The notes under the pieces were generated by a model. The model made no database searches. It was not told the origin of the DNA and was given only the letters and a program-made list of their open reading frames with translations. This document shows, in pieces, positions 1 to 64,000 of a stretch of 64,000 nt of DNA. The stretch covers positions 1 through 64,000 of the forward strand of contig NZ_JHWJ01000004.1 in the NCBI RefSeq assembly GCF_000687555.1, given 5' to 3'. The DNA comes from [Clostridium] aerotolerans DSM 5434 (GTDB lineage: Bacteria > Bacillota > Clostridia > Lachnospirales > Lachnospiraceae). Numbering within the stretch: position 1 is the stretch's first letter; each line of letters starts with the position of its first letter. The position numbers and the translations under genes are program-made.

Positions 1-8
1 ATAATAAA

Positions 9-136
9 TAACAAGTATATTAAATATCAAGCATATTAAGCATCAAGCATATTAAGCATCAAGCATACAAAACATCAAACATATTAAATATCAAGTATAT
101 TAAACATCAAACATATCGAACATCAAATATATGAAA
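9..136. repeat. Degenerate 16-bp tandem repeat, about 8 copies
   Basis: Consecutive 16-base units of the form CATCAAGCATATTAAG run from about position 9 to 136; clear copies start at 25, 41, 57, 73, 89, 105 and 121. The period is not a multiple of three and no long ORF runs through it, so it is non-coding. It lies just before a strong terminator, so it probably forms the 3' untranslated end of a gene left of the window. Confidence 0.85.
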
Positions 137-176
137 CGTGCAGATTACAGGATTACCTGTAGCCTGCACGTTTTTT
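137..176 (+). terminator. Intrinsic terminator of an upstream gene outside the window
   Basis: The arms CGTGCAG..TACAGG and CCTGTA..CTGCACG (137-170) pair around an ATTA loop with one 2x2 internal mismatch and are followed by six T (171-176). It ends a transcript entering from the left edge. Confidence 0.85.
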
Positions 177-220
177 ATATGAAATTATTATACAGGAAAT
201 GAATATTTATAAATTCCTTG

Positions 221-249
221 TTGACAAGAAAGTGGCATGGTGCTATTAT
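221..249 (+). promoter_or_regulatory. Sigma-A promoter of the met operon
   Basis: A perfect TTGACA (221-226), a 17-bp spacer and TATTAT (244-249). Transcription would start near 256 and give a leader of about 240 nt before metN. The leader holds a short ORF and a terminator-like hairpin. Confidence 0.85.
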
Positions 250-292
250 ACCAACAAAACCAGTATGTTAGTGAGTATAGACGGGAGACCCT

Positions 293-412
293 ATGAATAG
301 AATGATGCATGCAGCGTGTTGTTTATCCAAAAGAGCAAGGAACATGACTATGGCCATGTCTCTGATGTGCTGCGATCATCTCTATTTTTTGTACTCCCAT
401 TCAGGCAAGTAA
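293..412 (+). CDS. Met/Cys-rich leader peptide, 39 aa (putative attenuation peptide)
   Basis: An ATG at 293 is preceded by GGGAG six bases upstream and opens 39 codons ending in TAA at 410-412. Seven residues are Met (1, 4, 5, 18, 20, 22, 25) and four are Cys in two CC pairs (9-10 and 26-27). This is far above normal usage for these two sulfur amino acids. It lies between the promoter at 221-249 and a terminator-like hairpin at 454-480, directly ahead of a methionine-type transporter operon. The arrangement resembles classical leader peptides such as trpL or hisL, with Met and Cys codons as the sensed amino acids. Nothing else in the peptide suggests an enzyme or membrane role. The ORF is seen directly. 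The regulatory function is inferred, and I know of no named family for it. Confidence 0.75.
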   Translation: MNRMMHAACCLSKRARNMTMAMSLMCCDHLYFLYSHSGK

Positions 413-480
413 GGAATGCTTACTTACAGCATCCTTTTACCACTTACCAAAAACGGGAGCCTTAGGGAGCCTGTTTTTTT
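394..480 (+). promoter_or_regulatory. Attenuator region with alternative hairpins before metN
   Basis: Three elements are visible. A 7-bp hairpin AAGTAAG (407-413) / CTTACTT (419-425) overlaps the leader stop codon. A terminator-like hairpin at 454-473 has outer CGGG/CCTG pairs, a tandem G-A mismatch and inner CC/GG, followed by seven T (474-480). CTCCC at 394-398 can pair with either GGGAG (455-459 or 465-469) of the terminator stem. A ribosome stalled at the second CC pair (368-373) would leave 394-398 free to block the terminator, whereas a ribosome reaching the stop would cover it. No S-box consensus is visible. Confidence 0.55.
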
Positions 481-500
481 CTATATAAGGGAGGAATTAT

Positions 501-1547
501 ATGATTGAACTTAAGAATATATCTAAGGTCTTTGGAACCGGTGAGGGTCAGGTCCATGCGATTTCAGATGTATCTTTATCCGTTGATAAAGGAGAAATAT
601 TTGGAATTATCGGTTTTTCTGGAGCCGGAAAGTCCACTCTGGTACGGTGCATCAATTTATTAGAGGTGCCAACAAAGGGTACGGTGACAGTGGATTCCAA
701 GGAGCTTACCGCTCTGTCCGCTAAAGAGCTTCGGACTGCCAGAAAAGGAATCGGAATGATATTTCAGCATTTTAATTTGATGCCCTCCAGAACGGTGTTT
801 GGAAACGTGGCGTTTCCTCTAAAGGGAAGCAGCCTCAGCCGGGAGGATAAGGAAAAGAAGGTTCGGGAACTTTTACGTCTTGTAGATATCGAAGATAAAG
901 AAAATGCCTATCCAAACCAGCTTTCCGGCGGACAAAAGCAAAGGGTAGCCATTGCAAGGGCACTGGCTAATGACCCTAAGGTCCTCTTGTGTGACGAAGC
1001 CACCAGTGCACTGGATCCTCAGACCACAAAAGCGATTCTACAGCTCTTGAAAAAGGTAAATAAGCAGCTGGGCATCACCGTTGTTGTCATTACCCATGAG
1101 ATGGCTGTCATTAAGGAAATCTGCGGGCGGGTGGCAGTTATGGAGAGAGGAAAGGTTGTGGAGGAGGGAGAGGTATTTTCCATCTTTGCAAGTCCCAAGG
1201 AACCGGTTACCAGGGATTTTATCCGTACCACCTCTAATTTACAGAAGATCGAAGGTCTTTTGGCAGAGGATTCGCCTGTGACCAGATTAAAGCCGGGAGA
1301 GATGATCGTCCGTCTCTCTTATGTAGAAAAGAATGTTTCAGAGCCTTTAATCTCAACGGTTTCCAGAGCCTTTGACATTGACCTTAATATCATATTTTCC
1401 GATATAGAGATTGTTCAGGATGCTCCCATTGGAGGAACCGTAGCTATTATGAGCGGGGAACGGGAGCAGATTAATTTGGCAATGAATTATCTGGCTGAGA
1501 AAAATGTAGGAGTGGAGGTGATTAAAGATGCAGGATATACTACATAG
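501..1547 (+). CDS. metN: Methionine ABC transporter ATP-binding protein MetN
   Basis: Cytoplasmic ATPase subunit of a MetNIQ-type importer, 348 aa, normal for the family. It has a Walker A motif at about residues 38-46 (GFSGAGKST), Q-loop MIFQHFNLMPS, signature LSGGQKQR, Walker B VLLCDEATSALD and H-loop VITHE. A C-terminal NIL domain (about residues 265-345) is the regulatory methionine-sensing domain typical of MetN. The start follows AAGGGAGGAATTAT. The last 20 bases overlap metI, indicating translational coupling. First structural gene of a six-gene operon under the Met/Cys leader. Substrate could be D/L-methionine, an oxidised form or a hydroxy analogue; the family alone does not decide this. 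Confidence 0.93.
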   Translation: MIELKNISKVFGTGEGQVHAISDVSLSVDKGEIFGIIGFSGAGKSTLVRCINLLEVPTKGTVTVDSKELTALSAKELRTARKGIGMIFQHFNLMPSRTVFGNVAFPLKGSSLSREDKEKKVRELLRLVDIEDKENAYPNQLSGGQKQRVAIARALANDPKVLLCDEATSALDPQTTKAILQLLKKVNKQLGITVVVITHEMAVIKEICGRVAVMERGKVVEEGEVFSIFASPKEPVTRDFIRTTSNLQKIEGLLAEDSPVTRLKPGEMIVRLSYVEKNVSEPLISTVSRAFDIDLNIIFSDIEIVQDAPIGGTVAIMSGEREQINLAMNYLAEKNVGVEVIKDAGYTT

Positions 1548-2208
1548 TTTCATTCCAAACGTGATGGGAAAGCTTCCTACCTTTTATCAGGCCATTGGAG
1601 ATACCCTTATTATGGCACTCTGGTCTGGCTCCATTTCCTTTGTCTTAGGCATGGTATTTGGTGTGACCATTACCGTGACAAGGCCGGGTGGAATACTGGC
1701 TAATAAAGGAATTCATCAGGTGCTTGATAAGGTGATTAATTTCTTCCGTTCCATTCCATTTATCATCCTGTTAACGGGAGTTATGCCGGTCTCCAGATTT
1801 ATTATGGGGACGGCTATCGGGGTTGAGGGGGCTATCGTTCCTTTAGTTTTTGGAACGGTACCATTTTTTGCAAGACAGATTGAAAGCGCGCTGGCAGAAA
1901 TTGATCATGGGCTCATAGAAGCAGCCCTTTCCATGGGGAAAAGTCCTATGGAAATCATTTTCAGTGTGTATTTAAGGGAGAGCATTGCAGGAATCGCCAG
2001 AGGAACTACCATAACAGCCATCAGCCTTCTTGGTCTTACAGCCATGGCAGGAGTCGTAGGAGCTGGGGGTCTTGGAGATTATGCCATACGATATGGCCAT
2101 GACAGAAACCAGACGGACGTGACGTATGTGACCGTTTTGGTCCTGGTACTCATGGTAAGTGTTATTCAGATCATTGGTAACCGGGTTGTGAAGAAGAATA
2201 CCCATTAA
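1528..2208 (+). CDS. metI: Methionine ABC transporter permease MetI
   Basis: Integral membrane permease of 226 aa with about five hydrophobic helices. The coupling (EAA) motif EAALSMGKSP lies at residues 131-140, where it contacts MetN. It starts inside the 3' end of metN, with GGAGTGGAGGTG as ribosome binding site, and is followed 23 bases later by the dehydrogenase gene. Length and motif order match MetI proteins. Function is assigned from family resemblance and from its position between metN and a metQ-type lipoprotein gene. Confidence 0.92.
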   Translation: MQDILHSFIPNVMGKLPTFYQAIGDTLIMALWSGSISFVLGMVFGVTITVTRPGGILANKGIHQVLDKVINFFRSIPFIILLTGVMPVSRFIMGTAIGVEGAIVPLVFGTVPFFARQIESALAEIDHGLIEAALSMGKSPMEIIFSVYLRESIAGIARGTTITAISLLGLTAMAGVVGAGGLGDYAIRYGHDRNQTDVTYVTVLVLVLMVSVIQIIGNRVVKKNTH

Positions 2209-2231
2209 GGGCCTATATAAGGAGGTAGAAC

Positions 2232-3191
2232 ATGGAGCTTCAAAAAAGGAAAATCATCATTGCAGGTGCCGGTCATGTTGGTTCTCATGCGGGTTACGCT
2301 TTAATTTCTCAAGGGCTATGTGAAGAAATCGTATATATAGATGTCGATGAAAATAAGGCCAGGGCTCAGGCTATGGATCTGTTTGATTCCACTGTCTACT
2401 TGCAAAAACGATGTTTGGTCAGAGCTGGTAATTACACAGATGCAGCAGACGGAGATTTGTTTATTGTAGCCGCAGGCCCCTTGCCTGATATGAGTAAAGG
2501 CCAGACAAGAATGGATACCCTTCGGGATACCATAGCCATAATCAAAGATGTAGTGGAGGGCATACGGACCTCAGGGTTTCACGGGATTATCTTGAATATT
2601 TCAAATCCTGCGGATGTGGTGACTCACTACATTCAAAAAGCCCTTGATTATCCGGCAGAGAAAATCCTTTCCACCAGTACCACACTGGACAGCGCAAGGC
2701 TTAGAAGAGCGATTTCAGAGGTAGTAGGAGTGGATCAGAAATCCATACTGGCGTATGCCCTTGGGGAGCATGGGGAGAGTCAGATGGCAGCCTGGTCAGC
2801 GGTGACCATTGGAGGAAAGCCTTTGTTCCAGCTCATGGAGGAACAGCCAGAACGGTATGGAACACTGGATTTAAAATCCATAGCAGCAGAAGGAAAAGCT
2901 GGCGGCTGGCATATTTTAGCAGGAAAAGGGTCCACGGAATTTGGAATTGGGGCTGCCATTGCAGAGGTGGTAAGGGCAGTATTTGGTGATGAGAACCGGA
3001 TTCTTCCCGTGTCCACACTGCTTACGGGACAGTATGGAGAAACTGGTGTTTATGCAAGCGTTCCATCCCTGTTAAACCGCCATGGAGTGGCAGATGTGAT
3101 AGAACTGAACTTAACAGAAGAGGAACTGGAAGAATTTCATAAGTCCTGTCAGACCATGAAAGAGAATTTTGAGTTGGCACTGACTTTATAA
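2232..3191 (+). CDS. L-lactate/L-2-hydroxyacid dehydrogenase family protein
   Basis: NAD-dependent cytosolic dehydrogenase of the LDH/MDH superfamily, 319 aa. Visible landmarks are the dinucleotide motif GAGHVG (12-17), NAD-ribose Asp37, Arg93 (LDH Arg109), Asn122-Pro126 region, the Asp153/Arg156 pair (LDH Asp168/Arg171) and catalytic His180 in GEHGES. At the specificity loop the usual Gln102 is replaced by Met87, followed by Ser and Lys. In LDH, changes at these positions favour larger hydrophobic 2-oxo acids, so an L-2-hydroxyisocaproate-like enzyme or one acting on the methionine keto acid is plausible. It lies between metI and metQ, which is unusual for a housekeeping LDH. Start supported by AAGGAGGTAGAAC. 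Confidence 0.85.
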   Translation: MELQKRKIIIAGAGHVGSHAGYALISQGLCEEIVYIDVDENKARAQAMDLFDSTVYLQKRCLVRAGNYTDAADGDLFIVAAGPLPDMSKGQTRMDTLRDTIAIIKDVVEGIRTSGFHGIILNISNPADVVTHYIQKALDYPAEKILSTSTTLDSARLRRAISEVVGVDQKSILAYALGEHGESQMAAWSAVTIGGKPLFQLMEEQPERYGTLDLKSIAAEGKAGGWHILAGKGSTEFGIGAAIAEVVRAVFGDENRILPVSTLLTGQYGETGVYASVPSLLNRHGVADVIELNLTEEELEEFHKSCQTMKENFELALTL

Positions 3192-3225
3192 CAATAACAA
3201 TGACAAAACAATGGAGGAAACAATT

Positions 3226-4170
3226 ATGAAACTGAAAAAATGGATTACACTTACTTTATCTGCAGCTGCACTGACTCTTTCTTTAACGGCCTGCGGAGCA
3301 AAAGGAGCGGAAACGACCGCAGCAAAGGATTCCAGCACAGCAGAGACCAAAGAGGCAGAAACCACGGCCCAGGGGAGTTCACAGGCCGAGACAACCGACA
3401 CAAAGGCAGAGCCTGTAACAATTAAGCTTGGAGTTGTTGGGAGTATTTATGAAGAGCTTTGGGCTCCGACAAAGGAAGCCCTGAAAAAGGAAGGAATCAA
3501 TCTGGACATTGTACAGTTCTCCGATTATGTAACACCTAATAATGCACTGGCAAATGGTGAAATAGACTTAAATGCATTCCAGCACCGCATTTTCTTACAG
3601 AAAGAAATTGAGAGCAATGGCTATAAAATTGAGCCAATCGGAAACACCTTTATCATTCCCTTAAACCTTTATTCCAGCAAGGTAAAATCCGTATCTGAGA
3701 TTAAGGATGGAGATACCGTAGCCATTCCAAATGATGTGACAAATGGCGGCCGTGCCTTAAAGGTGCTTGAATCTGCCGGACTTATTAAGATTAAGAAAGA
3801 TGCCGGTTTTAGCCCTACTGTGGATGACATTGAAGAGTATACAGTAAAAATCAAAATCCAGGAGCTTGCAGCCAATACCATTCCATCTACATTAGCAGAT
3901 GTGACAGCAGGAATTATCAATGGAAACTTTGCCCTTGATTTCGGCTTAAAGACGGATGAGGCTATCTTTAAGGATACCAGTCTTGAGGAAGAAAACTACT
4001 GGAATCTGATTGCAGCCCGTACAGAAGATCTTGCTGATCCTGAGAAAAAAGCGGTATATGAGAAAATTGTTAAAACGTTCCAGTCTGAAGAAACAGAGAA
4101 AATATTTAACGATACCTTTGGCGGCTATTTCATTAAGGCTGGCTGGGATCAGGATTTATTAAACAAATAA
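3226..4170 (+). CDS. metQ: MetQ/NlpA-type substrate-binding lipoprotein
   Basis: Extracellular, lipid-anchored substrate-binding protein of the MetNIQ importer, 314 aa. The N-terminus is a lipoprotein signal with lipobox LTAC at about residues 20-23, then a Thr/Ala/Glu-rich linker to about residue 65, then the NlpA/MetQ fold with family wording such as SDYVTPNNALANGEIDLNAF and AIPNDVTNGGRAL. An ATG exists 15 bases upstream at 3211, but the GGAGG at 3213-3217 sits inside it and is well spaced for 3226, so 3226 is chosen. Separated from its transporter genes by the dehydrogenase gene but clearly co-transcribed. Confidence 0.92.
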   Translation: MKLKKWITLTLSAAALTLSLTACGAKGAETTAAKDSSTAETKEAETTAQGSSQAETTDTKAEPVTIKLGVVGSIYEELWAPTKEALKKEGINLDIVQFSDYVTPNNALANGEIDLNAFQHRIFLQKEIESNGYKIEPIGNTFIIPLNLYSSKVKSVSEIKDGDTVAIPNDVTNGGRALKVLESAGLIKIKKDAGFSPTVDDIEEYTVKIKIQELAANTIPSTLADVTAGIINGNFALDFGLKTDEAIFKDTSLEEENYWNLIAARTEDLADPEKKAVYEKIVKTFQSEETEKIFNDTFGGYFIKAGWDQDLLNK

Positions 4171-4186
4171 AAAGGATGGGGAAACA

Positions 4187-5593
4187 GTGAAGGACATAGA
4201 GAAAAATGAATTGGCTGATATCATTTCAGATGATACGCGCATTGCATTTGAACCATTGCAACCCAGGTTTTTAAGCGATAGTCTGGGGCGATTAAAGGGC
4301 AGGGCGGATGCTCTTGTCCTTCCTGTCTCTACAAAAGAAGTGAGCCAGATTCTAAGGTATGCGTGGGAGCATGAAATACCGGTGACTCCAAGAGGCGCAG
4401 GTACCAATCTGGTAGGTTCAACGGTACCAATGGAGGGTGGTATCATTCTTGATCTATCCAGAATGAACCAGATTCTTTCCCTTGATAAGGATACTCTAAC
4501 TGCTGAGGTGGAGCCTGGAGTGCTTCTTAAGGACTTTCAGGCCTATGTGGAGGGAGAAGGATTTTTCTACCCGCCTGACCCGGGAGAAAAGGAATCCACG
4601 TTAGGGGGGAATATCAGTACCAATGCGGGAGGCATGAGGGCTGTAAAATATGGTGTGACCAGGGATTATGTCAGAGGACTGGAGCTGGTTTTAGCTGACG
4701 GCACTATACTCACTGTGGGGAGCAGGAATGTTAAGGATGCCAGCGGACTGTCCTTAAAGAACTTAATCATTGGTTCGGAAGGAACCCTTGCAGTCATCAC
4801 CAAATGTATTTTAAAGCTCCTGCCAAAGCCGGAGACCTCTCTAAGCGTCCTGGTTCCATTTGGGAGTCTTTCCGTGGGGATTCGAAATGTACTATCCATT
4901 TTGAAGGCAAATGTCAATCCGACGGCAGTGGAATTCGTGGAACGAAAGGTCATAAGCCTGGGGGAGGAATTCTTAGGAATCCGATATCCAAGGCCGGATG
5001 CCGCTTCTTATATCCTTCTGACCTTTGATGGAAGAGAGGAAGAGGTAGAGGCTTCTGCTAATAGGGCGAAAGAGCTTGTAATGGCACAGGGAGCTATGGA
5101 TTACATCTTTCTACGGAATAAGGAGCTTTCTGATGGAATCTGGAAGGTGAGGGGAGCGCTTGTAAAAGCAGTGGAAGCAGTTTCCCAGCAGGAGCCGGTG
5201 GATATTGTGGTGCCAATTGATAAAAGCAGTGAATTCATTGATTATGTCAACCAGCTGGAGCGGGAGAAAAACATGCAGATGATCTGCTTTGGTCATGCCG
5301 GGGATGGGAACATCCATCTTTGCCTGGTTCGGGGAGAACGGGATGAGGAAACGTGGAAAAGGGAGCTTAAGGAAAATATGAAGCTGGTCTATGAGAAGGC
5401 TTTTGAGCTTGGAGGTCTTACCTCTGGGGAGCATGGAATCGGGCTGTCAAAGCGTCCTTATTTTCTTTCCGGTACTTCCAGTGAAAATCTGGTGGTCATG
5501 AACCGGATCAAAGAAGCCCTTGATCCCAAAGGCATATTGAATTATGGGAAATCATACATAACAGGAGGCAAGGAACATGCAGAAACTGTCTGA
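4187..5593 (+). CDS. FAD-linked 2-hydroxyacid oxidase/dehydrogenase (GlcD/D-lactate dehydrogenase family)
   Basis: Flavoprotein of 468 aa that should oxidise a 2-hydroxy acid to the 2-oxo acid. The PCMH-type FAD domain covers about residues 35-215, with PRGAGTNLVG, PPDPGEKESTLGGN and GSEGTLAVIT. The FAD-oxidase C domain follows, with the conserved CFGHAGDGNIH and SGEHGIGLSKR motifs. The start is GTG at 4187 behind AAGGATGGGG. Many clostridial relatives work with EtfAB, but no etf genes are adjacent. Its end overlaps the aminotransferase start by 17 bases. Paired with the NAD-dependent dehydrogenase upstream, it could interconvert both hydroxy-acid stereoisomers and the keto acid. The substrate is inferred only. 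Confidence 0.87.
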   Translation: MKDIEKNELADIISDDTRIAFEPLQPRFLSDSLGRLKGRADALVLPVSTKEVSQILRYAWEHEIPVTPRGAGTNLVGSTVPMEGGIILDLSRMNQILSLDKDTLTAEVEPGVLLKDFQAYVEGEGFFYPPDPGEKESTLGGNISTNAGGMRAVKYGVTRDYVRGLELVLADGTILTVGSRNVKDASGLSLKNLIIGSEGTLAVITKCILKLLPKPETSLSVLVPFGSLSVGIRNVLSILKANVNPTAVEFVERKVISLGEEFLGIRYPRPDAASYILLTFDGREEEVEASANRAKELVMAQGAMDYIFLRNKELSDGIWKVRGALVKAVEAVSQQEPVDIVVPIDKSSEFIDYVNQLEREKNMQMICFGHAGDGNIHLCLVRGERDEETWKRELKENMKLVYEKAFELGGLTSGEHGIGLSKRPYFLSGTSSENLVVMNRIKEALDPKGILNYGKSYITGGKEHAETV

Positions 5594-6749
5594 ACGGACG
5601 GCAGGATTTACGGATTCCGTCATTCGAAGGATGACCCGGATATCCAGTCAATACGGAGCGGTCAACTTATCCCAGGGATTCCCGGATTTTGAACCGCCAA
5701 AAGAAATCCTTAATCGCTTAAAGGAAGTGACAGAAGAAGATTTTCATCAGTATTCCATTACCTGGGGAGCACAGAATTTCAGGGAAGCACTGGCTGAGAA
5801 ACAGTCCGGGCCAATGGGCCATGAGATAGATCCGGATAAGGAAATCGTAGTTACCTGCGGAAGCACAGAGGCCATGATGGCTGCCATGATGACCGTAGCA
5901 AATCCTGGAGATAAGGTCATTGTGTTTTCTCCGTTTTATGAAAATTATGGAGCAGATGCTTTGTTATCCGGAGCGGAGCCTATTTATGTACCGCTTCATC
6001 CGCCCTTGTTTCATTTTGACAGGGATGAGCTGGAGGCTGCATTTCAAAAACAGCCAAAGGCCCTGATTCTCTGCAATCCTTCCAATCCCTGCGGAAAGGT
6101 ATTTACTTTAGAGGAGCTGACCTTCATTGCAGAGCTTGCCATCAAATATGATGTTTATGTGATTGCAGATGAGGTGTATGAGCACATTGTTTATGAGCCT
6201 CACAGTCATACTTATATTGCCTCCCTTCCAGGCATGTGGGAGCGGACCATTTCCTGCAGCTCCTTATCTAAAACTTATTCCATCACAGGATGGCGGCTGG
6301 GGTATATCATTGCATCTCCTGAGATCATTGATGTGGCGAGAAAGGTTCATGATTTCCTTACGGTAGGAGCGGCAGCCCCACTACAGGAGGCTGTAATTCC
6401 TGGGTTAAAGTTCGGACCGGATTATTATGAAAGCCTGCGTCTGAAGTATACAAAGAAGAGGGAGCTGTTTCTCAAAGGGCTTGATGACATTGGGCTGGTT
6501 CATACGGTGCCGGAAGGAGCATATTATGTGCTCATGGACATCGGAGAGTTTCATTATGACAGCGATCTGGAGTTTTGCGAAGTCCTGGCCAAGGAAGTGG
6601 GAGTCGGTGCTGTTCCGGGTTCCAGCTTTTTTAAGGAGCCAGTGAACCATTTGATCCGGTTCCATTTTGCAAAAAAAGATGCTACGTTAAAGGAGGCTCT
6701 TGACCGGCTTTCCCAGATTAGAAAAAAGATGCCTGCTGGCAGCAGGTAA
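5577..6749 (+). CDS. PLP-dependent class I/II aminotransferase, methionine/kynurenine aminotransferase-like
   Basis: Fold-type I aminotransferase of 390 aa. Visible residues: the substrate-loop wording NLSQGFPDF (30-38), Asn167 in NPSNPCG, Asp198 and Tyr201 (ADEVYEH), the PLP lysine Lys232 in SSLSKTYSITGWR, and a C-terminal Arg in LIRFHFA that binds the carboxylate. The NLSQGFPDF wording is typical of YbdL-like methionine and kynurenine transaminases. The start lies inside the 3' end of the oxidase gene behind AGGAGGCAAGGAAC. As last gene of the met operon it would convert methionine to its 2-oxo acid or the reverse. A generic aromatic/aspartate aminotransferase remains possible. Confidence 0.85.
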   Translation: MQKLSERTAGFTDSVIRRMTRISSQYGAVNLSQGFPDFEPPKEILNRLKEVTEEDFHQYSITWGAQNFREALAEKQSGPMGHEIDPDKEIVVTCGSTEAMMAAMMTVANPGDKVIVFSPFYENYGADALLSGAEPIYVPLHPPLFHFDRDELEAAFQKQPKALILCNPSNPCGKVFTLEELTFIAELAIKYDVYVIADEVYEHIVYEPHSHTYIASLPGMWERTISCSSLSKTYSITGWRLGYIIASPEIIDVARKVHDFLTVGAAAPLQEAVIPGLKFGPDYYESLRLKYTKKRELFLKGLDDIGLVHTVPEGAYYVLMDIGEFHYDSDLEFCEVLAKEVGVGAVPGSSFFKEPVNHLIRFHFAKKDATLKEALDRLSQIRKKMPAGSR

Positions 6750-6765
6750 TGATTCATATAGCAAA

Positions 6766-6806
6766 AAGGGCTAAGATCCGGATTCTGGATTTTGGCCCTT
6801 CTTTTC
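6766..6806 (+). terminator. Terminator of the met operon
   Basis: AAGGGC..AGATCC and GGATTT..GCCCTT form a long imperfect stem, followed by a T-rich tail CTTTTCT. It separates the met operon from the exporter operon promoter at 6828. Confidence 0.75.
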
Positions 6807-6827
6807 TGCGACTCCCCATGATTACCA

Positions 6828-6887
6828 TTGACAAACGGAAAAAGAGCCATATAATAGTTGTAGGTGCAATTGTTGCACGTGCAACTA
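6828..6887 (+). promoter_or_regulatory. Promoter with tandem palindromic (MarR-type) operator
   Basis: TTGACA (6828-6833), a 16-bp spacer and TATAAT (6850-6855). Two 14-bp sites follow: GTTGTAGGTGCAAT (6857-6870) and the perfect palindrome GTTGCACGTGCAAC (6872-6885), 15 bp apart. Together they also form a larger inverted repeat TAGTTG..CAACTA. They abut the -10 box, a repressor position, and the MarR regulator of the operon is the likely ligand. Confidence 0.75.
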
Positions 6888-6913
6888 AAAAATAACAACG
6901 TGGAGAAACTAAC

Positions 6914-8644
6914 ATGAACAATCTGCTGCTTTACGCGAAAAAGTACAAAAGAGAATTTATTCTGGCAGTTATCTGCATCCAGGCGGAGACCATTTTTGAA
7001 CTGGTCATCCCCATGGTCATGGCCGACATCATCGATGTGGGTGTGGCAAATGGTGATAAGCACTACATACTGGTCAAAGGGCTCCAGATGGTGGCATTTG
7101 CCGTGATTTCCCTGATTCTAGGTCATGCCTGCGCCCGGTATACGGCTCGCTGCGGAAGCGGAATCGGCGCCCAGATCCGAATGGCGGAATTTCAAAAAAT
7201 GCAGACCTATTCCTTTGCCAATACGGACCGTTTCAGCACGCCTTCTCTAGTCACAAGGCTGACCAGTGATATTACAGCCATTCAAAATTCCATTACCAAT
7301 GGAATGAGGCCGGGATTTCGTTCTCCTGTGATGATGATAACAGCCATGGTGGTCTCTTTTCGCATAAATCCCAGGCTGGCTCTTGTATTCTTTCTGGCCG
7401 CTCCAACTCTGGCCATCATCCTTTTCTTTATTATAAAAAATGTAAGACCTCTTTACGGCAAAATGCAGGGCGCCATGGATATGGTAAACCGGATCATTCA
7501 GGAGAATCTTACAGCCATTCGAGTGGTTAAGGCATATGTAAGAGGCGACCACGAGATCGAGAAGTTCCAGGAGGTAAATAAAAGCCTTCAATGCTCGTCG
7601 GAACGGTCCTTTACCCTGGCATCTTTAAATATGCCTGCCATGCAGTATGTGATGTATGGAACCATTTTAAGCATTTTATGGTTTGGCGGGAACATGGTCA
7701 TCCTAGGAGATATGAAGGTAGGAGCCCTTACCAGCTTTTTAAGCTACGTGCTACAGGTCTTAAATTCCCTTATGATGTTTTCTAATGTGTTTCTTTTGTT
7801 TACCCGTTCCCTGACCTCATGGAAGCGCATCTCTGAGGTTCTTGATGAAGAGCCGGCCATTAATGATGATCGGGCGACAGACGTTACCATAGAAAAGGGT
7901 TCCATTCGATTTGATCATGTGTATTTTAAATACAAGGATACGGCCAAGGAATACGTGTTATCCGATATCTCTTTTCAGATAGAGCCGGGGCAGACCATAG
8001 GTATCATTGGGCAGACAGGTGCGGCAAAAAGCACTTTGGTTCAACTGATTCCAAGGCTTTATGAAGCTACCTCAGGAAACATTTATATTGATGATCACCC
8101 CATTTATGAATATACTCAGGAGCATTTAAGGGATTCCATTGCCATGGTGCTTCAAAAGAATACTTTATTTTCCGGCACGGTAAGAGAAAATCTTTACTGG
8201 GGAAAGGAACATGCAACGGACGAAGAACTGGACCGTGCAGTGAGAATCTCCTGTGTGGATGAATTCCTGGACCGTCTTGAACATGGATATGAGACAGAGC
8301 TTGGACAGGGCGGAGTCAATGTATCGGGCGGACAAAAGCAGAGATTATGCATTGCCAGAGCCATTTTAAAGGAACCGAAGGTATTGATTCTTGACGATTC
8401 CACAAGCGCACTTGATACAGCAACAGAGGCTAAGATAAAAGAGGGTCTGGAAAAGGAGCTTCCTGGCATGACAAAGATTATGATCAGCCAGAGAATTTCT
8501 TCTGTAATGAATGCAGATCAGATCATCATCCTGGACGATGGCAGAATCAATGGAATCGGAACTCACGATAAGCTTCTGAAAGAAAATGAAATATATCAGG
8601 ATATCTTTTATTCCCAGCAGAAAGGAGGGAACCAGGCCGAATGA
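6914..8644 (+). CDS. ABC exporter half-transporter, degenerate-site subunit
   Basis: Membrane exporter subunit of 576 aa: six-helix transmembrane domain (about 1-310) then a nucleotide-binding domain. The NBD is atypical. Walker A reads GQTGAAKS (366-373) with Ala where the last Gly is expected, the catalytic Glu after Walker B is Asp495 (LILDDS), and the H-loop His is Gln526 (SQR). The signature VSGGQ is normal. Asp and Gln at these places are the hallmark of the degenerate site in heterodimeric exporters such as TM287/288 and LmrCD. The last four bases overlap the partner gene, so the two are probably made in equal amounts. Substrate unknown; drug or peptide export is typical. Confidence 0.9.
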   Translation: MNNLLLYAKKYKREFILAVICIQAETIFELVIPMVMADIIDVGVANGDKHYILVKGLQMVAFAVISLILGHACARYTARCGSGIGAQIRMAEFQKMQTYSFANTDRFSTPSLVTRLTSDITAIQNSITNGMRPGFRSPVMMITAMVVSFRINPRLALVFFLAAPTLAIILFFIIKNVRPLYGKMQGAMDMVNRIIQENLTAIRVVKAYVRGDHEIEKFQEVNKSLQCSSERSFTLASLNMPAMQYVMYGTILSILWFGGNMVILGDMKVGALTSFLSYVLQVLNSLMMFSNVFLLFTRSLTSWKRISEVLDEEPAINDDRATDVTIEKGSIRFDHVYFKYKDTAKEYVLSDISFQIEPGQTIGIIGQTGAAKSTLVQLIPRLYEATSGNIYIDDHPIYEYTQEHLRDSIAMVLQKNTLFSGTVRENLYWGKEHATDEELDRAVRISCVDEFLDRLEHGYETELGQGGVNVSGGQKQRLCIARAILKEPKVLILDDSTSALDTATEAKIKEGLEKELPGMTKIMISQRISSVMNADQIIILDDGRINGIGTHDKLLKENEIYQDIFYSQQKGGNQAE

Positions 8645-10497
8645 AACCAGTAGGAAGAGCAAAACCAAAGGACGCAAAAAAAGCACTCATTCACTTATTA
8701 ACATACATCGGGCATCACAAACGCTCCATGGCAGTAATTGCCATGCTGGTATGTATCAGTGCAGTTTCAAGCATTGCGGGAACGTATCTGTTAAAGCCGG
8801 TAATCAACGATTATATCGTACCTGGAGACATACCGGGACTTATCCGTATGATCACATTTATGGGACTCATCTATCTGTTTGGGGCCACCTCCTGTCTCCT
8901 TTATAACCGGATGATGGTCCGTGTTTCCCAACGGGTGGTGGGAGAAATCCGAATGGATTTATTCCGAAAGACCCAGAAGCTGCCTCTTAAATATTTTGAT
9001 ACCCATACCCATGGGGAGTTAATGAGCCATTTTACAAATGATGTAGATACCATTTCAGAGGCCTTAAATAACAGCTTTACCCTGCTGATCCAAAGCTTTA
9101 TTACATCGGTGGGAACTGTTATTATGCTGATTGTGCTGGATGTCAGGCTTTCTCTCATCGTAATAGTCTTTCTTCTTATCATGCTGATCTATATCCGGCA
9201 CAATGGGATACTGAGCAAGAAATATTTCACCCAGCAGCAGAAAAACCTGGGTAACATCAATGGTTTTATCGAGGAAATGGTAGAAGGTCAGAAGGTGGAG
9301 AAGGTATTCTGCCATGAGAAACAGGATTTTGAAAAATTCTGTGAGTTTAACGAAAAGCTTCGGATTTCCTCTACCATGGCTACCACCTATACTGGGATTA
9401 CAGTGCCGACCATTGTTTCTCTTTCCTATATTAACTATGCGGTATCCGCCTGTATCGGAGGTCTCTTTGCTTTATCGGGACTTATTAATATCGGAACACT
9501 TGCCTCTTATCTTGTTTATGTAAGACAGAGCGCTATGCCAATGAATCAGTTTACCAATCAGATTAATTTTCTCATGGTAGCCCTGGCAAGTGCGGAAAAG
9601 ATATTTGATATGATGGAAACAGAGCCAGAGGTTGATGAAGGCAGGGTAACATTAAAACGGGTCATGGAACGGGAAGATGGAAGTCTTTCAGAGACAGATA
9701 ACTATACCGGACATTTTGCCTGGAAGGTCCCTGGGGAAAATGGGGAATATCAATTAATTTCCTTAAAGGGAGACGTCCGTTTCCACGATGTGGTATTTGG
9801 GTATAATAAGGACCATGCCATATTAAATGGAATCAGCCTTTATGCAAAGCCAGGTCAGAAAATTGCATTTGTGGGTTCCACTGGTGCCGGTAAAACAACC
9901 ATCATCAATCTGGTGAACCGTTTCTATGAAATTGACAGAGGAACCATTACCTACGATGGAATTGATATCAGAGATATAAAGAAGGATGATTTAAGGCGTT
10001 CCATTTCCCTGGTCATTCAGGACACTCATTTGTTCACAGGGACCATTGCGGACAACATTCGTTACGGAAGGCTGAATGCACCCGAAGAGGATGTGCTGGA
10101 GGCCGCTAGAATCGCCAATGCAGATTCCTTTATAAGACGTCTGCCAAATGGATACGATACGCTTTTGGAGAGCGACGGAAGGAATTTATCCCAGGGACAA
10201 AGACAGCTGATTGCCATTGCAAGGGCTGCTATCTCACAGCCGCCTGTTCTTGTTTTAGATGAAGCCACCAGCTCCATTGACACCAGGACAGAGAAGCTGA
10301 TTGAAAAGGGAATGGACGCTCTTATGAAAGACCGGACGGTGTTTGTAATCGCCCATCGTCTTTCCACCGTAAGAAATTCAAAAGCCATTCTTGTTCTGGA
10401 ACAGGGAGAAATTATTGAGCGTGGTAGCCATGAAGAGTTGCTGGAACAGCAGGGAAAGTATTATAATCTTCATATGGGACATTTTGAACTGGAATAA
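8641..10497 (+). CDS. ABC exporter half-transporter, catalytic-site partner
   Basis: Partner of 618 aa with a transmembrane domain (about 20-330), a linker insertion of roughly 40 residues before the NBD, and consensus ATPase motifs: Walker A GSTGAGKTT, Walker B VLVLDEATSSID with the catalytic Glu, and H-loop IAHRLST. Its signature LSQGQRQ is of the kind seen in heterodimeric exporters. The ATG overlaps the previous stop, with AAAGGAGGGAACC inside the upstream gene as ribosome binding site. The pair should form one asymmetric exporter with one active and one degenerate ATP site. Confidence 0.9.
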   Translation: MKPVGRAKPKDAKKALIHLLTYIGHHKRSMAVIAMLVCISAVSSIAGTYLLKPVINDYIVPGDIPGLIRMITFMGLIYLFGATSCLLYNRMMVRVSQRVVGEIRMDLFRKTQKLPLKYFDTHTHGELMSHFTNDVDTISEALNNSFTLLIQSFITSVGTVIMLIVLDVRLSLIVIVFLLIMLIYIRHNGILSKKYFTQQQKNLGNINGFIEEMVEGQKVEKVFCHEKQDFEKFCEFNEKLRISSTMATTYTGITVPTIVSLSYINYAVSACIGGLFALSGLINIGTLASYLVYVRQSAMPMNQFTNQINFLMVALASAEKIFDMMETEPEVDEGRVTLKRVMEREDGSLSETDNYTGHFAWKVPGENGEYQLISLKGDVRFHDVVFGYNKDHAILNGISLYAKPGQKIAFVGSTGAGKTTIINLVNRFYEIDRGTITYDGIDIRDIKKDDLRRSISLVIQDTHLFTGTIADNIRYGRLNAPEEDVLEAARIANADSFIRRLPNGYDTLLESDGRNLSQGQRQLIAIARAAISQPPVLVLDEATSSIDTRTEKLIEKGMDALMKDRTVFVIAHRLSTVRNSKAILVLEQGEIIERGSHEELLEQQGKYYNLHMGHFELE

Positions 10498-10534
10498 ATG
10501 AAGAAACAAAGGAAGCCGAAAAAGGAGGCAATGG

Positions 10535-10978
10535 ATGGGAAATCATTATATCAGAGAGCTGATGGCACGAGGGGAAAGAGCGAGAAAGCAAATATTTTCA
10601 CCGCTTTTATCTGAGTTCGGACTAACGCCGGGACAGGGGCAGGCCAGGATTTTATATTATCTGCTTTTAAAGGATCATGTCACGCAAAAGGAGCTGGCAG
10701 ACAACTGCCATTTTGAAGTGACCACCATGTCAAGGAACTTAGATAAGCTGGAGAAGCTTGGTCTTCTTATCAGACAGAACAACCCGGACTGCAGACGCTC
10801 ATTTCTCATCTGCCTGACCGATAAAGGAATTGCTGAGGCAAAAGAGATTAAAAAGGTGTTTGAGCAGTTTGAACAAATTGTGAGTGACGGAATAACAAAA
10901 GAAGAGCTTGAAGTTTTTTTAAAGGTCATGACACGTATGTGTGATAATATGGAGTCCTATAACCAGAAGGAAAAATAG
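10535..10978 (+). CDS. MarR family transcriptional regulator
   Basis: Cytoplasmic winged-helix DNA-binding protein of 147 aa. The recognition region is VTQKELADNCHFEVTTMSR (about 49-67), followed by the wing with DCRRSFLICLTDKG. The start at 10535 is fixed by AAAGGAGG six bases upstream; an out-of-frame ATG four bases earlier is ignored. It is the third gene of the exporter operon, so it probably autoregulates the operon through the tandem operator at 6857-6885 and responds to an exported compound. Ligand unknown. Confidence 0.9.
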   Translation: MGNHYIRELMARGERARKQIFSPLLSEFGLTPGQGQARILYYLLLKDHVTQKELADNCHFEVTTMSRNLDKLEKLGLLIRQNNPDCRRSFLICLTDKGIAEAKEIKKVFEQFEQIVSDGITKEELEVFLKVMTRMCDNMESYNQKEK

Positions 10979-11000
10979 GGCGTTCTGTACACAGGATACA

Positions 11001-11030
11001 TTGACATAAGACACTGGAGACTGATATAAT
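11001..11030 (+). promoter_or_regulatory. Sigma-A promoter of larE
   Basis: TTGACA (11001-11006), an 18-bp spacer and TATAAT (11025-11030), about 40 bases before the larE start. Confidence 0.8.
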
Positions 11031-11070
11031 TTTATTATGAAAAACTTGGGTCTTATAATAAGGAGTGCTT

Positions 11071-11886
11071 ATGACATTACAGGAAAAAAATGAAGTTTTA
11101 CGAGCTTATATAAAAGAAATGGGAAGCCTTGCGGTGGCTTTTTCCTCAGGCGTGGATTCCACCTTTCTTTTAAAGACCGCTCATGAGGTGCTGGGGGATC
11201 AGGTCATTGCTGTGACTGCCCGTTCCTGCTCCTTTCCGGAGCGTGAACTTCGGGAAGCAATGGAATTTTGCAAGGAGGAAGGAATCCGGCATTTTATCGT
11301 TGATAGTGAAGAACTGGATATTGAAGGCTTTGAAAGCAATCCGAAGAACCGCTGCTATTTATGCAAGCACGAACTTTTTGAAAAGATCGCCGTGATTGCA
11401 AAGGAGCAGGGAATCGAGGAAATCGCAGAAGGTTCTAACATGGACGACAACGGGGATTACCGTCCTGGTCTTATAGCCGTGGCTGAGTTAAATATCAAAA
11501 GCCCCTTACGGCATGCCCAGCTATCGAAAGCGGATATCAGGGAGTTATCGAAGGAAATGGAATTAAAGACCTGGGACAAACAGTCCTTTGCTTGTCTTTC
11601 CAGCCGTTTTGTCTATGGGGAGACTATTTCAAGAGAAAAGCTTTCCATGGTTGATAGGGCAGAACAGCGCCTTCTTGATATGGGCTTTTATCAGGTAAGA
11701 GTTAGAATTCATGGAACCATTGCAAGAATTGAAGTTCTTCCCACTCAGCTTGAGAAGCTTGTGGCAAGAAGGGAAGAGTTTACTCCATATTTTCACGAGC
11801 TTGGGTTTTCCTATATAGCCATGGATTTAGACGGATATCGGACGGGCAGCATGAATGCTACGCTTGATGAGGCGGTTGTATCATAA
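11071..11886 (+). CDS. larE: ATP-dependent sulfur transferase LarE
   Basis: PP-loop ATPase of 271 aa resembling LarE, which adds sulfur to the nickel-pincer cofactor of lactate racemase and relatives. The PP-loop SSGVDST lies near residue 25. Three cysteines fall at the positions that hold a [4Fe-4S] cluster in cluster-type LarE proteins: Cys95 and Cys98 (RCYLCKHE) and Cys175 (FACLSSRF). This suggests the catalytic rather than the single-Cys sacrificial form. An in-frame GTG at 11065 lies too close to AAGGAG, so ATG 11071 is preferred. No larA, larB or larC lies nearby. It is monocistronic between its own promoter and a terminator. Confidence 0.85.
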   Translation: MTLQEKNEVLRAYIKEMGSLAVAFSSGVDSTFLLKTAHEVLGDQVIAVTARSCSFPERELREAMEFCKEEGIRHFIVDSEELDIEGFESNPKNRCYLCKHELFEKIAVIAKEQGIEEIAEGSNMDDNGDYRPGLIAVAELNIKSPLRHAQLSKADIRELSKEMELKTWDKQSFACLSSRFVYGETISREKLSMVDRAEQRLLDMGFYQVRVRIHGTIARIEVLPTQLEKLVARREEFTPYFHELGFSYIAMDLDGYRTGSMNATLDEAVVS

Positions 11887-12055
11887 GCTATCTTAGTATT
11901 TGGCAGAAGCAACAGGCAGAAAATCTTAAGCTTCATACGAATCGGTAGGAAAAATCCAACGTTTCGTGGCGGCAGTTTGGTGATATCAGAGTGTAAGGCT
12001 TTTGCATTCAGATTTTTATAAGATGCATACAATATACATCGCTTCTGTATGAAAA
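11887..12055. other. Intergenic region after larE
   Basis: No ORF with a ribosome binding site, no RNA gene and no repeat could be recognised here; it leads into a strong terminator. Confidence 0.5.
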
Positions 12056-12102
12056 AAGGTGCTTTGAGCGTGGCTTTCCAAGACCAGTCAAAGCGCCTTT
12101 TT
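12056..12102 (+). terminator. Terminator after larE
   Basis: AAGGTGCTTTGA (12056-12067) pairs with TCAAAGCGCCTT (12088-12099) over 12 bp with one wobble, followed by a T-run. Preceding A residues suggest it may also work on the opposite strand. Confidence 0.88.
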
Positions 12103-12161
12103 GCTTTAAAGTTAGTAATTTATCTCAGTTCCTGGCATACTGTATTGGAACGAAAAGCCCA

Positions 12162-12190
12162 TTGCTTTTTCCTGGTTTTTCTGTTATATT
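12162..12190 (+). promoter_or_regulatory. Possible promoter of the LRR/VWA/MoxR cluster
   Basis: TTGCTT (12162-12167), a 17-bp spacer and TATATT (12185-12190). If used, the MITE at 12207-12368 lies entirely inside the 5' untranslated leader of the cluster. Confidence 0.45.
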
Positions 12191-12206
12191 AGTTTGTTAA
12201 ACAATC

Positions 12207-12368
12207 AGGGTGTGTCTGAAAACTCATTGCACCAATCTGCACGTCCCACTTCGCAGCATATTTGGTCCAAATTCAGTTGGCGTAGCCCACTACGCCGCCT
12301 TCATCTGGGCCAAATCTCCCACAAAGTGTAACGCACATCTTGATACAAGGAGCTTTCAGACACGCCCT
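12207..12368. mobile_element. MITE-like palindromic element, 162 bp, 19-bp terminal inverted repeats
   Basis: The left end AGGGTGTGTCTGAAAACTC (12207-12225) and right end GAGCTTTCAGACACGCCCT (12350-12368) are inverted repeats differing at two positions. The interior is also a large imperfect palindrome, centred on GGCGTAG-CCCA-CTACGCC near 12270-12290 with outer TTTGG/CCAAA arms. It encodes no transposase. An ORF can be read through it into the next gene, but that extension is element sequence, not protein family sequence. No clear target-site duplication is visible. Confidence 0.85.
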
Positions 12369-12386
12369 GGTGGAAAGGATTTGGAA

Positions 12387-13358
12387 ATGTTTTTATATCA
12401 GAATATAAATGACCACGTACGGATCCTGGGATACAGAGGCTTTGATGGTTTCATCCGAGTGCCGGAACAGATTGGAGGCCGGCCAGTGACCGAGCTTTCA
12501 GCCTATGCATTTTCCGGCGGCTGGGGAAGGGAAGAGATGCTTTCGTCGCTGGAGGAAGAAATCCTTCTTTGTGACGAAGAGGGAAACCCCATTTTGACAG
12601 ATAAAAAGGACCTTCCACCAGCCATAAGCCTGGAAGGACTGAAAGAAATATATTTGCCGGAGACAATTGAAAAAATCGGCAATTACTCATTTTATAACTG
12701 TTTTGAGCTGACTCGCTTAACATGCAGTGCCGCCATTTTAGACTTAGGCTCCGGGCTCTTTACCGGTTGTTCGGGAATGCGTTATCTTGATATCCATCTG
12801 GTAGACGGAAAGCGTTCCTGCTTAAAGGAAATTCTATCAGAATTAAGACAGTTACTTTATGTAAATTATTACACCAGCCAGGGCAATGCCAGACTTGTTT
12901 TTCCTGAAATGTATGAAGAATCGGTGGAGCACACTCCCGCCCGTATTATCATTCGGGAAATGCATGGCTGTGGCCATATGTACCGTTACTGCTTTGACCA
13001 GACCGGTTTTCAGTTTCATAAATACGATGCCCTGTTCCCTCACCTTTTGGTACAGGAATCAGAACGGGTCATCGGAGAGCTGGTCATAAACCGGCTTTAC
13101 ACCCCCATGAATCTTCTGTATCATGACAGAATGGTGTACGAAGCTTATTTATTGGAGCACATAGAAGAAATATCAAAGCTTGCAATAGAAGATGAGACCA
13201 TGTTCCTCTGGCTTATGGAGGAATATGCAAAAAACCAGGATAAATTTGATTTCATTGTTGAAATAGTATCAAGGGAAGATAAGCCAGAGCTTTTAAGTCA
13301 TTTAATGGACTTAAGGCGTCATCGGTTCCCCGTAAAAAAACGGGTATTTTCCCTGTAA
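12387..13358 (+). CDS. BspA-type leucine-rich-repeat (LRR_5) protein
   Basis: A 323-aa protein without signal peptide or membrane helix, presumably cytoplasmic. The N-terminal half has LRR_5-style phrases: GYRGFDGFIRVPEQIGG, LKEIYLPETIEKIGNYSF and GLFTGCSGMRYLDI. The C-terminal half is helical and charged, with no family recognised. The reading frame stays open upstream to 12210, but that part is MITE sequence; ATG 12387 follows GGTGGAAAGGATTTGGA. It is followed after 18 bases by a VWA-domain gene and then a MoxR ATPase, and all three look co-transcribed. A scaffold or substrate-adaptor role for the ATPase/VWA pair is inferred. Confidence 0.8.
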   Translation: MFLYQNINDHVRILGYRGFDGFIRVPEQIGGRPVTELSAYAFSGGWGREEMLSSLEEEILLCDEEGNPILTDKKDLPPAISLEGLKEIYLPETIEKIGNYSFYNCFELTRLTCSAAILDLGSGLFTGCSGMRYLDIHLVDGKRSCLKEILSELRQLLYVNYYTSQGNARLVFPEMYEESVEHTPARIIIREMHGCGHMYRYCFDQTGFQFHKYDALFPHLLVQESERVIGELVINRLYTPMNLLYHDRMVYEAYLLEHIEEISKLAIEDETMFLWLMEEYAKNQDKFDFIVEIVSREDKPELLSHLMDLRRHRFPVKKRVFSL

Positions 13359-13376
13359 CAAAATAAGGAAAGGTTG

Positions 13377-14705
13377 GTGAACCGTATGATCGATCCCGTA
13401 AGACAAAGACAGCTTGACGAGCTTGAAGAGGTAGAGATAGGGCACGGCATTCTGATGAATGCCAGAAATGAGCTGTATATAAATTTCCGCTATCTCGATG
13501 TTGCCTTAAGCAGCTTTGTATTTGAGGCGGATAGAAAGGGCAATGTGCTCTCTACGGACGGCTTTGTCATTTATTACCAGCCAGATCTTTTATTCTCCAT
13601 GTACAAAAGCAGCCGGATTTTAGTGAACCGGGCGTACTTACACATGTTGTTCCACTGCCTGTTTAACCATTTAAATGGGAAAGGAAACAGGGATAAAATA
13701 CTCTGGGACGTGGCCTGCGACATCGCCATTGAATCCATCTTAGACAGCTTTTATGTAAAGCCTGTTTACCGCCATCAGTCCCCTTACCGGAGAGAAATCT
13801 ACGGAAGAATTACCGCCAGGCGAAAGGTATTTACCGCCGAAGGAATTTATAAGGACTTAACGGAAATGAATCTGACCCAGGAAGAGCTGCTCCGAATGGC
13901 TGGAGAATTTTACGTAGACAGCCACGACCGTTGGGATGAGGAGGAAGACCCCAGAGTCAGTACACAGCGGCAGAACCAGTGGCAGGAAATGCGGGAAAAA
14001 ATGGAGACGGAAATGGAGTCCTTCGGCGAGGAGAACGCCCAGTCCGGCAAAGATTTACTGGAACAGATTAAAGCAGAAAACAGGGAACGGTACGATTACA
14101 AACGGTTCTTAAAAAAGTTCGCAGTACTGCGGGAAGAAGCAGAAGTCGATCCCGATTCCTTTGATCCCATATTTTACACCTATGGGATGACGCTTTATGA
14201 AAATATGCCATTAATTGAACCCCTTGAAACAAGAGAGGTTTTTAAAATAGAAGATTTTGTAATAGCCATAGATACCTCCATGTCAGTGTCAGGAGATTTG
14301 GTAAAACGATTTTTAGAGGAGACCTACGGAATGCTTTCAGAATCAGAAAGCTATTTTAGAAAGGTCAATATCCACATTATTCAGTGTGATGAAGAGATCC
14401 GCTCCGATATAACCATAACAAACCGGGAAGAAATGGAAGATTATATGGAACATTTCACCATAAGCGGGTTTGGAGGAACAGATTTTCGTCCAGCCTTTGA
14501 ATATGTTAACGGCCTTTTAAACAAAGGAGTATTTAAAAAGCTCCGGGGCCTTCTTTATTTTACCGATGGAAAAGGAATTTATCCCGTCTCCATGCCGCCC
14601 TACGATACAGCCTTTGTGTTTATGGAAGGACAGTATGAGGACATCTCTGTGCCCGGCTGGGCCATGAAGGTAATACTGACGGAGGAAGATTTAAATCTTT
14701 CATAA
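13377..14705 (+). CDS. VWA-like protein with metallopeptidase-like N-domain (DUF2201 type)
   Basis: About 442 aa. The N-terminal region resembles the DUF2201 metallopeptidase-like domain, but its motif reads HMLFHCLFNH: the zinc-type histidines are kept, while the usual catalytic Glu after the first His is absent. A charged middle section follows (about 195-240). The C-terminal VWA-like domain has a complete MIDAS: DTSMS near residue 300, the GTD Thr, and the TDGKG Asp. TTG 13374, GTG 13377 and ATG 13386 are all possible starts; GTG 13377 is best spaced from AAGGA. Genes of this kind pair with MoxR ATPases, as here (compare RavA-ViaA). Confidence 0.8.
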   Translation: MNRMIDPVRQRQLDELEEVEIGHGILMNARNELYINFRYLDVALSSFVFEADRKGNVLSTDGFVIYYQPDLLFSMYKSSRILVNRAYLHMLFHCLFNHLNGKGNRDKILWDVACDIAIESILDSFYVKPVYRHQSPYRREIYGRITARRKVFTAEGIYKDLTEMNLTQEELLRMAGEFYVDSHDRWDEEEDPRVSTQRQNQWQEMREKMETEMESFGEENAQSGKDLLEQIKAENRERYDYKRFLKKFAVLREEAEVDPDSFDPIFYTYGMTLYENMPLIEPLETREVFKIEDFVIAIDTSMSVSGDLVKRFLEETYGMLSESESYFRKVNIHIIQCDEEIRSDITITNREEMEDYMEHFTISGFGGTDFRPAFEYVNGLLNKGVFKKLRGLLYFTDGKGIYPVSMPPYDTAFVFMEGQYEDISVPGWAMKVILTEEDLNLS

Positions 14706-14719
14706 CAGGAGAAACTGCC

Positions 14720-16246
14720 ATGAATATAAAACGAGCAAAAGAAGAAATTAAAACAACCATAGAAGCTTACTTACTAAAGGATGCCTACGGAAACTACGAG
14801 ATTCCATCTCTGCGGCAAAGACCTATTTTCCTCATGGGACCTCCCGGTGTGGGGAAGACCCAGATCATGGAGCAGGTGGCAAGAGAATGCCAGGTTGGCC
14901 TGGTAGCTTATACCATCACCCATCATACAAGGCAGAGCGCTGTTGGACTTCCATTTATCCGGGAAAAGGAATATGGAAATGAAACCTACCGCGTGACCGA
15001 ATACACCATGAGCGAGATCGTAGCCTCTGTGTATGAAAAAATGGAGACCACAGGGCTTAATGAGGGGATTTTATTTATTGATGAGATCAACTGCGTTTCT
15101 GAGACCTTGGCACCGACGATGCTTCAGTTTTTACAGTATAAAACATTTGGAAACCATAAGATTCCGGAAGGCTGGGTCATTGTGACGGCTGGGAACCCGC
15201 CGGAGTATAATAAGTCAGTCCGGGATTTTGATGTGGTGACTCTGGATAGAATCAAGCTTATCCAGGTAGAGCCGGATTTTGAAGTGTGGAAGGCTTATGC
15301 GTATGAACATGATTTACACCCGGCGGTTATTTCTTATTTGAATACAAGACCGGAGAATTTCTGCCGGATAGAAACTACGGTAGATGGGAAATTCTTTGCC
15401 ACTCCAAGAGGCTGGGAGGATTTATCCCGCTTTATTCAGATCAGTGAGCGGATTGAAAAGGACGTTGACCGGGATGTAGTGGGAGAGTATATTCAATTTC
15501 CTAAAATTGCCAAGGATTTCACAAACTATCTCCACCTATACTACAAATACCAGGACGATTACCAGATCGATGAAATTCTTTCCGGTGTGATTCGGGAAAC
15601 TCTTTGCAATAAGTTAAATCGTGCTCCATTTGATGAAAAATTAAATGTGATTGGACTTTTACTGTCAAAGCTGGGACAGCAGTTCCGGGCGGTAGCAGAT
15701 CAGGCGGATAGAACAGGGCTTTTGATGGAGGAGCTTAAAAAGGTAAATCCAGAAGTTGATAGCGTTGGAGATCAGTCTATGGTGGAACGGCTTTCTGTTT
15801 TGAGAAGAGAGTGGAAGGAAGTTTGGAATAAAAAGCGGGAAGCTGGGCTTATTAATAGGAGAGAAGATTATCTGGCCAGGGATGTGGAAGGTATTATGGC
15901 TAGATATGAGGAGACTTTGAAAAAGGAAGAATCTGAGGAAGAGCATGTGGATGTGAATGCTTCATGGAATCGGATCCGGGAGCTTTTCAAAGAGGAAAAC
16001 CAGCGGTATGAAACACTTCTTGAGAGTGGTGGCAAGGCTCTAGAGCATGCTTTTGATTTTATGGAAGCTGCTTTTATGGATGGCCAGGAGATGGTGGTGT
16101 TTGTTACAGAATTAAATACCGGCTACTACAGCGTCAAATTTTTAAAAGAATACGACTGCGAAAGATATTATCAGTATAACGAAAGACTTCTATTCAAGGA
16201 CCGGGAAGATGAATTAAAATCCCGAATTGATAGTTTGGGAAAATAA
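14720..16246 (+). CDS. MoxR-family AAA+ ATPase
   Basis: AAA+ ATPase of 508 aa. Walker A GPPGVGKTQ lies near residues 40-48, Walker B GILFIDEIN near 115-123, and a sensor-1-like Asn in TAGNPPEYN. The ATPRGWEDLSRF phrase, common in MoxR proteins paired with VWA partners, lies near residue 230. The C-terminal third is charged and helical, perhaps a coiled coil for partner contact. It starts 14 bases after the VWA gene behind CAGGAG. The pair is expected to act as an ATP-driven chaperone or metal/cofactor-insertion machine; the client is unknown. Confidence 0.87.
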   Translation: MNIKRAKEEIKTTIEAYLLKDAYGNYEIPSLRQRPIFLMGPPGVGKTQIMEQVARECQVGLVAYTITHHTRQSAVGLPFIREKEYGNETYRVTEYTMSEIVASVYEKMETTGLNEGILFIDEINCVSETLAPTMLQFLQYKTFGNHKIPEGWVIVTAGNPPEYNKSVRDFDVVTLDRIKLIQVEPDFEVWKAYAYEHDLHPAVISYLNTRPENFCRIETTVDGKFFATPRGWEDLSRFIQISERIEKDVDRDVVGEYIQFPKIAKDFTNYLHLYYKYQDDYQIDEILSGVIRETLCNKLNRAPFDEKLNVIGLLLSKLGQQFRAVADQADRTGLLMEELKKVNPEVDSVGDQSMVERLSVLRREWKEVWNKKREAGLINRREDYLARDVEGIMARYEETLKKEESEEEHVDVNASWNRIRELFKEENQRYETLLESGGKALEHAFDFMEAAFMDGQEMVVFVTELNTGYYSVKFLKEYDCERYYQYNERLLFKDREDELKSRIDSLGK

Positions 16247-16299
16247 TGTATAAAAACCATATCTCTGCTCCATAATATAAAAGAAAAGGAGGTAGAGCC

Positions 16300-16509
16300 A
16301 TGGGAAATAAAGCATTAAATTACACAGCTCTGACCATTGCCATTATCGGCGCAGTAAACTGGGGACTGATAGGCTTCTTTAACTTTGACCTGGTTTCATT
16401 TATCTTCGGCAACATGACATGGATTACGAGGATTGTGTACGGCCTGGTAGGAATCTGCGGGTTGTACCTGCTTACCTTTTATGGTCATAATGAGGCTAGA
16501 GCAGACTGA
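16300..16509 (+). CDS. DUF378 family small membrane protein
   Basis: A 69-aa protein with two hydrophobic helices and the DUF378 signature phrases AIIGAVNWGLIGFFNFDLV and RIVYGLVGICGLY. Ribosome binding site AAAGGAGG seven bases before the ATG. Homologues (YuzA-like) are widespread in Firmicutes and have no established function. It lies 53 bases after the MoxR gene and before a terminator, so it may be the last gene of that transcript or separately expressed. Confidence 0.88.
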   Translation: MGNKALNYTALTIAIIGAVNWGLIGFFNFDLVSFIFGNMTWITRIVYGLVGICGLYLLTFYGHNEARAD

Positions 16510-16530
16510 TAATTGTTGGTTAAAAACGGA

Positions 16531-16585
16531 GGGCATTGCTGGGTGACCGGGAATTGATGGGTCATGAGGCAGTGCCCTTTTGTTG
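16531..16585 (+). terminator. Terminator after DUF378 gene
   Basis: GGGCATTGC (16531-16539) pairs with GCAGTGCCC (16569-16577) with one G-T wobble, followed by a T-rich tail. It marks the left boundary of the AT-rich glycan/flagellin island. Confidence 0.75.
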
Positions 16586-16958
16586 TTATGGGTAATAAGG
16601 GAGCAAGTCGATAAAAAATAGCGCTTATATAGATTAATGTTAATTCATGATGAGAATGGCATTTAATTTAGCTAGTGATATACAATGTGATACTACTACG
16701 GTTTCCATATATAATTTTATTTCTTTATATACATAAATTAATAGGTGGATATAACATGGGAGAGGATGTTATAATGTAATGACAGTAATTTTATATAAGT
16801 GGGTCAATATTTCACTTCGATACAAATTATAAGTTAGGAGAAAATAACTTATTTTTTTTTGTAAGAATACGATATTAATTAATAGGAAGAGTAATTCAGG
16901 GAAATTTCTTCTTAAGACCCTTATAGATAAATAATAATTGATCAGGAGGAAATTTTAA
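16586..16958. other. AT-rich intergenic region at the left edge of the glycan island
   Basis: Base composition drops sharply compared with the genes to the left. I see no ORF with a ribosome binding site and no secondary-structure element or convincing promoter, although several TATAAT-like strings occur by chance in such AT-rich sequence. Confidence 0.5.
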
Positions 16959-18302
16959 ATGAAGTATAAGATCAACCTATCACAGTGTATGATTGTTAAA
17001 AATGAAGAAAAAAATATACGAAAAGCCTTAACTTGGGGCAAGAGCATTGTATGTGAACAAATCGTTGTAGATACTGGATCTACCGACAGAACGGTTGAGA
17101 TTGCAGAGGAGATGGGAGCAAAAGTCTTTCATTTTGAGTGGATAGACGATTTCTCGGCTGCCAAGAATTTTGCTATTGATCAAGCATCAGGAAACTGGAT
17201 TGCATTCTTGGATGCGGATGAATATTTTTCTGAAGAAGACGCACAAAAAATAATTCCACTTTTAAAATATCTGCAAAAAGATGGAAAGTACTCTGCAATG
17301 CCCGCTATTATCAGATCTTCATTGGTAAATTTAAATGATGAAGGAAAGCCTGGTTCTTTTGCAACTCAGGACAGAATATTCTCCAATAATCCTGCTTTGA
17401 GATACCAAAATAGGATCCACGAAACACTCCAGGCGAGTGCTGGGAAAAAGCATGTGGTATTTGATGCTACTGACAGGCTTACTGTCTTTCATACAGGCTA
17501 TACTAAGAGCGTATTTGAAGAAACCCATAAAATGGATAGAAATATAGCTCTTTTGAAGCGTGAAGTAAAAGATAATCCAGAAAACTACAATGCATGGGCT
17601 TATTTAGGTGATGCTCTTTTTGGAAATGAACAATATGAAGACGCAGAAAATGCTTATAACCGTGTAATTGAAAATATAAAAAATGTTTTTTCCCAAGAGC
17701 GAAAAGATTTGATTTTTTCCAATTTGCTCAAAATGAAATTCTTAAGACGTATTGACAATGAAGCATTAATTATGAAGGCATATAATCAGTCAGTCGAATG
17801 TAATTGTTCTACTCCTGATATAGAATATTGGGTCGGCTCCTGGATGCTGAATCATGGAAAAGAGCAAAAGGGAATTGAATATTTTGAATTAGCATTAAAC
17901 AAACTTGAGCAATATCAGGGGCATGGTGTTCTGGATGTTGCGGCTGAACTTCCATACATATATCAGACACTATTTGAATTTTATTATAAATCCATTAATC
18001 ATGCTGCTGAGGCTGTAAGATATGGTGTTCTATATCTGCGGGTAAAGCCTTATGGAGAAAGTGTATTAAAGGGTTTACTTCAACTTTTAGGAAACGGAGC
18101 AAGAGACGAGAAAACTACGGAGGCAATTTTAGGGTTTCTATTTAAGTTGTATGATTTTACCAAGGCTAAAGATAAGCTGTTTTTAATTAGAGTTTCTAAC
18201 AAGCTTTTTTATCATGCACTAGAACAAAAAGTCTATGATTTACTTTCTGAGGAGGAAAAGGCTTTTTTTAATCAAAATAAACAATCAGTTTATCAAAATT
18301 AA
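16959..18302 (+). CDS. GT2 family glycosyltransferase with TPR repeats
   Basis: Cytoplasmic glycosyltransferase of 447 aa. The GT2 domain (about 5-230) has the start CMIVKNEEKNIRKAL, the nucleotide-binding GSTDRTVEI and the metal-binding DAD in LDADEYFS (near 85). TPR-like helical repeats follow (about 195-430; for example NAWAYLGDALFGNEQYEDAENAYN), as in SunS-type protein glycosyltransferases. Strong start: TCAGGAGGAAATTTTAA. It lies directly upstream of the flagellin gene, so it is a good candidate for the enzyme that attaches the first sugar to flagellin. The target is inferred from position. Confidence 0.87.
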   Translation: MKYKINLSQCMIVKNEEKNIRKALTWGKSIVCEQIVVDTGSTDRTVEIAEEMGAKVFHFEWIDDFSAAKNFAIDQASGNWIAFLDADEYFSEEDAQKIIPLLKYLQKDGKYSAMPAIIRSSLVNLNDEGKPGSFATQDRIFSNNPALRYQNRIHETLQASAGKKHVVFDATDRLTVFHTGYTKSVFEETHKMDRNIALLKREVKDNPENYNAWAYLGDALFGNEQYEDAENAYNRVIENIKNVFSQERKDLIFSNLLKMKFLRRIDNEALIMKAYNQSVECNCSTPDIEYWVGSWMLNHGKEQKGIEYFELALNKLEQYQGHGVLDVAAELPYIYQTLFEFYYKSINHAAEAVRYGVLYLRVKPYGESVLKGLLQLLGNGARDEKTTEAILGFLFKLYDFTKAKDKLFLIRVSNKLFYHALEQKVYDLLSEEEKAFFNQNKQSVYQN

Positions 18303-18597
18303 GTAAATATCCAAAAGAGATTAAGAGATTACTAGTGAAAAAGATAACGTATAGTATTATTATTTAATTTCATCTATGAAATTATAAAAAGATATATAAA
18401 ACACTTATGAAAGAAAAAGTTATGACGATATAAGTAATAGTGTACAAGAGATATACGACTGTATGACTAGAGTAAAATAAGGATTTATAGTATAATAGTC
18501 CTCTGCAATCAGGCATAAATATGATATGCAGTTTCTTAAATCGGTTTTGGCTTTTCATTCAGGGCCCGAATGGAGAGTTTGAACATAAAAAATTAAT
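18303..18597. other. AT-rich leader/intergenic region before flagellin
   Basis: No gene recognised. I looked for a sigma-28 flagellar promoter (TAAA, 15 bases, GCCGATAA) and found only weak, wrongly spaced matches such as GACGATAT near 18425-18435, so the flagellin promoter is not assigned. Confidence 0.4.
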
Positions 18598-18636
18598 ACG
18601 GGGGACAAGGAAGTCCCCGTCACAATCCAAGGAGGT
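18598..18636 (+). promoter_or_regulatory. Predicted CsrA-binding leader of flagellin mRNA
   Basis: ACGGGGGAC (18598-18606) and GTCCCCGT (18613-18620) form a hairpin with one extra G. Its loop presents AGGA, and ACAAGGAAGT matches the CsrA consensus core ACARGGAUGU at nine of ten positions. A second GGA lies in the Shine-Dalgarno site CCAAGGAGG (18628-18636), 22 bases downstream. This two-site layout, one upstream hairpin plus the SD, is what CsrA uses to repress flagellin (hag) in Bacillus. No csrA or fliW gene is in the window. Confidence 0.7.
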
Positions 18637-18643
18637 TTATATT

Positions 18644-19474
18644 ATGAGAATTCAACACAATATCACAGCTTTAAACTCTTACAAAAACTTAACAAACAAT
18701 AATAATACAGTAGGCAAGAACCTGGAGAAATTATCTTCTGGTTACAGAATCAACCGTGCAGGTGATGATGCTGCTGGTCTTGCTATTTCCGAGAAGATGA
18801 GAGCTCAGATTACAGGTCTTGAGACTGCTTCTAAGAATGCTAGCGATGGTATTTCTTTAATTCAGACAGCAGAAGGTGCATTAACAGAAGTTCATTCTAT
18901 GTTAAACCGTATGGTTGAATTAGCTCAGCAGTCTGCTAATGGTACTTATGATAATGATGTAGACCGTAAAAATCTTCAGGCAGAATTAGATTCCTTAACT
19001 TCTGAAATTGACAGAATCTCAGAAGGAACTAACTTTAACGGAACAACTCTGTTAAAAGGTGGCAATATGGCAACCAATGGTTTGACACTTCAGATCGGTG
19101 ATACTTCAGACAGCTTCAACCAGCTTAATGTTAAGATTGCTGATATGAGCAGTAATGGTTTAGGAATTGATGGATTAAAGATTGATACACAGACTGACGC
19201 TCAGGCTGCTGTGAAAAAAATAAAAGATGCTATTAATACAGTATCTGATACTCGTGGTAAACTTGGTGCAGCTCAGAACCGTCTTGAGCATACCATCAAC
19301 AACTTGAGTGTAACATCTGAAAATATGACAGCAGCAGAAAGCCGTATTCGTGACGTTGATATGGCTAAAGAAATGATGTCCTATACAAAGAACAACATTC
19401 TTGTACAGGCTTCTCAGGCTATGCTTGCTCAGGCAAACCAGGTACCACAGGGTGTTCTTCAGTTATTAAAGTAA
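18644..19474 (+). CDS. hag: Flagellin
   Basis: Structural subunit of the flagellar filament, 276 aa, a short flagellin. The N-terminal D0/D1 region starts MRIQHNITALNSYKNL, contains LEKLSSGYRINRAGDDAAGL, and runs to about 140. A small variable middle (about 145-185) holds several Ser/Thr/Asn. The C-terminal D1/D0 region carries ESRIRDVDMAKEM and ends QANQVPQGVLQLLK. The frame is open further upstream, but AAGGAGG lies seven bases before ATG 18644 and the family N-terminus starts there. Codon choice (GCT, GGT, CTT) differs from neighbours, as expected for a highly expressed gene. Flanking glycosyltransferase genes suggest the protein is glycosylated. Confidence 0.95.
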   Translation: MRIQHNITALNSYKNLTNNNNTVGKNLEKLSSGYRINRAGDDAAGLAISEKMRAQITGLETASKNASDGISLIQTAEGALTEVHSMLNRMVELAQQSANGTYDNDVDRKNLQAELDSLTSEIDRISEGTNFNGTTLLKGGNMATNGLTLQIGDTSDSFNQLNVKIADMSSNGLGIDGLKIDTQTDAQAAVKKIKDAINTVSDTRGKLGAAQNRLEHTINNLSVTSENMTAAESRIRDVDMAKEMMSYTKNNILVQASQAMLAQANQVPQGVLQLLK

Positions 19475-19486
19475 TTATTGTTTATT

Positions 19487-19545
19487 ATATCACATAGAAA
19501 AAGGGCTTGTCATGTTTCGTGGCAAGCCCTTTTTCTATGTGATAT
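19487..19545 (+). terminator. Very strong, symmetrical flagellin terminator
   Basis: A perfect stem of at least 23 bp starts ATATCACATAGAAAAAGGG and closes on CCCTTTTTCTATGTGATAT, with an about 11-base loop. The A-run and T-run lie inside the stem, so it can terminate in both directions and shield flagellin mRNA from 3' decay. Confidence 0.92.
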
Positions 19546-19872
19546 GATATTTTAGTAAATATAAAAGGAAAAAATTGTATAAGGAGAAATTACAGGTAGA
19601 TATGTAATTATATGTATATATTTGTCGATATATTAATAGAATATTTGAATGTTAAATGCATTTCTTGTCTTTGTATATTATTAAGAACAAGTTTTAAGAG
19701 ATATGTAAGAAAATATGCAGTAAATAATCATTAGGTAAGGCAAAAACATTTTAATGACTGTAACAATAGTGTATGGTTTCTTTTAGATTACTAAAAAAAT
19801 ACATTAAAGTGCATATAAGTGAAAGGTATTATAGATTGTTTGATTGTAGGATGTTGCACAGTAGTCAAGTAA
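19546..19872. other. AT-rich gap between flagellin terminator and IS remnant
   Basis: No ORF or RNA feature recognised. Several in-frame stops occur in all frames. Confidence 0.45.
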
Positions 19873-19925
19873 GTAGACACGATTATCAGAAAAAACTTTC
19901 TGGAACCAGTTACTAAGTTTGATTC

Positions 19926-20777
19926 TAGAAGAGTTCTTCGCTTTCATTAAGGGTTAGCAGTCCAAGAAAACCATGTGGTCTCCTAGAGTTGTAGAAACCT
20001 TCAATGTACTCAAATACGGATGGCTTCAGCTACTGTAAAGAGTGATAGGTTTTTCGGTTGGTTTCTTCTTTTTTTAGATATTTAAGGAAATTTCACAGCT
20101 GGCATTGTCAAAGGGATAGCCTTTCTTAGAAAATGACTGCACTACATTAAGAGAATCTAATAACTGTCTAAAAGCAAATGCAGTATATTGAGATCCTCCA
20201 TCATAATGAAATATGAGCCCTGCAGGGCACCTCCTTCTATCATAAGCTTTTTTAAATGCAGTCATTACCAGATTGACATCAGGTATTACTGAAATGTTCC
20301 AAGAAATGACTTTGCGAGAAAATAGTTCCATTACAATGCAGAGATAATACCAATTCCCAGAGACTTTGATATAAGTGAAATCACTTGCCCAGACAATATC
20401 AGGGGATTTCTGATTGAATTTCTGATGGAGATGATTGGTGCAATCACCATTATCTTTATGCCGATAGTTACGATATGGCTTTTCCGTAGACATTCGTGGT
20501 AATTGAAGTGTTTTCATCAGTCGGTACACTCGTCCAACACTCATGTGGATACCATGATCACGCCGTAAGACATAGGTAATCTTATATGCACCAAGACGCT
20601 TGTTATAATCAGCATAGATTTGGAGAATTCGTTTGGCTATCTCCAGATTTTCTTTGGTGTGGTTAGCAGGTACGGAATGGAAATGCTATAATGTGTACTT
20701 CTGTTGCCTCCTAATACATTGCAAAGATTTTTTATGTCATGCTGAAAATGAAGCTTATGAACAGCATCTAATCGTTG
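19926..20777 (-). pseudogene. IS3-family transposase OrfB (DDE integrase), frameshifted
   Basis: The longest intact piece (20074-20544) reads as an rve integrase core with the first catalytic Asp in VWASDFTYIKV and the second in FHYDGGSQYT. After DNAS-CE a one-base loss near 20090 shifts the frame; the expected FLKYLKKEETNR and later EYIEGFYNSRRPHGFLG continue in another frame, with an internal stop. Upstream, KENLEIAKRILQIYADYNKRLG is in the main frame, while the preceding DAVHKLHFQHDIKNL lies in a second frame, so there is another frameshift near 20660. At least two frameshifts and one stop make it non-functional. Confidence 0.85.
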
Positions 20778-21060
20778 CTGGAGTGTGGCGTGAAGATGGC
20801 AATCGCTTTTTTTAATATGAGGAGTTCCTCCTCAAGCTGAGCATTGCGTTTTGAAGGTCTTTCACTTGTTTGGCAGTCAAGACTTCGCCATGATCCGTTT
20901 TAACGGTAGAGTAATGTTTGATCCAACGGGTAAGCGCGGTTAGGGATACCCCGTATTCTTTACAGAGAGTAGCCTATGTTTTACCGCCGGATTGATAAAG
21001 GTTAACGAGAGTACGCTTGAAGTCCTCGTCATACCGTGTTCCTGTTTTGCTTGTGGACAT
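20768..21060 (-). pseudogene. IS3-family OrfA (helix-turn-helix), disrupted
   Basis: Starts at ATG 21060 behind AAAAGGAGG with MSTSKTGTRYDEDFKRTLV, but reads into an in-frame TAG after SGGKT. It resumes as ATLCKEYGVSLTALTRWIK, a typical IS3 OrfA helix-turn-helix. A second lesion shifts the frame before NAQLEEELLILKKAIAIF, the leucine-zipper end. Degenerate remnant of the IS at 19873-21122. Confidence 0.8.
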
Positions 21061-21122
21061 GAGTAGATACCTCCTTTTTGTGTCTGATTAATTGTAATAT
21101 ATAGTTACTTATCGTGCCCACT

Positions 21123-21565
21123 TTTATAATATAGGTCCAAATTTTATAATAGATTAAATAAAGAAAGTAAAAAACTAGGTGTGCTGATAAGATAATTGTG
21201 GAAGAACTTTAATTACATATATTTTGCATCTATTTTTCTTTATAAGAAAAAGCTTGAATTAATATTAATAATAATATGATGGGGAGAATTAATGGAAGAG
21301 ATTCTTAATTAATGATCTAAAAGAATGCATTAATATATTCTTTTAGCAAAGTAATCTTACGGTTCCTCCTTTTAAGTGCATATATGCGGGGAATCTATTT
21401 GTCAAATGAGTCGTTAATAATTAAGTAATGTTGTACTAGAAGGGAGGTAGCGAGGTTACTTATTGCAGCTTGGATAATTATAAAAATTAATTCAATTATA
21501 TAAGTGAAAATTTACGATATTAATATAAGAATAGATAAGGTCTCAAAATAAGAAAGGCATATGGT
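21123..21565. other. AT-rich region upstream of the 17-gene glycan cluster
   Basis: This should hold the cluster promoter. A GCTGATAA string at 21181-21188 resembles a sigma-28 -10 element, but the nearest TAAA boxes are 11 or 20 bases away rather than 15, so it is only a weak candidate. Nothing else recognised. Confidence 0.35.
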
Positions 21566-24073
21566 ATGAGAAAAGCTCAGAAAAAATTATTGTTAGAATT
21601 TATTCAAACACTTTATCAAGCACAGGCTCAGGTAAAGATTATGATAGATAAAAAAAGTTTTGCTCAGGCTGGTGAATTGCTTGAACAATGCCAGGAGGGG
21701 GTGATTCACCTAGGTAGTTTAATTGAGAAGTCAGAAGGGGAAAACTTTGTCACTGTCGGTTTACTGGAAGAGTACTGTGAAATGGTCTATCATATTTATA
21801 ACGACATCAGTGAAAATAAAACTGGAGGCGGAAGTAAAATATATAAGCAGCTTCATAAGCAGCTTATACGAATTGAAAATAGTGTAAAAAGTGATATTAA
21901 ACAAAAGATTGAGGCAGTTTTTCTTCCATACAATGCATCAATGTGGGATTCTCTGGAAAGTGTATGGAAAGCAGCTGATGAGGCTGAAGATTGTGATGCT
22001 TATGTGATTCCGATTCCTTATTATAATAAGAACCCAGATGGAAGTTTTAAAGAAGAACGTTGGGAAGGTGATCAGTATCCTGATTATGTTCCCATTACAA
22101 GATATCAGGATTACAGCTTTGAAGAACATCATCCTGATCTGATATTTATTCACAACCCGTATGATGACTTAAATATGGTAACGAGCGTTCATCCATTCTT
22201 TTATTCCAGCAATTTGAAAAAATATACTGATAATCTTATATATATACCGTACTTTATTCTGGAAGAAATTTCACCGGATGATCAAATGACAATAGATAGT
22301 ATACAACATTTTTGTACGCTACCGGGTGTGCTTAATACAGATAAAGTTATTGTACAATCTGAGGGTATACGACAGATTTATATTAATGTATTAACTAAAA
22401 GAGTAGGGACAGAGACAAGAAGTTATTGGGAGAAAAAGATATTAGGTATTGGCTCTCCAAAGATGGATAAGGTATTGAGTACAGTAAAAGATGAATTGCA
22501 AATTCCAGAGGAATGGATGAACTTAATTCATAGACCAGATGGGAATAGGAAAAAAATTGTTTTTTATAATACTAGTATTGGGCCATTATTGCAAAATGAT
22601 GAAAAGATGCTGAGAAAGATAAAAGACGTGCTCAATGTTTTTAAAGATAGAGAGGATATATTAACTCTTATTTGGCGTCCACATCCGCTTATTAAGGACA
22701 CAATAGAATCTATGAGACCTCAATTGTGGAATGATTATAAAGATTTGGTGGAGTGGTATCGGGAAGGCGGTTGGGGGATATATGATGATTCACCGGATGT
22801 TGAGAGAACAATGACATTATCCGACGCCTACTATGGAGATAACAGTTCTTTGGTTCCAATGTATAAAAAGACACATGAATTTACATTAATTCAAAATGTT
22901 GACATTGGTATAGAGGAAAGATGTAGTTACGGCGGATTGGAGGCAGCCATTCTGGTCGATCATTGTATCTGGGGAGCCGCAAATGACTTTAATGCGTTGG
23001 TGAAAATAGATAAAGAAACAAATAGTATGGAGATGATTGAGCGTTTCCCTGAGGAAGATGCTTTATCAGTACGTTTATTCGGGGATGTGGCCTATACAAA
23101 TGGTAAGTTAATATTTGCACCAATGTCAGCAAATAACATAGTTATTTATGAGATTGAAAATAAAAAGTTTAGATTAGTTCCCATTGATGAAAAAATTGTA
23201 ACAGGCAGCAGATCTTATGATAAAGAACATAAATTTTGCAGAGTTATAGTGAGGGGAGAGGAGGCCTATATTATTGGTTGTTCATTTCCTGCTATTTTAA
23301 AAATGAATATAAATAACTATGAAGTAAATTATATAACAGATTGGGTAAATGTATTGAATAACCTTATATCTGATAAAAATATTGTGTATTTTCGTAGTGT
23401 ATATGTCTTAGAAGGAACAGAAATTTGGCTTCCATCATATTCGTGTAATATGTTAGTAAAGTTCTCATTAGTGGAACAAGAATTTCAATATTATTCTATT
23501 GGAAAAAGAGAAAATCATTATTCTGATGTTGAGTTTGATGGGAAGTTATTCTGGTTATCATCGGTAAACGGGCATGAATTAATATCTTGGGATCCACAGA
23601 CCTGCTCAATCGTTCATACTGTTAAGAAGGTGAAAGGAATGGTAACGAGCAGAATGTTTATTGAAAATTCTATGTTGTACCTCATTCCGTGGGATGATAG
23701 CAATATATGGAAGGTTGATATAGTAACGGGACGGCTTGTCGATAGAATTAATATTGGTAGTGGATATAGCGGATTTTTAGGATGTATAAAATGTGATAAA
23801 AAATTATTTTTGCTTGCCCGAGAGGGTGAAGTTATAGAAGTAAATGATTTAGAAAAATTTGTCTGGGTAGAACATTATATTGAATATACTAATGATATTT
23901 TATATAAGGAACTATGCAAGAGGAGTATGGTATTAGGGTTAAAAGAAGGCAGAGAGACCAGACTTTGTGATTTTTTGCAAATCCTGTTAGAAGAAGACCT
24001 GACTACCGTAGAAGTTTGTGAAAGCAATAAAGTGGGCAATAAAATATTTAAGTTAGTCAGTGAAATATATTAA
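21566..24073 (+). CDS. CDP-glycerol glycerophosphotransferase-like protein fused to a beta-propeller
   Basis: Large protein of 835 aa without signal peptide. Residues about 110-450 resemble CDP-glycerol/CDP-alditol phosphotransferases of the TagB/TagF group: FLPYNASMWDSLESVW, HPDLIFIHNPYDD, TLIWRPHPL and the SDAYYGDNSSLVPMY acceptor-site region. From about 455 to 790 it changes to repeated beta-sheet blades (IYEIENKKFRLVPI, LVKFSLVEQEFQYYSI, YLIPWDDSNIWKVDIVTGRL), which I read as a six- or seven-bladed propeller. It heads the cluster. It could use the CDP-alditol made by the genes at 40204-42665 to add an alditol phosphate to the glycan; substrate and propeller role are inferred. Confidence 0.78.
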   Translation: MRKAQKKLLLEFIQTLYQAQAQVKIMIDKKSFAQAGELLEQCQEGVIHLGSLIEKSEGENFVTVGLLEEYCEMVYHIYNDISENKTGGGSKIYKQLHKQLIRIENSVKSDIKQKIEAVFLPYNASMWDSLESVWKAADEAEDCDAYVIPIPYYNKNPDGSFKEERWEGDQYPDYVPITRYQDYSFEEHHPDLIFIHNPYDDLNMVTSVHPFFYSSNLKKYTDNLIYIPYFILEEISPDDQMTIDSIQHFCTLPGVLNTDKVIVQSEGIRQIYINVLTKRVGTETRSYWEKKILGIGSPKMDKVLSTVKDELQIPEEWMNLIHRPDGNRKKIVFYNTSIGPLLQNDEKMLRKIKDVLNVFKDREDILTLIWRPHPLIKDTIESMRPQLWNDYKDLVEWYREGGWGIYDDSPDVERTMTLSDAYYGDNSSLVPMYKKTHEFTLIQNVDIGIEERCSYGGLEAAILVDHCIWGAANDFNALVKIDKETNSMEMIERFPEEDALSVRLFGDVAYTNGKLIFAPMSANNIVIYEIENKKFRLVPIDEKIVTGSRSYDKEHKFCRVIVRGEEAYIIGCSFPAILKMNINNYEVNYITDWVNVLNNLISDKNIVYFRSVYVLEGTEIWLPSYSCNMLVKFSLVEQEFQYYSIGKRENHYSDVEFDGKLFWLSSVNGHELISWDPQTCSIVHTVKKVKGMVTSRMFIENSMLYLIPWDDSNIWKVDIVTGRLVDRINIGSGYSGFLGCIKCDKKLFLLAREGEVIEVNDLEKFVWVEHYIEYTNDILYKELCKRSMVLGLKEGRETRLCDFLQILLEEDLTTVEVCESNKVGNKIFKLVSEIY

Positions 24074-24110
24074 GTTTTTGTATAAGCAGATAGAATGAAA
24101 GGAAATACCC

Positions 24111-25406
24111 ATGCAGGATATGGAAAAGTGCTATGGAACAAAATCAAAATCATATAAAAATATCGTATTATATGGGACTGGCTATGGAGCAGAATATATT
24201 TTTCCCTATTTTGAGACACGGCAGATGCTATCACAAATATATGCTGTTGTGGATAGAGATGATAGCCCGATGATAGGAATGGATTTTCATGGATATAAAG
24301 TAAAAAAACTATCAGATGTTTTGGAGCACACTGATGTTATAATGATTGTTTCAAAAGATTATTGGCAGATTATATCCGAGCGTGTTCGCAGGCTGCTTGA
24401 GAAGAAGAATATTCATATTCCTGTTATAGAAGTGTTTAATGAGGAGGCTTTATATAAATCCAGGGAAATTAATGTCACATATGTGGATAACAAGATAAAA
24501 GAAATATTAAAAGAAAATTTAATTCCACATTTCTATATATTGTGTGTTGAAAGCATGGGAGATGTTATAGCATGTGAACCAATAGCAAGAACCTTAAAAA
24601 TAAATGTCCCAAATTCTCGGGTGACATGGATAGTAAAGCAAATGTATTTAGAAATAGTAAAATATAATCCTTTTGTTGATGAAGTTTTAGAGGTTTCGTG
24701 CCTATCTGAAGCCAGTGATTTTTGCAATAGTCTAAAACAAGCAAATAGTGTTGTTATTAATTGTCATTTTAATAGACGGGCATGTTCAAAAACTAAAAAA
24801 GTACATTGGAATGATATTAATCCGATGATAAATGAAAATACATACTATAATTATGGGTCTTTATTAGAGAGCTTTTCTTTAATAGCAGGTATGAAAAAAA
24901 TATCGGATGAACCATATTTTTATGAGAGTGGAAAATCTGAAAATCCCATTGAAAGAGGAAAAAGATATATTGTAGTTCATTGTAAATCATCAGAGTCATG
25001 CAGAGACTGGCAATGTAATAAGTGGAATGAACTGGTACACCGAGTGGTAAGCGAGGGGTATTATGTGGTAGAGATTGGCTTAGAGCCTATTATTACCAAT
25101 GAATCAGAGCGATATATTGACTGTACAAACATCCATGATATACAAATTATTGCACAAGTAATAAAGGGCGCTGATATTTTTGTTAGCGGTGATAGTGGAT
25201 TTGCCCATATTGCAAATTGCTATCGAAAGGAGGCTATATTGCTTATGGGGAAATACAGGGATTTTAATGCACCTATGCCATATACGGGGTATTATGCACT
25301 AGAGAAAGAAAGTAATATTATGTATGCAAATGGTAGCAGTGTACATAGTTTGGAAGTAGATCAAGTATATACACAGGTAATTAAGAAATTACCGCATTAT
25401 TTATAA
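24111..25406 (+). CDS. GT9 (heptosyltransferase-like) glycosyltransferase with N-terminal Rossmann-like domain
   Basis: 431 aa. Residues about 15-120 form the island's recurrent Rossmann-like domain (IVLYGTGYGAEYIF then AVVDRDD). Residues about 135-431 look like the ADP-heptose:LPS heptosyltransferase (GT9) family: an ESMGDVIACEPIARTL block near the start and VSGDSGFAHIANCYRK near the end, the usual nucleotide-sugar-binding GDSG.xH motif. GT9 enzymes usually take ADP-heptose, and an HldE-like gene lies two genes downstream. Probably a cytoplasmic transferase; the actual sugar is inferred. Confidence 0.78.
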   Translation: MQDMEKCYGTKSKSYKNIVLYGTGYGAEYIFPYFETRQMLSQIYAVVDRDDSPMIGMDFHGYKVKKLSDVLEHTDVIMIVSKDYWQIISERVRRLLEKKNIHIPVIEVFNEEALYKSREINVTYVDNKIKEILKENLIPHFYILCVESMGDVIACEPIARTLKINVPNSRVTWIVKQMYLEIVKYNPFVDEVLEVSCLSEASDFCNSLKQANSVVINCHFNRRACSKTKKVHWNDINPMINENTYYNYGSLLESFSLIAGMKKISDEPYFYESGKSENPIERGKRYIVVHCKSSESCRDWQCNKWNELVHRVVSEGYYVVEIGLEPIITNESERYIDCTNIHDIQIIAQVIKGADIFVSGDSGFAHIANCYRKEAILLMGKYRDFNAPMPYTGYYALEKESNIMYANGSSVHSLEVDQVYTQVIKKLPHYL

Positions 25407-25447
25407 TGATTAGAAAATAAAATACAAGGATTTTATAGGAGAAAAAT

Positions 25448-26527
25448 ATGATTCCAAGCCAACTTCAAAGAAATGTGGTTCGCACAGATACACCGGCAGT
25501 ATATGCTCACTACATTGTAACAACAAATTCACTTTATCCACTGGCTCTTGTTTGTGATGAAAAAGATAGACTTATAGGTGTAATAGGTAGCGGAGAGATC
25601 AATCCTATTAAAAATGATCTTATATATCAAAATTGTGGAGAAATTTGTAACTCAAATTTTTGCTTTTTAGAAAATGGAAGTGAGGCTTCTATTTATAGTA
25701 AAGCAAGGAATATATTTGCAGAAAAACAGTTAATTACTTTGCCTATTATTGATGAAAATAAAATGCCAGTTAGGCTTTTTGGTAAATGGCAAGCATTTTT
25801 TAGAGAAAGTTATAAAGACTTACCATATTTCTTTTATGCGCATGGGTTGCTGTCTGCTGCGAAGTATGCAAAAAAGCAAGGGTATAATCGTATCAGTACT
25901 ATTGAATTTGGGGTTGCTGGTGGACGAGGATTGATTCACATGGAACTTTATGCAAGAGAAATATCCCGCTTGGCTAATATCGAAATTGATGTGTACGGTT
26001 TTGACTCAGGAAAAGGACTGTATTCACCTAGAGACTACCGTGATTGCCCTCAGGAATGGATAGAAGGGGATTTTAAAATGAATATTAATGGCCTTCAGAG
26101 CCAGTTATATAAAGCGAAACTTGTGATCGGGGATATTTGTGAAAGTACAAAGACATTTTTAGACAGATTTAATCCGGCACCTATAGCATTTATTTCTGTT
26201 GATGTTGATCATTATACACCTACAACAGCCATTCTTGATATGCTTTTGCAAGATCACAAATATTATGTTCCAGTTGTGACAATGTATTTTGATGATGTTC
26301 TTGATACGATGGAATTTCAGGGGGAAACTCTTGCAATTAAAGAATTTAATGCAAGGAATGAGACCATAAAAATATCACCAGAACATACTCGATTTGATGA
26401 AATATGGATGCACTCAGAAAGCAGTATAAATGACTGGAAAAATATTCATCTTTCTGCAATGAAATGGTGTAGCAGATTTGAACACCCTTTATATACAACA
26501 AAAAGAACTTCTAATGAGATTTTGTAA
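25448..26527 (+). CDS. SAM-dependent methyltransferase with N-terminal CBS-like domain
   Basis: 359 aa. The N-terminal 120 residues look like a CBS pair (PLALVCDEKDRLIGVIGSGE, then LITLPIIDENKMPVRLFGKW), the type fused to sugar nucleotidyltransferases. The rest is a class I methyltransferase-like fold: IEFGVAGGRGLIHMELYA near residues 153-170 is the SAM-binding Gly motif, followed by IDVYGFDSGKGL and SVDVDHYTPT. Fusion of a CBS module to a methyltransferase is unusual and may make the enzyme sensitive to a nucleotide. Likely O-methylates a sugar of the glycan; target inferred. Start behind TAGGAGAAAAAT. Confidence 0.72.
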   Translation: MIPSQLQRNVVRTDTPAVYAHYIVTTNSLYPLALVCDEKDRLIGVIGSGEINPIKNDLIYQNCGEICNSNFCFLENGSEASIYSKARNIFAEKQLITLPIIDENKMPVRLFGKWQAFFRESYKDLPYFFYAHGLLSAAKYAKKQGYNRISTIEFGVAGGRGLIHMELYAREISRLANIEIDVYGFDSGKGLYSPRDYRDCPQEWIEGDFKMNINGLQSQLYKAKLVIGDICESTKTFLDRFNPAPIAFISVDVDHYTPTTAILDMLLQDHKYYVPVVTMYFDDVLDTMEFQGETLAIKEFNARNETIKISPEHTRFDEIWMHSESSINDWKNIHLSAMKWCSRFEHPLYTTKRTSNEIL

Positions 26528-26597
26528 TCAGGTTTAGACCATGCATATGTTAAATTTTAATGCTAGTATGTTGCGTAATTGTATAGGGAGACTAAAG

Positions 26598-28037
26598 ATG
26601 AATATGAACGAGTATATGGATAATGTGAAGGGAGTCAAATGTCTTGTGATTGGAGACATTATTTTAGATGAGTATATATCCGGCATTGTCAATCGGATTT
26701 CACCTGAAGCGCCTATTCCTGTAATGCATATAGATAGAAAGTGGCATATACTCGGAGGGGCTGCGAATGTAGCGTGCAACATAGCCGGCTGTGGAATTGA
26801 GACTGTCCTATGCGGAGTGTTAGGGGAAGACTTCAATGCAGAAAAAGTAATAAAGGGTTTAAAAGAAAAAGAGATTGAATTTTGTGGTCTTAAATTAAAA
26901 GAAAGAATAACAACAACTAAAACTCGTATTGTTGGACCAAACCAGCAAATAGTTCGATTGGATGAGGAAATAACTGATGTGATTTCTTTAAGTGAAGAAG
27001 AAATCTTGTTTCGGGATATTATGAAATGCCTGTCCAAAGTAAAAGTATTAGTTATTTCGGACTATAATAAAGGTGTATGTACAGAAACTTTTTGCAGAAG
27101 AATCATTCAAGAGGCAAATAAACGTGGCATTTTTGTTATAGTAGATCCAAAGACGAAGGACTGGTCAAAGTACTCTCATGCTGACCTTATCACTCCAAAT
27201 TTTAAAGAGTATTGTGAGGCTGTAGGAATGGAGCTATCGAATAATGAACAGGAAATATGTCAGAGCGGAAAGCATATCTTTTCTAAATTTTACCTAGGAG
27301 GTATACTAGTGACTCGTTCACAATATGGTATGACATATCTTTATAGTGACTTACACTGTTTTTCCTGCACAACCAAAGCTCGGGAAGTTTATGATGTATC
27401 AGGTGCCGGTGATACTGTGATAGCTGTAATTGCTGCATTTTTGTCAGCGGGTTATCCTTTGGAGAAGGCTATAGAGGTTTCTAATTTTGCAGCCGCTATT
27501 TCAGTTGGGAAAAAAGGGACATATGTTGTATCTATTAATGAAATATCTGATGTAATTGAAGAAAGGGCCATGAATTTACACAGAAAAATTGTTTCATGGG
27601 CTGAAATTGAAAATACAGTGAAGCAGTGGAAAGAGATGGGAGATAAGATTGTTTTTACAAATGGGTGCTTTGATATCCTTCATCGAGGACACGTAGAATA
27701 CTTGAATTTAGCCAGAAAACAGGGAGATCATTTAATCGTTGGTTTAAACACAGACAGGTCGATAAAGGCTTTAAAGGGTGACATGCGCCCTGTTAATAAT
27801 CAGGAAGATAGGGCTTTATTGCTTTCTTCACTCTCTTTTGTGGACAAGGTAGTGCTGTTTGATGAAGTAACTCCCTATGACTTAATAAAAATGATAAAAC
27901 CAGACAAATTAATAAAAGGTGGAGATTATAAGGAATGTAATGTGGTTGGAAGAGAATTCGCAAATGAAGTTATAATTGTGCCTATTGTGGAAGGGTACTC
28001 AACGACAAATATTATTTTAAAAAAAACAAATATTTAA
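26598..28037 (+). CDS. hldE: HldE-like bifunctional heptose-7-phosphate kinase / heptose-1-phosphate adenylyltransferase
   Basis: 479 aa, matching the length of HldE/RfaE. The N-terminal PfkB-type kinase (about 1-325) has LGGAANVACNIAG and the anion-hole motif DVSGAGDT. The C-terminal nucleotidyltransferase (about 345-479) has FTNGCFDILHRGHVEY with the HxGH motif and VEGYSTTNII near the end. It should make ADP-heptose from D-glycero-manno-heptose-7-P together with a GmhB phosphatase. An ATG at 26541 is in frame, but GGGAG lies eight bases before 26598, which also gives the family length. No gmhA, gmhB or hldD is in the window. Confidence 0.88.
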   Translation: MNMNEYMDNVKGVKCLVIGDIILDEYISGIVNRISPEAPIPVMHIDRKWHILGGAANVACNIAGCGIETVLCGVLGEDFNAEKVIKGLKEKEIEFCGLKLKERITTTKTRIVGPNQQIVRLDEEITDVISLSEEEILFRDIMKCLSKVKVLVISDYNKGVCTETFCRRIIQEANKRGIFVIVDPKTKDWSKYSHADLITPNFKEYCEAVGMELSNNEQEICQSGKHIFSKFYLGGILVTRSQYGMTYLYSDLHCFSCTTKAREVYDVSGAGDTVIAVIAAFLSAGYPLEKAIEVSNFAAAISVGKKGTYVVSINEISDVIEERAMNLHRKIVSWAEIENTVKQWKEMGDKIVFTNGCFDILHRGHVEYLNLARKQGDHLIVGLNTDRSIKALKGDMRPVNNQEDRALLLSSLSFVDKVVLFDEVTPYDLIKMIKPDKLIKGGDYKECNVVGREFANEVIIVPIVEGYSTTNIILKKTNI

Positions 28038-28140
28038 GTTGCTGATATTAGCAATAATACATTTTTATGTGGAGAATTTAGAGAAATAAGTGGTAGTATA
28101 TTAAGGGGGATCTTATATAGACAATAGAAGGAGTAAGTTT

Positions 28141-29268
28141 ATGAAATCATTAAATTTAGAAAAATATTATATATGGGGGACTGGATATAGAGCAGAGCAA
28201 ATAAATCAATACTATGCTGAACAACTAAATGATATTAACATAATAGGATATATTGATAATAATCCGGCTAAATGGAAAGATTATTTTTTCGGAAAGAAGA
28301 TATATTCACCAGAAATTTTAATAGAAGATAAAGATGCTTATATTATAATAATTACAAAGTTTTCGCAAGAAATAGTAAAGCAGATAATCGAACAATATCC
28401 ATGGTACAAAGAGAGAATTGTAGAAAATGAAAATAATATATTTTTTAAACGATTGCAGATTTTATTTAGATATGAAGATTCTGAGGAAAAAGAAATTCAA
28501 GATATTGTGAAGTATCTTAAATATCATCAGCTTCAATTGTTTAACTATCCTTTTGTAGAAAAATACAATACTGAGGATTCTCATATAGAATATGATCAGG
28601 ATAAAAAACTTTATTATGCATTATATTGTGATAAGAAGATGTACTTTCCAAGGTCATTTCAAGATGAAAAATCAGTAAGAGAGTATTTTCGGCTAGTATG
28701 TATTCATCAAGATACCGACTCTCCGCATAGATACCTGACGGATAAATTTAATGTTCCTGATAATGCTGTAGTAGTTGATGGTGGGGTGGCAGAAGGTGAT
28801 TTTGCATTATCAATTATTGACAGAGTAAAAAAAATATACTTATTTGAGCCGGATGGTGAATGGGTAAAAGCTTTAAAACATACTTTTGAACCCTATAAAG
28901 AAAAGATTGTGATAATTAATAAATGCTTATCAAACTACATTAAAGGTGATACTACCACATTAGATGAAATATTAGATGGGTCAAATGTGGATTTTATAAA
29001 AATGGACATTGAAGGAGAAGAATATTATGCGATGCAAGGTGCACTAAAAAGTATTACAGCAACGGAAAATTTAAGAGTTGTTGTGTGTACCTATCATCAA
29101 GAATTTGCATACGATGCAATTAAGAAACTGTTAGAAGATTTGCATTTTAAAACAGAAACTTCTACGGGATATATATGGTGTCCTGCTAGTTTTAATCCCA
29201 TGAGACCTCCTGTTTTGCGAAAATGTCTTATTAGAGCAGAAAAGAATAGCAATAAAAGTATTAATTAA
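28141..29268 (+). CDS. FkbM-family methyltransferase with N-terminal Rossmann-like domain
   Basis: 375 aa. Residues 8-110 are the recurrent Rossmann-like domain (IWGTGYRAEQI, then GYIDNNPAKW). A helical linker follows, then an FkbM-type methyltransferase from about 205: VVVDGGVAEGDFALSII holds the SAM site and FIKMDIEGEEYYAMQGA (near 286-302) is the hallmark metal/acceptor motif. FkbM enzymes O-methylate sugars or hydroxyls, so this probably caps or decorates the glycan. Start ATG 28141 behind AGAAGGAG. Confidence 0.82.
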   Translation: MKSLNLEKYYIWGTGYRAEQINQYYAEQLNDINIIGYIDNNPAKWKDYFFGKKIYSPEILIEDKDAYIIIITKFSQEIVKQIIEQYPWYKERIVENENNIFFKRLQILFRYEDSEEKEIQDIVKYLKYHQLQLFNYPFVEKYNTEDSHIEYDQDKKLYYALYCDKKMYFPRSFQDEKSVREYFRLVCIHQDTDSPHRYLTDKFNVPDNAVVVDGGVAEGDFALSIIDRVKKIYLFEPDGEWVKALKHTFEPYKEKIVIINKCLSNYIKGDTTTLDEILDGSNVDFIKMDIEGEEYYAMQGALKSITATENLRVVVCTYHQEFAYDAIKKLLEDLHFKTETSTGYIWCPASFNPMRPPVLRKCLIRAEKNSNKSIN

Positions 29269-29379
29269 AATCTTAACCAATAAGAGGTTGGAGAATAATA
29301 ATGCAAAGATTATGCAAATAAAAGTTTATATAATCTACTATAGATATGTTTTATTAAATGTGGAGGAGTCACGTAATAT

Positions 29380-30468
29380 ATGATAAAAGTGGTAATATGG
29401 GGAACTGGCAATGTAGGGAAAAGTATGATTAAAAAATTGAGCAATGATGTAGAAATTATTGCTTTTATTGACAATTATTCAACGCTTGAAAGTTTTTATG
29501 GAAAGCCAGTGTATAGACCAGAATATGCTATGAATCTGAAATACGATTTTCTTTTAATATGCTCAATTTACTCAGATGAAATTTATAAACAGGCTAAGGA
29601 GATCGGAATAGATTCATCAAAAATAGTTATAGGAAATCCAGGTACCATTGAAAAGTATCTAGTTTTTCAACATTTCTTTTTTGACAGAAAACTGGTGGAA
29701 CTTGAAAAAAAAAGTCATTTGATTCAAATGCTAATAACAGGGATATCATACCATGATGATGGTATTTCATCAAAAAAATTAAACGTTAATGCTTTTAAGT
29801 TTGCGAATAGGAGTCAAGATATTTACTGTGATTTTGAAATGGTAAAATATTTTTTGAAAAATTATCAAATGAGTTTGCTAAAATATGCGATAATTGGTTT
29901 AAATTATTATAGTTTTGAATATGATCTTTCAAAAAGTAGTGGTTCATGGCAGATGTTGAGATATTATCCATATATTAGCAGTATGCATAATTTGATCAGC
30001 CATCAGTATCAGGAGGAATATTATGCAAAAGAAATCAAAAATTTAGAGAGAATTCGCATTCCTAAAGGTATATTTAACTATGATTTAAGAAGATTTGAAT
30101 TAAATGATTTAGAGGGAGAAAATGCAGCAAATGCTGATTTTTATAAAAACCACCCTGCGACCGTATTTGAAAACAAAAGGATATTAAAAGAATATGTGAA
30201 ACTTTTATTGGATAATAAAATAAAACCAATATTTGTAATAATGCCTGTAACTAAGTATTATTCAAAATATTGTTCCTCCTCTATCAAAAAAAAGTTTTAT
30301 GATAATTTAAACGAAGTAATCGAGAACAATAGCAATATACAAGTATTGGACTACTTTGACAAAATTGATTATCCAGATTCTTATTATTATCATATAAACC
30401 ATATGAATAAAAAAGGAGCAGTGGCTTTCACAAAGCAATTAAATAGGGATATTATCTGGGACAATTAA
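29380..30468 (+). CDS. Rossmann-like domain fused to an SGNH/DltD-like domain
   Basis: 362 aa. Residues 1-95 are the recurrent Rossmann-like domain (VVIWGTGNVGKSM, then AFIDNYST). The rest is not clearly recognised, but it has an ITGISYHDDG block near residue 118 and a C-terminal DSYYYHINHMNKKGA (about 332-347) that fits the Asp..His end of DltD/AlgX-like SGNH proteins, which move or remove acyl groups. There is no signal peptide, so it would act in the cytoplasm, unlike DltD. An acyl or amide modification of the sugar is a guess. Confidence 0.6.
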   Translation: MIKVVIWGTGNVGKSMIKKLSNDVEIIAFIDNYSTLESFYGKPVYRPEYAMNLKYDFLLICSIYSDEIYKQAKEIGIDSSKIVIGNPGTIEKYLVFQHFFFDRKLVELEKKSHLIQMLITGISYHDDGISSKKLNVNAFKFANRSQDIYCDFEMVKYFLKNYQMSLLKYAIIGLNYYSFEYDLSKSSGSWQMLRYYPYISSMHNLISHQYQEEYYAKEIKNLERIRIPKGIFNYDLRRFELNDLEGENAANADFYKNHPATVFENKRILKEYVKLLLDNKIKPIFVIMPVTKYYSKYCSSSIKKKFYDNLNEVIENNSNIQVLDYFDKIDYPDSYYYHINHMNKKGAVAFTKQLNRDIIWDN

Positions 30469-30685
30469 ATCCCTTTAGAATAAATTTTTAACAAGATAAG
30501 AGGAAGAAATTGTTGGATCTGTTTATGATGAGCAGATATACGACCTCCACATATATAACTAATGCTACTAATAATGTAATAGCTGTTCATTCTTGAGCAA
30601 TAGAAGAGAGCTTCAAGTTTTTTATTGTTGAATTAAAAAATAGTAAAAAGATATTTAAAGTATAAAGTTATTAAGCAATACAATA

Positions 30686-30748
30686 GATATATGCAGCATC
30701 TTGTAGATTTTACTATCATGAGAGCACCTGTTTTGGAAGAGGGACTAT
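30686..30748 (+). pseudogene. Remnant of an FkbM-type methyltransferase C-terminus
   Basis: The frame ending at the TGA 30746-30748 reads RYMQHLVDFTIMRAPVLEEGL. This resembles the C-terminal GYIWCPASFNPMRPPVLRKCL of the FkbM gene at 28141. About 35 of 50 aligned bases agree. The rest of the gap 30469-30685 has no open frame. Likely a scar of a lost paralogue. Confidence 0.5.
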
Positions 30749-31883
30749 GAGAAAAGAGAAAAAAATGAAGAGTAAAGTTTTGGCAATTTACTTACCGCAA
30801 TTTCATTCTATTCCAGAAAACGACATGTGGTGGGGAAAAGGTTTTACAGAGTGGACAAATGTTAGACGTGGAAGAAGCTATTACCCAGGCCATTATCAAC
30901 CTAGAATTCCTTATCAAAATAATTATTATGACTTATCTGATTTAAAGGTTTTAGAAGGCCATGTACGACTTGCTCAAGCCTATAAGATACAAGGGTTTGC
31001 TTTCTATCATTATTATTTTGCGGGTAAAAAGGTATTAGAAGGTCCTATAGAGGATTATAGAGATCACTCGAGAGAAACGTTTCCTTACTGCTTGATTTGG
31101 GCAAATCAATCATGGACGCGTACATGGTATAGAGCAGATGCAGGAAAACAAATCCTCCTACAACAAGTATATGGCAATGAAGAGGAATGGAGAGAACATT
31201 TTAATTATTTACTGAAATTTTTTAAGGATGAAAGATACATAAAGGTTGGAAATAAACCAATATACATCATATACTTGCCTCAGGATATTAAGCACAGAAA
31301 GGAAATGTTTGATTTATGGAATCGACTAGCTATTGAATGTGGATTTGATGGAATCTTTCTAATAGCAATGAATACTGGCTGGGGAGTGGATAAATCAAAA
31401 AATTTATATGATGGTTATATGAATTTTGAACCGATGCATACAATCTGCGGGGATACATCTTATCGGCAACAAGTGCTACGTTATAAAGAAGAACATATAG
31501 ATAATATCAATAAGGAAAAATCTTTATTTAAAAATAAGATATATGCCCAAAATACATTTTCTTATCCATATTTATGTAAACAAATAGAAGCTCTTTCAAT
31601 GGAATACGATAATAAAAAAACATATTTGGGTGCTTTCCCAGGATGGGATAATACAGCTAGAAAAGATGAAGCTGGTTGGATTGTTCCTGGAAGTACCCCA
31701 AAAAGATTTGGGAAACATATTGAAAAGATGCTCCATTTTTCGGAAAAGTTAGGAAATGAATATCTTTTTTTGAATGCATGGAATGAATGGTCAGAAGGTG
31801 CTTATATTGAACCAGATCAAAAATATGGATATGGATATTTAAAAGAATTAAGAAGAAGTATCATGAAATATGAAAAAAATTAA
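30747..31883 (+). CDS. WbsX-like / GH99-like glycan biosynthesis protein
   Basis: 378 aa, of the family found in O-antigen and capsule clusters (WbsX, related to GH99-type folds). Recognisable wording: AIYLPQFHSIPENDMWWGKGFTEWTNV at the start, YLPQDIKH, FPGWDNTARK, and the closing LNAWNEWSEGAYIEPD. No signal peptide. Family members are thought to be glycosyltransferases or glycosidases acting during polysaccharide assembly; the reaction is not established. ATG 30747 overlaps the stop of the FkbM remnant; ATG 30765 is an alternative start. The end overlaps an upstream ATG of the next gene. Confidence 0.82.
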   Translation: MRKEKKMKSKVLAIYLPQFHSIPENDMWWGKGFTEWTNVRRGRSYYPGHYQPRIPYQNNYYDLSDLKVLEGHVRLAQAYKIQGFAFYHYYFAGKKVLEGPIEDYRDHSRETFPYCLIWANQSWTRTWYRADAGKQILLQQVYGNEEEWREHFNYLLKFFKDERYIKVGNKPIYIIYLPQDIKHRKEMFDLWNRLAIECGFDGIFLIAMNTGWGVDKSKNLYDGYMNFEPMHTICGDTSYRQQVLRYKEEHIDNINKEKSLFKNKIYAQNTFSYPYLCKQIEALSMEYDNKKTYLGAFPGWDNTARKDEAGWIVPGSTPKRFGKHIEKMLHFSEKLGNEYLFLNAWNEWSEGAYIEPDQKYGYGYLKELRRSIMKYEKN

Positions 31884-31893
31884 AGGAGAAGTC

Positions 31894-32382
31894 GTGAAAA
31901 AAGAAAAAATTATAATGGAATTTTTTATAACGGGGGTTATTGGATTAATTATAGGATTTGCTACGATTTGGAAAATATTTCGTGAAGTGATGAAACGGGA
32001 TAATCAGGAAAAGGAAAAAACAATAAGTTACTATCGAATCCTGAATCAGTGGTTGTCCCTAAAACAGAGTAAAAAATCAGTTGTAGAGTTTTTTGAAAAA
32101 AATAATTACAGTACAGTAGCAATATATGGTATGAAGGAAATGGGTGAACGATTATTAGAAGAGTTAGAAGGTACAGGGATAGAAGTTAAATGCGTGATTG
32201 ACCAAAACCCTGTTGACATTTGTAAAAGCATTACCGTTATACATCCAGATAATTCAATACCGCATGTTGATGTAGTTGTTGTAACAGCTTCTTATTATTT
32301 TAGTGAAATAAAAAATAAGCTAATAGGAAAAGTGTGTGGGGATATTGTATCAATTGATGATGTGGTCTATAGTAAATATTAA
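31894..32382 (+). CDS. Membrane-anchored stand-alone Rossmann-like domain protein
   Basis: 162 aa from GTG 31894, chosen because AAAGGAG lies about six bases upstream; an in-frame ATG at 31870 lies inside the previous gene without ribosome binding site. One hydrophobic helix near the N-terminus (FFITGVIGLIIGFATIW) is followed by a charged linker and the recurrent Rossmann-like domain alone (VAIYGMKEMGERLLEEL, then CVIDQNP). The Gly-rich loop is degenerate. It has no attached enzyme, so it may be a membrane tether or partner for other proteins sharing the domain. Function unknown. Confidence 0.72.
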   Translation: MKKEKIIMEFFITGVIGLIIGFATIWKIFREVMKRDNQEKEKTISYYRILNQWLSLKQSKKSVVEFFEKNNYSTVAIYGMKEMGERLLEELEGTGIEVKCVIDQNPVDICKSITVIHPDNSIPHVDVVVVTASYYFSEIKNKLIGKVCGDIVSIDDVVYSKY

Positions 32383-32438
32383 TTTTATGTACTGAGCTGG
32401 ATTAAGAGAAATAAATTACAAAAAAAGGGAGATAGAAC

Positions 32439-33458
32439 ATGAAGAAAAAAATTATATTGTGGGGATGTGGTGAACGTGCAAAAAGGTATATAGAATATGA
32501 GTATTTTAAAGAATGCGACATAGTGGCAGTAATTGATACTTATCATAAAGGAGAAACGTTTGAAGGGTACCAGGTATATGGACCAGAAGATTTATCTTTA
32601 CTTTTAAGCCAAGGTGACTTTCTGGTGATTTCCAGTTTATATTTTAGTGATATATATAATACATATCTTGAGTTGGGTTTTCCTAAAGAAAAAGTCATTT
32701 TTACAGATATTATACAAGAGAGAATATTTGAGAATGATCTGGATCAGGTCAAAAATCTATCCCCTCAGTTATATAAAGATATACTATTAAATCAATATAG
32801 ATTAATACAAATGAATGAGAAGGATTTCTTTGATAATGATAAATTAGTAGGCGTAGGACGATATTCAAAGATTGAATATATGAACGATTATTTTCGATAT
32901 AGATCCTTTGAGTTTATGGCTGAAGAATTATTAGAAGATGGTATGGTTGGAGATGTAGCAGAGTTTGGGGTTTTTAGAGGCGTATTTGCAAGACTAATTA
33001 ATGAAAAATTTAAAGATAAGAAGTTATTTTTATTTGATACATTTGAAGGGTTTGATAAAATTGAGAGTGAGAAAGAAGCTGCACTAGGAAGATGTGATAA
33101 TGTATTTATCGATTATCATATGAAAACTTCAGAAGAACAATTAATGGCTCAATTACCTTACCCTGATAAATGTGTAATTTGTAAAGGTCTGTTTCCAGAT
33201 TCTATATCAAAAGAAGCATTTGATACCAGATATGTTTTTGTATCCATTGATGTAGACTTTGAAGATTCAATTTTTGCTGGAATTGATTTTTTCTATCCAA
33301 GGCTAGTTAATGGGGGCGTGATTTTTTTGCATGATTACAACTCTGCTTATCTGCATGGTGTGAGAAATGCAGTTAAGCGTTATGAGGATTATAATAATTT
33401 GAAACTAAAAAAGGTACCATTTGCAGATCGTGCAGGGACTTTAGTTATTATAAAATAA
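32439..33458 (+). CDS. TylF/macrocin-O-methyltransferase-like protein with N-terminal Rossmann-like domain
   Basis: 339 aa. Residues 1-90 are the recurrent Rossmann-like domain (IILWGCGERAKRYI, then AVIDTYHKGETF). From about 160 it matches the TylF/MycF methyltransferase family: AEFGVFRGVFARLINEKF (SAM loop near 174), LFDTFEGFD, SIDVDFEDSIFAGIDFFYPRL, and GGVIFLHDYNSA, which carries metal-binding Asp residues. These enzymes O-methylate deoxysugars with Mg2+. Start ATG 32439 behind AAAGGGAG. Confidence 0.83.
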   Translation: MKKKIILWGCGERAKRYIEYEYFKECDIVAVIDTYHKGETFEGYQVYGPEDLSLLLSQGDFLVISSLYFSDIYNTYLELGFPKEKVIFTDIIQERIFENDLDQVKNLSPQLYKDILLNQYRLIQMNEKDFFDNDKLVGVGRYSKIEYMNDYFRYRSFEFMAEELLEDGMVGDVAEFGVFRGVFARLINEKFKDKKLFLFDTFEGFDKIESEKEAALGRCDNVFIDYHMKTSEEQLMAQLPYPDKCVICKGLFPDSISKEAFDTRYVFVSIDVDFEDSIFAGIDFFYPRLVNGGVIFLHDYNSAYLHGVRNAVKRYEDYNNLKLKKVPFADRAGTLVIIK

Positions 33459-33478
33459 ATGTTCGGAGGCAGTAGTTT

Positions 33479-34639
33479 GTGAGATGGATGCTCAGCGTGA
33501 TAATTACAGTTTATAATGTAGAGAAGTATTTGGAGCAATGTATTGAAAGTGTTCTAAATCAAAATTATAAAGATCTTGAAATAATAATTGTTAACGATGG
33601 TTCGCAAGATAACAGTAAAATGCTGTGTAACCAATTTGCATCTAAAGATTCAAGAATAAGGGTTATTCATAAAGAGAATGAAGGCGTAATAATGGCAAGG
33701 TATGATGGCGTTAGGATTGCAAAAGGTGCTTATGTGACATTTGTCGATGGAGATGATTGGATAAAGGTCGATATGTATGAGCAGCTGATGCAAAAGTTAA
33801 TGAATTATGATGCTGAAATGATTGCATCTGGCATTATTAGATATCACTCACAAGATGAAAAAAAACTAGAGTCTAATAATGTTGAAGCAGGATATTACGA
33901 TAGCTTGCAAATTAATAATCGAATACTGCCTAAAATGCTTTGGGATTTTAATGAGCAAAGCCATGGAATAGATCCTTCTTTAAGCAATAAAATTTTTGTC
34001 AAGGAAAAGATCTATGAAACAATGAAGCAATTAATTCAAAAAAATTACATCTTTCATTATGGTGAAGATATGGCAATATTATATCCTTATATTCTAAAGA
34101 TTAAGTCGCTGATAATTGTCGATGAACAGTATTATTTCCATAGGCAAAGAGAACGGAATATATTGGCTAGCTATCTTGCTGATTTGGAATATTTTGAAAA
34201 GTTATTTAATCTTTACCAGTATTTGAGAGAAGTATTCTCAGGAGATTCACATGGATTGGAAAAGCAATTAGAATATTTTTATATGTATTCTGTAGACTTG
34301 AGAAAGAAGTATTATAATGATGTTGCAGAAAAAATAAAGTATATGTTTCCTTTTGATAAAGTGAGTAAGGGGAGCAGGGTTATCCTTTATGGCGCCGGAC
34401 TTGTGGGAACTTCTTATTATAATCAGTTACAAAAAATTAATTATTGTAAAATAGTTTTATGGGTAGACAGAAATAGTCACATATATAAAAATAAATTGTA
34501 TGAAGTGAAAGATGTAACTGATATTTTTAATGAGAAATATGATTATATTGTTTTATGTACTTCTGCAAAAAATATTTCCAGTCAAATTAAGGAGGATTTA
34601 ACAAAAAAAGGGATTAATGAAACTAAAATTGTGTATTAA
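33479..34639 (+). CDS. GT2 glycosyltransferase with C-terminal Rossmann-like domain
   Basis: 386 aa from GTG 33479 behind GGAGG (nine-base spacing). The GT2 domain starts SVIITVYNVEKYLEQCIESV and has the nucleotide-binding NDGSQDNS and the metal motif VDGDDW. At the C-terminus (about 297-386) it carries the recurrent Rossmann-like domain, here behind rather than in front of the enzyme (VILYGAGLVGTSYY, then WVDRNSHI). This is the only protein of the set with the domain at that end. Predicted cytoplasmic transferase; donor and acceptor unknown. Confidence 0.84.
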   Translation: MRWMLSVIITVYNVEKYLEQCIESVLNQNYKDLEIIIVNDGSQDNSKMLCNQFASKDSRIRVIHKENEGVIMARYDGVRIAKGAYVTFVDGDDWIKVDMYEQLMQKLMNYDAEMIASGIIRYHSQDEKKLESNNVEAGYYDSLQINNRILPKMLWDFNEQSHGIDPSLSNKIFVKEKIYETMKQLIQKNYIFHYGEDMAILYPYILKIKSLIIVDEQYYFHRQRERNILASYLADLEYFEKLFNLYQYLREVFSGDSHGLEKQLEYFYMYSVDLRKKYYNDVAEKIKYMFPFDKVSKGSRVILYGAGLVGTSYYNQLQKINYCKIVLWVDRNSHIYKNKLYEVKDVTDIFNEKYDYIVLCTSAKNISSQIKEDLTKKGINETKIVY

Positions 34640-34675
34640 CAAATGCTTGAATATGAGCAGTATTAGGAGAAACCA

Positions 34676-35611
34676 ATGCCTAAGATATCAGTAATTATGC
34701 CGTTGTATAATGCGGATTTATTTGTTGAAAAAGCCATAAAATCTATATTGATGCAGTCATATAAAGATTTTGAACTTTTGCTTATTGATGATTGTTCTAC
34801 TGATGATACTATGGAAATAGTTAGCGGAATAAAAGACTCAAGAATTAAAATTGTAAGAAACGAGAAAAATGAGGGAATTGCATTTTCGAGGAATCGGGGA
34901 CTTTCGTTGGCGGAGGGTCAATATATAGCCTTAATGGATGATGATGACTTGACGGTTCCTGACCGTTTTGATATTCAGGTTCAATATTTGGAATTATATA
35001 ATGAAATGGATGTAGTGGGTGGTCAATTTTGTGCTATAGATGAAAATGATCGAGTAATATGGACTTGCAAAGAACGATTAACTAATCCTAAATACATAAG
35101 GGCAGACATGATGCTTTATGATTCCATTGCCAATGGAAGTGCTATGATTAGAAACGATTTTCTTAGAAAAAACCAGATAAAATACCAAGACGGGTGTTTA
35201 GGCATGGAAGATTACCGCTTTTGGATTGAATGCTCAGCTCTTGGAAATGTAACAAACTTAGACCATATTTTTCTGTATTGGAGAAATAGTGAAAGTAATG
35301 AGTCCTCTAAGGTAAAGAAATGGAAGTACAAACAACGTGCTGAAAAATATGGGGAGTTGCAGAAATATGCATTTGAGTTAAATGGGTATTCTCTATTTGA
35401 AGAGGAGTATGGAATTATTAATAAGATGTTTCCAGAAATACTTTCTTCTGTGATTATAAATGTAGAAGACATGAAAAAATTATATGATGTTTTTTTAAAA
35501 GTGATACAGCAATCCAAAGATATTAGAGCGGAAAATGCAAATGAAATAGCTATTATGTGTAGAAAAAGGTTTTCAAACCGCCTGGAATTTACAAATCTCT
35601 GGAACTTTTAA
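34676..35611 (+). CDS. GT2 family glycosyltransferase
   Basis: 311 aa, plain GT2 (GT-A) enzyme without the extra domain: SVIMPLYNADLFVEKAIKSI, the nucleotide-binding DDCSTDDT, NEGIAFSRNRGL, the acidic metal site LMDDDDLTVPDR and the acceptor-side GMEDYRFW. The last matches the ED motif of inverting GT2 enzymes. No membrane helices, so probably a soluble transferase working on a protein-bound or nucleotide-bound acceptor. Preceded by AGGAGAAACCA. Confidence 0.86.
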   Translation: MPKISVIMPLYNADLFVEKAIKSILMQSYKDFELLLIDDCSTDDTMEIVSGIKDSRIKIVRNEKNEGIAFSRNRGLSLAEGQYIALMDDDDLTVPDRFDIQVQYLELYNEMDVVGGQFCAIDENDRVIWTCKERLTNPKYIRADMMLYDSIANGSAMIRNDFLRKNQIKYQDGCLGMEDYRFWIECSALGNVTNLDHIFLYWRNSESNESSKVKKWKYKQRAEKYGELQKYAFELNGYSLFEEEYGIINKMFPEILSSVIINVEDMKKLYDVFLKVIQQSKDIRAENANEIAIMCRKRFSNRLEFTNLWNF

Positions 35612-35689
35612 ATAAGCTTTAATTTTTTGTACAAAAAAGTAGTTATGAATGTTAGGAAAATGGTTTGACTCAAACGGGAGGTGATGGAA

Positions 35690-36604
35690 TTGAATATCGT
35701 ATTCGGAACAGGAAATACAGCAGAAAAGCTACTTAGATTTGAAGAAAAGCTTAATATAGGTTTTTTTATAGATAATTCAATCACAAAACAAGGAAATATA
35801 TTTCATGGAAAGAAAGTAAAAAGTCCAGATGAGATTTTAACAACTGAATTTGAGTATTTGATAATTGCCTCTGAACAATATTATGAAGAAATAAACAGAC
35901 AATGTGTAGAGCAATTAAAGATAGCAATAGAAAAAATCATTATTTTTCATGATAATGATTACGATAAAAGCATTGTAACTACGGTAGATATAAATAAAAT
36001 AGTTCCATATACAGAAATTATTATTCCATGGAAAAAGGCAAGGATAAATATAGAGGTCCCGCTTCATGGTGAGACATATAAAGCAAAGGAAAGAAGAATT
36101 AGAGAGGGATTTTTTGATAGATACTGTAATGGAGAGGGGCTTGATATAGGATTTGGAAATGATCTTGTATTGCCAGATTGTTATGGTTGGGAATTTTGCA
36201 ATGGTAATGCACAGTATTTAAGAGAAGTCGAAGATGAAAGTTTTGACTATGTCCATTCATCACACTGTATAGAGCATATGGTAGATGTAAGAATTGCTTT
36301 AAAGAACTGGTTTAGAGTAGTAAAAAAAGAAGGATATTTATTATTATTATTGCCTCATAGGGAGTTATATGAGAAAAGAAAAACCTTGCCTTCGAAATGG
36401 AATCCAGATCATAAACATATGTTTCTTATAGGAAAGAGAGAACTGCCTGATACACTTGATATCATAGAAGAGATACGTGAAGGTTTAGAAACTGGGTATC
36501 AAATAATATATGCTAAAGAATGTTCAGAGGGGTGGTCGATTCCTGATCCTAATACGCACAGTAATGGAGAGTACTCAATAGAGATAGTTATTAAAAAGTT
36601 ATAA
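35690..36604 (+). CDS. Class I methyltransferase (type 11-like) with N-terminal Rossmann-like domain
   Basis: 304 aa. GTG 35681 and ATG 35684 lie inside or next to the full Shine-Dalgarno GGGAGGTGA (35677-35685), so TTG 35690, about seven bases after GGAGG, is the likely start; the protein then begins MNIVFGTGNTAEK like its relatives. Residues 1-95 are the recurrent Rossmann-like domain (GFFIDNSITKQ). The second half is a methyltransferase-like fold: GLDIGFGNDL near 150, FDYVHSSHCIEHM near 188, then NWFRVVKKEGYLLLLLPH. Likely a sugar methyltransferase; target unknown. Confidence 0.75.
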   Translation: MNIVFGTGNTAEKLLRFEEKLNIGFFIDNSITKQGNIFHGKKVKSPDEILTTEFEYLIIASEQYYEEINRQCVEQLKIAIEKIIIFHDNDYDKSIVTTVDINKIVPYTEIIIPWKKARINIEVPLHGETYKAKERRIREGFFDRYCNGEGLDIGFGNDLVLPDCYGWEFCNGNAQYLREVEDESFDYVHSSHCIEHMVDVRIALKNWFRVVKKEGYLLLLLPHRELYEKRKTLPSKWNPDHKHMFLIGKRELPDTLDIIEEIREGLETGYQIIYAKECSEGWSIPDPNTHSNGEYSIEIVIKKL

Positions 36605-36681
36605 TCATAATTGTTTTAAGGTAAATAATCTCAGGTAAAAGGGCTTTAAATCTCTGGGATATTTTAAAAGGAGGATAAATC

Positions 36682-38073
36682 ATGAAATTTCTTCTTTTTG
36701 GGACAGGAGATTATTATGAGCGTTATAAAAAATGGTTTGATAGTAAGGAGGTACTAGCATTATTAGATAATTCTGAAACAAAACAGAATACAATAATTGA
36801 TGGAATCCAAGTATTATTACCCAAAGATGGTGTGGAACAGACATTTGATGTCATTGTAATTTTAAGTTTTTATGTAAAAGAAATGAAAAAGCAACTTCTG
36901 GATTTAGGTGTATCAGAGGACAAGATATACCATTTCTATGATCTTCATAAGTTAATAGAACCTAACAAATTGACTAAATCTGTTAGATATTTTAAGGATG
37001 CAGAGCGAATAGTAAAATCAGATGGTCCAAAGGAAAAAATACTGCTTTTATCTCAAGATATGACATTGGGTGGACCTGCCATTGCCTTACTTAATATGGC
37101 AGAAATTCTTCTGAAACATGGCTATGATGTTATATATGCTTCAATGATTGATGGTCCTTTGCGGGAAAGAATAATATCCTATGGTATTTCTGTTATTGTC
37201 GATGAAAACATGCAAGTAGGAACAATGCACGATGTTAATTGGATAGAAAAATTTTCATTACTGTTTTGTAATACAATTAACTTTCATGTATTTTTATCAA
37301 AACGCGATATTAATAAGAAAACTATTTGGTGGTTGCATGATTCATCATTTTTTTACAGTGGGGTTGACAAGGCTGTTTTGCAGAACATAAATAGAATGGG
37401 TTTAAATGTATATTCAGTGGGGCCCGTTCCCAAGAATGCTATTCAGACACTAATTCCAGACATGCCAGTGAATGAGTTGCTGTATGGAGTTGCAGATACA
37501 GTAAATTGTATAAAGAAAACTAAAAATGACAGGATATGTTTTGTAACCATTGGATATATAGAGAAACATAAAGGACAAGATATTTTGCTCCAGGCAATTA
37601 AGCTGATGCCACAAAAAATTCGAAAAAAAGCTGTATTTTATTTAGTTGGACAAAATACTTCCATTATGGCAGAGAAATTAAAAAAGGAAATAAAAAAGAT
37701 TCCAGAAATAATAATAACAGGTACATTAACCAGAGATGGAATAGATGAAATATTACATAGTGCAGATGTTTTAATTTGTCCATCACGTCAAGACTCCATG
37801 CCCACAGTAGCTGCAGAAGCAATGATGCATAGCGTTCCTTGTATTTTATCTGATGCTACTGGAACTGCTGCATATATACAGAAGGAAATAGATGGATTTA
37901 TATTTCGCAGCGAAGATGCATGTGATTTACTAAAGAAGATGGAATGGTGTATAGAAAATCCGGACAAGTTAAGCGAGTTTGGTATAAAATCCAGGTTAAT
38001 TTATGAGAAGTTTTTTTCTATGAAAACATTTGAAAAGAACTTATTGAATGTTATAAACGGTATTTCTAAGTGA
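36682..38073 (+). CDS. GT4 family glycosyltransferase with N-terminal Rossmann-like domain
   Basis: 463 aa. Residues 1-95 carry the recurrent Rossmann-like domain (FLLFGTGDYYERY, then ALLDNSETKQ). From about 112 a GT-B fold of family GT4 follows: LSQDMTLGGPAIALLNMAEIL, then ICFVTIGYIEKHKGQDILLQAI and the E-x7-E region SRQDSMPTVAAEAMMHSVPC that holds the donor nucleotide sugar. Retaining soluble transferase by family. Start ATG 36682 behind AAAGGAGGATAAATC. Confidence 0.86.
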   Translation: MKFLLFGTGDYYERYKKWFDSKEVLALLDNSETKQNTIIDGIQVLLPKDGVEQTFDVIVILSFYVKEMKKQLLDLGVSEDKIYHFYDLHKLIEPNKLTKSVRYFKDAERIVKSDGPKEKILLLSQDMTLGGPAIALLNMAEILLKHGYDVIYASMIDGPLRERIISYGISVIVDENMQVGTMHDVNWIEKFSLLFCNTINFHVFLSKRDINKKTIWWLHDSSFFYSGVDKAVLQNINRMGLNVYSVGPVPKNAIQTLIPDMPVNELLYGVADTVNCIKKTKNDRICFVTIGYIEKHKGQDILLQAIKLMPQKIRKKAVFYLVGQNTSIMAEKLKKEIKKIPEIIITGTLTRDGIDEILHSADVLICPSRQDSMPTVAAEAMMHSVPCILSDATGTAAYIQKEIDGFIFRSEDACDLLKKMEWCIENPDKLSEFGIKSRLIYEKFFSMKTFEKNLLNVINGISK

Positions 38074-38112
38074 GGCAACAATAATTAGCAAAAGCAGAAA
38101 AGAGAGACGATT

Positions 38113-40170
38113 ATGTCTGACTTAATGAATAAGCTCCAGGGATATAAAGATTGTAAAATTGCAATTTATGGTCTAAGTGTAGAGACTGAAAATGTATTGT
38201 CTGAGATAGGAGATAATTTTCCAATAATTGGATTATTGGATGGATACAAACAAAATGGTATTCTTTATGGAAAGAATATTATTTCATTGGAACAAGCGAT
38301 TGCGTGTAAAGTGGGTCTCATTTTAGTTGCAGCCAGGCCTGGGTCCTGTAAGGCAATTGCAAAACGCATTGGTAAGGTGTGTTTGGAAAATAAGATAGAC
38401 TTGTTAGATATTAGAGGCAAAAATTTATGTGATAAGCAGAAAGTCATTTATGATTTTAGCAATACAATTGGATTTACCAAAAAGCAGCTAGAATTAAAAA
38501 TTGATGAATATGAAGTTTTGAGTTTAGATCTATTTGATACTCTAATTATGCGTCAAATTTTATTTCCTTCAGATGTTTTTGAATTAGTCGATTATAAATT
38601 AAGAAGCCAAGGGATTTTCATCGAAAATTTTAGTGCAAAACGTTTGGACAGTGAGAAATACCTATCTCAATTTTCTGCGCCCTATCTTAAAGAGATTTAT
38701 ACATACATGTTAGAAAAACATTCAATAAACAATATAAGTCCAGAAGATTTGGCAGATATTGAATGGGAGATTGATTATGAACTTGTTGTTCCGCGACAAG
38801 AAATGTGTGAATTACTAAATGCTTTATGGAAACAGAAAAAAGAGGTGTATATTGTATCTGATACATTTTATACAAATGAGCAGATTATAAAAATATTAGA
38901 AAAGTGCAATATTTATTTTTATACTGGTATTGTATTATCATGTGAATATAGTACAGGGAAAAAGCAGAATCTTTTTGAAGAATTAAAATGTATTCTTGGT
39001 AGTAAGAGGTGTCTCCATATTGGAGATGATATTGTTGCTGATATAGAGAGTGCAGAAAAAAACAATATTTCTGCTTTTCATATATATAGTGGTTTGGAAT
39101 TACTTGAAAAGCTGGGATATTTAGGTTTATGGGATTATTTAGAAACAATTTCAGATAAAATTCGAATAGGAATGTTTACAGCAAAAATTTTCAATAGCCC
39201 ATTTCAATTTGAAAGTAAAAACAATAAGGTAAGTGTTGATTGTGCAAAGGAAATAGGTTATATGTTTTTTGCCCCTATGATTACAGATTTTGTTATTTGG
39301 TTCCACAATCAGGTGAATCTCTACGCTATAGAAAATATTTGGTTCTGCGCAAGAGACGGTTATCTTATTAAAAAGTTGTATGATGAGTTTACTGGTAATG
39401 ATTCTTCTATTTATTTTTTTACTTCTCGTATAGCAGCAATTCGTGCAGGAATTAGAAATGATGATGATATCCGTTATGTAGAGAAGATGAAATATAGTGG
39501 GACTCTAAAGGAACAATTAATAGATCGGTTTGGTATTTTAACTAATGAAAACGAAGCAGATCACTATGGGATTATGTCATATAAAAAAGAGATTTTAAAA
39601 AAATCCTCAGATGACAAAAGAAATTATCAGAATTATATAAGTAAATTGAATATAAAAAACGGTGATGTTGCTTTTTTTGATTTTGTAGCAAAAGGAACCA
39701 GTCAGATGTTCATTGAGCATTTAATAGAGAATCATTTAAAGGGTTTATATTTTCTGCAGTTGGAAAAGGAAAATATGAGTGATAAAGGGTTGGATATTGT
39801 TTCCTTCTATGAAACAAAAGAAACGAGTAATAGTGCTATTTATGATAATTACTATATTCTGGAGGCTGTTTTGACCTCTCAAGAGGCATCTATCTTAGAA
39901 TTTGATGATAATGGTAACCCTTGTTATGCTAATGAAACAAGAAAAGAAAATGATATGAAAACATTTCAAAGTGTTCAAGATGGTATTATAGATTATTTTA
40001 GAACATATTTAAAAATATGTCCGCAAAATGAGTATATAATAAATAAAAAACTGGACGAAATATTTTTGATGCTTATTCATCATATCCAAGTATTAGATAA
40101 AGGCTTTATGGAATTGAGGGTTGAAGACCCGTTTTTCAATCGTGCGACTGATATTATTGACTTAATATAG
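38113..40170 (+). CDS. HAD-superfamily protein with N-terminal Rossmann-like domain (COG5610-like)
   Basis: 685 aa in three parts. Residues 10-105: recurrent Rossmann-like domain, degenerate Gly loop (IAIYGLSVETENVL, then GLLDGYKQNG). Residues about 130-345: HAD phosphatase core with nucleophile motif LSLDLFDTL (Asp138 or neighbour), motif II in VSDTFYT and motif IV HIGDDIVADIESA. Residues about 375-685: a domain regularly attached to such HADs in polysaccharide clusters, starting WFCARDGYLIKKLYDE and SRIAAIRAG; its function is not known. It may dephosphorylate a sugar-phosphate intermediate, possibly filling the GmhB step, but that is speculation. Confidence 0.75.
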   Translation: MSDLMNKLQGYKDCKIAIYGLSVETENVLSEIGDNFPIIGLLDGYKQNGILYGKNIISLEQAIACKVGLILVAARPGSCKAIAKRIGKVCLENKIDLLDIRGKNLCDKQKVIYDFSNTIGFTKKQLELKIDEYEVLSLDLFDTLIMRQILFPSDVFELVDYKLRSQGIFIENFSAKRLDSEKYLSQFSAPYLKEIYTYMLEKHSINNISPEDLADIEWEIDYELVVPRQEMCELLNALWKQKKEVYIVSDTFYTNEQIIKILEKCNIYFYTGIVLSCEYSTGKKQNLFEELKCILGSKRCLHIGDDIVADIESAEKNNISAFHIYSGLELLEKLGYLGLWDYLETISDKIRIGMFTAKIFNSPFQFESKNNKVSVDCAKEIGYMFFAPMITDFVIWFHNQVNLYAIENIWFCARDGYLIKKLYDEFTGNDSSIYFFTSRIAAIRAGIRNDDDIRYVEKMKYSGTLKEQLIDRFGILTNENEADHYGIMSYKKEILKKSSDDKRNYQNYISKLNIKNGDVAFFDFVAKGTSQMFIEHLIENHLKGLYFLQLEKENMSDKGLDIVSFYETKETSNSAIYDNYYILEAVLTSQEASILEFDDNGNPCYANETRKENDMKTFQSVQDGIIDYFRTYLKICPQNEYIINKKLDEIFLMLIHHIQVLDKGFMELRVEDPFFNRATDIIDLI

Positions 40171-40203
40171 TGAAATTGGATCTTAGCTTTTGAAAGGAGT
40201 TAC

Positions 40204-40866
40204 ATGGATATTAAATTAACAGCGTCTATGATGTGTGCTAATTATGGAAATTTAGAAAAGGAAGTAAAAGATTTAGAAGAGGGAGGAATTGATTCTTTTC
40301 ATATTGATATTATGGATGGAAGGTATGTTCCGAATTTTGCCATGTCACTAAATGATATGGCGTATATAGCAGGAGCAACTACAAAGCCATTAGATGTTCA
40401 TCTTATGATAGAGAATCCTAACAATCGCATTGATTTATTTATTGAACAGTTAAGAAAAGGAGATACTGTTTATATTCATCCTGAAGCAGAGTATCACCCT
40501 TCTACTACCCTCCAGAGAATTATTGATGCTGGATTAATTCCGGGAATTGCTATTAATCCGGGAACCAGTGTGGAGACGGTAATGGAAATGCTTCGTATTG
40601 TTAAAAAAGTGTTGGTCATGTCAGTAAATCCGGGTAATGCAGGGCAGATGTATCTCCCATACGTAGGTAAGAAGGTTATAAAGCTACTTTCATTGAAAGA
40701 GGATATGGGGTTTGAAATATACTGGGATGGAGCCTGTAGTGCAGATAAAATTCAGCAGTTTGCACCAAAAGGTGTAGAAGGGTTTGTATTAGGTACTACA
40801 CTTCTTTTTGGAAAAGAAAAGAACTATGGAGAAATACTGAAGGATATTAGAGAATTACATTTTTAA
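40204..40866 (+). CDS. Ribulose-phosphate 3-epimerase family protein
   Basis: 220 aa TIM-barrel epimerase. Recognisable: HIDIMDGRYVPNF (catalytic Asp and metal His), DVHLMIENP, GIAINPGTSVE and MSVNPGNAGQ. The terminal phosphate-loop aspartate is kept in a changed context (YWDGACSADKI instead of the common VDGGI), so this is not the standard housekeeping Rpe. It is followed by a cytidylyltransferase and a polyol-phosphate dehydrogenase, suggesting it supplies an unusual ketose phosphate (for example xylulose-5-P) for a CDP-alditol pathway. Confidence 0.82.
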   Translation: MDIKLTASMMCANYGNLEKEVKDLEEGGIDSFHIDIMDGRYVPNFAMSLNDMAYIAGATTKPLDVHLMIENPNNRIDLFIEQLRKGDTVYIHPEAEYHPSTTLQRIIDAGLIPGIAINPGTSVETVMEMLRIVKKVLVMSVNPGNAGQMYLPYVGKKVIKLLSLKEDMGFEIYWDGACSADKIQQFAPKGVEGFVLGTTLLFGKEKNYGEILKDIRELHF

Positions 40867-40895
40867 TATCTAGGAATAAGATGGAGACCACATAA

Positions 40896-41582
40896 ATGAA
40901 TATTGCATTGGTTTTAGCAGGGGGAATTGGAAGCAGAATAGGTTCAAATGTGCCGAAGCAATATATAGAGGTGGGTGGAAAGCCTATTATTTCCTATTGC
41001 TTGGACACATTCATCATGCATGAAAAAGTAGATGCCATTTGGATTGTAGCAGATGAAATGTGGCATAGCTACATATTGGAATATGTTCGGACAGAAAAGT
41101 TCCAGGGCTTTTCCACCCCAGGAGACAATAGGCAAATGTCCATTTGGCATGGCTTATGTGATATTAAAGCATCTATGGAAGAAGACGAGGGTCTGGTTAT
41201 AATTCATGATGCCGTAAGGCCGCTATTATGTAGCAAGCAAATTGATGATTGCATAACTGGGATGATTGATTTTGATGGTGTGATGCCGGTTTTACCAATG
41301 AAGGATACTGTATATCTGAGCCAGGATGGAAAAACAGTTTCAAAACTTTTGGATAGAAGTCGTATATTTGCAGGGCAGGCCCCAGAAGTGTTCCGCTTGA
41401 ATAAATATTATGAGGCTAATAAGAAACTTATTCCAGAAAAGATCTTACAAATAAATGGATCTACTGAGCCGGCAATCCTTATGGGAATGGACATTTCAAT
41501 GATACCTGGAGATGAACAAAATTTTAAGATTACTACTAAAGAAGATCTTAGTCGCTTTCGGGAAATGATAGGAAGTCTCTAA
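40896..41582 (+). CDS. IspD/TarI-family alditol-phosphate cytidylyltransferase
   Basis: 228 aa. The nucleotide loop ALVLAGGIGSRIGSNVPKQY at the N-terminus, IIHDAVRPL in the middle and MKDTVYLSQDGK mark the IspD/TarI family. IspD makes CDP-methylerythritol, and TarI-type relatives make CDP-ribitol or other CDP-alditols. A glycan cluster with a polyol dehydrogenase immediately downstream and a CDP-alditol transferase-like gene at 21566 favours the TarI role. Which alditol is used cannot be told from sequence alone. Confidence 0.83.
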   Translation: MNIALVLAGGIGSRIGSNVPKQYIEVGGKPIISYCLDTFIMHEKVDAIWIVADEMWHSYILEYVRTEKFQGFSTPGDNRQMSIWHGLCDIKASMEEDEGLVIIHDAVRPLLCSKQIDDCITGMIDFDGVMPVLPMKDTVYLSQDGKTVSKLLDRSRIFAGQAPEVFRLNKYYEANKKLIPEKILQINGSTEPAILMGMDISMIPGDEQNFKITTKEDLSRFREMIGSL

Positions 41583-41612
41583 CTTTAATAATACCGAAGA
41601 AAGGATAAGTAT

Positions 41613-42665
41613 ATGAAAGCATATATGTTGCATGGAATAAATGATTTGCGTCTAGAAACAACACCTGATCCCGTTCCAGAGGAAAATGAGGTGATTGTGA
41701 AAGTTAGGTCGGCTGGCATATGCGGATCAGATATTCCCAGAATTTTTAAAACAGGTACTTATACCTATCCATTAATTCCTGGTCATGAGTTTTCGGGAGT
41801 GGTGACAAGTATTGGTAAGAATGTTGACGCAAAGTGGCTAGGTAAAAGAGTTGGCATTTTTCCTCTTATTCCCTGCCTTACATGTGAGTCATGCATAAAG
41901 AAGCAGTATGAAATGTGCAAGAATTACAACTATCTGGGTTCGCGTAGGGCTGGAGGATTCGCTGAATATACAGCAGTTCCAGTAGAAAATCTGATTGAAC
42001 TTCCAGATCGAGTCTCCTTTGATGAGGCAGCTATGTTAGAACCTATGGCAGTGGCGGTTCATGCCATGAGAAGATTTCAACCAAATCAGCAAGATACTAT
42101 TGCAGTTTGTGGTTTGGGGACAATTGGACTTTTACTTCTAAAATTTTTAAAAGAAGCCGGTATAAAACATGTCTTAGCAATTGGTAATAAGGAGTCCCAA
42201 AAAGAAATTGTACTTAGAATGGGTATTTCAATAGAAGAATATTGTGATTGCAGAGAAATGAATGCAGGGGAATGGATTAAGGCGCATACTGGGGGACGAG
42301 GGGTAGATGTATTTTTTGAATGTGTCGGAAGAAATGAGATCTTAGAACTAGCAATTGATAATGCAGCTTCTGCGGGTAAAATAATGTTAGTGGGCAACCC
42401 TAATACAGATATGACTCTTGAAAAGTCCATATACTGGAAGATCCTGCGTAACCAACTCACAGTGGCCGGTACGTGGAATTCGTCTTTTACCCACGATAGG
42501 GAGGATGACTGGCATTATGTAATTGAGCGTTTGGAACAGAATACGATTAACCCTTCAGACATAATCTCTCACCGTTTGTCTTTAGAGAAACTAGAGACGG
42601 GATTTACTGTAATGAGGGATAAAACAGAGGATTATGTAAAAATAATGGGTAATTTTAAAGATTAG
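41613..42665 (+). CDS. Zinc-dependent polyol-phosphate dehydrogenase (GatD-like/TarJ-like MDR)
   Basis: 350 aa medium-chain dehydrogenase. Catalytic zinc ligands in GICGSD (Cys37) and GHEFSG (His57-Glu58). The structural zinc lobe has four Cys in CLTCESCIKKQYEMC. The NAD(P) loop is VCGLGTIGLLLL. Wording such as ICGSDIPRIFKTG and LGSRRAGGFAEY closely resembles galactitol-1-phosphate 5-dehydrogenase. Together with the two preceding genes it should reduce a ketose phosphate to an alditol phosphate that is then activated with CTP. Last gene of the island. Confidence 0.85.
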   Translation: MKAYMLHGINDLRLETTPDPVPEENEVIVKVRSAGICGSDIPRIFKTGTYTYPLIPGHEFSGVVTSIGKNVDAKWLGKRVGIFPLIPCLTCESCIKKQYEMCKNYNYLGSRRAGGFAEYTAVPVENLIELPDRVSFDEAAMLEPMAVAVHAMRRFQPNQQDTIAVCGLGTIGLLLLKFLKEAGIKHVLAIGNKESQKEIVLRMGISIEEYCDCREMNAGEWIKAHTGGRGVDVFFECVGRNEILELAIDNAASAGKIMLVGNPNTDMTLEKSIYWKILRNQLTVAGTWNSSFTHDREDDWHYVIERLEQNTINPSDIISHRLSLEKLETGFTVMRDKTEDYVKIMGNFKD

Positions 42666-42723
42666 ATGAATAAAAATTGAAGGGCACTAATTATAACCTT
42701 TATATTATTACAGGAGGCAAAAC

Positions 42724-43104
42724 ATGTTTTTCATCTGTGGCATAAGCCAAAGCAGGAAACCATTTGATTATTCACAGACTGTTATCTGCGGATTGTGTGG
42801 GGCCTATGGAAAATATCAAGTCTTTATGACCTATAGCTATTTCAGCGTATTCTTCATTCCTATCATTAAATGGGACTGCCGATATTACGTTAAAATGTCC
42901 TGCTGTAATACTATTTACCAACTTAATGCAGACAAGGGTAAGCAACTAAGTCGAAAAGAATACATAGAGATTACAGAGCAGGATTTAACAATCATAGAGA
43001 CAGAAAGAAGGACTTCACAATGGGACCAAAAATCTTGTGCTAATTGTGGCTATGAAACGTCAGAAGATTTCGAATACTGCCCTAAGTGTGGACAGAAGTT
43101 TTAA
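42724..43104 (+). CDS. Zinc-ribbon protein
   Basis: 126 aa. An N-terminal Cys pair in ICGLCGAYG, a hydrophobic stretch FMTYSYFSVFFIPII, a CC pair at SCCNTIY, and a C-terminal zinc ribbon CANCGYETSEDFEYCPKCGQKF-type motif (CxxC..CxxC). Resembles small zinc_ribbon_15 proteins of Firmicutes, function unknown. Start behind CAGGAGGCAAAAC. It ends 34 bases before the hairpin shared with the opposing nitroreductase gene. Confidence 0.75.
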   Translation: MFFICGISQSRKPFDYSQTVICGLCGAYGKYQVFMTYSYFSVFFIPIIKWDCRYYVKMSCCNTIYQLNADKGKQLSRKEYIEITEQDLTIIETERRTSQWDQKSCANCGYETSEDFEYCPKCGQKF

Positions 43105-43138
43105 CTCCAAAAGATAAACTAATTGAATATAAGTTAAA

Positions 43139-43175
43139 AATCAGCCAGTTAAAGATATCTATTGACTGGCTGATT
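43139..43175 (-). terminator. Terminator between convergent genes
   Basis: AATCAGCCAGT (43139-43149) and ACTGGCTGATT (43165-43175) form a perfect 11-bp stem. The T-run follows on the - strand (AAAAA at 43136-43140 of +), so it mainly ends the nitroreductase transcript, while the stem may also stop the + transcript. Confidence 0.8.
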
Positions 43176-43199
43176 CTGTGAGTCATTTATAAAGATATG

Positions 43200-43769
43200 C
43201 TATAGAATCAACTCATCAATTCCCCTCTTAGGAACATAATGAACCTGACTATCATCCCTATAGTACCGAATATCCCCATTTTCCTTCACTGGTACAATAA
43301 CCACTTCTTCCTTAGGCTTCCCAAGTGCAAGAACCAAGTCAATGGAATAAAAGGCAGTGTCAATGCCTAATGCCTCTGCCAGGCGGCTTCTCTGCACGTT
43401 ACCCAGTATGCATCCGCCATACCCTTTTTCAACCGCCCCCAGCATCATGGTCTGTGCAGCAATGCCATCATCATACAATTTATTTTTACCAAGAGACAGA
43501 TCACATAATATAATAATATAGGCAGATGGGCGTTCTCCTTTTTTGGGACCATCCCATACAGGCAGTGCTCCAGCCCAGCCAAGAGTCTCAAACACCTTTT
43601 CTGTTTCTTCCGGTGTATTGCACAACCGGAATTTAAGAGCCTGGGAATTTGACGTGGAAGGTGTGAGCCTGGCAAGGTCCACCAGTTCTTTTAATTCTGC
43701 TGTCGGGATTTGTACCTCCTCATAAAATCTGCGGTATGTACGGGATTTAGTGACAAGATCTTTAAACAT
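43200..43769 (-). CDS. Nitroreductase family protein
   Basis: 189 aa from ATG 43769, fixed by AGGAGGTACTGTT; a longer frame upstream lacks a ribosome binding site. FMN-dependent oxidoreductase family: SRTYRRFYEEVQIP (FMN-phosphate Arg), LVDLARLTPSTSNSQ and the central IAAQTMMLGAVEKGYGGCILG. The last phrase is typical of nitroreductases. Cytoplasmic flavin enzyme reducing quinones, nitro groups or other acceptors. It is transcribed alone, opposite to its neighbours. Confidence 0.88.
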   Translation of the reverse strand: MFKDLVTKSRTYRRFYEEVQIPTAELKELVDLARLTPSTSNSQALKFRLCNTPEETEKVFETLGWAGALPVWDGPKKGERPSAYIIILCDLSLGKNKLYDDGIAAQTMMLGAVEKGYGGCILGNVQRSRLAEALGIDTAFYSIDLVLALGKPKEEVVIVPVKENGDIRYYRDDSQVHYVPKRGIDELIL

Positions 43770-43827
43770 AACAGTACCTCCTGTTCCATATAATTCACAT
43801 TGTGATTTTATAAAATTAATTAGTTGA

Positions 43828-43856
43828 AGTATAGCAGGAAATGATTGGGTCTGCAA
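43828..43856 (-). promoter_or_regulatory. Promoter of the nitroreductase gene
   Basis: On the - strand TTGCAG (43856-43851), a 17-bp spacer and TATACT (43833-43828), about 60 bases before the start codon. Confidence 0.6.
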
Positions 43857-44512
43857 TGGGAGAGGTGCTAGGCATACATAGTATGCAAGTATGTATTCCA
43901 CCCATGCTCATGCACATGAAAAGTACAATGGTACTACGAAGCACCGTAAATACATTAAACTGAAGATAAGAAATTAGTAATAGTACAAGGCAAAGTGTAC
44001 TAACAGACCAAGGATAATATGTTTTAAGATATTCCTCTTTAGAATCCCTTATTCAGAAAAGGAATGGCCTGTATTCTATAAAGTGAAATTCCTATTGGAC
44101 GTGGTATTTAAAAGAACTCTAATGCCAAATTAGCACATAAACACCATCGAATCACCACATATTTATCACCCGATGTCATTTCAGACTAATTATATTTCTT
44201 TTGTAAATCCCAATAGCTACATAAAAATCTACAAAATTTCAGATAATATGAGCCAAAAACCAATGAAAAATAAAATGGAAATCAGCATGTAGCTACCTTA
44301 CAGCTCTAAATGCATGTAAAAACATTACAAAGATTTTACAAAAACAATACAAAAATCATACATTATATGAATGGACAAATGAAAAGCCACTTAATTAAAT
44401 TAATTTCAAGTGCACAAATTTATAATTATATTAAGCATCCACCCACCTTTCATTGTAATAATTTTTAAGAAATACCCCGATTTTAATTAAGAAAAAAATC
44501 ATGAAAAGGTCA
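43857..44512. other. Long AT-rich intergenic region
   Basis: About 650 bases without a plausible gene on either strand. Only small inverted repeats such as AGTAC..GTACT near 43922-43936 are visible. I recognise no RNA gene or riboswitch. Confidence 0.45.
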
Positions 44513-44579
44513 TTGACTTTGTAATTCTAAGGTGTTAAACTTGGAATCGGTTTCAGGGTCGTAGGACAACATGAAACCG
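44513..44579 (+). promoter_or_regulatory. Promoter and leader hairpin of the small lipoprotein gene
   Basis: TTGACT (44513-44518), a 17-bp spacer and TAAACT (44536-44541). Just downstream, CGGTTTCA (44548-44555) pairs perfectly with TGAAACCG (44572-44579), giving an 8-bp 5' hairpin that may protect the mRNA. Confidence 0.6.
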
Positions 44580-44637
44580 CGGCAACATATTACATAAAAA
44601 AATAAAAATCTATGTGGTCGCAAGGAGGAGAATTATT

Positions 44638-44934
44638 ATGAAATTAACTACAAAGAAACTCGTACTTACAGGCGTAGCTGTATTAACAATGGCAGCAATC
44701 TCTGCATGTGGAAGCAAGACAACAGAGACAACAGCAGCTACTGAGGCTGAAGTAACAACAGAAGCAGCTACAACAGAAGCAGTTACAACAGAAGAAGCAA
44801 CAACAACAGAAGAGACAACTTTAGAGTCTTCTGAAGAAGCTAGCACAGAAGAGACATCTGCAGAAGCAGCTGAGTCTGAGTCCGCAACAGAAGCATCTTC
44901 CGTAGAAGCTGAAACTACAAAGGCAGCTAACTAA
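44638..44934 (+). CDS. Small Thr/Glu/Ala-rich lipoprotein
   Basis: 98 aa from ATG 44638 behind AAGGAGGAG. The N-terminus is a lipoprotein signal peptide with lipobox ISAC (about residue 24). All of the mature part is low-complexity, made almost only of Thr, Glu, Ala and Ser, highly acidic and without predicted fold. It resembles the linker next to the lipid anchor in the MetQ-like protein and the lipoprotein at 55513, but here no domain follows. Strong promoter, hairpin leader and terminator suggest abundant single-gene expression. Possibly a cell-surface polyanionic brush; function unknown. Confidence 0.75.
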   Translation: MKLTTKKLVLTGVAVLTMAAISACGSKTTETTAATEAEVTTEAATTEAVTTEEATTTEETTLESSEEASTEETSAEAAESESATEASSVEAETTKAAN

Positions 44935-44977
44935 TTCAGTATTTATACCGAATTAATCTAGAATATGTTTTTTATGA

Positions 44978-45006
44978 GGCGGGGACATTTTGTCCCCGTC
45001 TTTTTT
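44978..45006 (+). terminator. Terminator of the small lipoprotein gene
   Basis: CGGGGAC and GTCCCCG form a 7-bp GC-rich stem around a short ATTTT loop, followed by six T (45001-45006). Confidence 0.9.
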
Positions 45007-45039
45007 GCGCTCCTATGCTATGCAGAAAGGGGCCTCTTG

Positions 45040-45048
45040 TGTTATAAT
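45040..45048 (+). promoter_or_regulatory. Extended -10 promoter of the MBL-fold gene
   Basis: TGT directly before TATAAT (45043-45048) gives an extended -10 element; no good -35 box is visible. About 35 bases before the start codon. Confidence 0.45.
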
Positions 45049-45083
45049 TTTCCCAATTAGCAAAATAAAGGAGGTCCATTCTT

Positions 45084-45854
45084 ATGAAGATCACATATAT
45101 CCATCACAGCTCGTTTCTTGTGGAGCTTGAGACCATGACTCTGTTGTTTGATTATACGGAAGGTGCCATACCTGAAATCAAAAAGGATAAGCCCCTTTTT
45201 GTGTTTGCAAGCCATAGACATGGAGATCATTATTCCCCTAAGATACTGGAGCGCTTTGATGATTTCAAAGCGATCAGATATATTTTATCCGATGACATTT
45301 CAATCAAACAAATGCCGGAACAAACCGGAAAACAAACTGGCGAACAAACCGGAAATCATATCACGTTTATGAAACCAGGTGCCAAAAGAAAATTTGGAAT
45401 TATACAGGGAAGCATCTCCGATCTGGAATTGGAAGATGGCATTGCAGATATAGAAATTCAAACATTTCGTTCTACGGATGAAGGAGTCGCTTTCATCATA
45501 AAAACAGAAGGAAAGGTCCTTTACCATGCCGGGGACCTAAATAACTGGCGCTGGGAAGGAGAACCGGAAGACTGGAACCTTGCTATGGCAAAACAGTACT
45601 CTAAAGAAGTGGACAAGATGAAAGGTATAAGAATTGATGTTGCATTTCTGCCTCTTGATCCCAGACAAGAAAATGCTTTCCACCTTGGATTTGACGAGTT
45701 TATGAAAAAGGTTCAGGTAAATCTGGTATTCCCCATGCATTGCTGGGGAGATTTTTCTGTAATTAAAAAAATAAAAAGTATGGAAGTATCAAAACCTTAT
45801 AAGGACCGAATCATGAACATTCAGGAAGACGGCCAAAGCTTTATTATTAAGTAG
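45084..45854 (+). CDS. MBL-fold metallo-hydrolase
   Basis: 256 aa. The metallo-beta-lactamase motif SHRHGDH near residue 45, HAGDLNNW around 150 and MHCWGD near 222 supply the metal-binding His/Asp residues. Relatives (UlaG-like group) are mostly uncharacterised hydrolases. A short insertion near residues 75-90 reads EQTGKQTGEQTGN and is encoded by three 12-bp tandem repeats, apparently a recent expansion in a surface loop. Twelve bases separate it from the ThrE-like gene. Confidence 0.82.
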   Translation: MKITYIHHSSFLVELETMTLLFDYTEGAIPEIKKDKPLFVFASHRHGDHYSPKILERFDDFKAIRYILSDDISIKQMPEQTGKQTGEQTGNHITFMKPGAKRKFGIIQGSISDLELEDGIADIEIQTFRSTDEGVAFIIKTEGKVLYHAGDLNNWRWEGEPEDWNLAMAKQYSKEVDKMKGIRIDVAFLPLDPRQENAFHLGFDEFMKKVQVNLVFPMHCWGDFSVIKKIKSMEVSKPYKDRIMNIQEDGQSFIIK

Positions 45855-45865
45855 GAGACCGGTAT

Positions 45866-46909
45866 ATGGAACGCGAAACAGATCAGAAAGCAGATAAAAA
45901 AGCAGATAAAAAAGCAGATAAGAAATCAGACCAAAAAGCAGATATGAAAGCAGGCCCCAAAGCAGGCTCCAAAGCAGGCTCCAAAGCAGGCCCTAAAACA
46001 GGCCCCAAAACAGGCCTCAAAGCAGACCCCAAGGCTCACCAAAAAGAAAGGCAGGAAAAAGATTCTGAGACAGACCAGGAAATAGACTATGAATCAAAAT
46101 CCAATTCCCAACCAGAACCACCTTCCTCTCATCAGACCAATCAAAGAGAAGTCCTCAATGCCGCCATGCAGGCAGGACACATTCTTTTGGAAAATGGAGC
46201 AGAAATCTTTCGGGTCGAGGAAACCATGGACAGAATCTGCCGCCATTTTGGGATTGAATCCGGGAACTCTTTTGTTTTAAGCAACGGAATTTTCACCACT
46301 TCGGGCAATGAGCGGGAGGAAATATTTGCAAAGGTACAGCATATCCCCGTGAGCGGAACACATTTGGACCGGGTAGCTGCCGTCAATCAATTGTCCAGAG
46401 AGATTGAGGCTGGTCAGGTTAGCATCTCAGAGGTAAGACAGCGCTTAGACGAAATCAGGGTCATGCCGGGGAAATCAAAGGTCATGCAGATACTTGCTTC
46501 CGGAGTAGGAAGCGCCTGCTTCTGTTATCTCTTTGGCGGCAATGTAAGAGACAGTGTGTGCGCCTTTGGGACAGGGATTCTTTTGTACTTTTACGTTTTA
46601 TTTATCAGTGCTCCAAGACTTTCAAAAATTGTAGGAAATATTGGTGGTGGTGCCCTGGTCACGTTTATTTGTACCATGCTGTATCTCCTTGGCATCGGCG
46701 AACACCTTAATTTTATGATCATTGGCTCCATCATGCCTCTGATTCCGGGAGTGCCATTTACCAACGCCATTCGTGATATCGCTGACGGAGATTATATCTC
46801 CGGCTCTGTGCGGATGATGGATGCCCTTTTGGTGTTCTTTAGCATTGCCATGGGAGTTGGTCTTGTATTTGGAGTGTTTCACCGTTTGACAGGAGGTGCG
46901 CTCTTATGA
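45866..46909 (+). CDS. Threonine/serine exporter ThrE family, N-terminal subunit, with repetitive Lys/Ala tail
   Basis: 347 aa. After a hydrophilic region of about 90 residues comes the ThrE/DUF1212 domain: LNAAMQAGHILLENGAEIFRVEETM, GTHLDRVAAVNQLSR and about five hydrophobic helices, with the phrase IPGVPFTNAIRDIADGDYISG. The hydrophilic region is built of 4-residue units (KADK, KAGP, KAGS, KTGP) encoded by roughly thirteen 12-bp tandem repeats (about 45890-46040). It is unlike anything in the family. Start ATG 45866 behind GGAG. It should act with the next gene product, whose ATG overlaps its stop, to export Thr/Ser or similar metabolites. Confidence 0.85.
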   Translation: MERETDQKADKKADKKADKKSDQKADMKAGPKAGSKAGSKAGPKTGPKTGLKADPKAHQKERQEKDSETDQEIDYESKSNSQPEPPSSHQTNQREVLNAAMQAGHILLENGAEIFRVEETMDRICRHFGIESGNSFVLSNGIFTTSGNEREEIFAKVQHIPVSGTHLDRVAAVNQLSREIEAGQVSISEVRQRLDEIRVMPGKSKVMQILASGVGSACFCYLFGGNVRDSVCAFGTGILLYFYVLFISAPRLSKIVGNIGGGALVTFICTMLYLLGIGEHLNFMIIGSIMPLIPGVPFTNAIRDIADGDYISGSVRMMDALLVFFSIAMGVGLVFGVFHRLTGGALL

Positions 46910-47391
46910 GTCTGTTGTTTGAGACCTTGGCTGCCATTATTGGCACAATTTCATTTTCCCTGCTGTTTGGAGTTCCAAGGAAGTTTTATCCGTACTGCGG
47001 ATTTATCGGTGGGGCTGGCTGGATTGTTTACGCGGCACTGCTTAAATTTGTGTCGACTCCTATGTCAGCCATGATTGCTACCATTGTTGTGATACTTTTT
47101 TCCAGAATGTTTGCGGTGAGAGAGCGATGCCCTGTTACCATATTTTTAATATCCGGCATTTTCCCTCTGGTTCCAGGGGCAGGGGTGTATTGGACGGCTT
47201 ACTATATTGTGACGGATGAGCTTAATTTAGCGGCTCGTACTGGATTTTTAGCGCTTAAGGTGGCAGTTGCCATTGTACTTGGAATCGTATTTGTTTTCGA
47301 ACTTCCTCAGGGTATTTTTAAGTTTGCGGCAAAAAAGCCGATAAAGACAGAGGAGAGAAAAGAAAGGGAGAATAAAGATGATTTGGATTAG
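46906..47391 (+). CDS. Threonine/serine exporter family, C-terminal subunit (ThrE_2/DUF3815)
   Basis: 161-aa membrane protein with four to five hydrophobic helices. Family phrases: FGVPRKFYPYCGFIGGAGWIVY and ISGIFPLVPGAGVYWTAYYIV. Overlaps the previous gene by four bases (ATGA), so the two are translationally coupled halves of one transporter. Its own 3' end overlaps pyrC by 14 bases. Confidence 0.88.
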   Translation: MSLLFETLAAIIGTISFSLLFGVPRKFYPYCGFIGGAGWIVYAALLKFVSTPMSAMIATIVVILFSRMFAVRERCPVTIFLISGIFPLVPGAGVYWTAYYIVTDELNLAARTGFLALKVAVAIVLGIVFVFELPQGIFKFAAKKPIKTEERKERENKDDLD

Positions 47392-48658
47392 AAATGCTCA
47401 TGTCATAGATCCTACAGACAAAACAGAAAAAAATGTGGATATCTGCATCAGTGACGGGAAAATAACTGCCATTGGCGAGCACCTGGAATTTACCGTAGCA
47501 AAAGAAGATGTTGTCATCGATGCTTCTGGCTACGTGGTAGCGCCTGGCCTTATGGATGTACATGTTCATTTCCGTGATCCCGGACTTACCTATAAAGAAG
47601 ATATACAAACAGGAGCCAGGGCCGCCGCCAAGGGAGGCTTTACGACTGTTGTCTGCATGGCAAATACAAAACCGCCCATTGATAATGTAGAAACCTTAAA
47701 ATACGTGCTGAAAGAGGGCGAGAAGACCGGAATACGGGTTCTTTCAGCCGCAACCGTATCCAAGGGGCTTATGGGCGCTGAATTAACGGATATGGAGGCA
47801 TTAAAGGCCAATGGTGCGGCAGGATTTACCGATGATGGAATTCCTCTTCTAAACGAAACCCTTGTAAAGGACGCCATGGAAATGGCGGCAAAGCTGAATC
47901 TGCCTTTAAGCTTTCACGAAGAGGATCCAGCATTTATTGTAAATAACGGCATTAACCATGGAAGCGTTTCAGAGCAGCTTGGAATCTATGGTTCCCCAGC
48001 ACTTGCGGAAGACAGCCTGGTGGCCAGAGATTTAATGATTGCCCTTCATACAAAAGCTCCCGTAAATATTCAGCATATCAGCTCAAAGAATTCTGTGAAG
48101 GCAGTGAAGTTTGCAAAGGAGCTGGGAGCAGAGGTGTATGCGGAAGTGACGCCTCACCATTTCTCTTTGACAGAGGAGGCGGTGTTAAAGCATGGGACTC
48201 TGGCGAAGATGAATCCCCCGCTTCGGACCGAAGAGGACAGACAAGCTCTCATTCAGGGACTTAAGGACGGAAGCATAGATATCATTGCTACGGACCATGC
48301 GCCTCACAGCACCGAGGAAAAGGCGAAGGGGCTTAAGGAAGCGCCAAGCGGAATTATCGGCCTGGAAACAGCTCTTTCTCTGGGCGTGACCAATCTGGTA
48401 CGTCCCGGTCATTTGACCATGATGGAGCTGATGGAAAAAATGAGCCTTAAGCCTGCAAAGCTTTACCGGATACCATTTTCGGGAATTCAAATGGATGGCC
48501 CGGCAGATCTGGTGATTTTTGACCCGGATGAAACATGGACGGTGGGAGAATACGTATCAAAGTCCGTCAATTCCCCGTTTACCGGTGAATCTTTGTATGG
48601 AAGGGTCAAATACACCATTTGTAAGGGGAAAATCGTATATCAGGATGAAAAAGACTGA
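47378..48658 (+). CDS. pyrC: Dihydroorotase
   Basis: Zinc amidohydrolase of 426 aa, third step of pyrimidine synthesis (carbamoyl-aspartate to dihydroorotate). Class I dihydroorotase landmarks: the metal motif DVHVHFRDPG with following KEDIQTGARAA, the second His region NIQHISSKNSV, YAEVTPHHFSL, and the catalytic Asp in ATDHAPHS. Full family length. ATG 47378 lies inside the end of the exporter gene behind AAAGGGAG. No other pyr genes are next to it. Confidence 0.93.
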   Translation: MIWIRNAHVIDPTDKTEKNVDICISDGKITAIGEHLEFTVAKEDVVIDASGYVVAPGLMDVHVHFRDPGLTYKEDIQTGARAAAKGGFTTVVCMANTKPPIDNVETLKYVLKEGEKTGIRVLSAATVSKGLMGAELTDMEALKANGAAGFTDDGIPLLNETLVKDAMEMAAKLNLPLSFHEEDPAFIVNNGINHGSVSEQLGIYGSPALAEDSLVARDLMIALHTKAPVNIQHISSKNSVKAVKFAKELGAEVYAEVTPHHFSLTEEAVLKHGTLAKMNPPLRTEEDRQALIQGLKDGSIDIIATDHAPHSTEEKAKGLKEAPSGIIGLETALSLGVTNLVRPGHLTMMELMEKMSLKPAKLYRIPFSGIQMDGPADLVIFDPDETWTVGEYVSKSVNSPFTGESLYGRVKYTICKGKIVYQDEKD

Positions 48659-48692
48659 CCAATAAGCAGAAGAAAGCATTTGGGGGAATTCA

Positions 48693-50327
48693 GTGAGAAT
48701 AAATGAAATGGAGATCAAGGGAAAGGATCAGCCTCTTCTGGCAAAGGAAAATGATCCTTCTACCGGTGAGATCCGAAAAGCAGTGGAACAGGCAATGCTT
48801 AGAGAGACCATTGCAGCAGAGGCCAGCTTTATTGAAGAGGTTGGAGAGAATGTAAAGGCTTCTCAGACAGATGCCAGCAATGCTCCAAAAGAAGAAACCA
48901 GGGAGCCGGAAAAATCAACGGACCGGGCGGCCATTTCTGAGGAGGGGGATCCTTATAGGGACCGAAGGGATGGCAATGAAGAGCTTGACCGGATACGGGA
49001 AGAAGAGAAGTTAAAAGAAGCACTGAAAGCTTTAAAGGATTGGATGCCATCTTTTAATAAGATGGTTGAAGATGAAATCAATGATCTTACAGCCATGTAC
49101 CAGGAACTTCTTCGGTCTATTCTGGAACACATCCCGGTTGGCAGCAGAGAGGCACAGATTTCCACCTTAAATGAAAAGCTTTCAGAGCTTTTGTTAAAGC
49201 TGCTTAACAGCCGTCTGGGGGAGCTAAAGGCCCTCCTTGACACTTATGGCTCGCCAGAAGCGAAGGAAGCTGTAAGAAAGGCCCTGTATTACAATGTCAC
49301 CGGAAAGGCCATTGATAGAAAAGAACTTCTTATTATATTTAAAGATCTGTTCAATGCTGATATGGGATTAAAAGATGGGAAAGATTTGTTAAGCTCCTCT
49401 CAAAAATATTCACAGGGTCAGGAACGACAGGGAATGATTTACCAGCCGGATGGAAGCGGCAGGATAAAAAATGAACCAGGATATGCTGGACGGATTGCAA
49501 AGGAAGCTTATCTTCCCCAGCCTCATTGGACTAAAGAAATGGCGCTGGAAGTCAAAAACATTTCTGGAGCCCAGGTTTCTATTTCTCCCATGGCAGAAAA
49601 AAATGTATACACGATCCAAGACCTTGCTCTGGCAGAACGGTTCTCAGAATACATCAATCATTCTGGAAACTTATTTGGTGCTGCCGCTCTGTCTGGAAGC
49701 AGCGAAGAGCTATACGGCTTCCTTGCTGCCCTGATGACGATAAAGACTCAAGTATACTGTATTCGCTCTGGGCTGGATAAAGGCCTGGCCTCAGAACTGA
49801 GAGAGGCGGTAGACCGGCTCATTGATTTTTACATACAGGAAGAGTATAGAAGATCTTCGGAAAATGGAAGGCAAAGTCAGGGACAAAAACCATTCTTTCA
49901 GCCAAAGGACGCCTATAAGATCTTCTATTATATTATGGGGCTCTATCATACCAATGGAGACCTTAGTGAAAGCTTTAATAAGGGCATTCGCCAGGCATAC
50001 CGCCAGTTCTTAAAAAAACAGGAAGGGATAAAGGCATCGGAGGAATCTTTTTGCTTTTTTTCCGGGGAGAAAAAGGAGGCAAGAGAAGACTGGAAGGCTG
50101 GCAAGCGGTATGTAGAGCAGGATTTTAAGGAATTTACAGCCCTTTTAAATGAGCCTGGAGAAAGTATGCTGCCCATTGGTGTATTGGAGTTAAGTCCTTG
50201 GGGGATGTTTTTAGAGCCGGAACCCTCTGATAATAAAGAGAAAGGTTTGGCCCCGCCCCACCTTATTTGGGGCCTGGGTCTTATCCTTTTTGTATTTATT
50301 TTAAGCCTTATTATTTCAATAAGATAA
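48693..50327 (+). CDS. Hypothetical tail-anchored protein
   Basis: 544 aa from GTG 48693 behind GGGGG. I recognise no family. Residues 1-90 are polar and disordered, about 90-215 are charged helices (possible coiled coil: EEKLKEALKALKDW, LNEKLSELLLKLLNSRLGEL), the middle is mixed and the last 22 residues form one hydrophobic helix (LIWGLGLILFVFILSLIISIR) with no signal peptide. It is thus a C-tail-anchored protein with a large cytoplasmic part. It lies just after pyrC and may share its transcript. Confidence 0.7.
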   Translation: MRINEMEIKGKDQPLLAKENDPSTGEIRKAVEQAMLRETIAAEASFIEEVGENVKASQTDASNAPKEETREPEKSTDRAAISEEGDPYRDRRDGNEELDRIREEEKLKEALKALKDWMPSFNKMVEDEINDLTAMYQELLRSILEHIPVGSREAQISTLNEKLSELLLKLLNSRLGELKALLDTYGSPEAKEAVRKALYYNVTGKAIDRKELLIIFKDLFNADMGLKDGKDLLSSSQKYSQGQERQGMIYQPDGSGRIKNEPGYAGRIAKEAYLPQPHWTKEMALEVKNISGAQVSISPMAEKNVYTIQDLALAERFSEYINHSGNLFGAAALSGSSEELYGFLAALMTIKTQVYCIRSGLDKGLASELREAVDRLIDFYIQEEYRRSSENGRQSQGQKPFFQPKDAYKIFYYIMGLYHTNGDLSESFNKGIRQAYRQFLKKQEGIKASEESFCFFSGEKKEAREDWKAGKRYVEQDFKEFTALLNEPGESMLPIGVLELSPWGMFLEPEPSDNKEKGLAPPHLIWGLGLILFVFILSLIISIR

Positions 50328-50411
50328 TTCTTACCAGTCATTTTCTTCTTTACAGAAATACTTTACTGTGCTACCATGGTAACACATGAAATTAAAGAGG
50401 AGGATACAAGG

Positions 50412-51266
50412 ATGAAAAAAATAATGATAAAAGCAGCGCTGGTATTAGGGACACTGGCAATGCTTACCGGATGTTCTGGCAAAAAGGAGGCAGCTCCCAC
50501 CAGTGCAGCAGAGGCAGGCAAGACAACGGAATCGGCTCAGGCAACAGAGGCAGGAAAGACTGCAGATGGAGAGGATACGTTTACTGTAGGATTTGATCAG
50601 GATTTTCCTCCCATGGGCTTTAAGGCAGATAACGGGGAATACACTGGGTTTGATTTAGACCTGGCAAAGGAAGTAGCGAAACGTTTAGGAAAGAAATTCG
50701 TGGCACAGCCAATTGCCTGGGATGCCAAGGACATGGAGCTTCAGTCTGGAAATATTGATTGTATCTGGAATGGTTTCACCATAACGGGCAGGGAAGACGG
50801 TTATACCTGGTCCAAGCCTTATATGAAAAACAGTCAGGTATTTGTAGTGGGTAAGGATTCGGGCATTAAAACACTTTCTGACCTTACGGGAAAGGTAGTT
50901 GAAGTTCAGGCAGATTCTTCTGCGGAAAAGGCCATTAAAGAAGATGATGCGTTATTAAAGACCTTTAAGACTTTGCAGACCACACCGGATTATAACACTG
51001 CATTTATGGATCTTGAAATGGGAGCTGTAGATGCTGTGGCAATGGACGTCATTGTGGCGGCTTACCAGATTGAGCAGAGAAAAGCGGATTTTGTTATTTT
51101 AGAGGAATCCCTATCCGCCGAAGAGTACGGCGTTGGATTTAAGAAAGGCAATGAAGCCTTAAGAGATCAGGTGCAGGAACAGTTAGAAGCCATGGCAGCC
51201 GATGGCACATGTAAGAAGATTTCAGAGCAGTGGTTTGGAAAAGATGTTACCACTGTTGGAAAATAA
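50412..51266 (+). CDS. Amino-acid ABC transporter substrate-binding lipoprotein (SBP_bac_3)
   Basis: 284 aa from ATG 50412 (AGAGGAGGATACAAGG upstream); an in-frame ATG at 50376 has no ribosome binding site. Lipobox LTGC near residue 21, a short Ala/Thr/Glu linker, then the family-3 binding fold: TVGFDQDFPPMGFK, GEYTGFDLDLAKEVAKRLG, NGFTITGREDGYTWSKPYM and the C-terminal DGTCKKISEQWFG. Extracellular binder of a polar amino acid (glutamine, cystine or similar); residues deciding the ligand were not resolved. First gene of a binding protein/permease/ATPase operon. Confidence 0.9.
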   Translation: MKKIMIKAALVLGTLAMLTGCSGKKEAAPTSAAEAGKTTESAQATEAGKTADGEDTFTVGFDQDFPPMGFKADNGEYTGFDLDLAKEVAKRLGKKFVAQPIAWDAKDMELQSGNIDCIWNGFTITGREDGYTWSKPYMKNSQVFVVGKDSGIKTLSDLTGKVVEVQADSSAEKAIKEDDALLKTFKTLQTTPDYNTAFMDLEMGAVDAVAMDVIVAAYQIEQRKADFVILEESLSAEEYGVGFKKGNEALRDQVQEQLEAMAADGTCKKISEQWFGKDVTTVGK

Positions 51267-51290
51267 GAGGATGTAATTGGAGGAGTAATC

Positions 51291-51941
51291 ATGACTTTTA
51301 TACAGATACTTTCACAGCTGGCAGGCGGGATGTGGGTCAGCATCCAGATATTTGTGGTGACGCTGGTCTTTTCCCTGCCCCTGGGGCTTTTGGTTTCCTT
51401 TGGGCGAATGTCCAAGAACCGGGTCATACAGGCCATTGTAAAATTCTATATTTCAGTCATGAGGGGAACTCCCCTGATGCTGCAGCTCATGGTAGTTTAT
51501 TTCGGACCTTATTACCTGCTTGGGATTAAGGTGAGTAATGATTACCGTCTGATTGCTGCGTTCATTGGCTTTGTGATCAATTATGCAGCCTATTTTGCAG
51601 AGATCTACAGAAGCGGAATACAGTCGATGCCAGCTGGTCAATATGAGGCTTCAAAACTTCTTGGATATTCCAAGGCACAGACCTTTGTACGAATCATTTT
51701 CCCTCAGGTGGTAAAACGGATTTTACCTTCTGTGACCAATGAGGTAATTACCCTGGTAAAGGATACCTCCCTTGCATTTACCATCAGCGTTCTGGAGATG
51801 TTTGCAGTGGCAAAGGCCATGGCGTCTTCTCAGACAAGCTTAATCCCCTTTGTGGCAGCAGGACTTTTTTACTATGTGTTCAACCTGGTTGTAGCTGTTG
51901 GGATGGAATACATAGAAAAACGAATGAATTACTACGAATAG
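51291..51941 (+). CDS. Polar amino-acid ABC transporter permease (HisM/GlnP family)
   Basis: 216 aa membrane protein with about five helices. Family wording: [22 protein letters not shown] and the coupling loop [23 protein letters not shown], containing the EA..LG motif. It lies 24 bases after the binding-protein gene and directly before the ATPase gene, and a single permease gene suggests a homodimeric channel. Confidence 0.92.
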
Positions 51942-51951
51942 GAGGATTATG

Positions 51952-52710
51952 ATGTATTTACTGGAAATGAACCACGTGCGAAAATCATTTAACGGCCAGG
52001 AGGTTTTAAAGGATATTTCCCTGTCAGTAAAAGAAGGTGAAATCGTCTCCATCATCGGTCCCTCCGGTTCGGGGAAGTCAACATTGCTTCGCTGTGCTAC
52101 CATGCTGGAACAAATGGATGGGGGAGAGCTGATTTATCTGGGAGAAAAGGCGGCCTGGAATGAGGACGGCGGAACAAGCGTTTATGCAGACAAGGATAAA
52201 TTAAAGAAGATTCAAAAGAATTATGGACTCGTATTTCAGAACTTTCACTTATTCCCTCACATGTCAGTTCTTCAAAATATTATGGACGCACCTCTTCATG
52301 TCCAGAAACGAAACAAGGAAGAGGTTCATGGAGAAGCGGTGAAGCTTTTAAAAAAGATGGGGCTTGAGGATAAGGCAGAAGCGTATCCATGCCAGCTTTC
52401 CGGCGGTCAGTGCCAGAGAGTTGCCATTGCAAGGGCATTGGCGTTAAATCCTAAGATTTTATTTTTTGATGAGCCGACCTCTGCACTGGACCCGGAGCTT
52501 ACTGGTGAGGTGTTAAAGGTGATTCGTTCTCTGGCGGATTTACAGATCACCATGGTCATTGTTACTCATGAGATGGCATTTGCCAGAGATATCTCGGACC
52601 GGGTTATTTTTATGGCTGACGGTGTAATTGTAGAGGAAGGGACACCGGAGGAAGTGTTTTCTTCTTCTAATGTTCGGACTCAGAGTTTTCTTGGGCGTTA
52701 TGGTGAATAA
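51952..52710 (+). CDS. Polar amino-acid ABC transporter ATP-binding protein (GlnQ family)
   Basis: 252 aa from ATG 51952; another ATG directly before it (51949) is only three bases from GGAGG. ATPase motifs: Walker [10 protein letters not shown] near residue 35, signature [14 protein letters not shown], Walker [13 protein letters not shown] and H-loop VTHE. The signature has Cys instead of the common Gln after GGQ. Last gene of the operon, followed by a perfect terminator. Confidence 0.92.
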
Positions 52711-52759
52711 TTGTAGTAATATAAGATATCTACTATATAATAAGAGGATTTTAGTAATA

Positions 52760-52795
52760 ACCCTTAAAGCATCTTAATATGAGTGCTTTAAGGGT
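52760..52795 (+). terminator. Terminator of the amino-acid ABC operon
   Basis: ACCCTTAAAGCA (52760-52771) pairs perfectly with TGCTTTAAGGGT (52784-52795) over 12 bp, followed by ATTATTTTA. Confidence 0.88.
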
Positions 52796-53137
52796 ATTAT
52801 TTTACGCTTTAAAACCACAAATGTTTTGTGTTTGCAAGAGTTGATATGCAGTGGTTGGTAAATAGCTTTAATCAGTGCTAAAGGAGATGAAAATATTATT
52901 TATCAGGAATACGCTAGGAGAGAGAATGGTTTGATGGCATTTATTTAGAAAAGTGCAGCTTTGAATACACTTGTTTAGGCAGCCAGATTCAAGCAAATAA
53001 AAAAATGCAAAAAAGCGTTTTAAAGAATTATATCATCAGATTAGTATAAAATGCAGTTTTATATATTTGGTTTTCTTCTGAAGCGCTTACTCTTTAAAGC
53101 TACGAAGAATGTCTTTTATCCGCAAAGGTTTTAATAT
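52796..53137. other. Intergenic region, possible gene relics
   Basis: About 340 bases without intact gene. Short stretches with coding look, such as the frame through 52880-52948 (YQEYARRENGLMAFI then stop), are interrupted by several stops; too little remains to name a family. Confidence 0.35.
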
Positions 53138-53186
53138 AAAAAGACTGGTAAAAGCGTTATAGGTACGGTTCTTTACCAGTCTTTTT
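53138..53186 (-). terminator. Terminator downstream of the surface-protein gene
   Basis: AAAAAGACTGGTAAA (53138-53152) and TTTACCAGTCTTTTT (53172-53186) form a perfect 15-bp stem with built-in A and T runs, so it works in both directions. It lies 85 bases beyond the stop of the - strand gene. Confidence 0.85.
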
Positions 53187-53270
53187 AAAGTAAATAAACA
53201 ATTAAATTAACGTGCATAAAACGAGAACATATATGTTAATAGGCTTAATTTGTTATGCTTGCGATATTTT

Positions 53271-54764
53271 CTAATTATCTACTCGTACATATATATGATA
53301 TATTTTACCATTAAGAACAGCTTGGACGATGGCTAGACCTTTGTTTACCCCTGTTACCTCTCCATCGGCTGATATTGCAGCAATACTATTATCAAGAGAT
53401 TTCCAAGTTACATTACCTGCATTATCAGTTAGATAGAGTTTTGTTTTTTCGTTTTGTTTCAGATGGACTGCGAGTCGCAATTTATCGGCGTTTTTAACGA
53501 CCTTTACCGGGATATAATCCATAAAAGTGCCATCTTCGCTTTTTGCATAAATATTTGTGGTACCTTCGGTGACTGCGGTTACCTTTCCCTTGTTATCTAC
53601 GGTAGCGACAGACTCATTAGTAGAACTCCAAGTATAGTTTGAATTATTATCTAAGTTGTATGATGTACTAAGTTGAACAGTTTCGCCCGTATTTAATAAT
53701 ACTGATAATAAGAGAGGGTCTGCTTGCGGAATAGTAACAGATACCTCGTTTGAATTAGAACTTTCAACGCCATTTATAATTGCTGATACAACATAATATC
53801 GTGTATCACCAGCTTTAATATTAGTATCCGTATAGCCAGTTGTGTTAGTAGTATTTAGTGTAGTAAAAACTCCACTAGGCGAAGTAGACCATTTTACGTT
53901 ATAGCTTGTTGCCCCATTAATAGCATCCCAATTCAAAGATACAGTCGAATCGGTTGCTGCGGCGGTTAAATTGAATGGGGAAGTAGGAGCATTTTGAATA
54001 GTAACAGATATCTCGTTAGAATTTGGACTTTCAACCCCATTTACAATAGCTGATACTACGTAATAATAAGTTTTGCCAGCGTTAACAGCTTGATCTGAAT
54101 AAGTTGAATCTGTTGTGGTGTAATTTGAAGTATAAGGACCTCCTGAAGTAGTTGCTATTTTTATATTATAACTTGTTGCACCATCCACAGCATCCCATTT
54201 TAATACTGCACGAGAATCGACTTCTGATCCAGTTAAATTCATTGGTAGGTTATAGTCTACCAAATAACCAGTAGCATCTATGTCTATTGCATCAACATCA
54301 TAACATGTTGATCCAACATAAGGAGAGTTTATGACAACTTCGTGGACCTTTAAATCCAGACCGGTTTTTTCATATACAATCACTTGAGGGCTCTTTGAAT
54401 TATATGGATTATAAGAATTTGTATTTCCATCAATAGTTACATTTACTTGGGTTGGTCTATTAGTATCATACCATCCTATTATTCGTAGTTTCGTTCCATA
54501 AAATTTAAACCTGCACGTAGCGTTTTTGTCACTGGTTGGTTGACTAGTCCCTCCCCATAAACGAGAATCGTTGGCTAGAAATCCCCAAGTACCAGTCATA
54601 TGAATATTAGATTGACCCGCTGGATCATATCTACTCCATCCTGCCTCTGGGGTAGTTAACTTGCTACCTACTGTTGCTGCAAAAGTAATGGTACTCCCAA
54701 AAGTAATAACAAATAAAACACTTAGTAACAACATTCCAAAAAACTTGTTTTTTAATAACTTCAT
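53271..54764 (-). CDS. Secreted surface protein with two FN3 and two Big2-like domains
   Basis: 497 aa from ATG 54764 behind GGAGGATTAGTG. Sec signal peptide (about 1-30, FAA cleavage region). Residues about 35-165 form a beta-rich domain like those that bind carbohydrate (WGGTSQPTSDKNATCRFKFYGTK, VNVTIDGN). Two FN3 domains follow (about 170-255 and 260-345), very alike (DGATSYNIKIATTSG and NGATSYNVKWSTSPSG). Two Big2-like Ig domains then end the protein (VATVDNKGKVTAVTEGTTNI; IAAISADGEVTGVNKGLAIV). No LPXTG or S-layer motif, so it may be released or bind glycans. Its leader carries an attenuator-like hairpin. Confidence 0.85.
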   Translation of the reverse strand: MKLLKNKFFGMLLLSVLFVITFGSTITFAATVGSKLTTPEAGWSRYDPAGQSNIHMTGTWGFLANDSRLWGGTSQPTSDKNATCRFKFYGTKLRIIGWYDTNRPTQVNVTIDGNTNSYNPYNSKSPQVIVYEKTGLDLKVHEVVINSPYVGSTCYDVDAIDIDATGYLVDYNLPMNLTGSEVDSRAVLKWDAVDGATSYNIKIATTSGGPYTSNYTTTDSTYSDQAVNAGKTYYYVVSAIVNGVESPNSNEISVTIQNAPTSPFNLTAAATDSTVSLNWDAINGATSYNVKWSTSPSGVFTTLNTTNTTGYTDTNIKAGDTRYYVVSAIINGVESSNSNEVSVTIPQADPLLLSVLLNTGETVQLSTSYNLDNNSNYTWSSTNESVATVDNKGKVTAVTEGTTNIYAKSEDGTFMDYIPVKVVKNADKLRLAVHLKQNEKTKLYLTDNAGNVTWKSLDNSIAAISADGEVTGVNKGLAIVQAVLNGKIYHIYVRVDN

Positions 54765-54806
54765 CACTAATCCTCCATTTTTATATCAATATCTCTACTT
54801 AGGTGG

Positions 54807-54919
54807 AAAAAACAGAAAAACCAGTCTCAACAAAAAATTTTGATTAACTGGTTTAAGAATATATTTCATTCACCTCCCTAGTTGCAAACTTCATCCCTAA
54901 GCACTGGAAAATTATACCA
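54807..54919 (-). promoter_or_regulatory. Promoter plus attenuator-like hairpin ahead of the surface-protein gene
   Basis: On the - strand an extended -10 TGG-TATAAT lies at 54919-54911. About 55 bases into the transcript AAACCAGT (54854-54847) pairs with ACTGGTTT (54825-54818), followed by TTCTGTTTTTT (to 54807). That is an intrinsic terminator 43 bases before the start codon. Between promoter and hairpin lies a full Shine-Dalgarno GGGAGGTGA with short frames behind it, including a 13-codon ORF whose TAA overlaps the stem. Conditional termination is likely; the signal is unknown. Confidence 0.55.
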
Positions 54920-55512
54920 TAATTTTGTATAAAGGGGTATTTATATAACCCATATTTTTTTAGTATAAACAACTATAAAAAAGTAAGTTGGTATTTGTAT
55001 GCTGTCTATCGAGGGGTAAATATGAAAGTGGTGTTAAATCTATTTTTGGTATCGTAAGATACTACCATATAAATGTAATATGCAATATCCATGAGCAGAG
55101 GTGAACTTCTCTAGAGTACATAGTAACTAAGACCCACGAGATAAATATTGTTCTAATGATTAGTAGGGACAATCATTTATATTTATCGTTATGCACTGGG
55201 ACGACTCAACTTGTAAAAAAGTAGGTATATAAGAACTTGGAAATTCCAAAATGTCATGGATGTATTTACAGCAAGATATGACTACGCATAGAACCATAAT
55301 AAGAATGTTAGTATTTTAAAGTATATTTTGACTGTATTTAGGTGGTAAGGGTAATGGGATAAATAGCCTCAAAACCTCAATTTAATCGAAAGACTACCAA
55401 TTTTAGGTAATAATTAAATTTACTTAAGAAAAAAGAAAAAGATTTTTCACAATCAGATGTTATACTAAAAGCGAAATCATAGGTGATTGAAAAAAGAAAG
55501 AAGAGGATGCTT
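54920..55512. other. AT-rich intergenic region
   Basis: About 590 bases with no supported gene, RNA or repeat. A weak -10 (TATACT near 55460) could serve the lipoprotein gene at 55513. Confidence 0.4.
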
Positions 55513-56151
55513 ATGAAGAAAACTTTGATTGCAGCATTGGTTCTCTGTGCTGCCCTTGTATTTACGGCCTGTGGGAAAAAAGCAAGTCAGACACAAAATA
55601 CCGGAACGACTGCTGAGACCAAAAGCACGGAGACAACGGCCCAGGTAAGCACAGAGGCTCCGGGAAGTACCGGGGAATTTAAGATATTGACTGGCAAGGT
55701 GGTAAGTGTTACCGATAACATGAAAGGCATTACCATAGCAAACGGCAGTGCCCAGACCGTTCTTGATCTAAACGACGCGGCGGTTGAAACATCATATGCC
55801 TTAGACCAGGGAGTAGAGGTATCCGTAGTCTATAAAGGAGAGATTTCTGGGACAGATGCAAAAAATGCCAAGATTCTTCTTGTATTAGATGCACAGGAGA
55901 ACATGAAGACTCTGGAGGCCACCGGAACGGTTGCTGACCAGGCGATGAGCACCTTTACCATTAAGACGGAAGATGGCAAAGAGTTAAGCTTTATGAAGAA
56001 TAATGCAGAAGGTCTTGATTCTGATGTTTTAGGAAAGGCAGATGATGACAGCAACGGAAGTAAGGCAAAGGTGAAGGTGACCTATGTATCGGTTACTTAT
56101 GACGCTGGAAGCATATCCAATTACCCATTAAAGGTAGAAGCTGCCAAGTAA
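55513..56151 (+). CDS. Hypothetical lipoprotein
   Basis: 212 aa from ATG 55513 behind AAGAGG; the frame is open further upstream (TTG 55483) but that part has no ribosome binding site. Lipobox FTAC near residue 20, then a Thr/Glu/Ser-rich linker to about 55. The mature part is beta-rich with two similar halves (KILTGKVVSVTDNMKGITIANG and LEATGTVADQAMSTFTIKTEDG), like two OB- or DUF5666-type barrels. Surface-anchored; function unknown. Confidence 0.75.
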   Translation: MKKTLIAALVLCAALVFTACGKKASQTQNTGTTAETKSTETTAQVSTEAPGSTGEFKILTGKVVSVTDNMKGITIANGSAQTVLDLNDAAVETSYALDQGVEVSVVYKGEISGTDAKNAKILLVLDAQENMKTLEATGTVADQAMSTFTIKTEDGKELSFMKNNAEGLDSDVLGKADDDSNGSKAKVKVTYVSVTYDAGSISNYPLKVEAAK

Positions 56152-56168
56152 GAATGAAGATTCCAGGA

Positions 56169-56221
56169 AAATCCCGGATGGGCATGGCTTTTTTGATAAA
56201 AGGCTTGCAAATTCGGGATTT
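56169..56221 (+). terminator. Terminator after the lipoprotein gene
   Basis: AAAATCCCG and CGGGATTTT form the outer stem of a longer hairpin 18 bases after the stop. A second small hairpin GGTC-CAAT-GACC followed by eight T lies at 56254-56273. Confidence 0.6.
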
Positions 56222-56302
56222 TCATGTAAAATAAGAGAGATGACAAAGTGAGGGGTCCAATGACCTTTTTTTTATGTAATAGGAAATAACACCCTATAAC
56301 AT

Positions 56303-56451
56303 AAAAAAAGCCCTGCCGGGCGGGAGGCGCATGACGCTCTAATTGTAGATTGTCACTAACGTGCCAGCGCGTCAGCGCTAGAGTCTGGCGAGCCAGACTC
56401 TTTATTTTGGTTATTTTAATTAATACGCAGATCACAGAAAGGAAATTAAAG
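56303..56451 (+). promoter_or_regulatory. Structured GC-rich leader of the ABC-F gene
   Basis: Contains GGGAGG followed by a minimal ORF ATG-ACG-CTC-TAA (56331-56342), the hairpin AGCGC-GTCA-GCGCT, and AGAGTCTGG (56380-56388) / CCAGACTCT (56393-56401) followed by TTATTTTGG, a terminator-like hairpin 50 bases before the ABC-F start. TGACGC of the mini-ORF can also pair with GCGTCA near 56369. On the - strand GCCC-GGCA-GGGC plus seven T (56321-56303) is a separate terminator-like hairpin. ABC-F genes are often controlled by such leaders. Confidence 0.5.
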
Positions 56452-58092
56452 ATGATTAGTGCACATAACGTAACATTAAGAATCGGGAAGAAGGCTTTGT
56501 TTGAGGATGTAAACATTAAGTTTACAGAAGGAAACTGCTACGGCTTAATCGGCGCCAATGGAGCCGGTAAATCCACATTCCTTAAGATTCTTTCCGGTGA
56601 ACTGGAGACTACGGTCGGAGATATTGTTATAACACCAGGACAAAGACTATCCTTCTTAAAGCAGGATCATTTTAAATATGATGAATTCCAGGTACTTGAT
56701 ACCGTTATTATGGGTAATACCAGACTTTATGAGATCATGAAGGAAAAGGATGCCATCTATATGAAGGAAGACTTCACCGACGAAGACGGCATCAAAGCAG
56801 CAGATTTAGAAGGTGAATTCGCTGCTATGAACGGATGGGAAGCAGAGTCTGACGCTGCCAACCTTTTAAATGGACTTGGTATTGAAACTGATTTACATTA
56901 TAAATATATGAGAGAGTTAAACGGTGCGGAGAAGGTTAAGGTTCTTCTTGCCCAGGCACTCTTTGGCAATCCTGATATTCTTCTTTTGGACGAGCCGACC
57001 AACCATTTGGACTTAGACGCCATTGCCTGGTTGGAAGAGTTCCTTATTAACTTTGAGAATACCGTAATCGTAGTATCCCATGACCGTTATTTCTTAAATA
57101 AGGTTTGTACCCATATCGCTGATATTGATTACAGCAAGATTCAGCTTTACGCTGGAAACTATGATTTCTGGTATGAGTCCAGTCAGCTTATGGTGAAGCA
57201 GATGAAGGAATCAAACCGCAAGAAGGAAGAGAAGATCAAAGAACTTCAGGAATTCGTTCAGCGATTCTCCGCCAATGCTTCCAAATCAAAGCAGGCGACT
57301 TCCAGAAAGCGTGCCCTTGAAAAGATCGAGTTAGATGACATTAAGCCATCCAGCCGTAAATATCCATACATTGATTTCCGTCCTGCCCGTGAGATTGGAA
57401 ATGAGGTTTTATCTGTAACCAATCTTTCTAAGACTATTGATGGAGTTAAGATTCTTGATAATCTTTCCTTTACCATTAACCGTGAGGATAAAGTGGCTCT
57501 TGTAGGACCAAATGAACTTGCAAAAACCATTTTATTTAAGATTCTTGCAGGTGAGATGGAGCCTGATGAGGGTGAATATAAGTGGGGAATTACGACGAGT
57601 CAAAGTTATTTCCCTAAGGATAACACAGCAGAATTTGATAACGATGATACCATCGCTGACTGGCTGACCCAGTACTCTCCAGAAAAGGATGCAACCTATG
57701 TTCGTGGCTTCCTTGGACGTATGCTCTTTGCAGGAGAAGACGGCGTAAAGAAGGTAAAGGTATTATCCGGAGGTGAGAAGGTTCGTTGTATGCTTTCAAA
57801 GCTCATGATCTCTGCTTCCAATGTACTTCTGTTGGACGAGCCGACGGACCACCTGGACATGGAATCCATTACCGCTTTAAACAACAGCCTTATCAAATTC
57901 CCGGGAGTGATTCTTTTCTCATCCCGTGACCACCAGATCGTACAGACAACAGCCAACCGTATTATGGAAATCGTAAATGGTCAGCTGATTGATAAGATTA
58001 CTACCTATGACGAATATCTTGAAAGTGATGAAATGGCTCGTAAGAGACAGGTATTTACTTTAACAGAAGAGCAGTCACAAGAGAATCAATAA
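56452..58092 (+). CDS. ABC-F family ATPase, YkpA/YbiT-like
   Basis: 546 aa ribosome-associated ATPase with two NBDs and no membrane part. NBD1: Walker A GANGAGKS (34-41), Walker B DILLLDEPTNHLD, switch VSHDRYFL; but the signature is ELNGAEKV rather than LSGGEK. The interdomain linker carries many Lys (about 235-300). NBD2: Walker A is GPNELAKT, as in YkpA-type proteins, signature LSGGEKVR, Walker B LLLDEPTDHLD, and the switch His is replaced (SSRDHQ). The upstream open frame to 56350 is leader sequence; ATG 56452 follows AAAGGAAATTAAAG. Likely translation factor rather than drug exporter. Confidence 0.88.
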   Translation: MISAHNVTLRIGKKALFEDVNIKFTEGNCYGLIGANGAGKSTFLKILSGELETTVGDIVITPGQRLSFLKQDHFKYDEFQVLDTVIMGNTRLYEIMKEKDAIYMKEDFTDEDGIKAADLEGEFAAMNGWEAESDAANLLNGLGIETDLHYKYMRELNGAEKVKVLLAQALFGNPDILLLDEPTNHLDLDAIAWLEEFLINFENTVIVVSHDRYFLNKVCTHIADIDYSKIQLYAGNYDFWYESSQLMVKQMKESNRKKEEKIKELQEFVQRFSANASKSKQATSRKRALEKIELDDIKPSSRKYPYIDFRPAREIGNEVLSVTNLSKTIDGVKILDNLSFTINREDKVALVGPNELAKTILFKILAGEMEPDEGEYKWGITTSQSYFPKDNTAEFDNDDTIADWLTQYSPEKDATYVRGFLGRMLFAGEDGVKKVKVLSGGEKVRCMLSKLMISASNVLLLDEPTDHLDMESITALNNSLIKFPGVILFSSRDHQIVQTTANRIMEIVNGQLIDKITTYDEYLESDEMARKRQVFTLTEEQSQENQ

Positions 58093-58116
58093 ACCAAATG
58101 GTTTACATGAAAGTGG

Positions 58117-58150
58117 AGCAGCCTGGCTAATTCTGAGCCAGGCTGCTTTC
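58117..58150 (+). terminator. Terminator of the ABC-F gene
   Basis: AGCAGCCTGGCT and AGCCAGGCTGCT form a perfect 12-bp stem with a seven-base loop, followed by TTTCT. Confidence 0.88.
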
Positions 58151-58378
58151 TGCTATATTGCTAATCTTAAGTCTACGCTGCTGTGTTCAGCGAGTGGTCA
58201 TGATTTATGCAGCTGAGAAAGCTTTCAAAGTAAATACGGGGATAAGCCTGACCAGAGTGTGTAGAGGGTCTTAATAATTCATATTATTTACATTTAGTAG
58301 TTTCCCAAGTATCAGAAAAATAGTATGATAGAAGAAAAGGCGGGGGAATATAACCCAACGAAAGGATTTGAAATTACG

Positions 58379-59380
58379 ATGGTTACGATGGAAGAGGTTG
58401 CTAAGGCTGCACATGTGTCGCGCGCCACTGTATCAAGAGTATTATCGAATCACCCATCAATTAAGATGGAAACACGGAGTAATGTTATGTATTGGGTAAA
58501 AAAGCTGGGATATGAGCCAAATCAGGTGGCACAGAGTCTGGCCGGAAACAGGACAAACATCATCGGAGTATTATTTTCCGATTTATCAAACCCACTGTAT
58601 GCATCTCTTATGGCAGCTATTGTGCATGAAGCAGAAAAATATGGTTATAATGTAATCTTAGGTGATGCACAGAGAGAAAAGGCAAGGGAAGTCAATATCA
58701 TCAACGGCTTTAAACGGCGCAAAGTGGATGGAATCATAGTAAGACCCATAGGAACTCCCAACAAAAAAGTCTACAGCGGAATCAATATCCCCATGGTCAG
58801 TCTTTTTAAACAGACGGAAAAAAAGAATATTATCATCAGTTCTGAAATGGGAGGCATTCAGGTCGCAAAACATTTTCTGGAACTGGGCCATAAGAATGTT
58901 GGTTATATAGGCCCTTTAAAATCACTGGCTGGAAATAACAAATTGCAGGGGTTTCGATCGGAATTTGAAAAATACGGAATAAAACTTAAAGCTGTGCTTG
59001 AATGCAATCAGCATGAAACAGCAGAAAACCAGAAGTCTTTTGAAATCATCAATCAGTATTTTGAAACACACAACCCGGCAAAAATAACAGCCTGGTTCGC
59101 TCATAGTGATCTGGTAGCCAGTGATGTCATACGGTCATTGGCGAAACATGATATTCAAGTTCCAAGAGATGTAATTGTCTGCGGCTATAATAATACTCTC
59201 TTAGCTAAAAAAATGATTCCCACGTTATCCTCAGTTGCTTCCCCTATTGAAGAACTTGCAGAAAATGCCGTAAGTATGCTGATTAATGAAATTAATGGCA
59301 GCAATGAAGAAACGGAAGTAATCGATCTATATCCGAGACTGATCGTACGGGAGTCAACTTCCAAAGGATTATATAAATAG
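58379..59380 (+). CDS. LacI family transcriptional regulator
   Basis: 333 aa from ATG 58379; the frame is open back to 58325, but the family N-terminus MVTMEEVAKAAHVSRATVSRVL starts here (ATG 58388 is an alternative). Helix-turn-helix at about 5-25, then the hinge (NQVAQSLAGNRTNIIGVLFSDL) and a periplasmic-binding-like effector domain. It lies directly upstream of a PTS/glycoside-hydrolase operon and probably represses it through the palindrome at 59475-59488. The effector is probably a phosphorylated sugar taken up by that PTS. Confidence 0.9.
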   Translation: MVTMEEVAKAAHVSRATVSRVLSNHPSIKMETRSNVMYWVKKLGYEPNQVAQSLAGNRTNIIGVLFSDLSNPLYASLMAAIVHEAEKYGYNVILGDAQREKAREVNIINGFKRRKVDGIIVRPIGTPNKKVYSGINIPMVSLFKQTEKKNIIISSEMGGIQVAKHFLELGHKNVGYIGPLKSLAGNNKLQGFRSEFEKYGIKLKAVLECNQHETAENQKSFEIINQYFETHNPAKITAWFAHSDLVASDVIRSLAKHDIQVPRDVIVCGYNNTLLAKKMIPTLSSVASPIEELAENAVSMLINEINGSNEETEVIDLYPRLIVRESTSKGLYK

Positions 59381-59432
59381 CACAAATAAATGTTTCAAAA
59401 AACATCATTATGCATAAAAATCACAAGATGGC

Positions 59433-59488
59433 TTGACACGTGACTGCGAATGTTATATTCTTAATACATATTAATGAACGCGCGTACA
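59433..59488 (+). promoter_or_regulatory. PTS operon promoter with LacI-type operator
   Basis: TTGACA (59433-59438), a 15-bp spacer and TATATT (59454-59459). Just downstream TGAACGCGCGTACA (59475-59488) is a 14-bp palindrome with one symmetric mismatch pair and a central CG, the usual LacI-family operator form. Its position after the start site would block elongation or escape. Confidence 0.7.
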
Positions 59489-59515
59489 TTGTTGCATTAA
59501 ATAAAGGAGGATAAC

Positions 59516-60916
59516 ATGAGCAAAGAGAGACAGACAGCAGAACAGATCTTAGATCATATTGGTGGCCAGGATAATATTATCAGCGCAGAGCATTGTGCCA
59601 CAAGATTAAGGCTTATCCTTAAGGATGAGACGAAGTATAATAAAAAAGAGATAGAGAACATTGATGGAGTTAAAGGCAGTTTCCTTGCCTCTGGTCAGCA
59701 TCAGATTATTTTGGGAACGGGTTTTGTAAATAAGGTGTATGCAGAGTTTATGGATATCACCAAATTAAAAACTGCAGATTCAGATAGCTCAAAAGAGAAG
59801 AACAGGGCAGATGGTGCTAAAGTAGATCGTAAAACTGCTCCAATGAACCCATTTCAAAAGGCATCCAGAATGCTTGGCGATGTATTTTTGCCAATTATAC
59901 CTATATTAGTTGCAACCGGACTTTTTATGGGTCTTCGAAGTCTTCTTACCAATCTTGGAGTGGAATTCGACCCCACATTATTGAAGTTGTCACAGGTACT
60001 GATTGATACGGCATTTGCTTTCCTGCCGGCGCTTGTTACTTATTCTGTAATGAAAAGATCGGGTGCGTCACCGGCACTGGGAATTGTAATCGGTCTTATG
60101 CTGGTAGCGCCTCAGCTTCCTAACGCCAATCAGGTGGCTTCCGGAGCGGTAGAACCCATTTTCTTAAATCTTCTTGGTTTAAGCATACCGATTATTGGTT
60201 ATCAGGGGTCTGTTCTCCCGGCTTTAATCTTAGGTGTGATTTCTGCCAAGATTGAAAAGGGACTTAGAAAAGTTGTACCTGATGTATTAGATTTGATTGT
60301 TACCCCATTTGTTACACTTCTCTCAAGCTTGGTAATCGGTCTTGTTGTCATCGGTCCGATTATGCATATGGTTGAAAAAGGTCTTGTAGAAGCGATTTCA
60401 TTTTTGATGAACATTCCATTTGGACTGGGAGGCTTTATCGTCGGCGGTCTTCAGCAGGCGGTGGTAATTACGGGGCTTCACCATACCTTTAAGGCACTTG
60501 AGGTTGAACTGCTGGCCAATACGGGTGCTAACCCATTCAATGCTCTGGTCTGCGGAGCCATCGTAGCTCAGGCAGCAGCAGGTATTGCAGCGGCCTTAAA
60601 AACAAAAAATAAAAAACAGAAGTCCCTGTACTTCTCCTCTGTAGTGCCTGCATTCTTAGGAATCACAGAGCCATTGATCTTTGGTGGAAACTTACCGAGA
60701 CTTATTCCATTTATCTGCGGATGTGTCGGTGGTGCGTTTGCAGGTATGTTCTCATCAATTATGGGGCTGGCTGGAACAGGAATGTCCATTACGGCATTGC
60801 CTGGAGCGTTACTGTATCTTAACGGGCAGCTTGGAACTTATGTCATAGCATGTGCCATCGGTTTTGCAGTGGCATTTATATTGACCTATGTATTTTATAA
60901 ACCAGAAGAAGAATAA
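59516..60916 (+). CDS. PTS sugar transporter, EIIBC (glucose/sucrose superfamily)
   Basis: 466 aa. The N-terminal EIIB domain (about 1-90) has the phospho-Cys in AEHCATRLRL. A linker and about ten membrane helices of the EIIC domain follow, with GLHHTFKALEVELLANTG and GITEPLIFGGNLPRLIPF, the latter being the conserved (G)ITEP-type substrate motif. No EIIA domain is attached or adjacent, so a EIIA from elsewhere must serve. It imports and phosphorylates a sugar that the next two gene products would process. Family resemblance (sucrose/trehalose/beta-glucoside group) does not fix the sugar. Confidence 0.9.
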   Translation: MSKERQTAEQILDHIGGQDNIISAEHCATRLRLILKDETKYNKKEIENIDGVKGSFLASGQHQIILGTGFVNKVYAEFMDITKLKTADSDSSKEKNRADGAKVDRKTAPMNPFQKASRMLGDVFLPIIPILVATGLFMGLRSLLTNLGVEFDPTLLKLSQVLIDTAFAFLPALVTYSVMKRSGASPALGIVIGLMLVAPQLPNANQVASGAVEPIFLNLLGLSIPIIGYQGSVLPALILGVISAKIEKGLRKVVPDVLDLIVTPFVTLLSSLVIGLVVIGPIMHMVEKGLVEAISFLMNIPFGLGGFIVGGLQQAVVITGLHHTFKALEVELLANTGANPFNALVCGAIVAQAAAGIAAALKTKNKKQKSLYFSSVVPAFLGITEPLIFGGNLPRLIPFICGCVGGAFAGMFSSIMGLAGTGMSITALPGALLYLNGQLGTYVIACAIGFAVAFILTYVFYKPEEE

Positions 60917-60935
60917 TTAAAAAATAAGGAGTATC

Positions 60936-62573
60936 ATGGAACGATTATATAATAATATAACGCTGCCGGATCTGTGGCCGCCGCATAACCCAGAGGTTAC
61001 ACTGGATAAACCGTTGAAGGTGCCATATCTGGAGGACAAGCCAGAATATATTGATATTTCAGTTGGCAGACAATTATTTGTGGACGATTTTTTGATCAGT
61101 GAAACAGATCTGGTCAGGGAGTTTGGGAAGCCACAGGTAATGGATGAGCCTGTTTTGTGGCCCCAGACCGACATGGAACTCAATGATGGATATTGTACCT
61201 GTGCATGCCCCTTTAATGGTGGAGTGTTTTATGATGCTCCAAGCCGAAAATTTAAAATGTGGTACCATGCGGGCTGGTTCGATGGCAGTGCTTATGCGGA
61301 AAGCGATGATGGAATACATTGGAAACGATTAAGTGAAATTGACCCTTCCAAGGATTCTGACCGGGTTTTGAAACACATTCCAGGGTATTTAAGGGATGGA
61401 GATGCGGTATGGGTTGATGATAATCCTAAAAATCCGGATGAAAAATATAAGATGCTGGTATTTTTCCGGTGCTATCCTGACGATTTTAAATATTATCATT
61501 TAAAGCCGAAGCATGCACACGATGATCCGTCATCGGTTCCGCCGAAGGAAATTACTGTTTTATATAAATCCGCAGATGGAATTAACTGGACAGAAGTGTG
61601 TGAAACGAGCCATTCCGGAGATAATACAACATTTTTCTATAACCCGTTTCGAAATAAATGGGTATACAGCTTAAGGACATTTTCTGAGCTGGACAGCAGA
61701 GTCAGAGTCAGAAGTTATTATGAGACAGATGATTTTTTCAAAGGAAGTCAGTGGTCAAAGGAAGATTTGAGCTTTTGGGCCAGGACCGATATTTACGATA
61801 AGCCAGATAAAGAATTAGGATATTACACTCAGCTTTATAATTTAGACGCAGTTGCTTATGAAAGCGTGATGCTTGGTGTTTATTCCGTATTCATGGGTCC
61901 TCCTAATTTTGTATGCGAAAAGACGGGACTTCCGAAAATCAATGATTTAAAAATCTCTTTCAGCAGAGATGGGTTTCATTTTGACAGACCGACGTATGAG
62001 GATTTCTTAAGTTCCTCGAGGGAGGAAGGAAGCTGGGATTACGGATATCTCCATCCGGCGAATGGTATTTTTACCGTAGTGGGAGATGAGTTATATTTTT
62101 ATTATTCCGCATTTTCAGGAGAATCCCCCAAATTCGGCAGTCATAAATATTCCGGAGGGGCAGTAGGCGTTGCCAAGTTAAGACGGGATGGGTTTGCCGC
62201 AATGAAAGCCTTAGATTCAGAAGGTTCCCTGACAACAGAAGTTTTAAAATATCAGGGAGAGTTTCTGTTTGTAAATGCAGACTGTGCCGGAGGAAGCCTG
62301 GCTGCCGAGATTTTGGATATGGATGGAAATGTAATTCCTGGGTACTCCAAAGAAGAGTGTTGCCTGATGAGGGAAGATGCAACGAAATTCCGCATAAAAT
62401 GGCAAGATAAACAGAGCTTAAAAGACCTCGATCAGGACAAAATAAGAGTGAGATTTATTTTAAATGATGCTTCTATTTTCGCTTTCTGGATAACAGACAG
62501 TGAAGAAGGAAAAAGTCACGGCTATCTTGGGGCAGGATCTCCAGAACTTAAGAATGGAACCAAAGATGACTAA
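60936..62573 (+). CDS. Predicted beta-propeller glycoside hydrolase (GH32/GH43-like)
   Basis: 545 aa without signal peptide, thus cytoplasmic. Opens with the phrase VGRQLFVDDFLI seen in GH32/GH43-like five-bladed propeller proteins. It has three Asp-box-like strands: SDDGIHWKR, SADGINWTE and SRDGFHFDR. Acidic residues suitable for catalysis occur (for example in DDFLIS, LRDGDAVWVDD), but I cannot place the catalytic pair with certainty. The C-terminus (about 420-540) is a beta sandwich. Between an EIIBC gene and a keto-acid reductase gene it probably cleaves the phosphorylated glycoside after uptake. Confidence 0.65.
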   Translation: MERLYNNITLPDLWPPHNPEVTLDKPLKVPYLEDKPEYIDISVGRQLFVDDFLISETDLVREFGKPQVMDEPVLWPQTDMELNDGYCTCACPFNGGVFYDAPSRKFKMWYHAGWFDGSAYAESDDGIHWKRLSEIDPSKDSDRVLKHIPGYLRDGDAVWVDDNPKNPDEKYKMLVFFRCYPDDFKYYHLKPKHAHDDPSSVPPKEITVLYKSADGINWTEVCETSHSGDNTTFFYNPFRNKWVYSLRTFSELDSRVRVRSYYETDDFFKGSQWSKEDLSFWARTDIYDKPDKELGYYTQLYNLDAVAYESVMLGVYSVFMGPPNFVCEKTGLPKINDLKISFSRDGFHFDRPTYEDFLSSSREEGSWDYGYLHPANGIFTVVGDELYFYYSAFSGESPKFGSHKYSGGAVGVAKLRRDGFAAMKALDSEGSLTTEVLKYQGEFLFVNADCAGGSLAAEILDMDGNVIPGYSKEECCLMREDATKFRIKWQDKQSLKDLDQDKIRVRFILNDASIFAFWITDSEEGKSHGYLGAGSPELKNGTKDD

Positions 62574-62621
62574 AACCAGCACATATTACTACGGATTACG
62601 TGCTGACAGGGAGAGTGATAA

Positions 62622-63626
62622 ATGATGAGAGTTCCGTATGATACAATGGTAAATGAATTTAAAAGAGTCCTTGAAAAAAAAGGGTTTCAAAAAGAACGGG
62701 CAGAAGCTGCAGCCGTGATTTTCGCTCAGAACAGCCTTGCAGGTGTTGCTTCTCATGGGTTGAACCGGTTTCCAAGAGTAGTGGAATATTTGGAAAAGGG
62801 TGAGATTGATCCGGATATTACAGCCGAGTGCGAGCTGCAATTAGGAGCACTGGAACGCTGGAATGGCCATAGAGGCTTTGGCCCGCTGAATGCAAAGCTT
62901 GCGATGGACAGAGCCTGTGAATTGGCAAAGCAATATGGAGTTGGTATCGTGGCTCTGGGAAATAACAATCATTGGATGCGTGGGGGAAGCTACGGATTTC
63001 AGGCGGCTGACCAAGGCTGCATCGGAATCTGCTGGTCCAATACATGTGCGAATATGCCGGCATGGGGTGGTATGGATAAGAAGATTGGTAACAATCCAAT
63101 TATTTTCGCGGTCCCAAGAAGCAGTGGAGAGCATGTGGTCATCGACTGTGCTGTGTCCCAGTTTTCCTATGGTAAGCTGGAGGAGTACAGACTAAAGGGA
63201 CAAAATCTTCCTGTACCTGGAGGATATGATACAAAGGGAAATTTAAGCTCGGATCCGGCAGAGATTGAAAAAAGCTGGAGAGTTCTTCCTATGGGATACT
63301 GGAAGGGAAGTGGAATTTCAATTGCCCTTGATTTAATTGGTACCGTTCTAACCAATGGAAATCCGGTGCATATCATAGATACGTTTGGAGATGAAGTTGG
63401 TCTTACACAGGTGATGATAGCAATCGATCCTTCAAAAGCAAACTCTATGGAGCTAACCGATAAAATTGTAGACGATATTATAGCGGATATCAAGTCCTCT
63501 GTACCAGTAGAGGAAAATGGAAAGGTGCTGTATCCCGGAGAGCCGGAAGCCATAGCCATAAAGGAAAATATGGAAAAAGGCATCCCCGTTGCGGAAGAAA
63601 AGTGGAATCAAGTACTTGCCATGTAG
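62622..63626 (+). CDS. 2,3-diketo-L-gulonate reductase-like oxidoreductase (YiaK/DlgD, Ldh_2 family)
   Basis: 334 aa of the malate/L-lactate/ureidoglycolate dehydrogenase family, which has its own NAD fold. Catalytic His in SHGLNRFPR (His46 region), the NNNHWMRGGSYGFQAA block and the MGYWKGSGISIALDL loop closely follow YiaK of E. coli. Expected reaction: NAD(P)H-dependent reduction of a 2-keto or 2,3-diketo sugar acid. In this operon it hints that the imported glycoside contains or yields a keto-sugar acid. Start behind CAGGGAG, ATG 62622 (ATG 62625 possible). Confidence 0.85.
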   Translation: MMRVPYDTMVNEFKRVLEKKGFQKERAEAAAVIFAQNSLAGVASHGLNRFPRVVEYLEKGEIDPDITAECELQLGALERWNGHRGFGPLNAKLAMDRACELAKQYGVGIVALGNNNHWMRGGSYGFQAADQGCIGICWSNTCANMPAWGGMDKKIGNNPIIFAVPRSSGEHVVIDCAVSQFSYGKLEEYRLKGQNLPVPGGYDTKGNLSSDPAEIEKSWRVLPMGYWKGSGISIALDLIGTVLTNGNPVHIIDTFGDEVGLTQVMIAIDPSKANSMELTDKIVDDIIADIKSSVPVEENGKVLYPGEPEAIAIKENMEKGIPVAEEKWNQVLAM

Positions 63627-63654
63627 TAAGGTTTATAAAGATGTAATAAGAGTG

Positions 63655-63698
63655 CCCGGAACAGATCATTTAACGGATATCTGTTTCGGGTATTTTTT
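63655..63698 (+). terminator. Terminator of the PTS operon
   Basis: CCCGGAACAGAT and ATCTGTTTCGGG form a 12-bp stem with one wobble, followed by TATTTTTTT. Confidence 0.88.
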
Positions 63699-63747
63699 TG
63701 CATTTTCCCAAATAGGAAACCTACTTGCTATTATTTATGAACCGCAA

Positions 63748-63776
63748 TTGCACAATTACATCTTATGACGTATAAT
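63748..63776 (+). promoter_or_regulatory. Promoter of the ECF transporter gene
   Basis: TTGCAC (63748-63753), a 17-bp spacer and TATAAT (63771-63776), 26 bases before the ATG. No cobalamin riboswitch is present between promoter and gene. Confidence 0.7.
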
Positions 63777-63801
63777 CAGCCTTGGAAAGGAGGTGAGAAC
63801 G

Positions 63802-64000
63802 ATGGAAACCATTGATCATTATGCGTATGCATCTCGTATGAGAGGTATCAATCCACAATTGAAAGCAGCTGTGGCCATGGGGACTCTTATATTATGCATT
63901 GGGGCGGACCGCTTCTGGGTATCAGTGACGGTACTTCTTACGATGTCTGCAGTTATCTTATGGGGAGGGGGACTTACCTTTTTAAAGTATATAAATCTTC
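63802..64000 (+). CDS. cbiQ: ECF transporter T component, CbiQ-like (partial)
   Basis: ATG 63802 behind AAAGGAGGTGAG; the first 66 codons are in the window and the gene runs off the right edge. It begins METIDHYAYASRMRGINPQLKA, where SRMRGINPQLK is typical of CbiQ/EcfT N-termini, followed by two hydrophobic helices. The protein would be the transmembrane coupling subunit of an energy-coupling-factor importer, in CbiQ's case for cobalt or nickel. Metal specificity cannot be judged from the fragment. Confidence 0.75.
   Translation, partial: METIDHYAYASRMRGINPQLKAAVAMGTLILCIGADRFWVSVTVLLTMSAVILWGGGLTFLKYINL

Follow-up and report, generated by a model that had tools for sequence, protein, structure and literature searches.

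A single small domain recurs in nine proteins of a glycan gene cluster in the window, which denotes the entire 64,000-nucleotide stretch of DNA that was analysed. Nine open reading frames (ORFs) between positions 24111 and 40170 each contain one copy of a common domain of about 85–90 residues, referred to below as the module. The nine domains are small Rossmann-like accessory domains of the nucleotide-binding type that appear to belong with the Pfam family C2185-like_N. That they jointly represent one family with one fold in a flagellin-glycan island is held with high confidence. The preferred reading is that the module binds a nucleotide and acts as a sensor or handle, to which a probability of about one half is assigned. 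The reuse of one domain by nine proteins, which recurs in related clusters, points to a putative shared control or handling step in the sugar-coating of the flagellum. The relevant genes are given below; the E values for the module copies were obtained with the 55-row profile described later.

16959..18302, + strand, GT2 glycosyltransferase with TPR-like repeats (Pfam Glycos_transf_2, 2.7e-21; TPR_2, 26.4 bits with a cut-off of 27)
18521..19474, + strand, flagellin gene, upstream of the island (Pfam Flagellin_N, 1.9e-43; Flagellin_C, 3.9e-31)
21566..24073, + strand, 835-residue protein without the module (phmmer E of at most 1.6e-89 in eight same-genus islands)
24153..24431, + strand, module copy 1, N-terminal in the GT9 protein 24111-25406 (1.6e-11)
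28159..28398, + strand, module copy 2, N-terminal in the FkbM methyltransferase 28141-29268 (3e-17)
29380..29628, + strand, module copy 3, N-terminal in the SGNH/DltD-like protein 29380-30468 (2.9e-23)
30747..31883, + strand, WbsX-type glycosyltransferase without the module (Pfam, 1.2e-117)
32107..32370, + strand, module copy 4, in the 170-residue protein 31870-32382 (6.4e-13)
32445..32699, + strand, module copy 5, N-terminal in the TylF methyltransferase 32439-33458 (9.3e-23)
34373..34636, + strand, module copy 6, C-terminal in the GT2 protein 33479-34639 (6.9e-18)
35687..35941, + strand, module copy 7, N-terminal in the type-11 methyltransferase 35681-36604 (1.2e-18)
36682..36930, + strand, module copy 8, N-terminal in the GT4 protein 36682-38073 (2.2e-20)
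38152..38415, + strand, module copy 9, N-terminal in the HAD protein 38113-40170, with a degenerate glycine loop, GLS (6.2e-8)
40204..42665, + strand, ribulose-phosphate 3-epimerase, IspD-like cytidylyltransferase and zinc alcohol dehydrogenase, without the module (Pfam)

The initial annotation had reported nine domains in nine genes, and all of them were found at these places. Its gene starts differ slightly from the ORF list, in which the membrane-anchored protein opens at 31870 rather than 31894 and the type-11 methyltransferase at 35681 rather than 35690. The GT2-TPR protein is likely a flagellin glycosyltransferase; its homologues adjoin flagellin in three other genomes (G002, G006, and G015), where the pair opens the island. 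The 835-residue protein gave no confident match in the Pfam scan. The trio at 40204..42665, homologues of which are found in locus L069, is probably a precursor set of the CDP-alditol type. The module is absent in the window from the HldE-like, ribulose-phosphate epimerase, IspD-like, and dehydrogenase genes, and also from WbsX, the GT2 protein at 34676, the protein at 25448, and the GT2-TPR protein.

The residues G8 and D31 (numbering of the reference copy) are invariant in all nine island copies. A nine-row profile was searched against the 4.73-Mb genome and returned the nine island copies, as self-matches, together with one clear further match of 7.4e-6 to a protein on contig 14 that is a CapD-type dehydratase by Pfam; the two remaining matches both have E values above 0.6. 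A 55-row profile was built with the window copies as seeds and with rows exclusively from other genomes, and it is less circular than the nine-row profile. Among the 247 stop-to-stop ORFs of the window, this profile recovers 9/9 copies with E values from 2.9e-23 to 6.2e-8. The next window match is partial, at 2229-3188, with an E value of 1.3e-4. Zero matches were obtained with 20 × 247 shuffled window ORFs, and a chance likeness of GxG motifs is thereby ruled out. Alignment A2 comprises 64 of the 82 modules of the first loci, with near-identical modules, the CapD-type protein, and one module incomplete at a stretch edge excluded.

Structures were modelled for copy 3 alone and for the full-length TylF protein, and the module has one fold in both. 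Unrelated folds are thus ruled out for the copies tested, which form one profile family with two modelled members. The modelled module has the fold of the N-terminal domain of 2g6t, an uncharacterised protein of C. acetobutylicum whose structure was released in 2006. Judging by its entry title and by the matches obtained, 2g6t appears to belong with the Pfam name C2185-like_N, and a 2g6t-like island member has a DUF1919 partner. The structure ranking after 2g6t is non-discriminating, since biliverdin reductase and succinyl-CoA synthetase (10.8) are tied with WbaP and 3nkl; dehydrogenases also match the module by profile. The catalytic part of the full-length TylF model matches the sugar O-methyltransferases MycF, NovP, and SpnH. 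With PF22674 (C2185-like_N, gathering score 27 bits), copy 3 scores 27.1 in the window and 28.8 in the genome scan, two further copies score 23.4 and 18.2, and six are unmatched as whole proteins, so that 8/9 window copies fall under the Pfam cut-off. Scores in other islands reach 54.7 bits.

The kin of the module are PglD_N, the N-terminal domain of the CapD/PglF dehydratases, the WbaP accessory domain, and Rex. PglD_N, known from NeuD, PglD, and PerB, has one fixed partner, a hexapeptide acetyltransferase. Its Pfam cut-off (PF17836, 23.4) is unreached by the module copies scanned, with 0/9 island copies matching and a best score elsewhere of 21.8. PF13727 (CoA_binding_3), which covers the WbaP/CapD N-terminal domain, matches 0/9 copies and does match the genome's contig 14 CapD-type protein. 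The WbaP accessory domain lies within PF13727 and is part of a membrane enzyme, a large phosphoglycosyl transferase. The NADH domain of Rex belongs to a redox-sensing repressor, a transcription factor; by Pfam, none of the nine island proteins contains a DNA-binding domain. A Rossmann-like stretch is also present at residues 52-151 of 2py6, an FkbM methyltransferase of Methylobacillus, as a single protein. Scans against PHROGs and NCBIfam gave weak module matches at most, and a PDB search with one island protein gave no match.

The initial annotation stated that it knew of no comparable system, which is wrong in part. Already known are the module's fold, its Pfam family, and the sensing of nucleotides by one relative; that WbaP and dehydratases of the PglF type share a related domain has been published and is called puzzling in PMC10942596. 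The mass reuse of the module in flagellin islands was not found in the open-access papers searched, and the term "Rossmann" was not found in the main text of the flagellin-island papers PMC5109656 (Geobacillus) and PMC13317340 (Clostridium). The scale of module reuse across the late enzymes of flagellin islands appears to be the new element. If the preferred reading is correct, an entire glycan pathway would be wired through one reused ligand-binding domain, which would help to explain a domain common to the unrelated glycan enzymes WbaP, PglF, and those of the islands. For the Lachnospiraceae and their kin, the module can also serve as a sequence marker of flagellin glycosylation islands.

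The loci examined contain 256 modules, including a CapD-type control and the two identical loci L080 and L081. Both loop glycines are present in 232/254 modules, an Asp or Glu after strand 2 in 218/254, and a Gly, Ala, or Ser at the third loop position in 175/254. Among the island copies, the Asp after strand 2 appears in 9/9, and the second loop glycine is missing from the HAD copy (GLS) and the membrane-anchored copy (GMK). The complete GxGxx(G/A) loop appears in 6/9, the third loop residue of the GT4 copy (GTGDYY) not being small. The Asp is absent from all seven modules of partner clusters 13 and 14, and polar positions besides the loop and the acidic residue show little conservation across partners. 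The identity among TylF relatives is 29% for the module versus 48% for the catalytic part (820 pairs), and among GT2 proteins 22% versus 35% (903 pairs). Judged from the alignments, the pattern is that of a predicted ligand site on a fast-evolving domain.

The weak conservation outside the loop would also permit tolerated ballast, that is, an old fold spread by recombination in glycan islands that aids folding or solubility and has no common function. The faster divergence of the module, the degenerate loops of some families, and the existence of partner-enzyme relatives without the module are consistent with this idea. It is nevertheless considered very unlikely, given that both loop glycines are kept in 232/254 modules distributed over 61 partner clusters, that certain enzyme classes hold most of the modules, and that the N- or C-terminal place of the module is mostly constant within each partner cluster.

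Binding of a nucleotide or nucleotide sugar had been suggested for the module at the outset. A site of the nucleotide-binding type and nucleotide-binding relatives speak for this suggestion, and the loss of the Asp or the second glycine in some partner families speaks against it. According to PMC10942596, the WbaP accessory domain senses uridine nucleotides; UMP, UDP, and UTP stabilise the domain and UMP inhibits WbaP, possibly also by acting at the active site in the view of its authors. The kept loop glycines and acidic residue, together with this nucleotide response, lead us to propose that the module senses a nucleotide or serves as a handle for a nucleotide sugar. In the proposed mechanism, modules attached to the enzymes that transfer glycosyl, methyl, and acyl groups in the flagellin glycosylation island would most likely each bind one nucleotide common to the pathway. 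The ligand could be a by-product in free form, such as UMP, UDP, or CDP, or the nucleotide moiety of an activated sugar. Its binding would tune or position the fused enzyme, and late steps of the pathway would thereby respond to one signal. In this scheme, binding would either regulate the fused enzyme or present its substrate.

The module is concentrated on transfer and decoration enzymes. The 256 modules sit on 255 proteins in 61 partner clusters, 34 of which consist of a single protein. The partners include glycosyltransferases, methyltransferases, radical SAM enzymes, WbsX, DUF4422, and MptE-like proteins, the last of which we take to be Maf-type, among others. In 24 loci picked for being module-rich, 198/310 interior proteins carry the module. 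The Pfam tally covers 119/175 non-redundant module proteins, with the last loci left out, and 88/93 module-less proteins, with three incomplete at stretch edges and two minus-strand ORFs judged spurious excluded. The module-less neighbours include members of dehydratase/epimerase, cytidylyltransferase, and amidotransferase families; dehydratases are absent from the first 25 families listed for the module proteins and thus have at most two members among those tallied. Of the 88 module-less proteins, 10 match GT2 and 6 match GT-group-1; with WbsX, the GT2 protein at 34676, the protein at 25448, and the GT2-TPR protein of the window also free of the module, the split between enzymes is not absolute.

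In a further possibility, the flagellin glycan would be assembled on a nucleotide-activated intermediate, and each module would hold its nucleotide as the fused enzyme acts at the sugar end. The N-terminal domains of PglD/PerB-type acetyltransferases hold their sugar nucleotide in this manner. The structural kin of the module include PerB (4ea7, titled as a complex with CoA and GDP-perosamine), VioB gives a weak profile match (0.07), and in G011 one of the module-bearing proteins is a hexapeptide protein whose PglD_N match stays under the threshold. CapD-like precursor enzymes are free of the module: 10/10 CapD-like dehydratase matches other than the query lack it, as found with one CapD-like query, the genome's own CapD, which has its own built-in domain. 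Assembly on a nucleotide is still thought quite unlikely. The GT2-TPR enzyme has no module, and of 80 loci found through TylF relatives, 37 contain no module at all, at least one is present in 43, and five or more in 16. To our knowledge, no flagellin glycan assembled on a nucleotide has been documented.

The search for other module-rich loci, proposed initially as a check, returned many in genomes of the same genus and family. Flagellin adjoins the window island, and the flagellin gene and glycan enzymes stand side by side in the window and in the same-genus islands. At least six module matches, counting a few that are weak and partial or that fall elsewhere than in the cluster, were obtained in 9/25 same-genus genomes, the window's own included; in 9/9 of these a flagellin gene is no more than 13 kb away from the cluster. 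Seven same-genus genomes contain flagellin and have zero module matches at E 0.001, so that the island is an optional feature. In the family sample, the module (E ≤ 1e-10) was detected in at least 44/150 genomes and four or more modules in at least 21. These genome-search counts are lower bounds, the first-look candidates having been scored in part (24 genomes in one search and 32 in the family search). Several single matches of the first of these searches, in ORFs of 209-248 residues, may be Rex, judged by length. Flagellin (E ≤ 1e-40) appears in 39/44 module genomes versus 37/106 others (Fisher p 8e-10), and at 1e-12 in 21/21 module-rich family genomes. In at least 19/44 module genomes, flagellin and module share a contig and are no more than 45 kb apart, as counted by eye among the rows listed. 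The association may be owed in part to the shared ancestry of motile lineages.

Copy 4 represents a family of small proteins built from a hydrophobic N-terminal stretch, a linker in which a Trp is conserved, and a module; protein 31870-32382 contains one hydrophobic stretch (hydropathy 2.16), then the linker, then the module. The family comprises the window protein and eight proteins of seven loci (L069, L070, L071, L074, L075, L076 with two, and L086). This family hints at a docking role, in which modules would bind each other and bring the late flagellin-glycosylation enzymes together in one complex, with the anchored copy as a base where it is present. Up to 11 modules are found in one 21-kb locus, the densest among the 80 TylF-relative loci. 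Small ORFs with an N-terminal part of the anchored type recur in 8/150 family genomes, all with four or more modules. The second loop glycine is absent in 9/9 aligned members of the family and the rest of the signature is kept, a pattern that could fit a non-binding scaffold. The dimer contacts of WbaP lie mostly within the accessory domain, according to PMC10942596.

The initial proposal that the enzymes assemble on the membrane-anchored copy was not borne out. In the stretches examined, the small copy appears in the window and is missing from 8/9 same-genus module-rich islands. Among the 21 module-rich family genomes it is present in 8, ambiguous in 2 (G312 and G338), and missing from 11, of which 6 have no match and 5 have a match inside long ORFs. 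A general hub is therefore unlikely, and a universal one is disfavoured. The hydrophobic stretch is only moderate in 3/8 family genomes (maximum 1.22 to 1.46), and the anchor there is thus uncertain. The likeness of modules is 0.212 within a locus versus 0.205 for pairs that differ in both locus and partner, and modules of the same partner cluster are more alike across loci (0.288, compared with no significance test), so that a locus-wide docking code is unsupported. Docking is retained as a tentative minority possibility. A reading in which the module acts as the shared adaptor of a cytosolic factory for flagellin glycans is rather unlikely; in it, most late enzymes would use the module to bind a single nucleotide-linked intermediate or one another, and small anchored copies without the second loop glycine would form the docking base in some islands.

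In other islands, WbsX and a linker-module of the copy 4 type form one fused protein. The window genes for WbsX (30747-31883) and for the anchored protein (31870-32382) are read in different frames and share 14 bases, and fission of an ancestral WbsX-module gene is one possible origin of the pair. Elsewhere the anchored protein stands next to genes other than WbsX, and it was therefore treated as a separate family and not joined to WbsX.

A protein of 749 amino acids from one of the module-rich islands of the same genus (locus L059) carries the module in its middle, between a weak methyltransferase-like part and a cytidylyltransferase-like end. The protein is conserved, with homologues in the other seven module-rich islands fetched from the genus, and no module-bearing homologue appears within the window. 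The genes considered here are as follows.

Window 16959-18302 (+): glycosyltransferase of the GT2 type that also carries TPR-like repeats, immediately preceding the flagellin gene
Window 20074-20544 (-): fragment like an IS3-type integrase core (translation judged by eye)
Window 25448-26527 (+): module-less protein with a CBS-like N-terminal region (weak Pfam match)
Window 40204-42665 (+): consecutive genes for a ribulose-phosphate epimerase, an IspD-like cytidylyltransferase and a dehydrogenase
L059:8570-10816: 749-residue protein with a central module
L090:16870-18561: single protein with two modules in tandem

The epimerase, cytidylyltransferase and dehydrogenase trio would fit synthesis of CDP-ribitol or another CDP-alditol. 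The same trio comes after the module cluster in L069, a locus of another genome. The GT2 protein is a candidate for attachment of the first sugar. The integrase-like fragment separates the flagellin gene from the island and is a possible sign of island mobility.

The CBS-like match covers residues 11-49 of the module-less protein (E 0.008, under the Pfam cut-off). Adenine nucleotides are frequent ligands of CBS domains, and this protein may therefore be another nucleotide-sensing front end. The tandem protein of L090, also from another genome, is a natural subject for the question of whether modules pack against each other.
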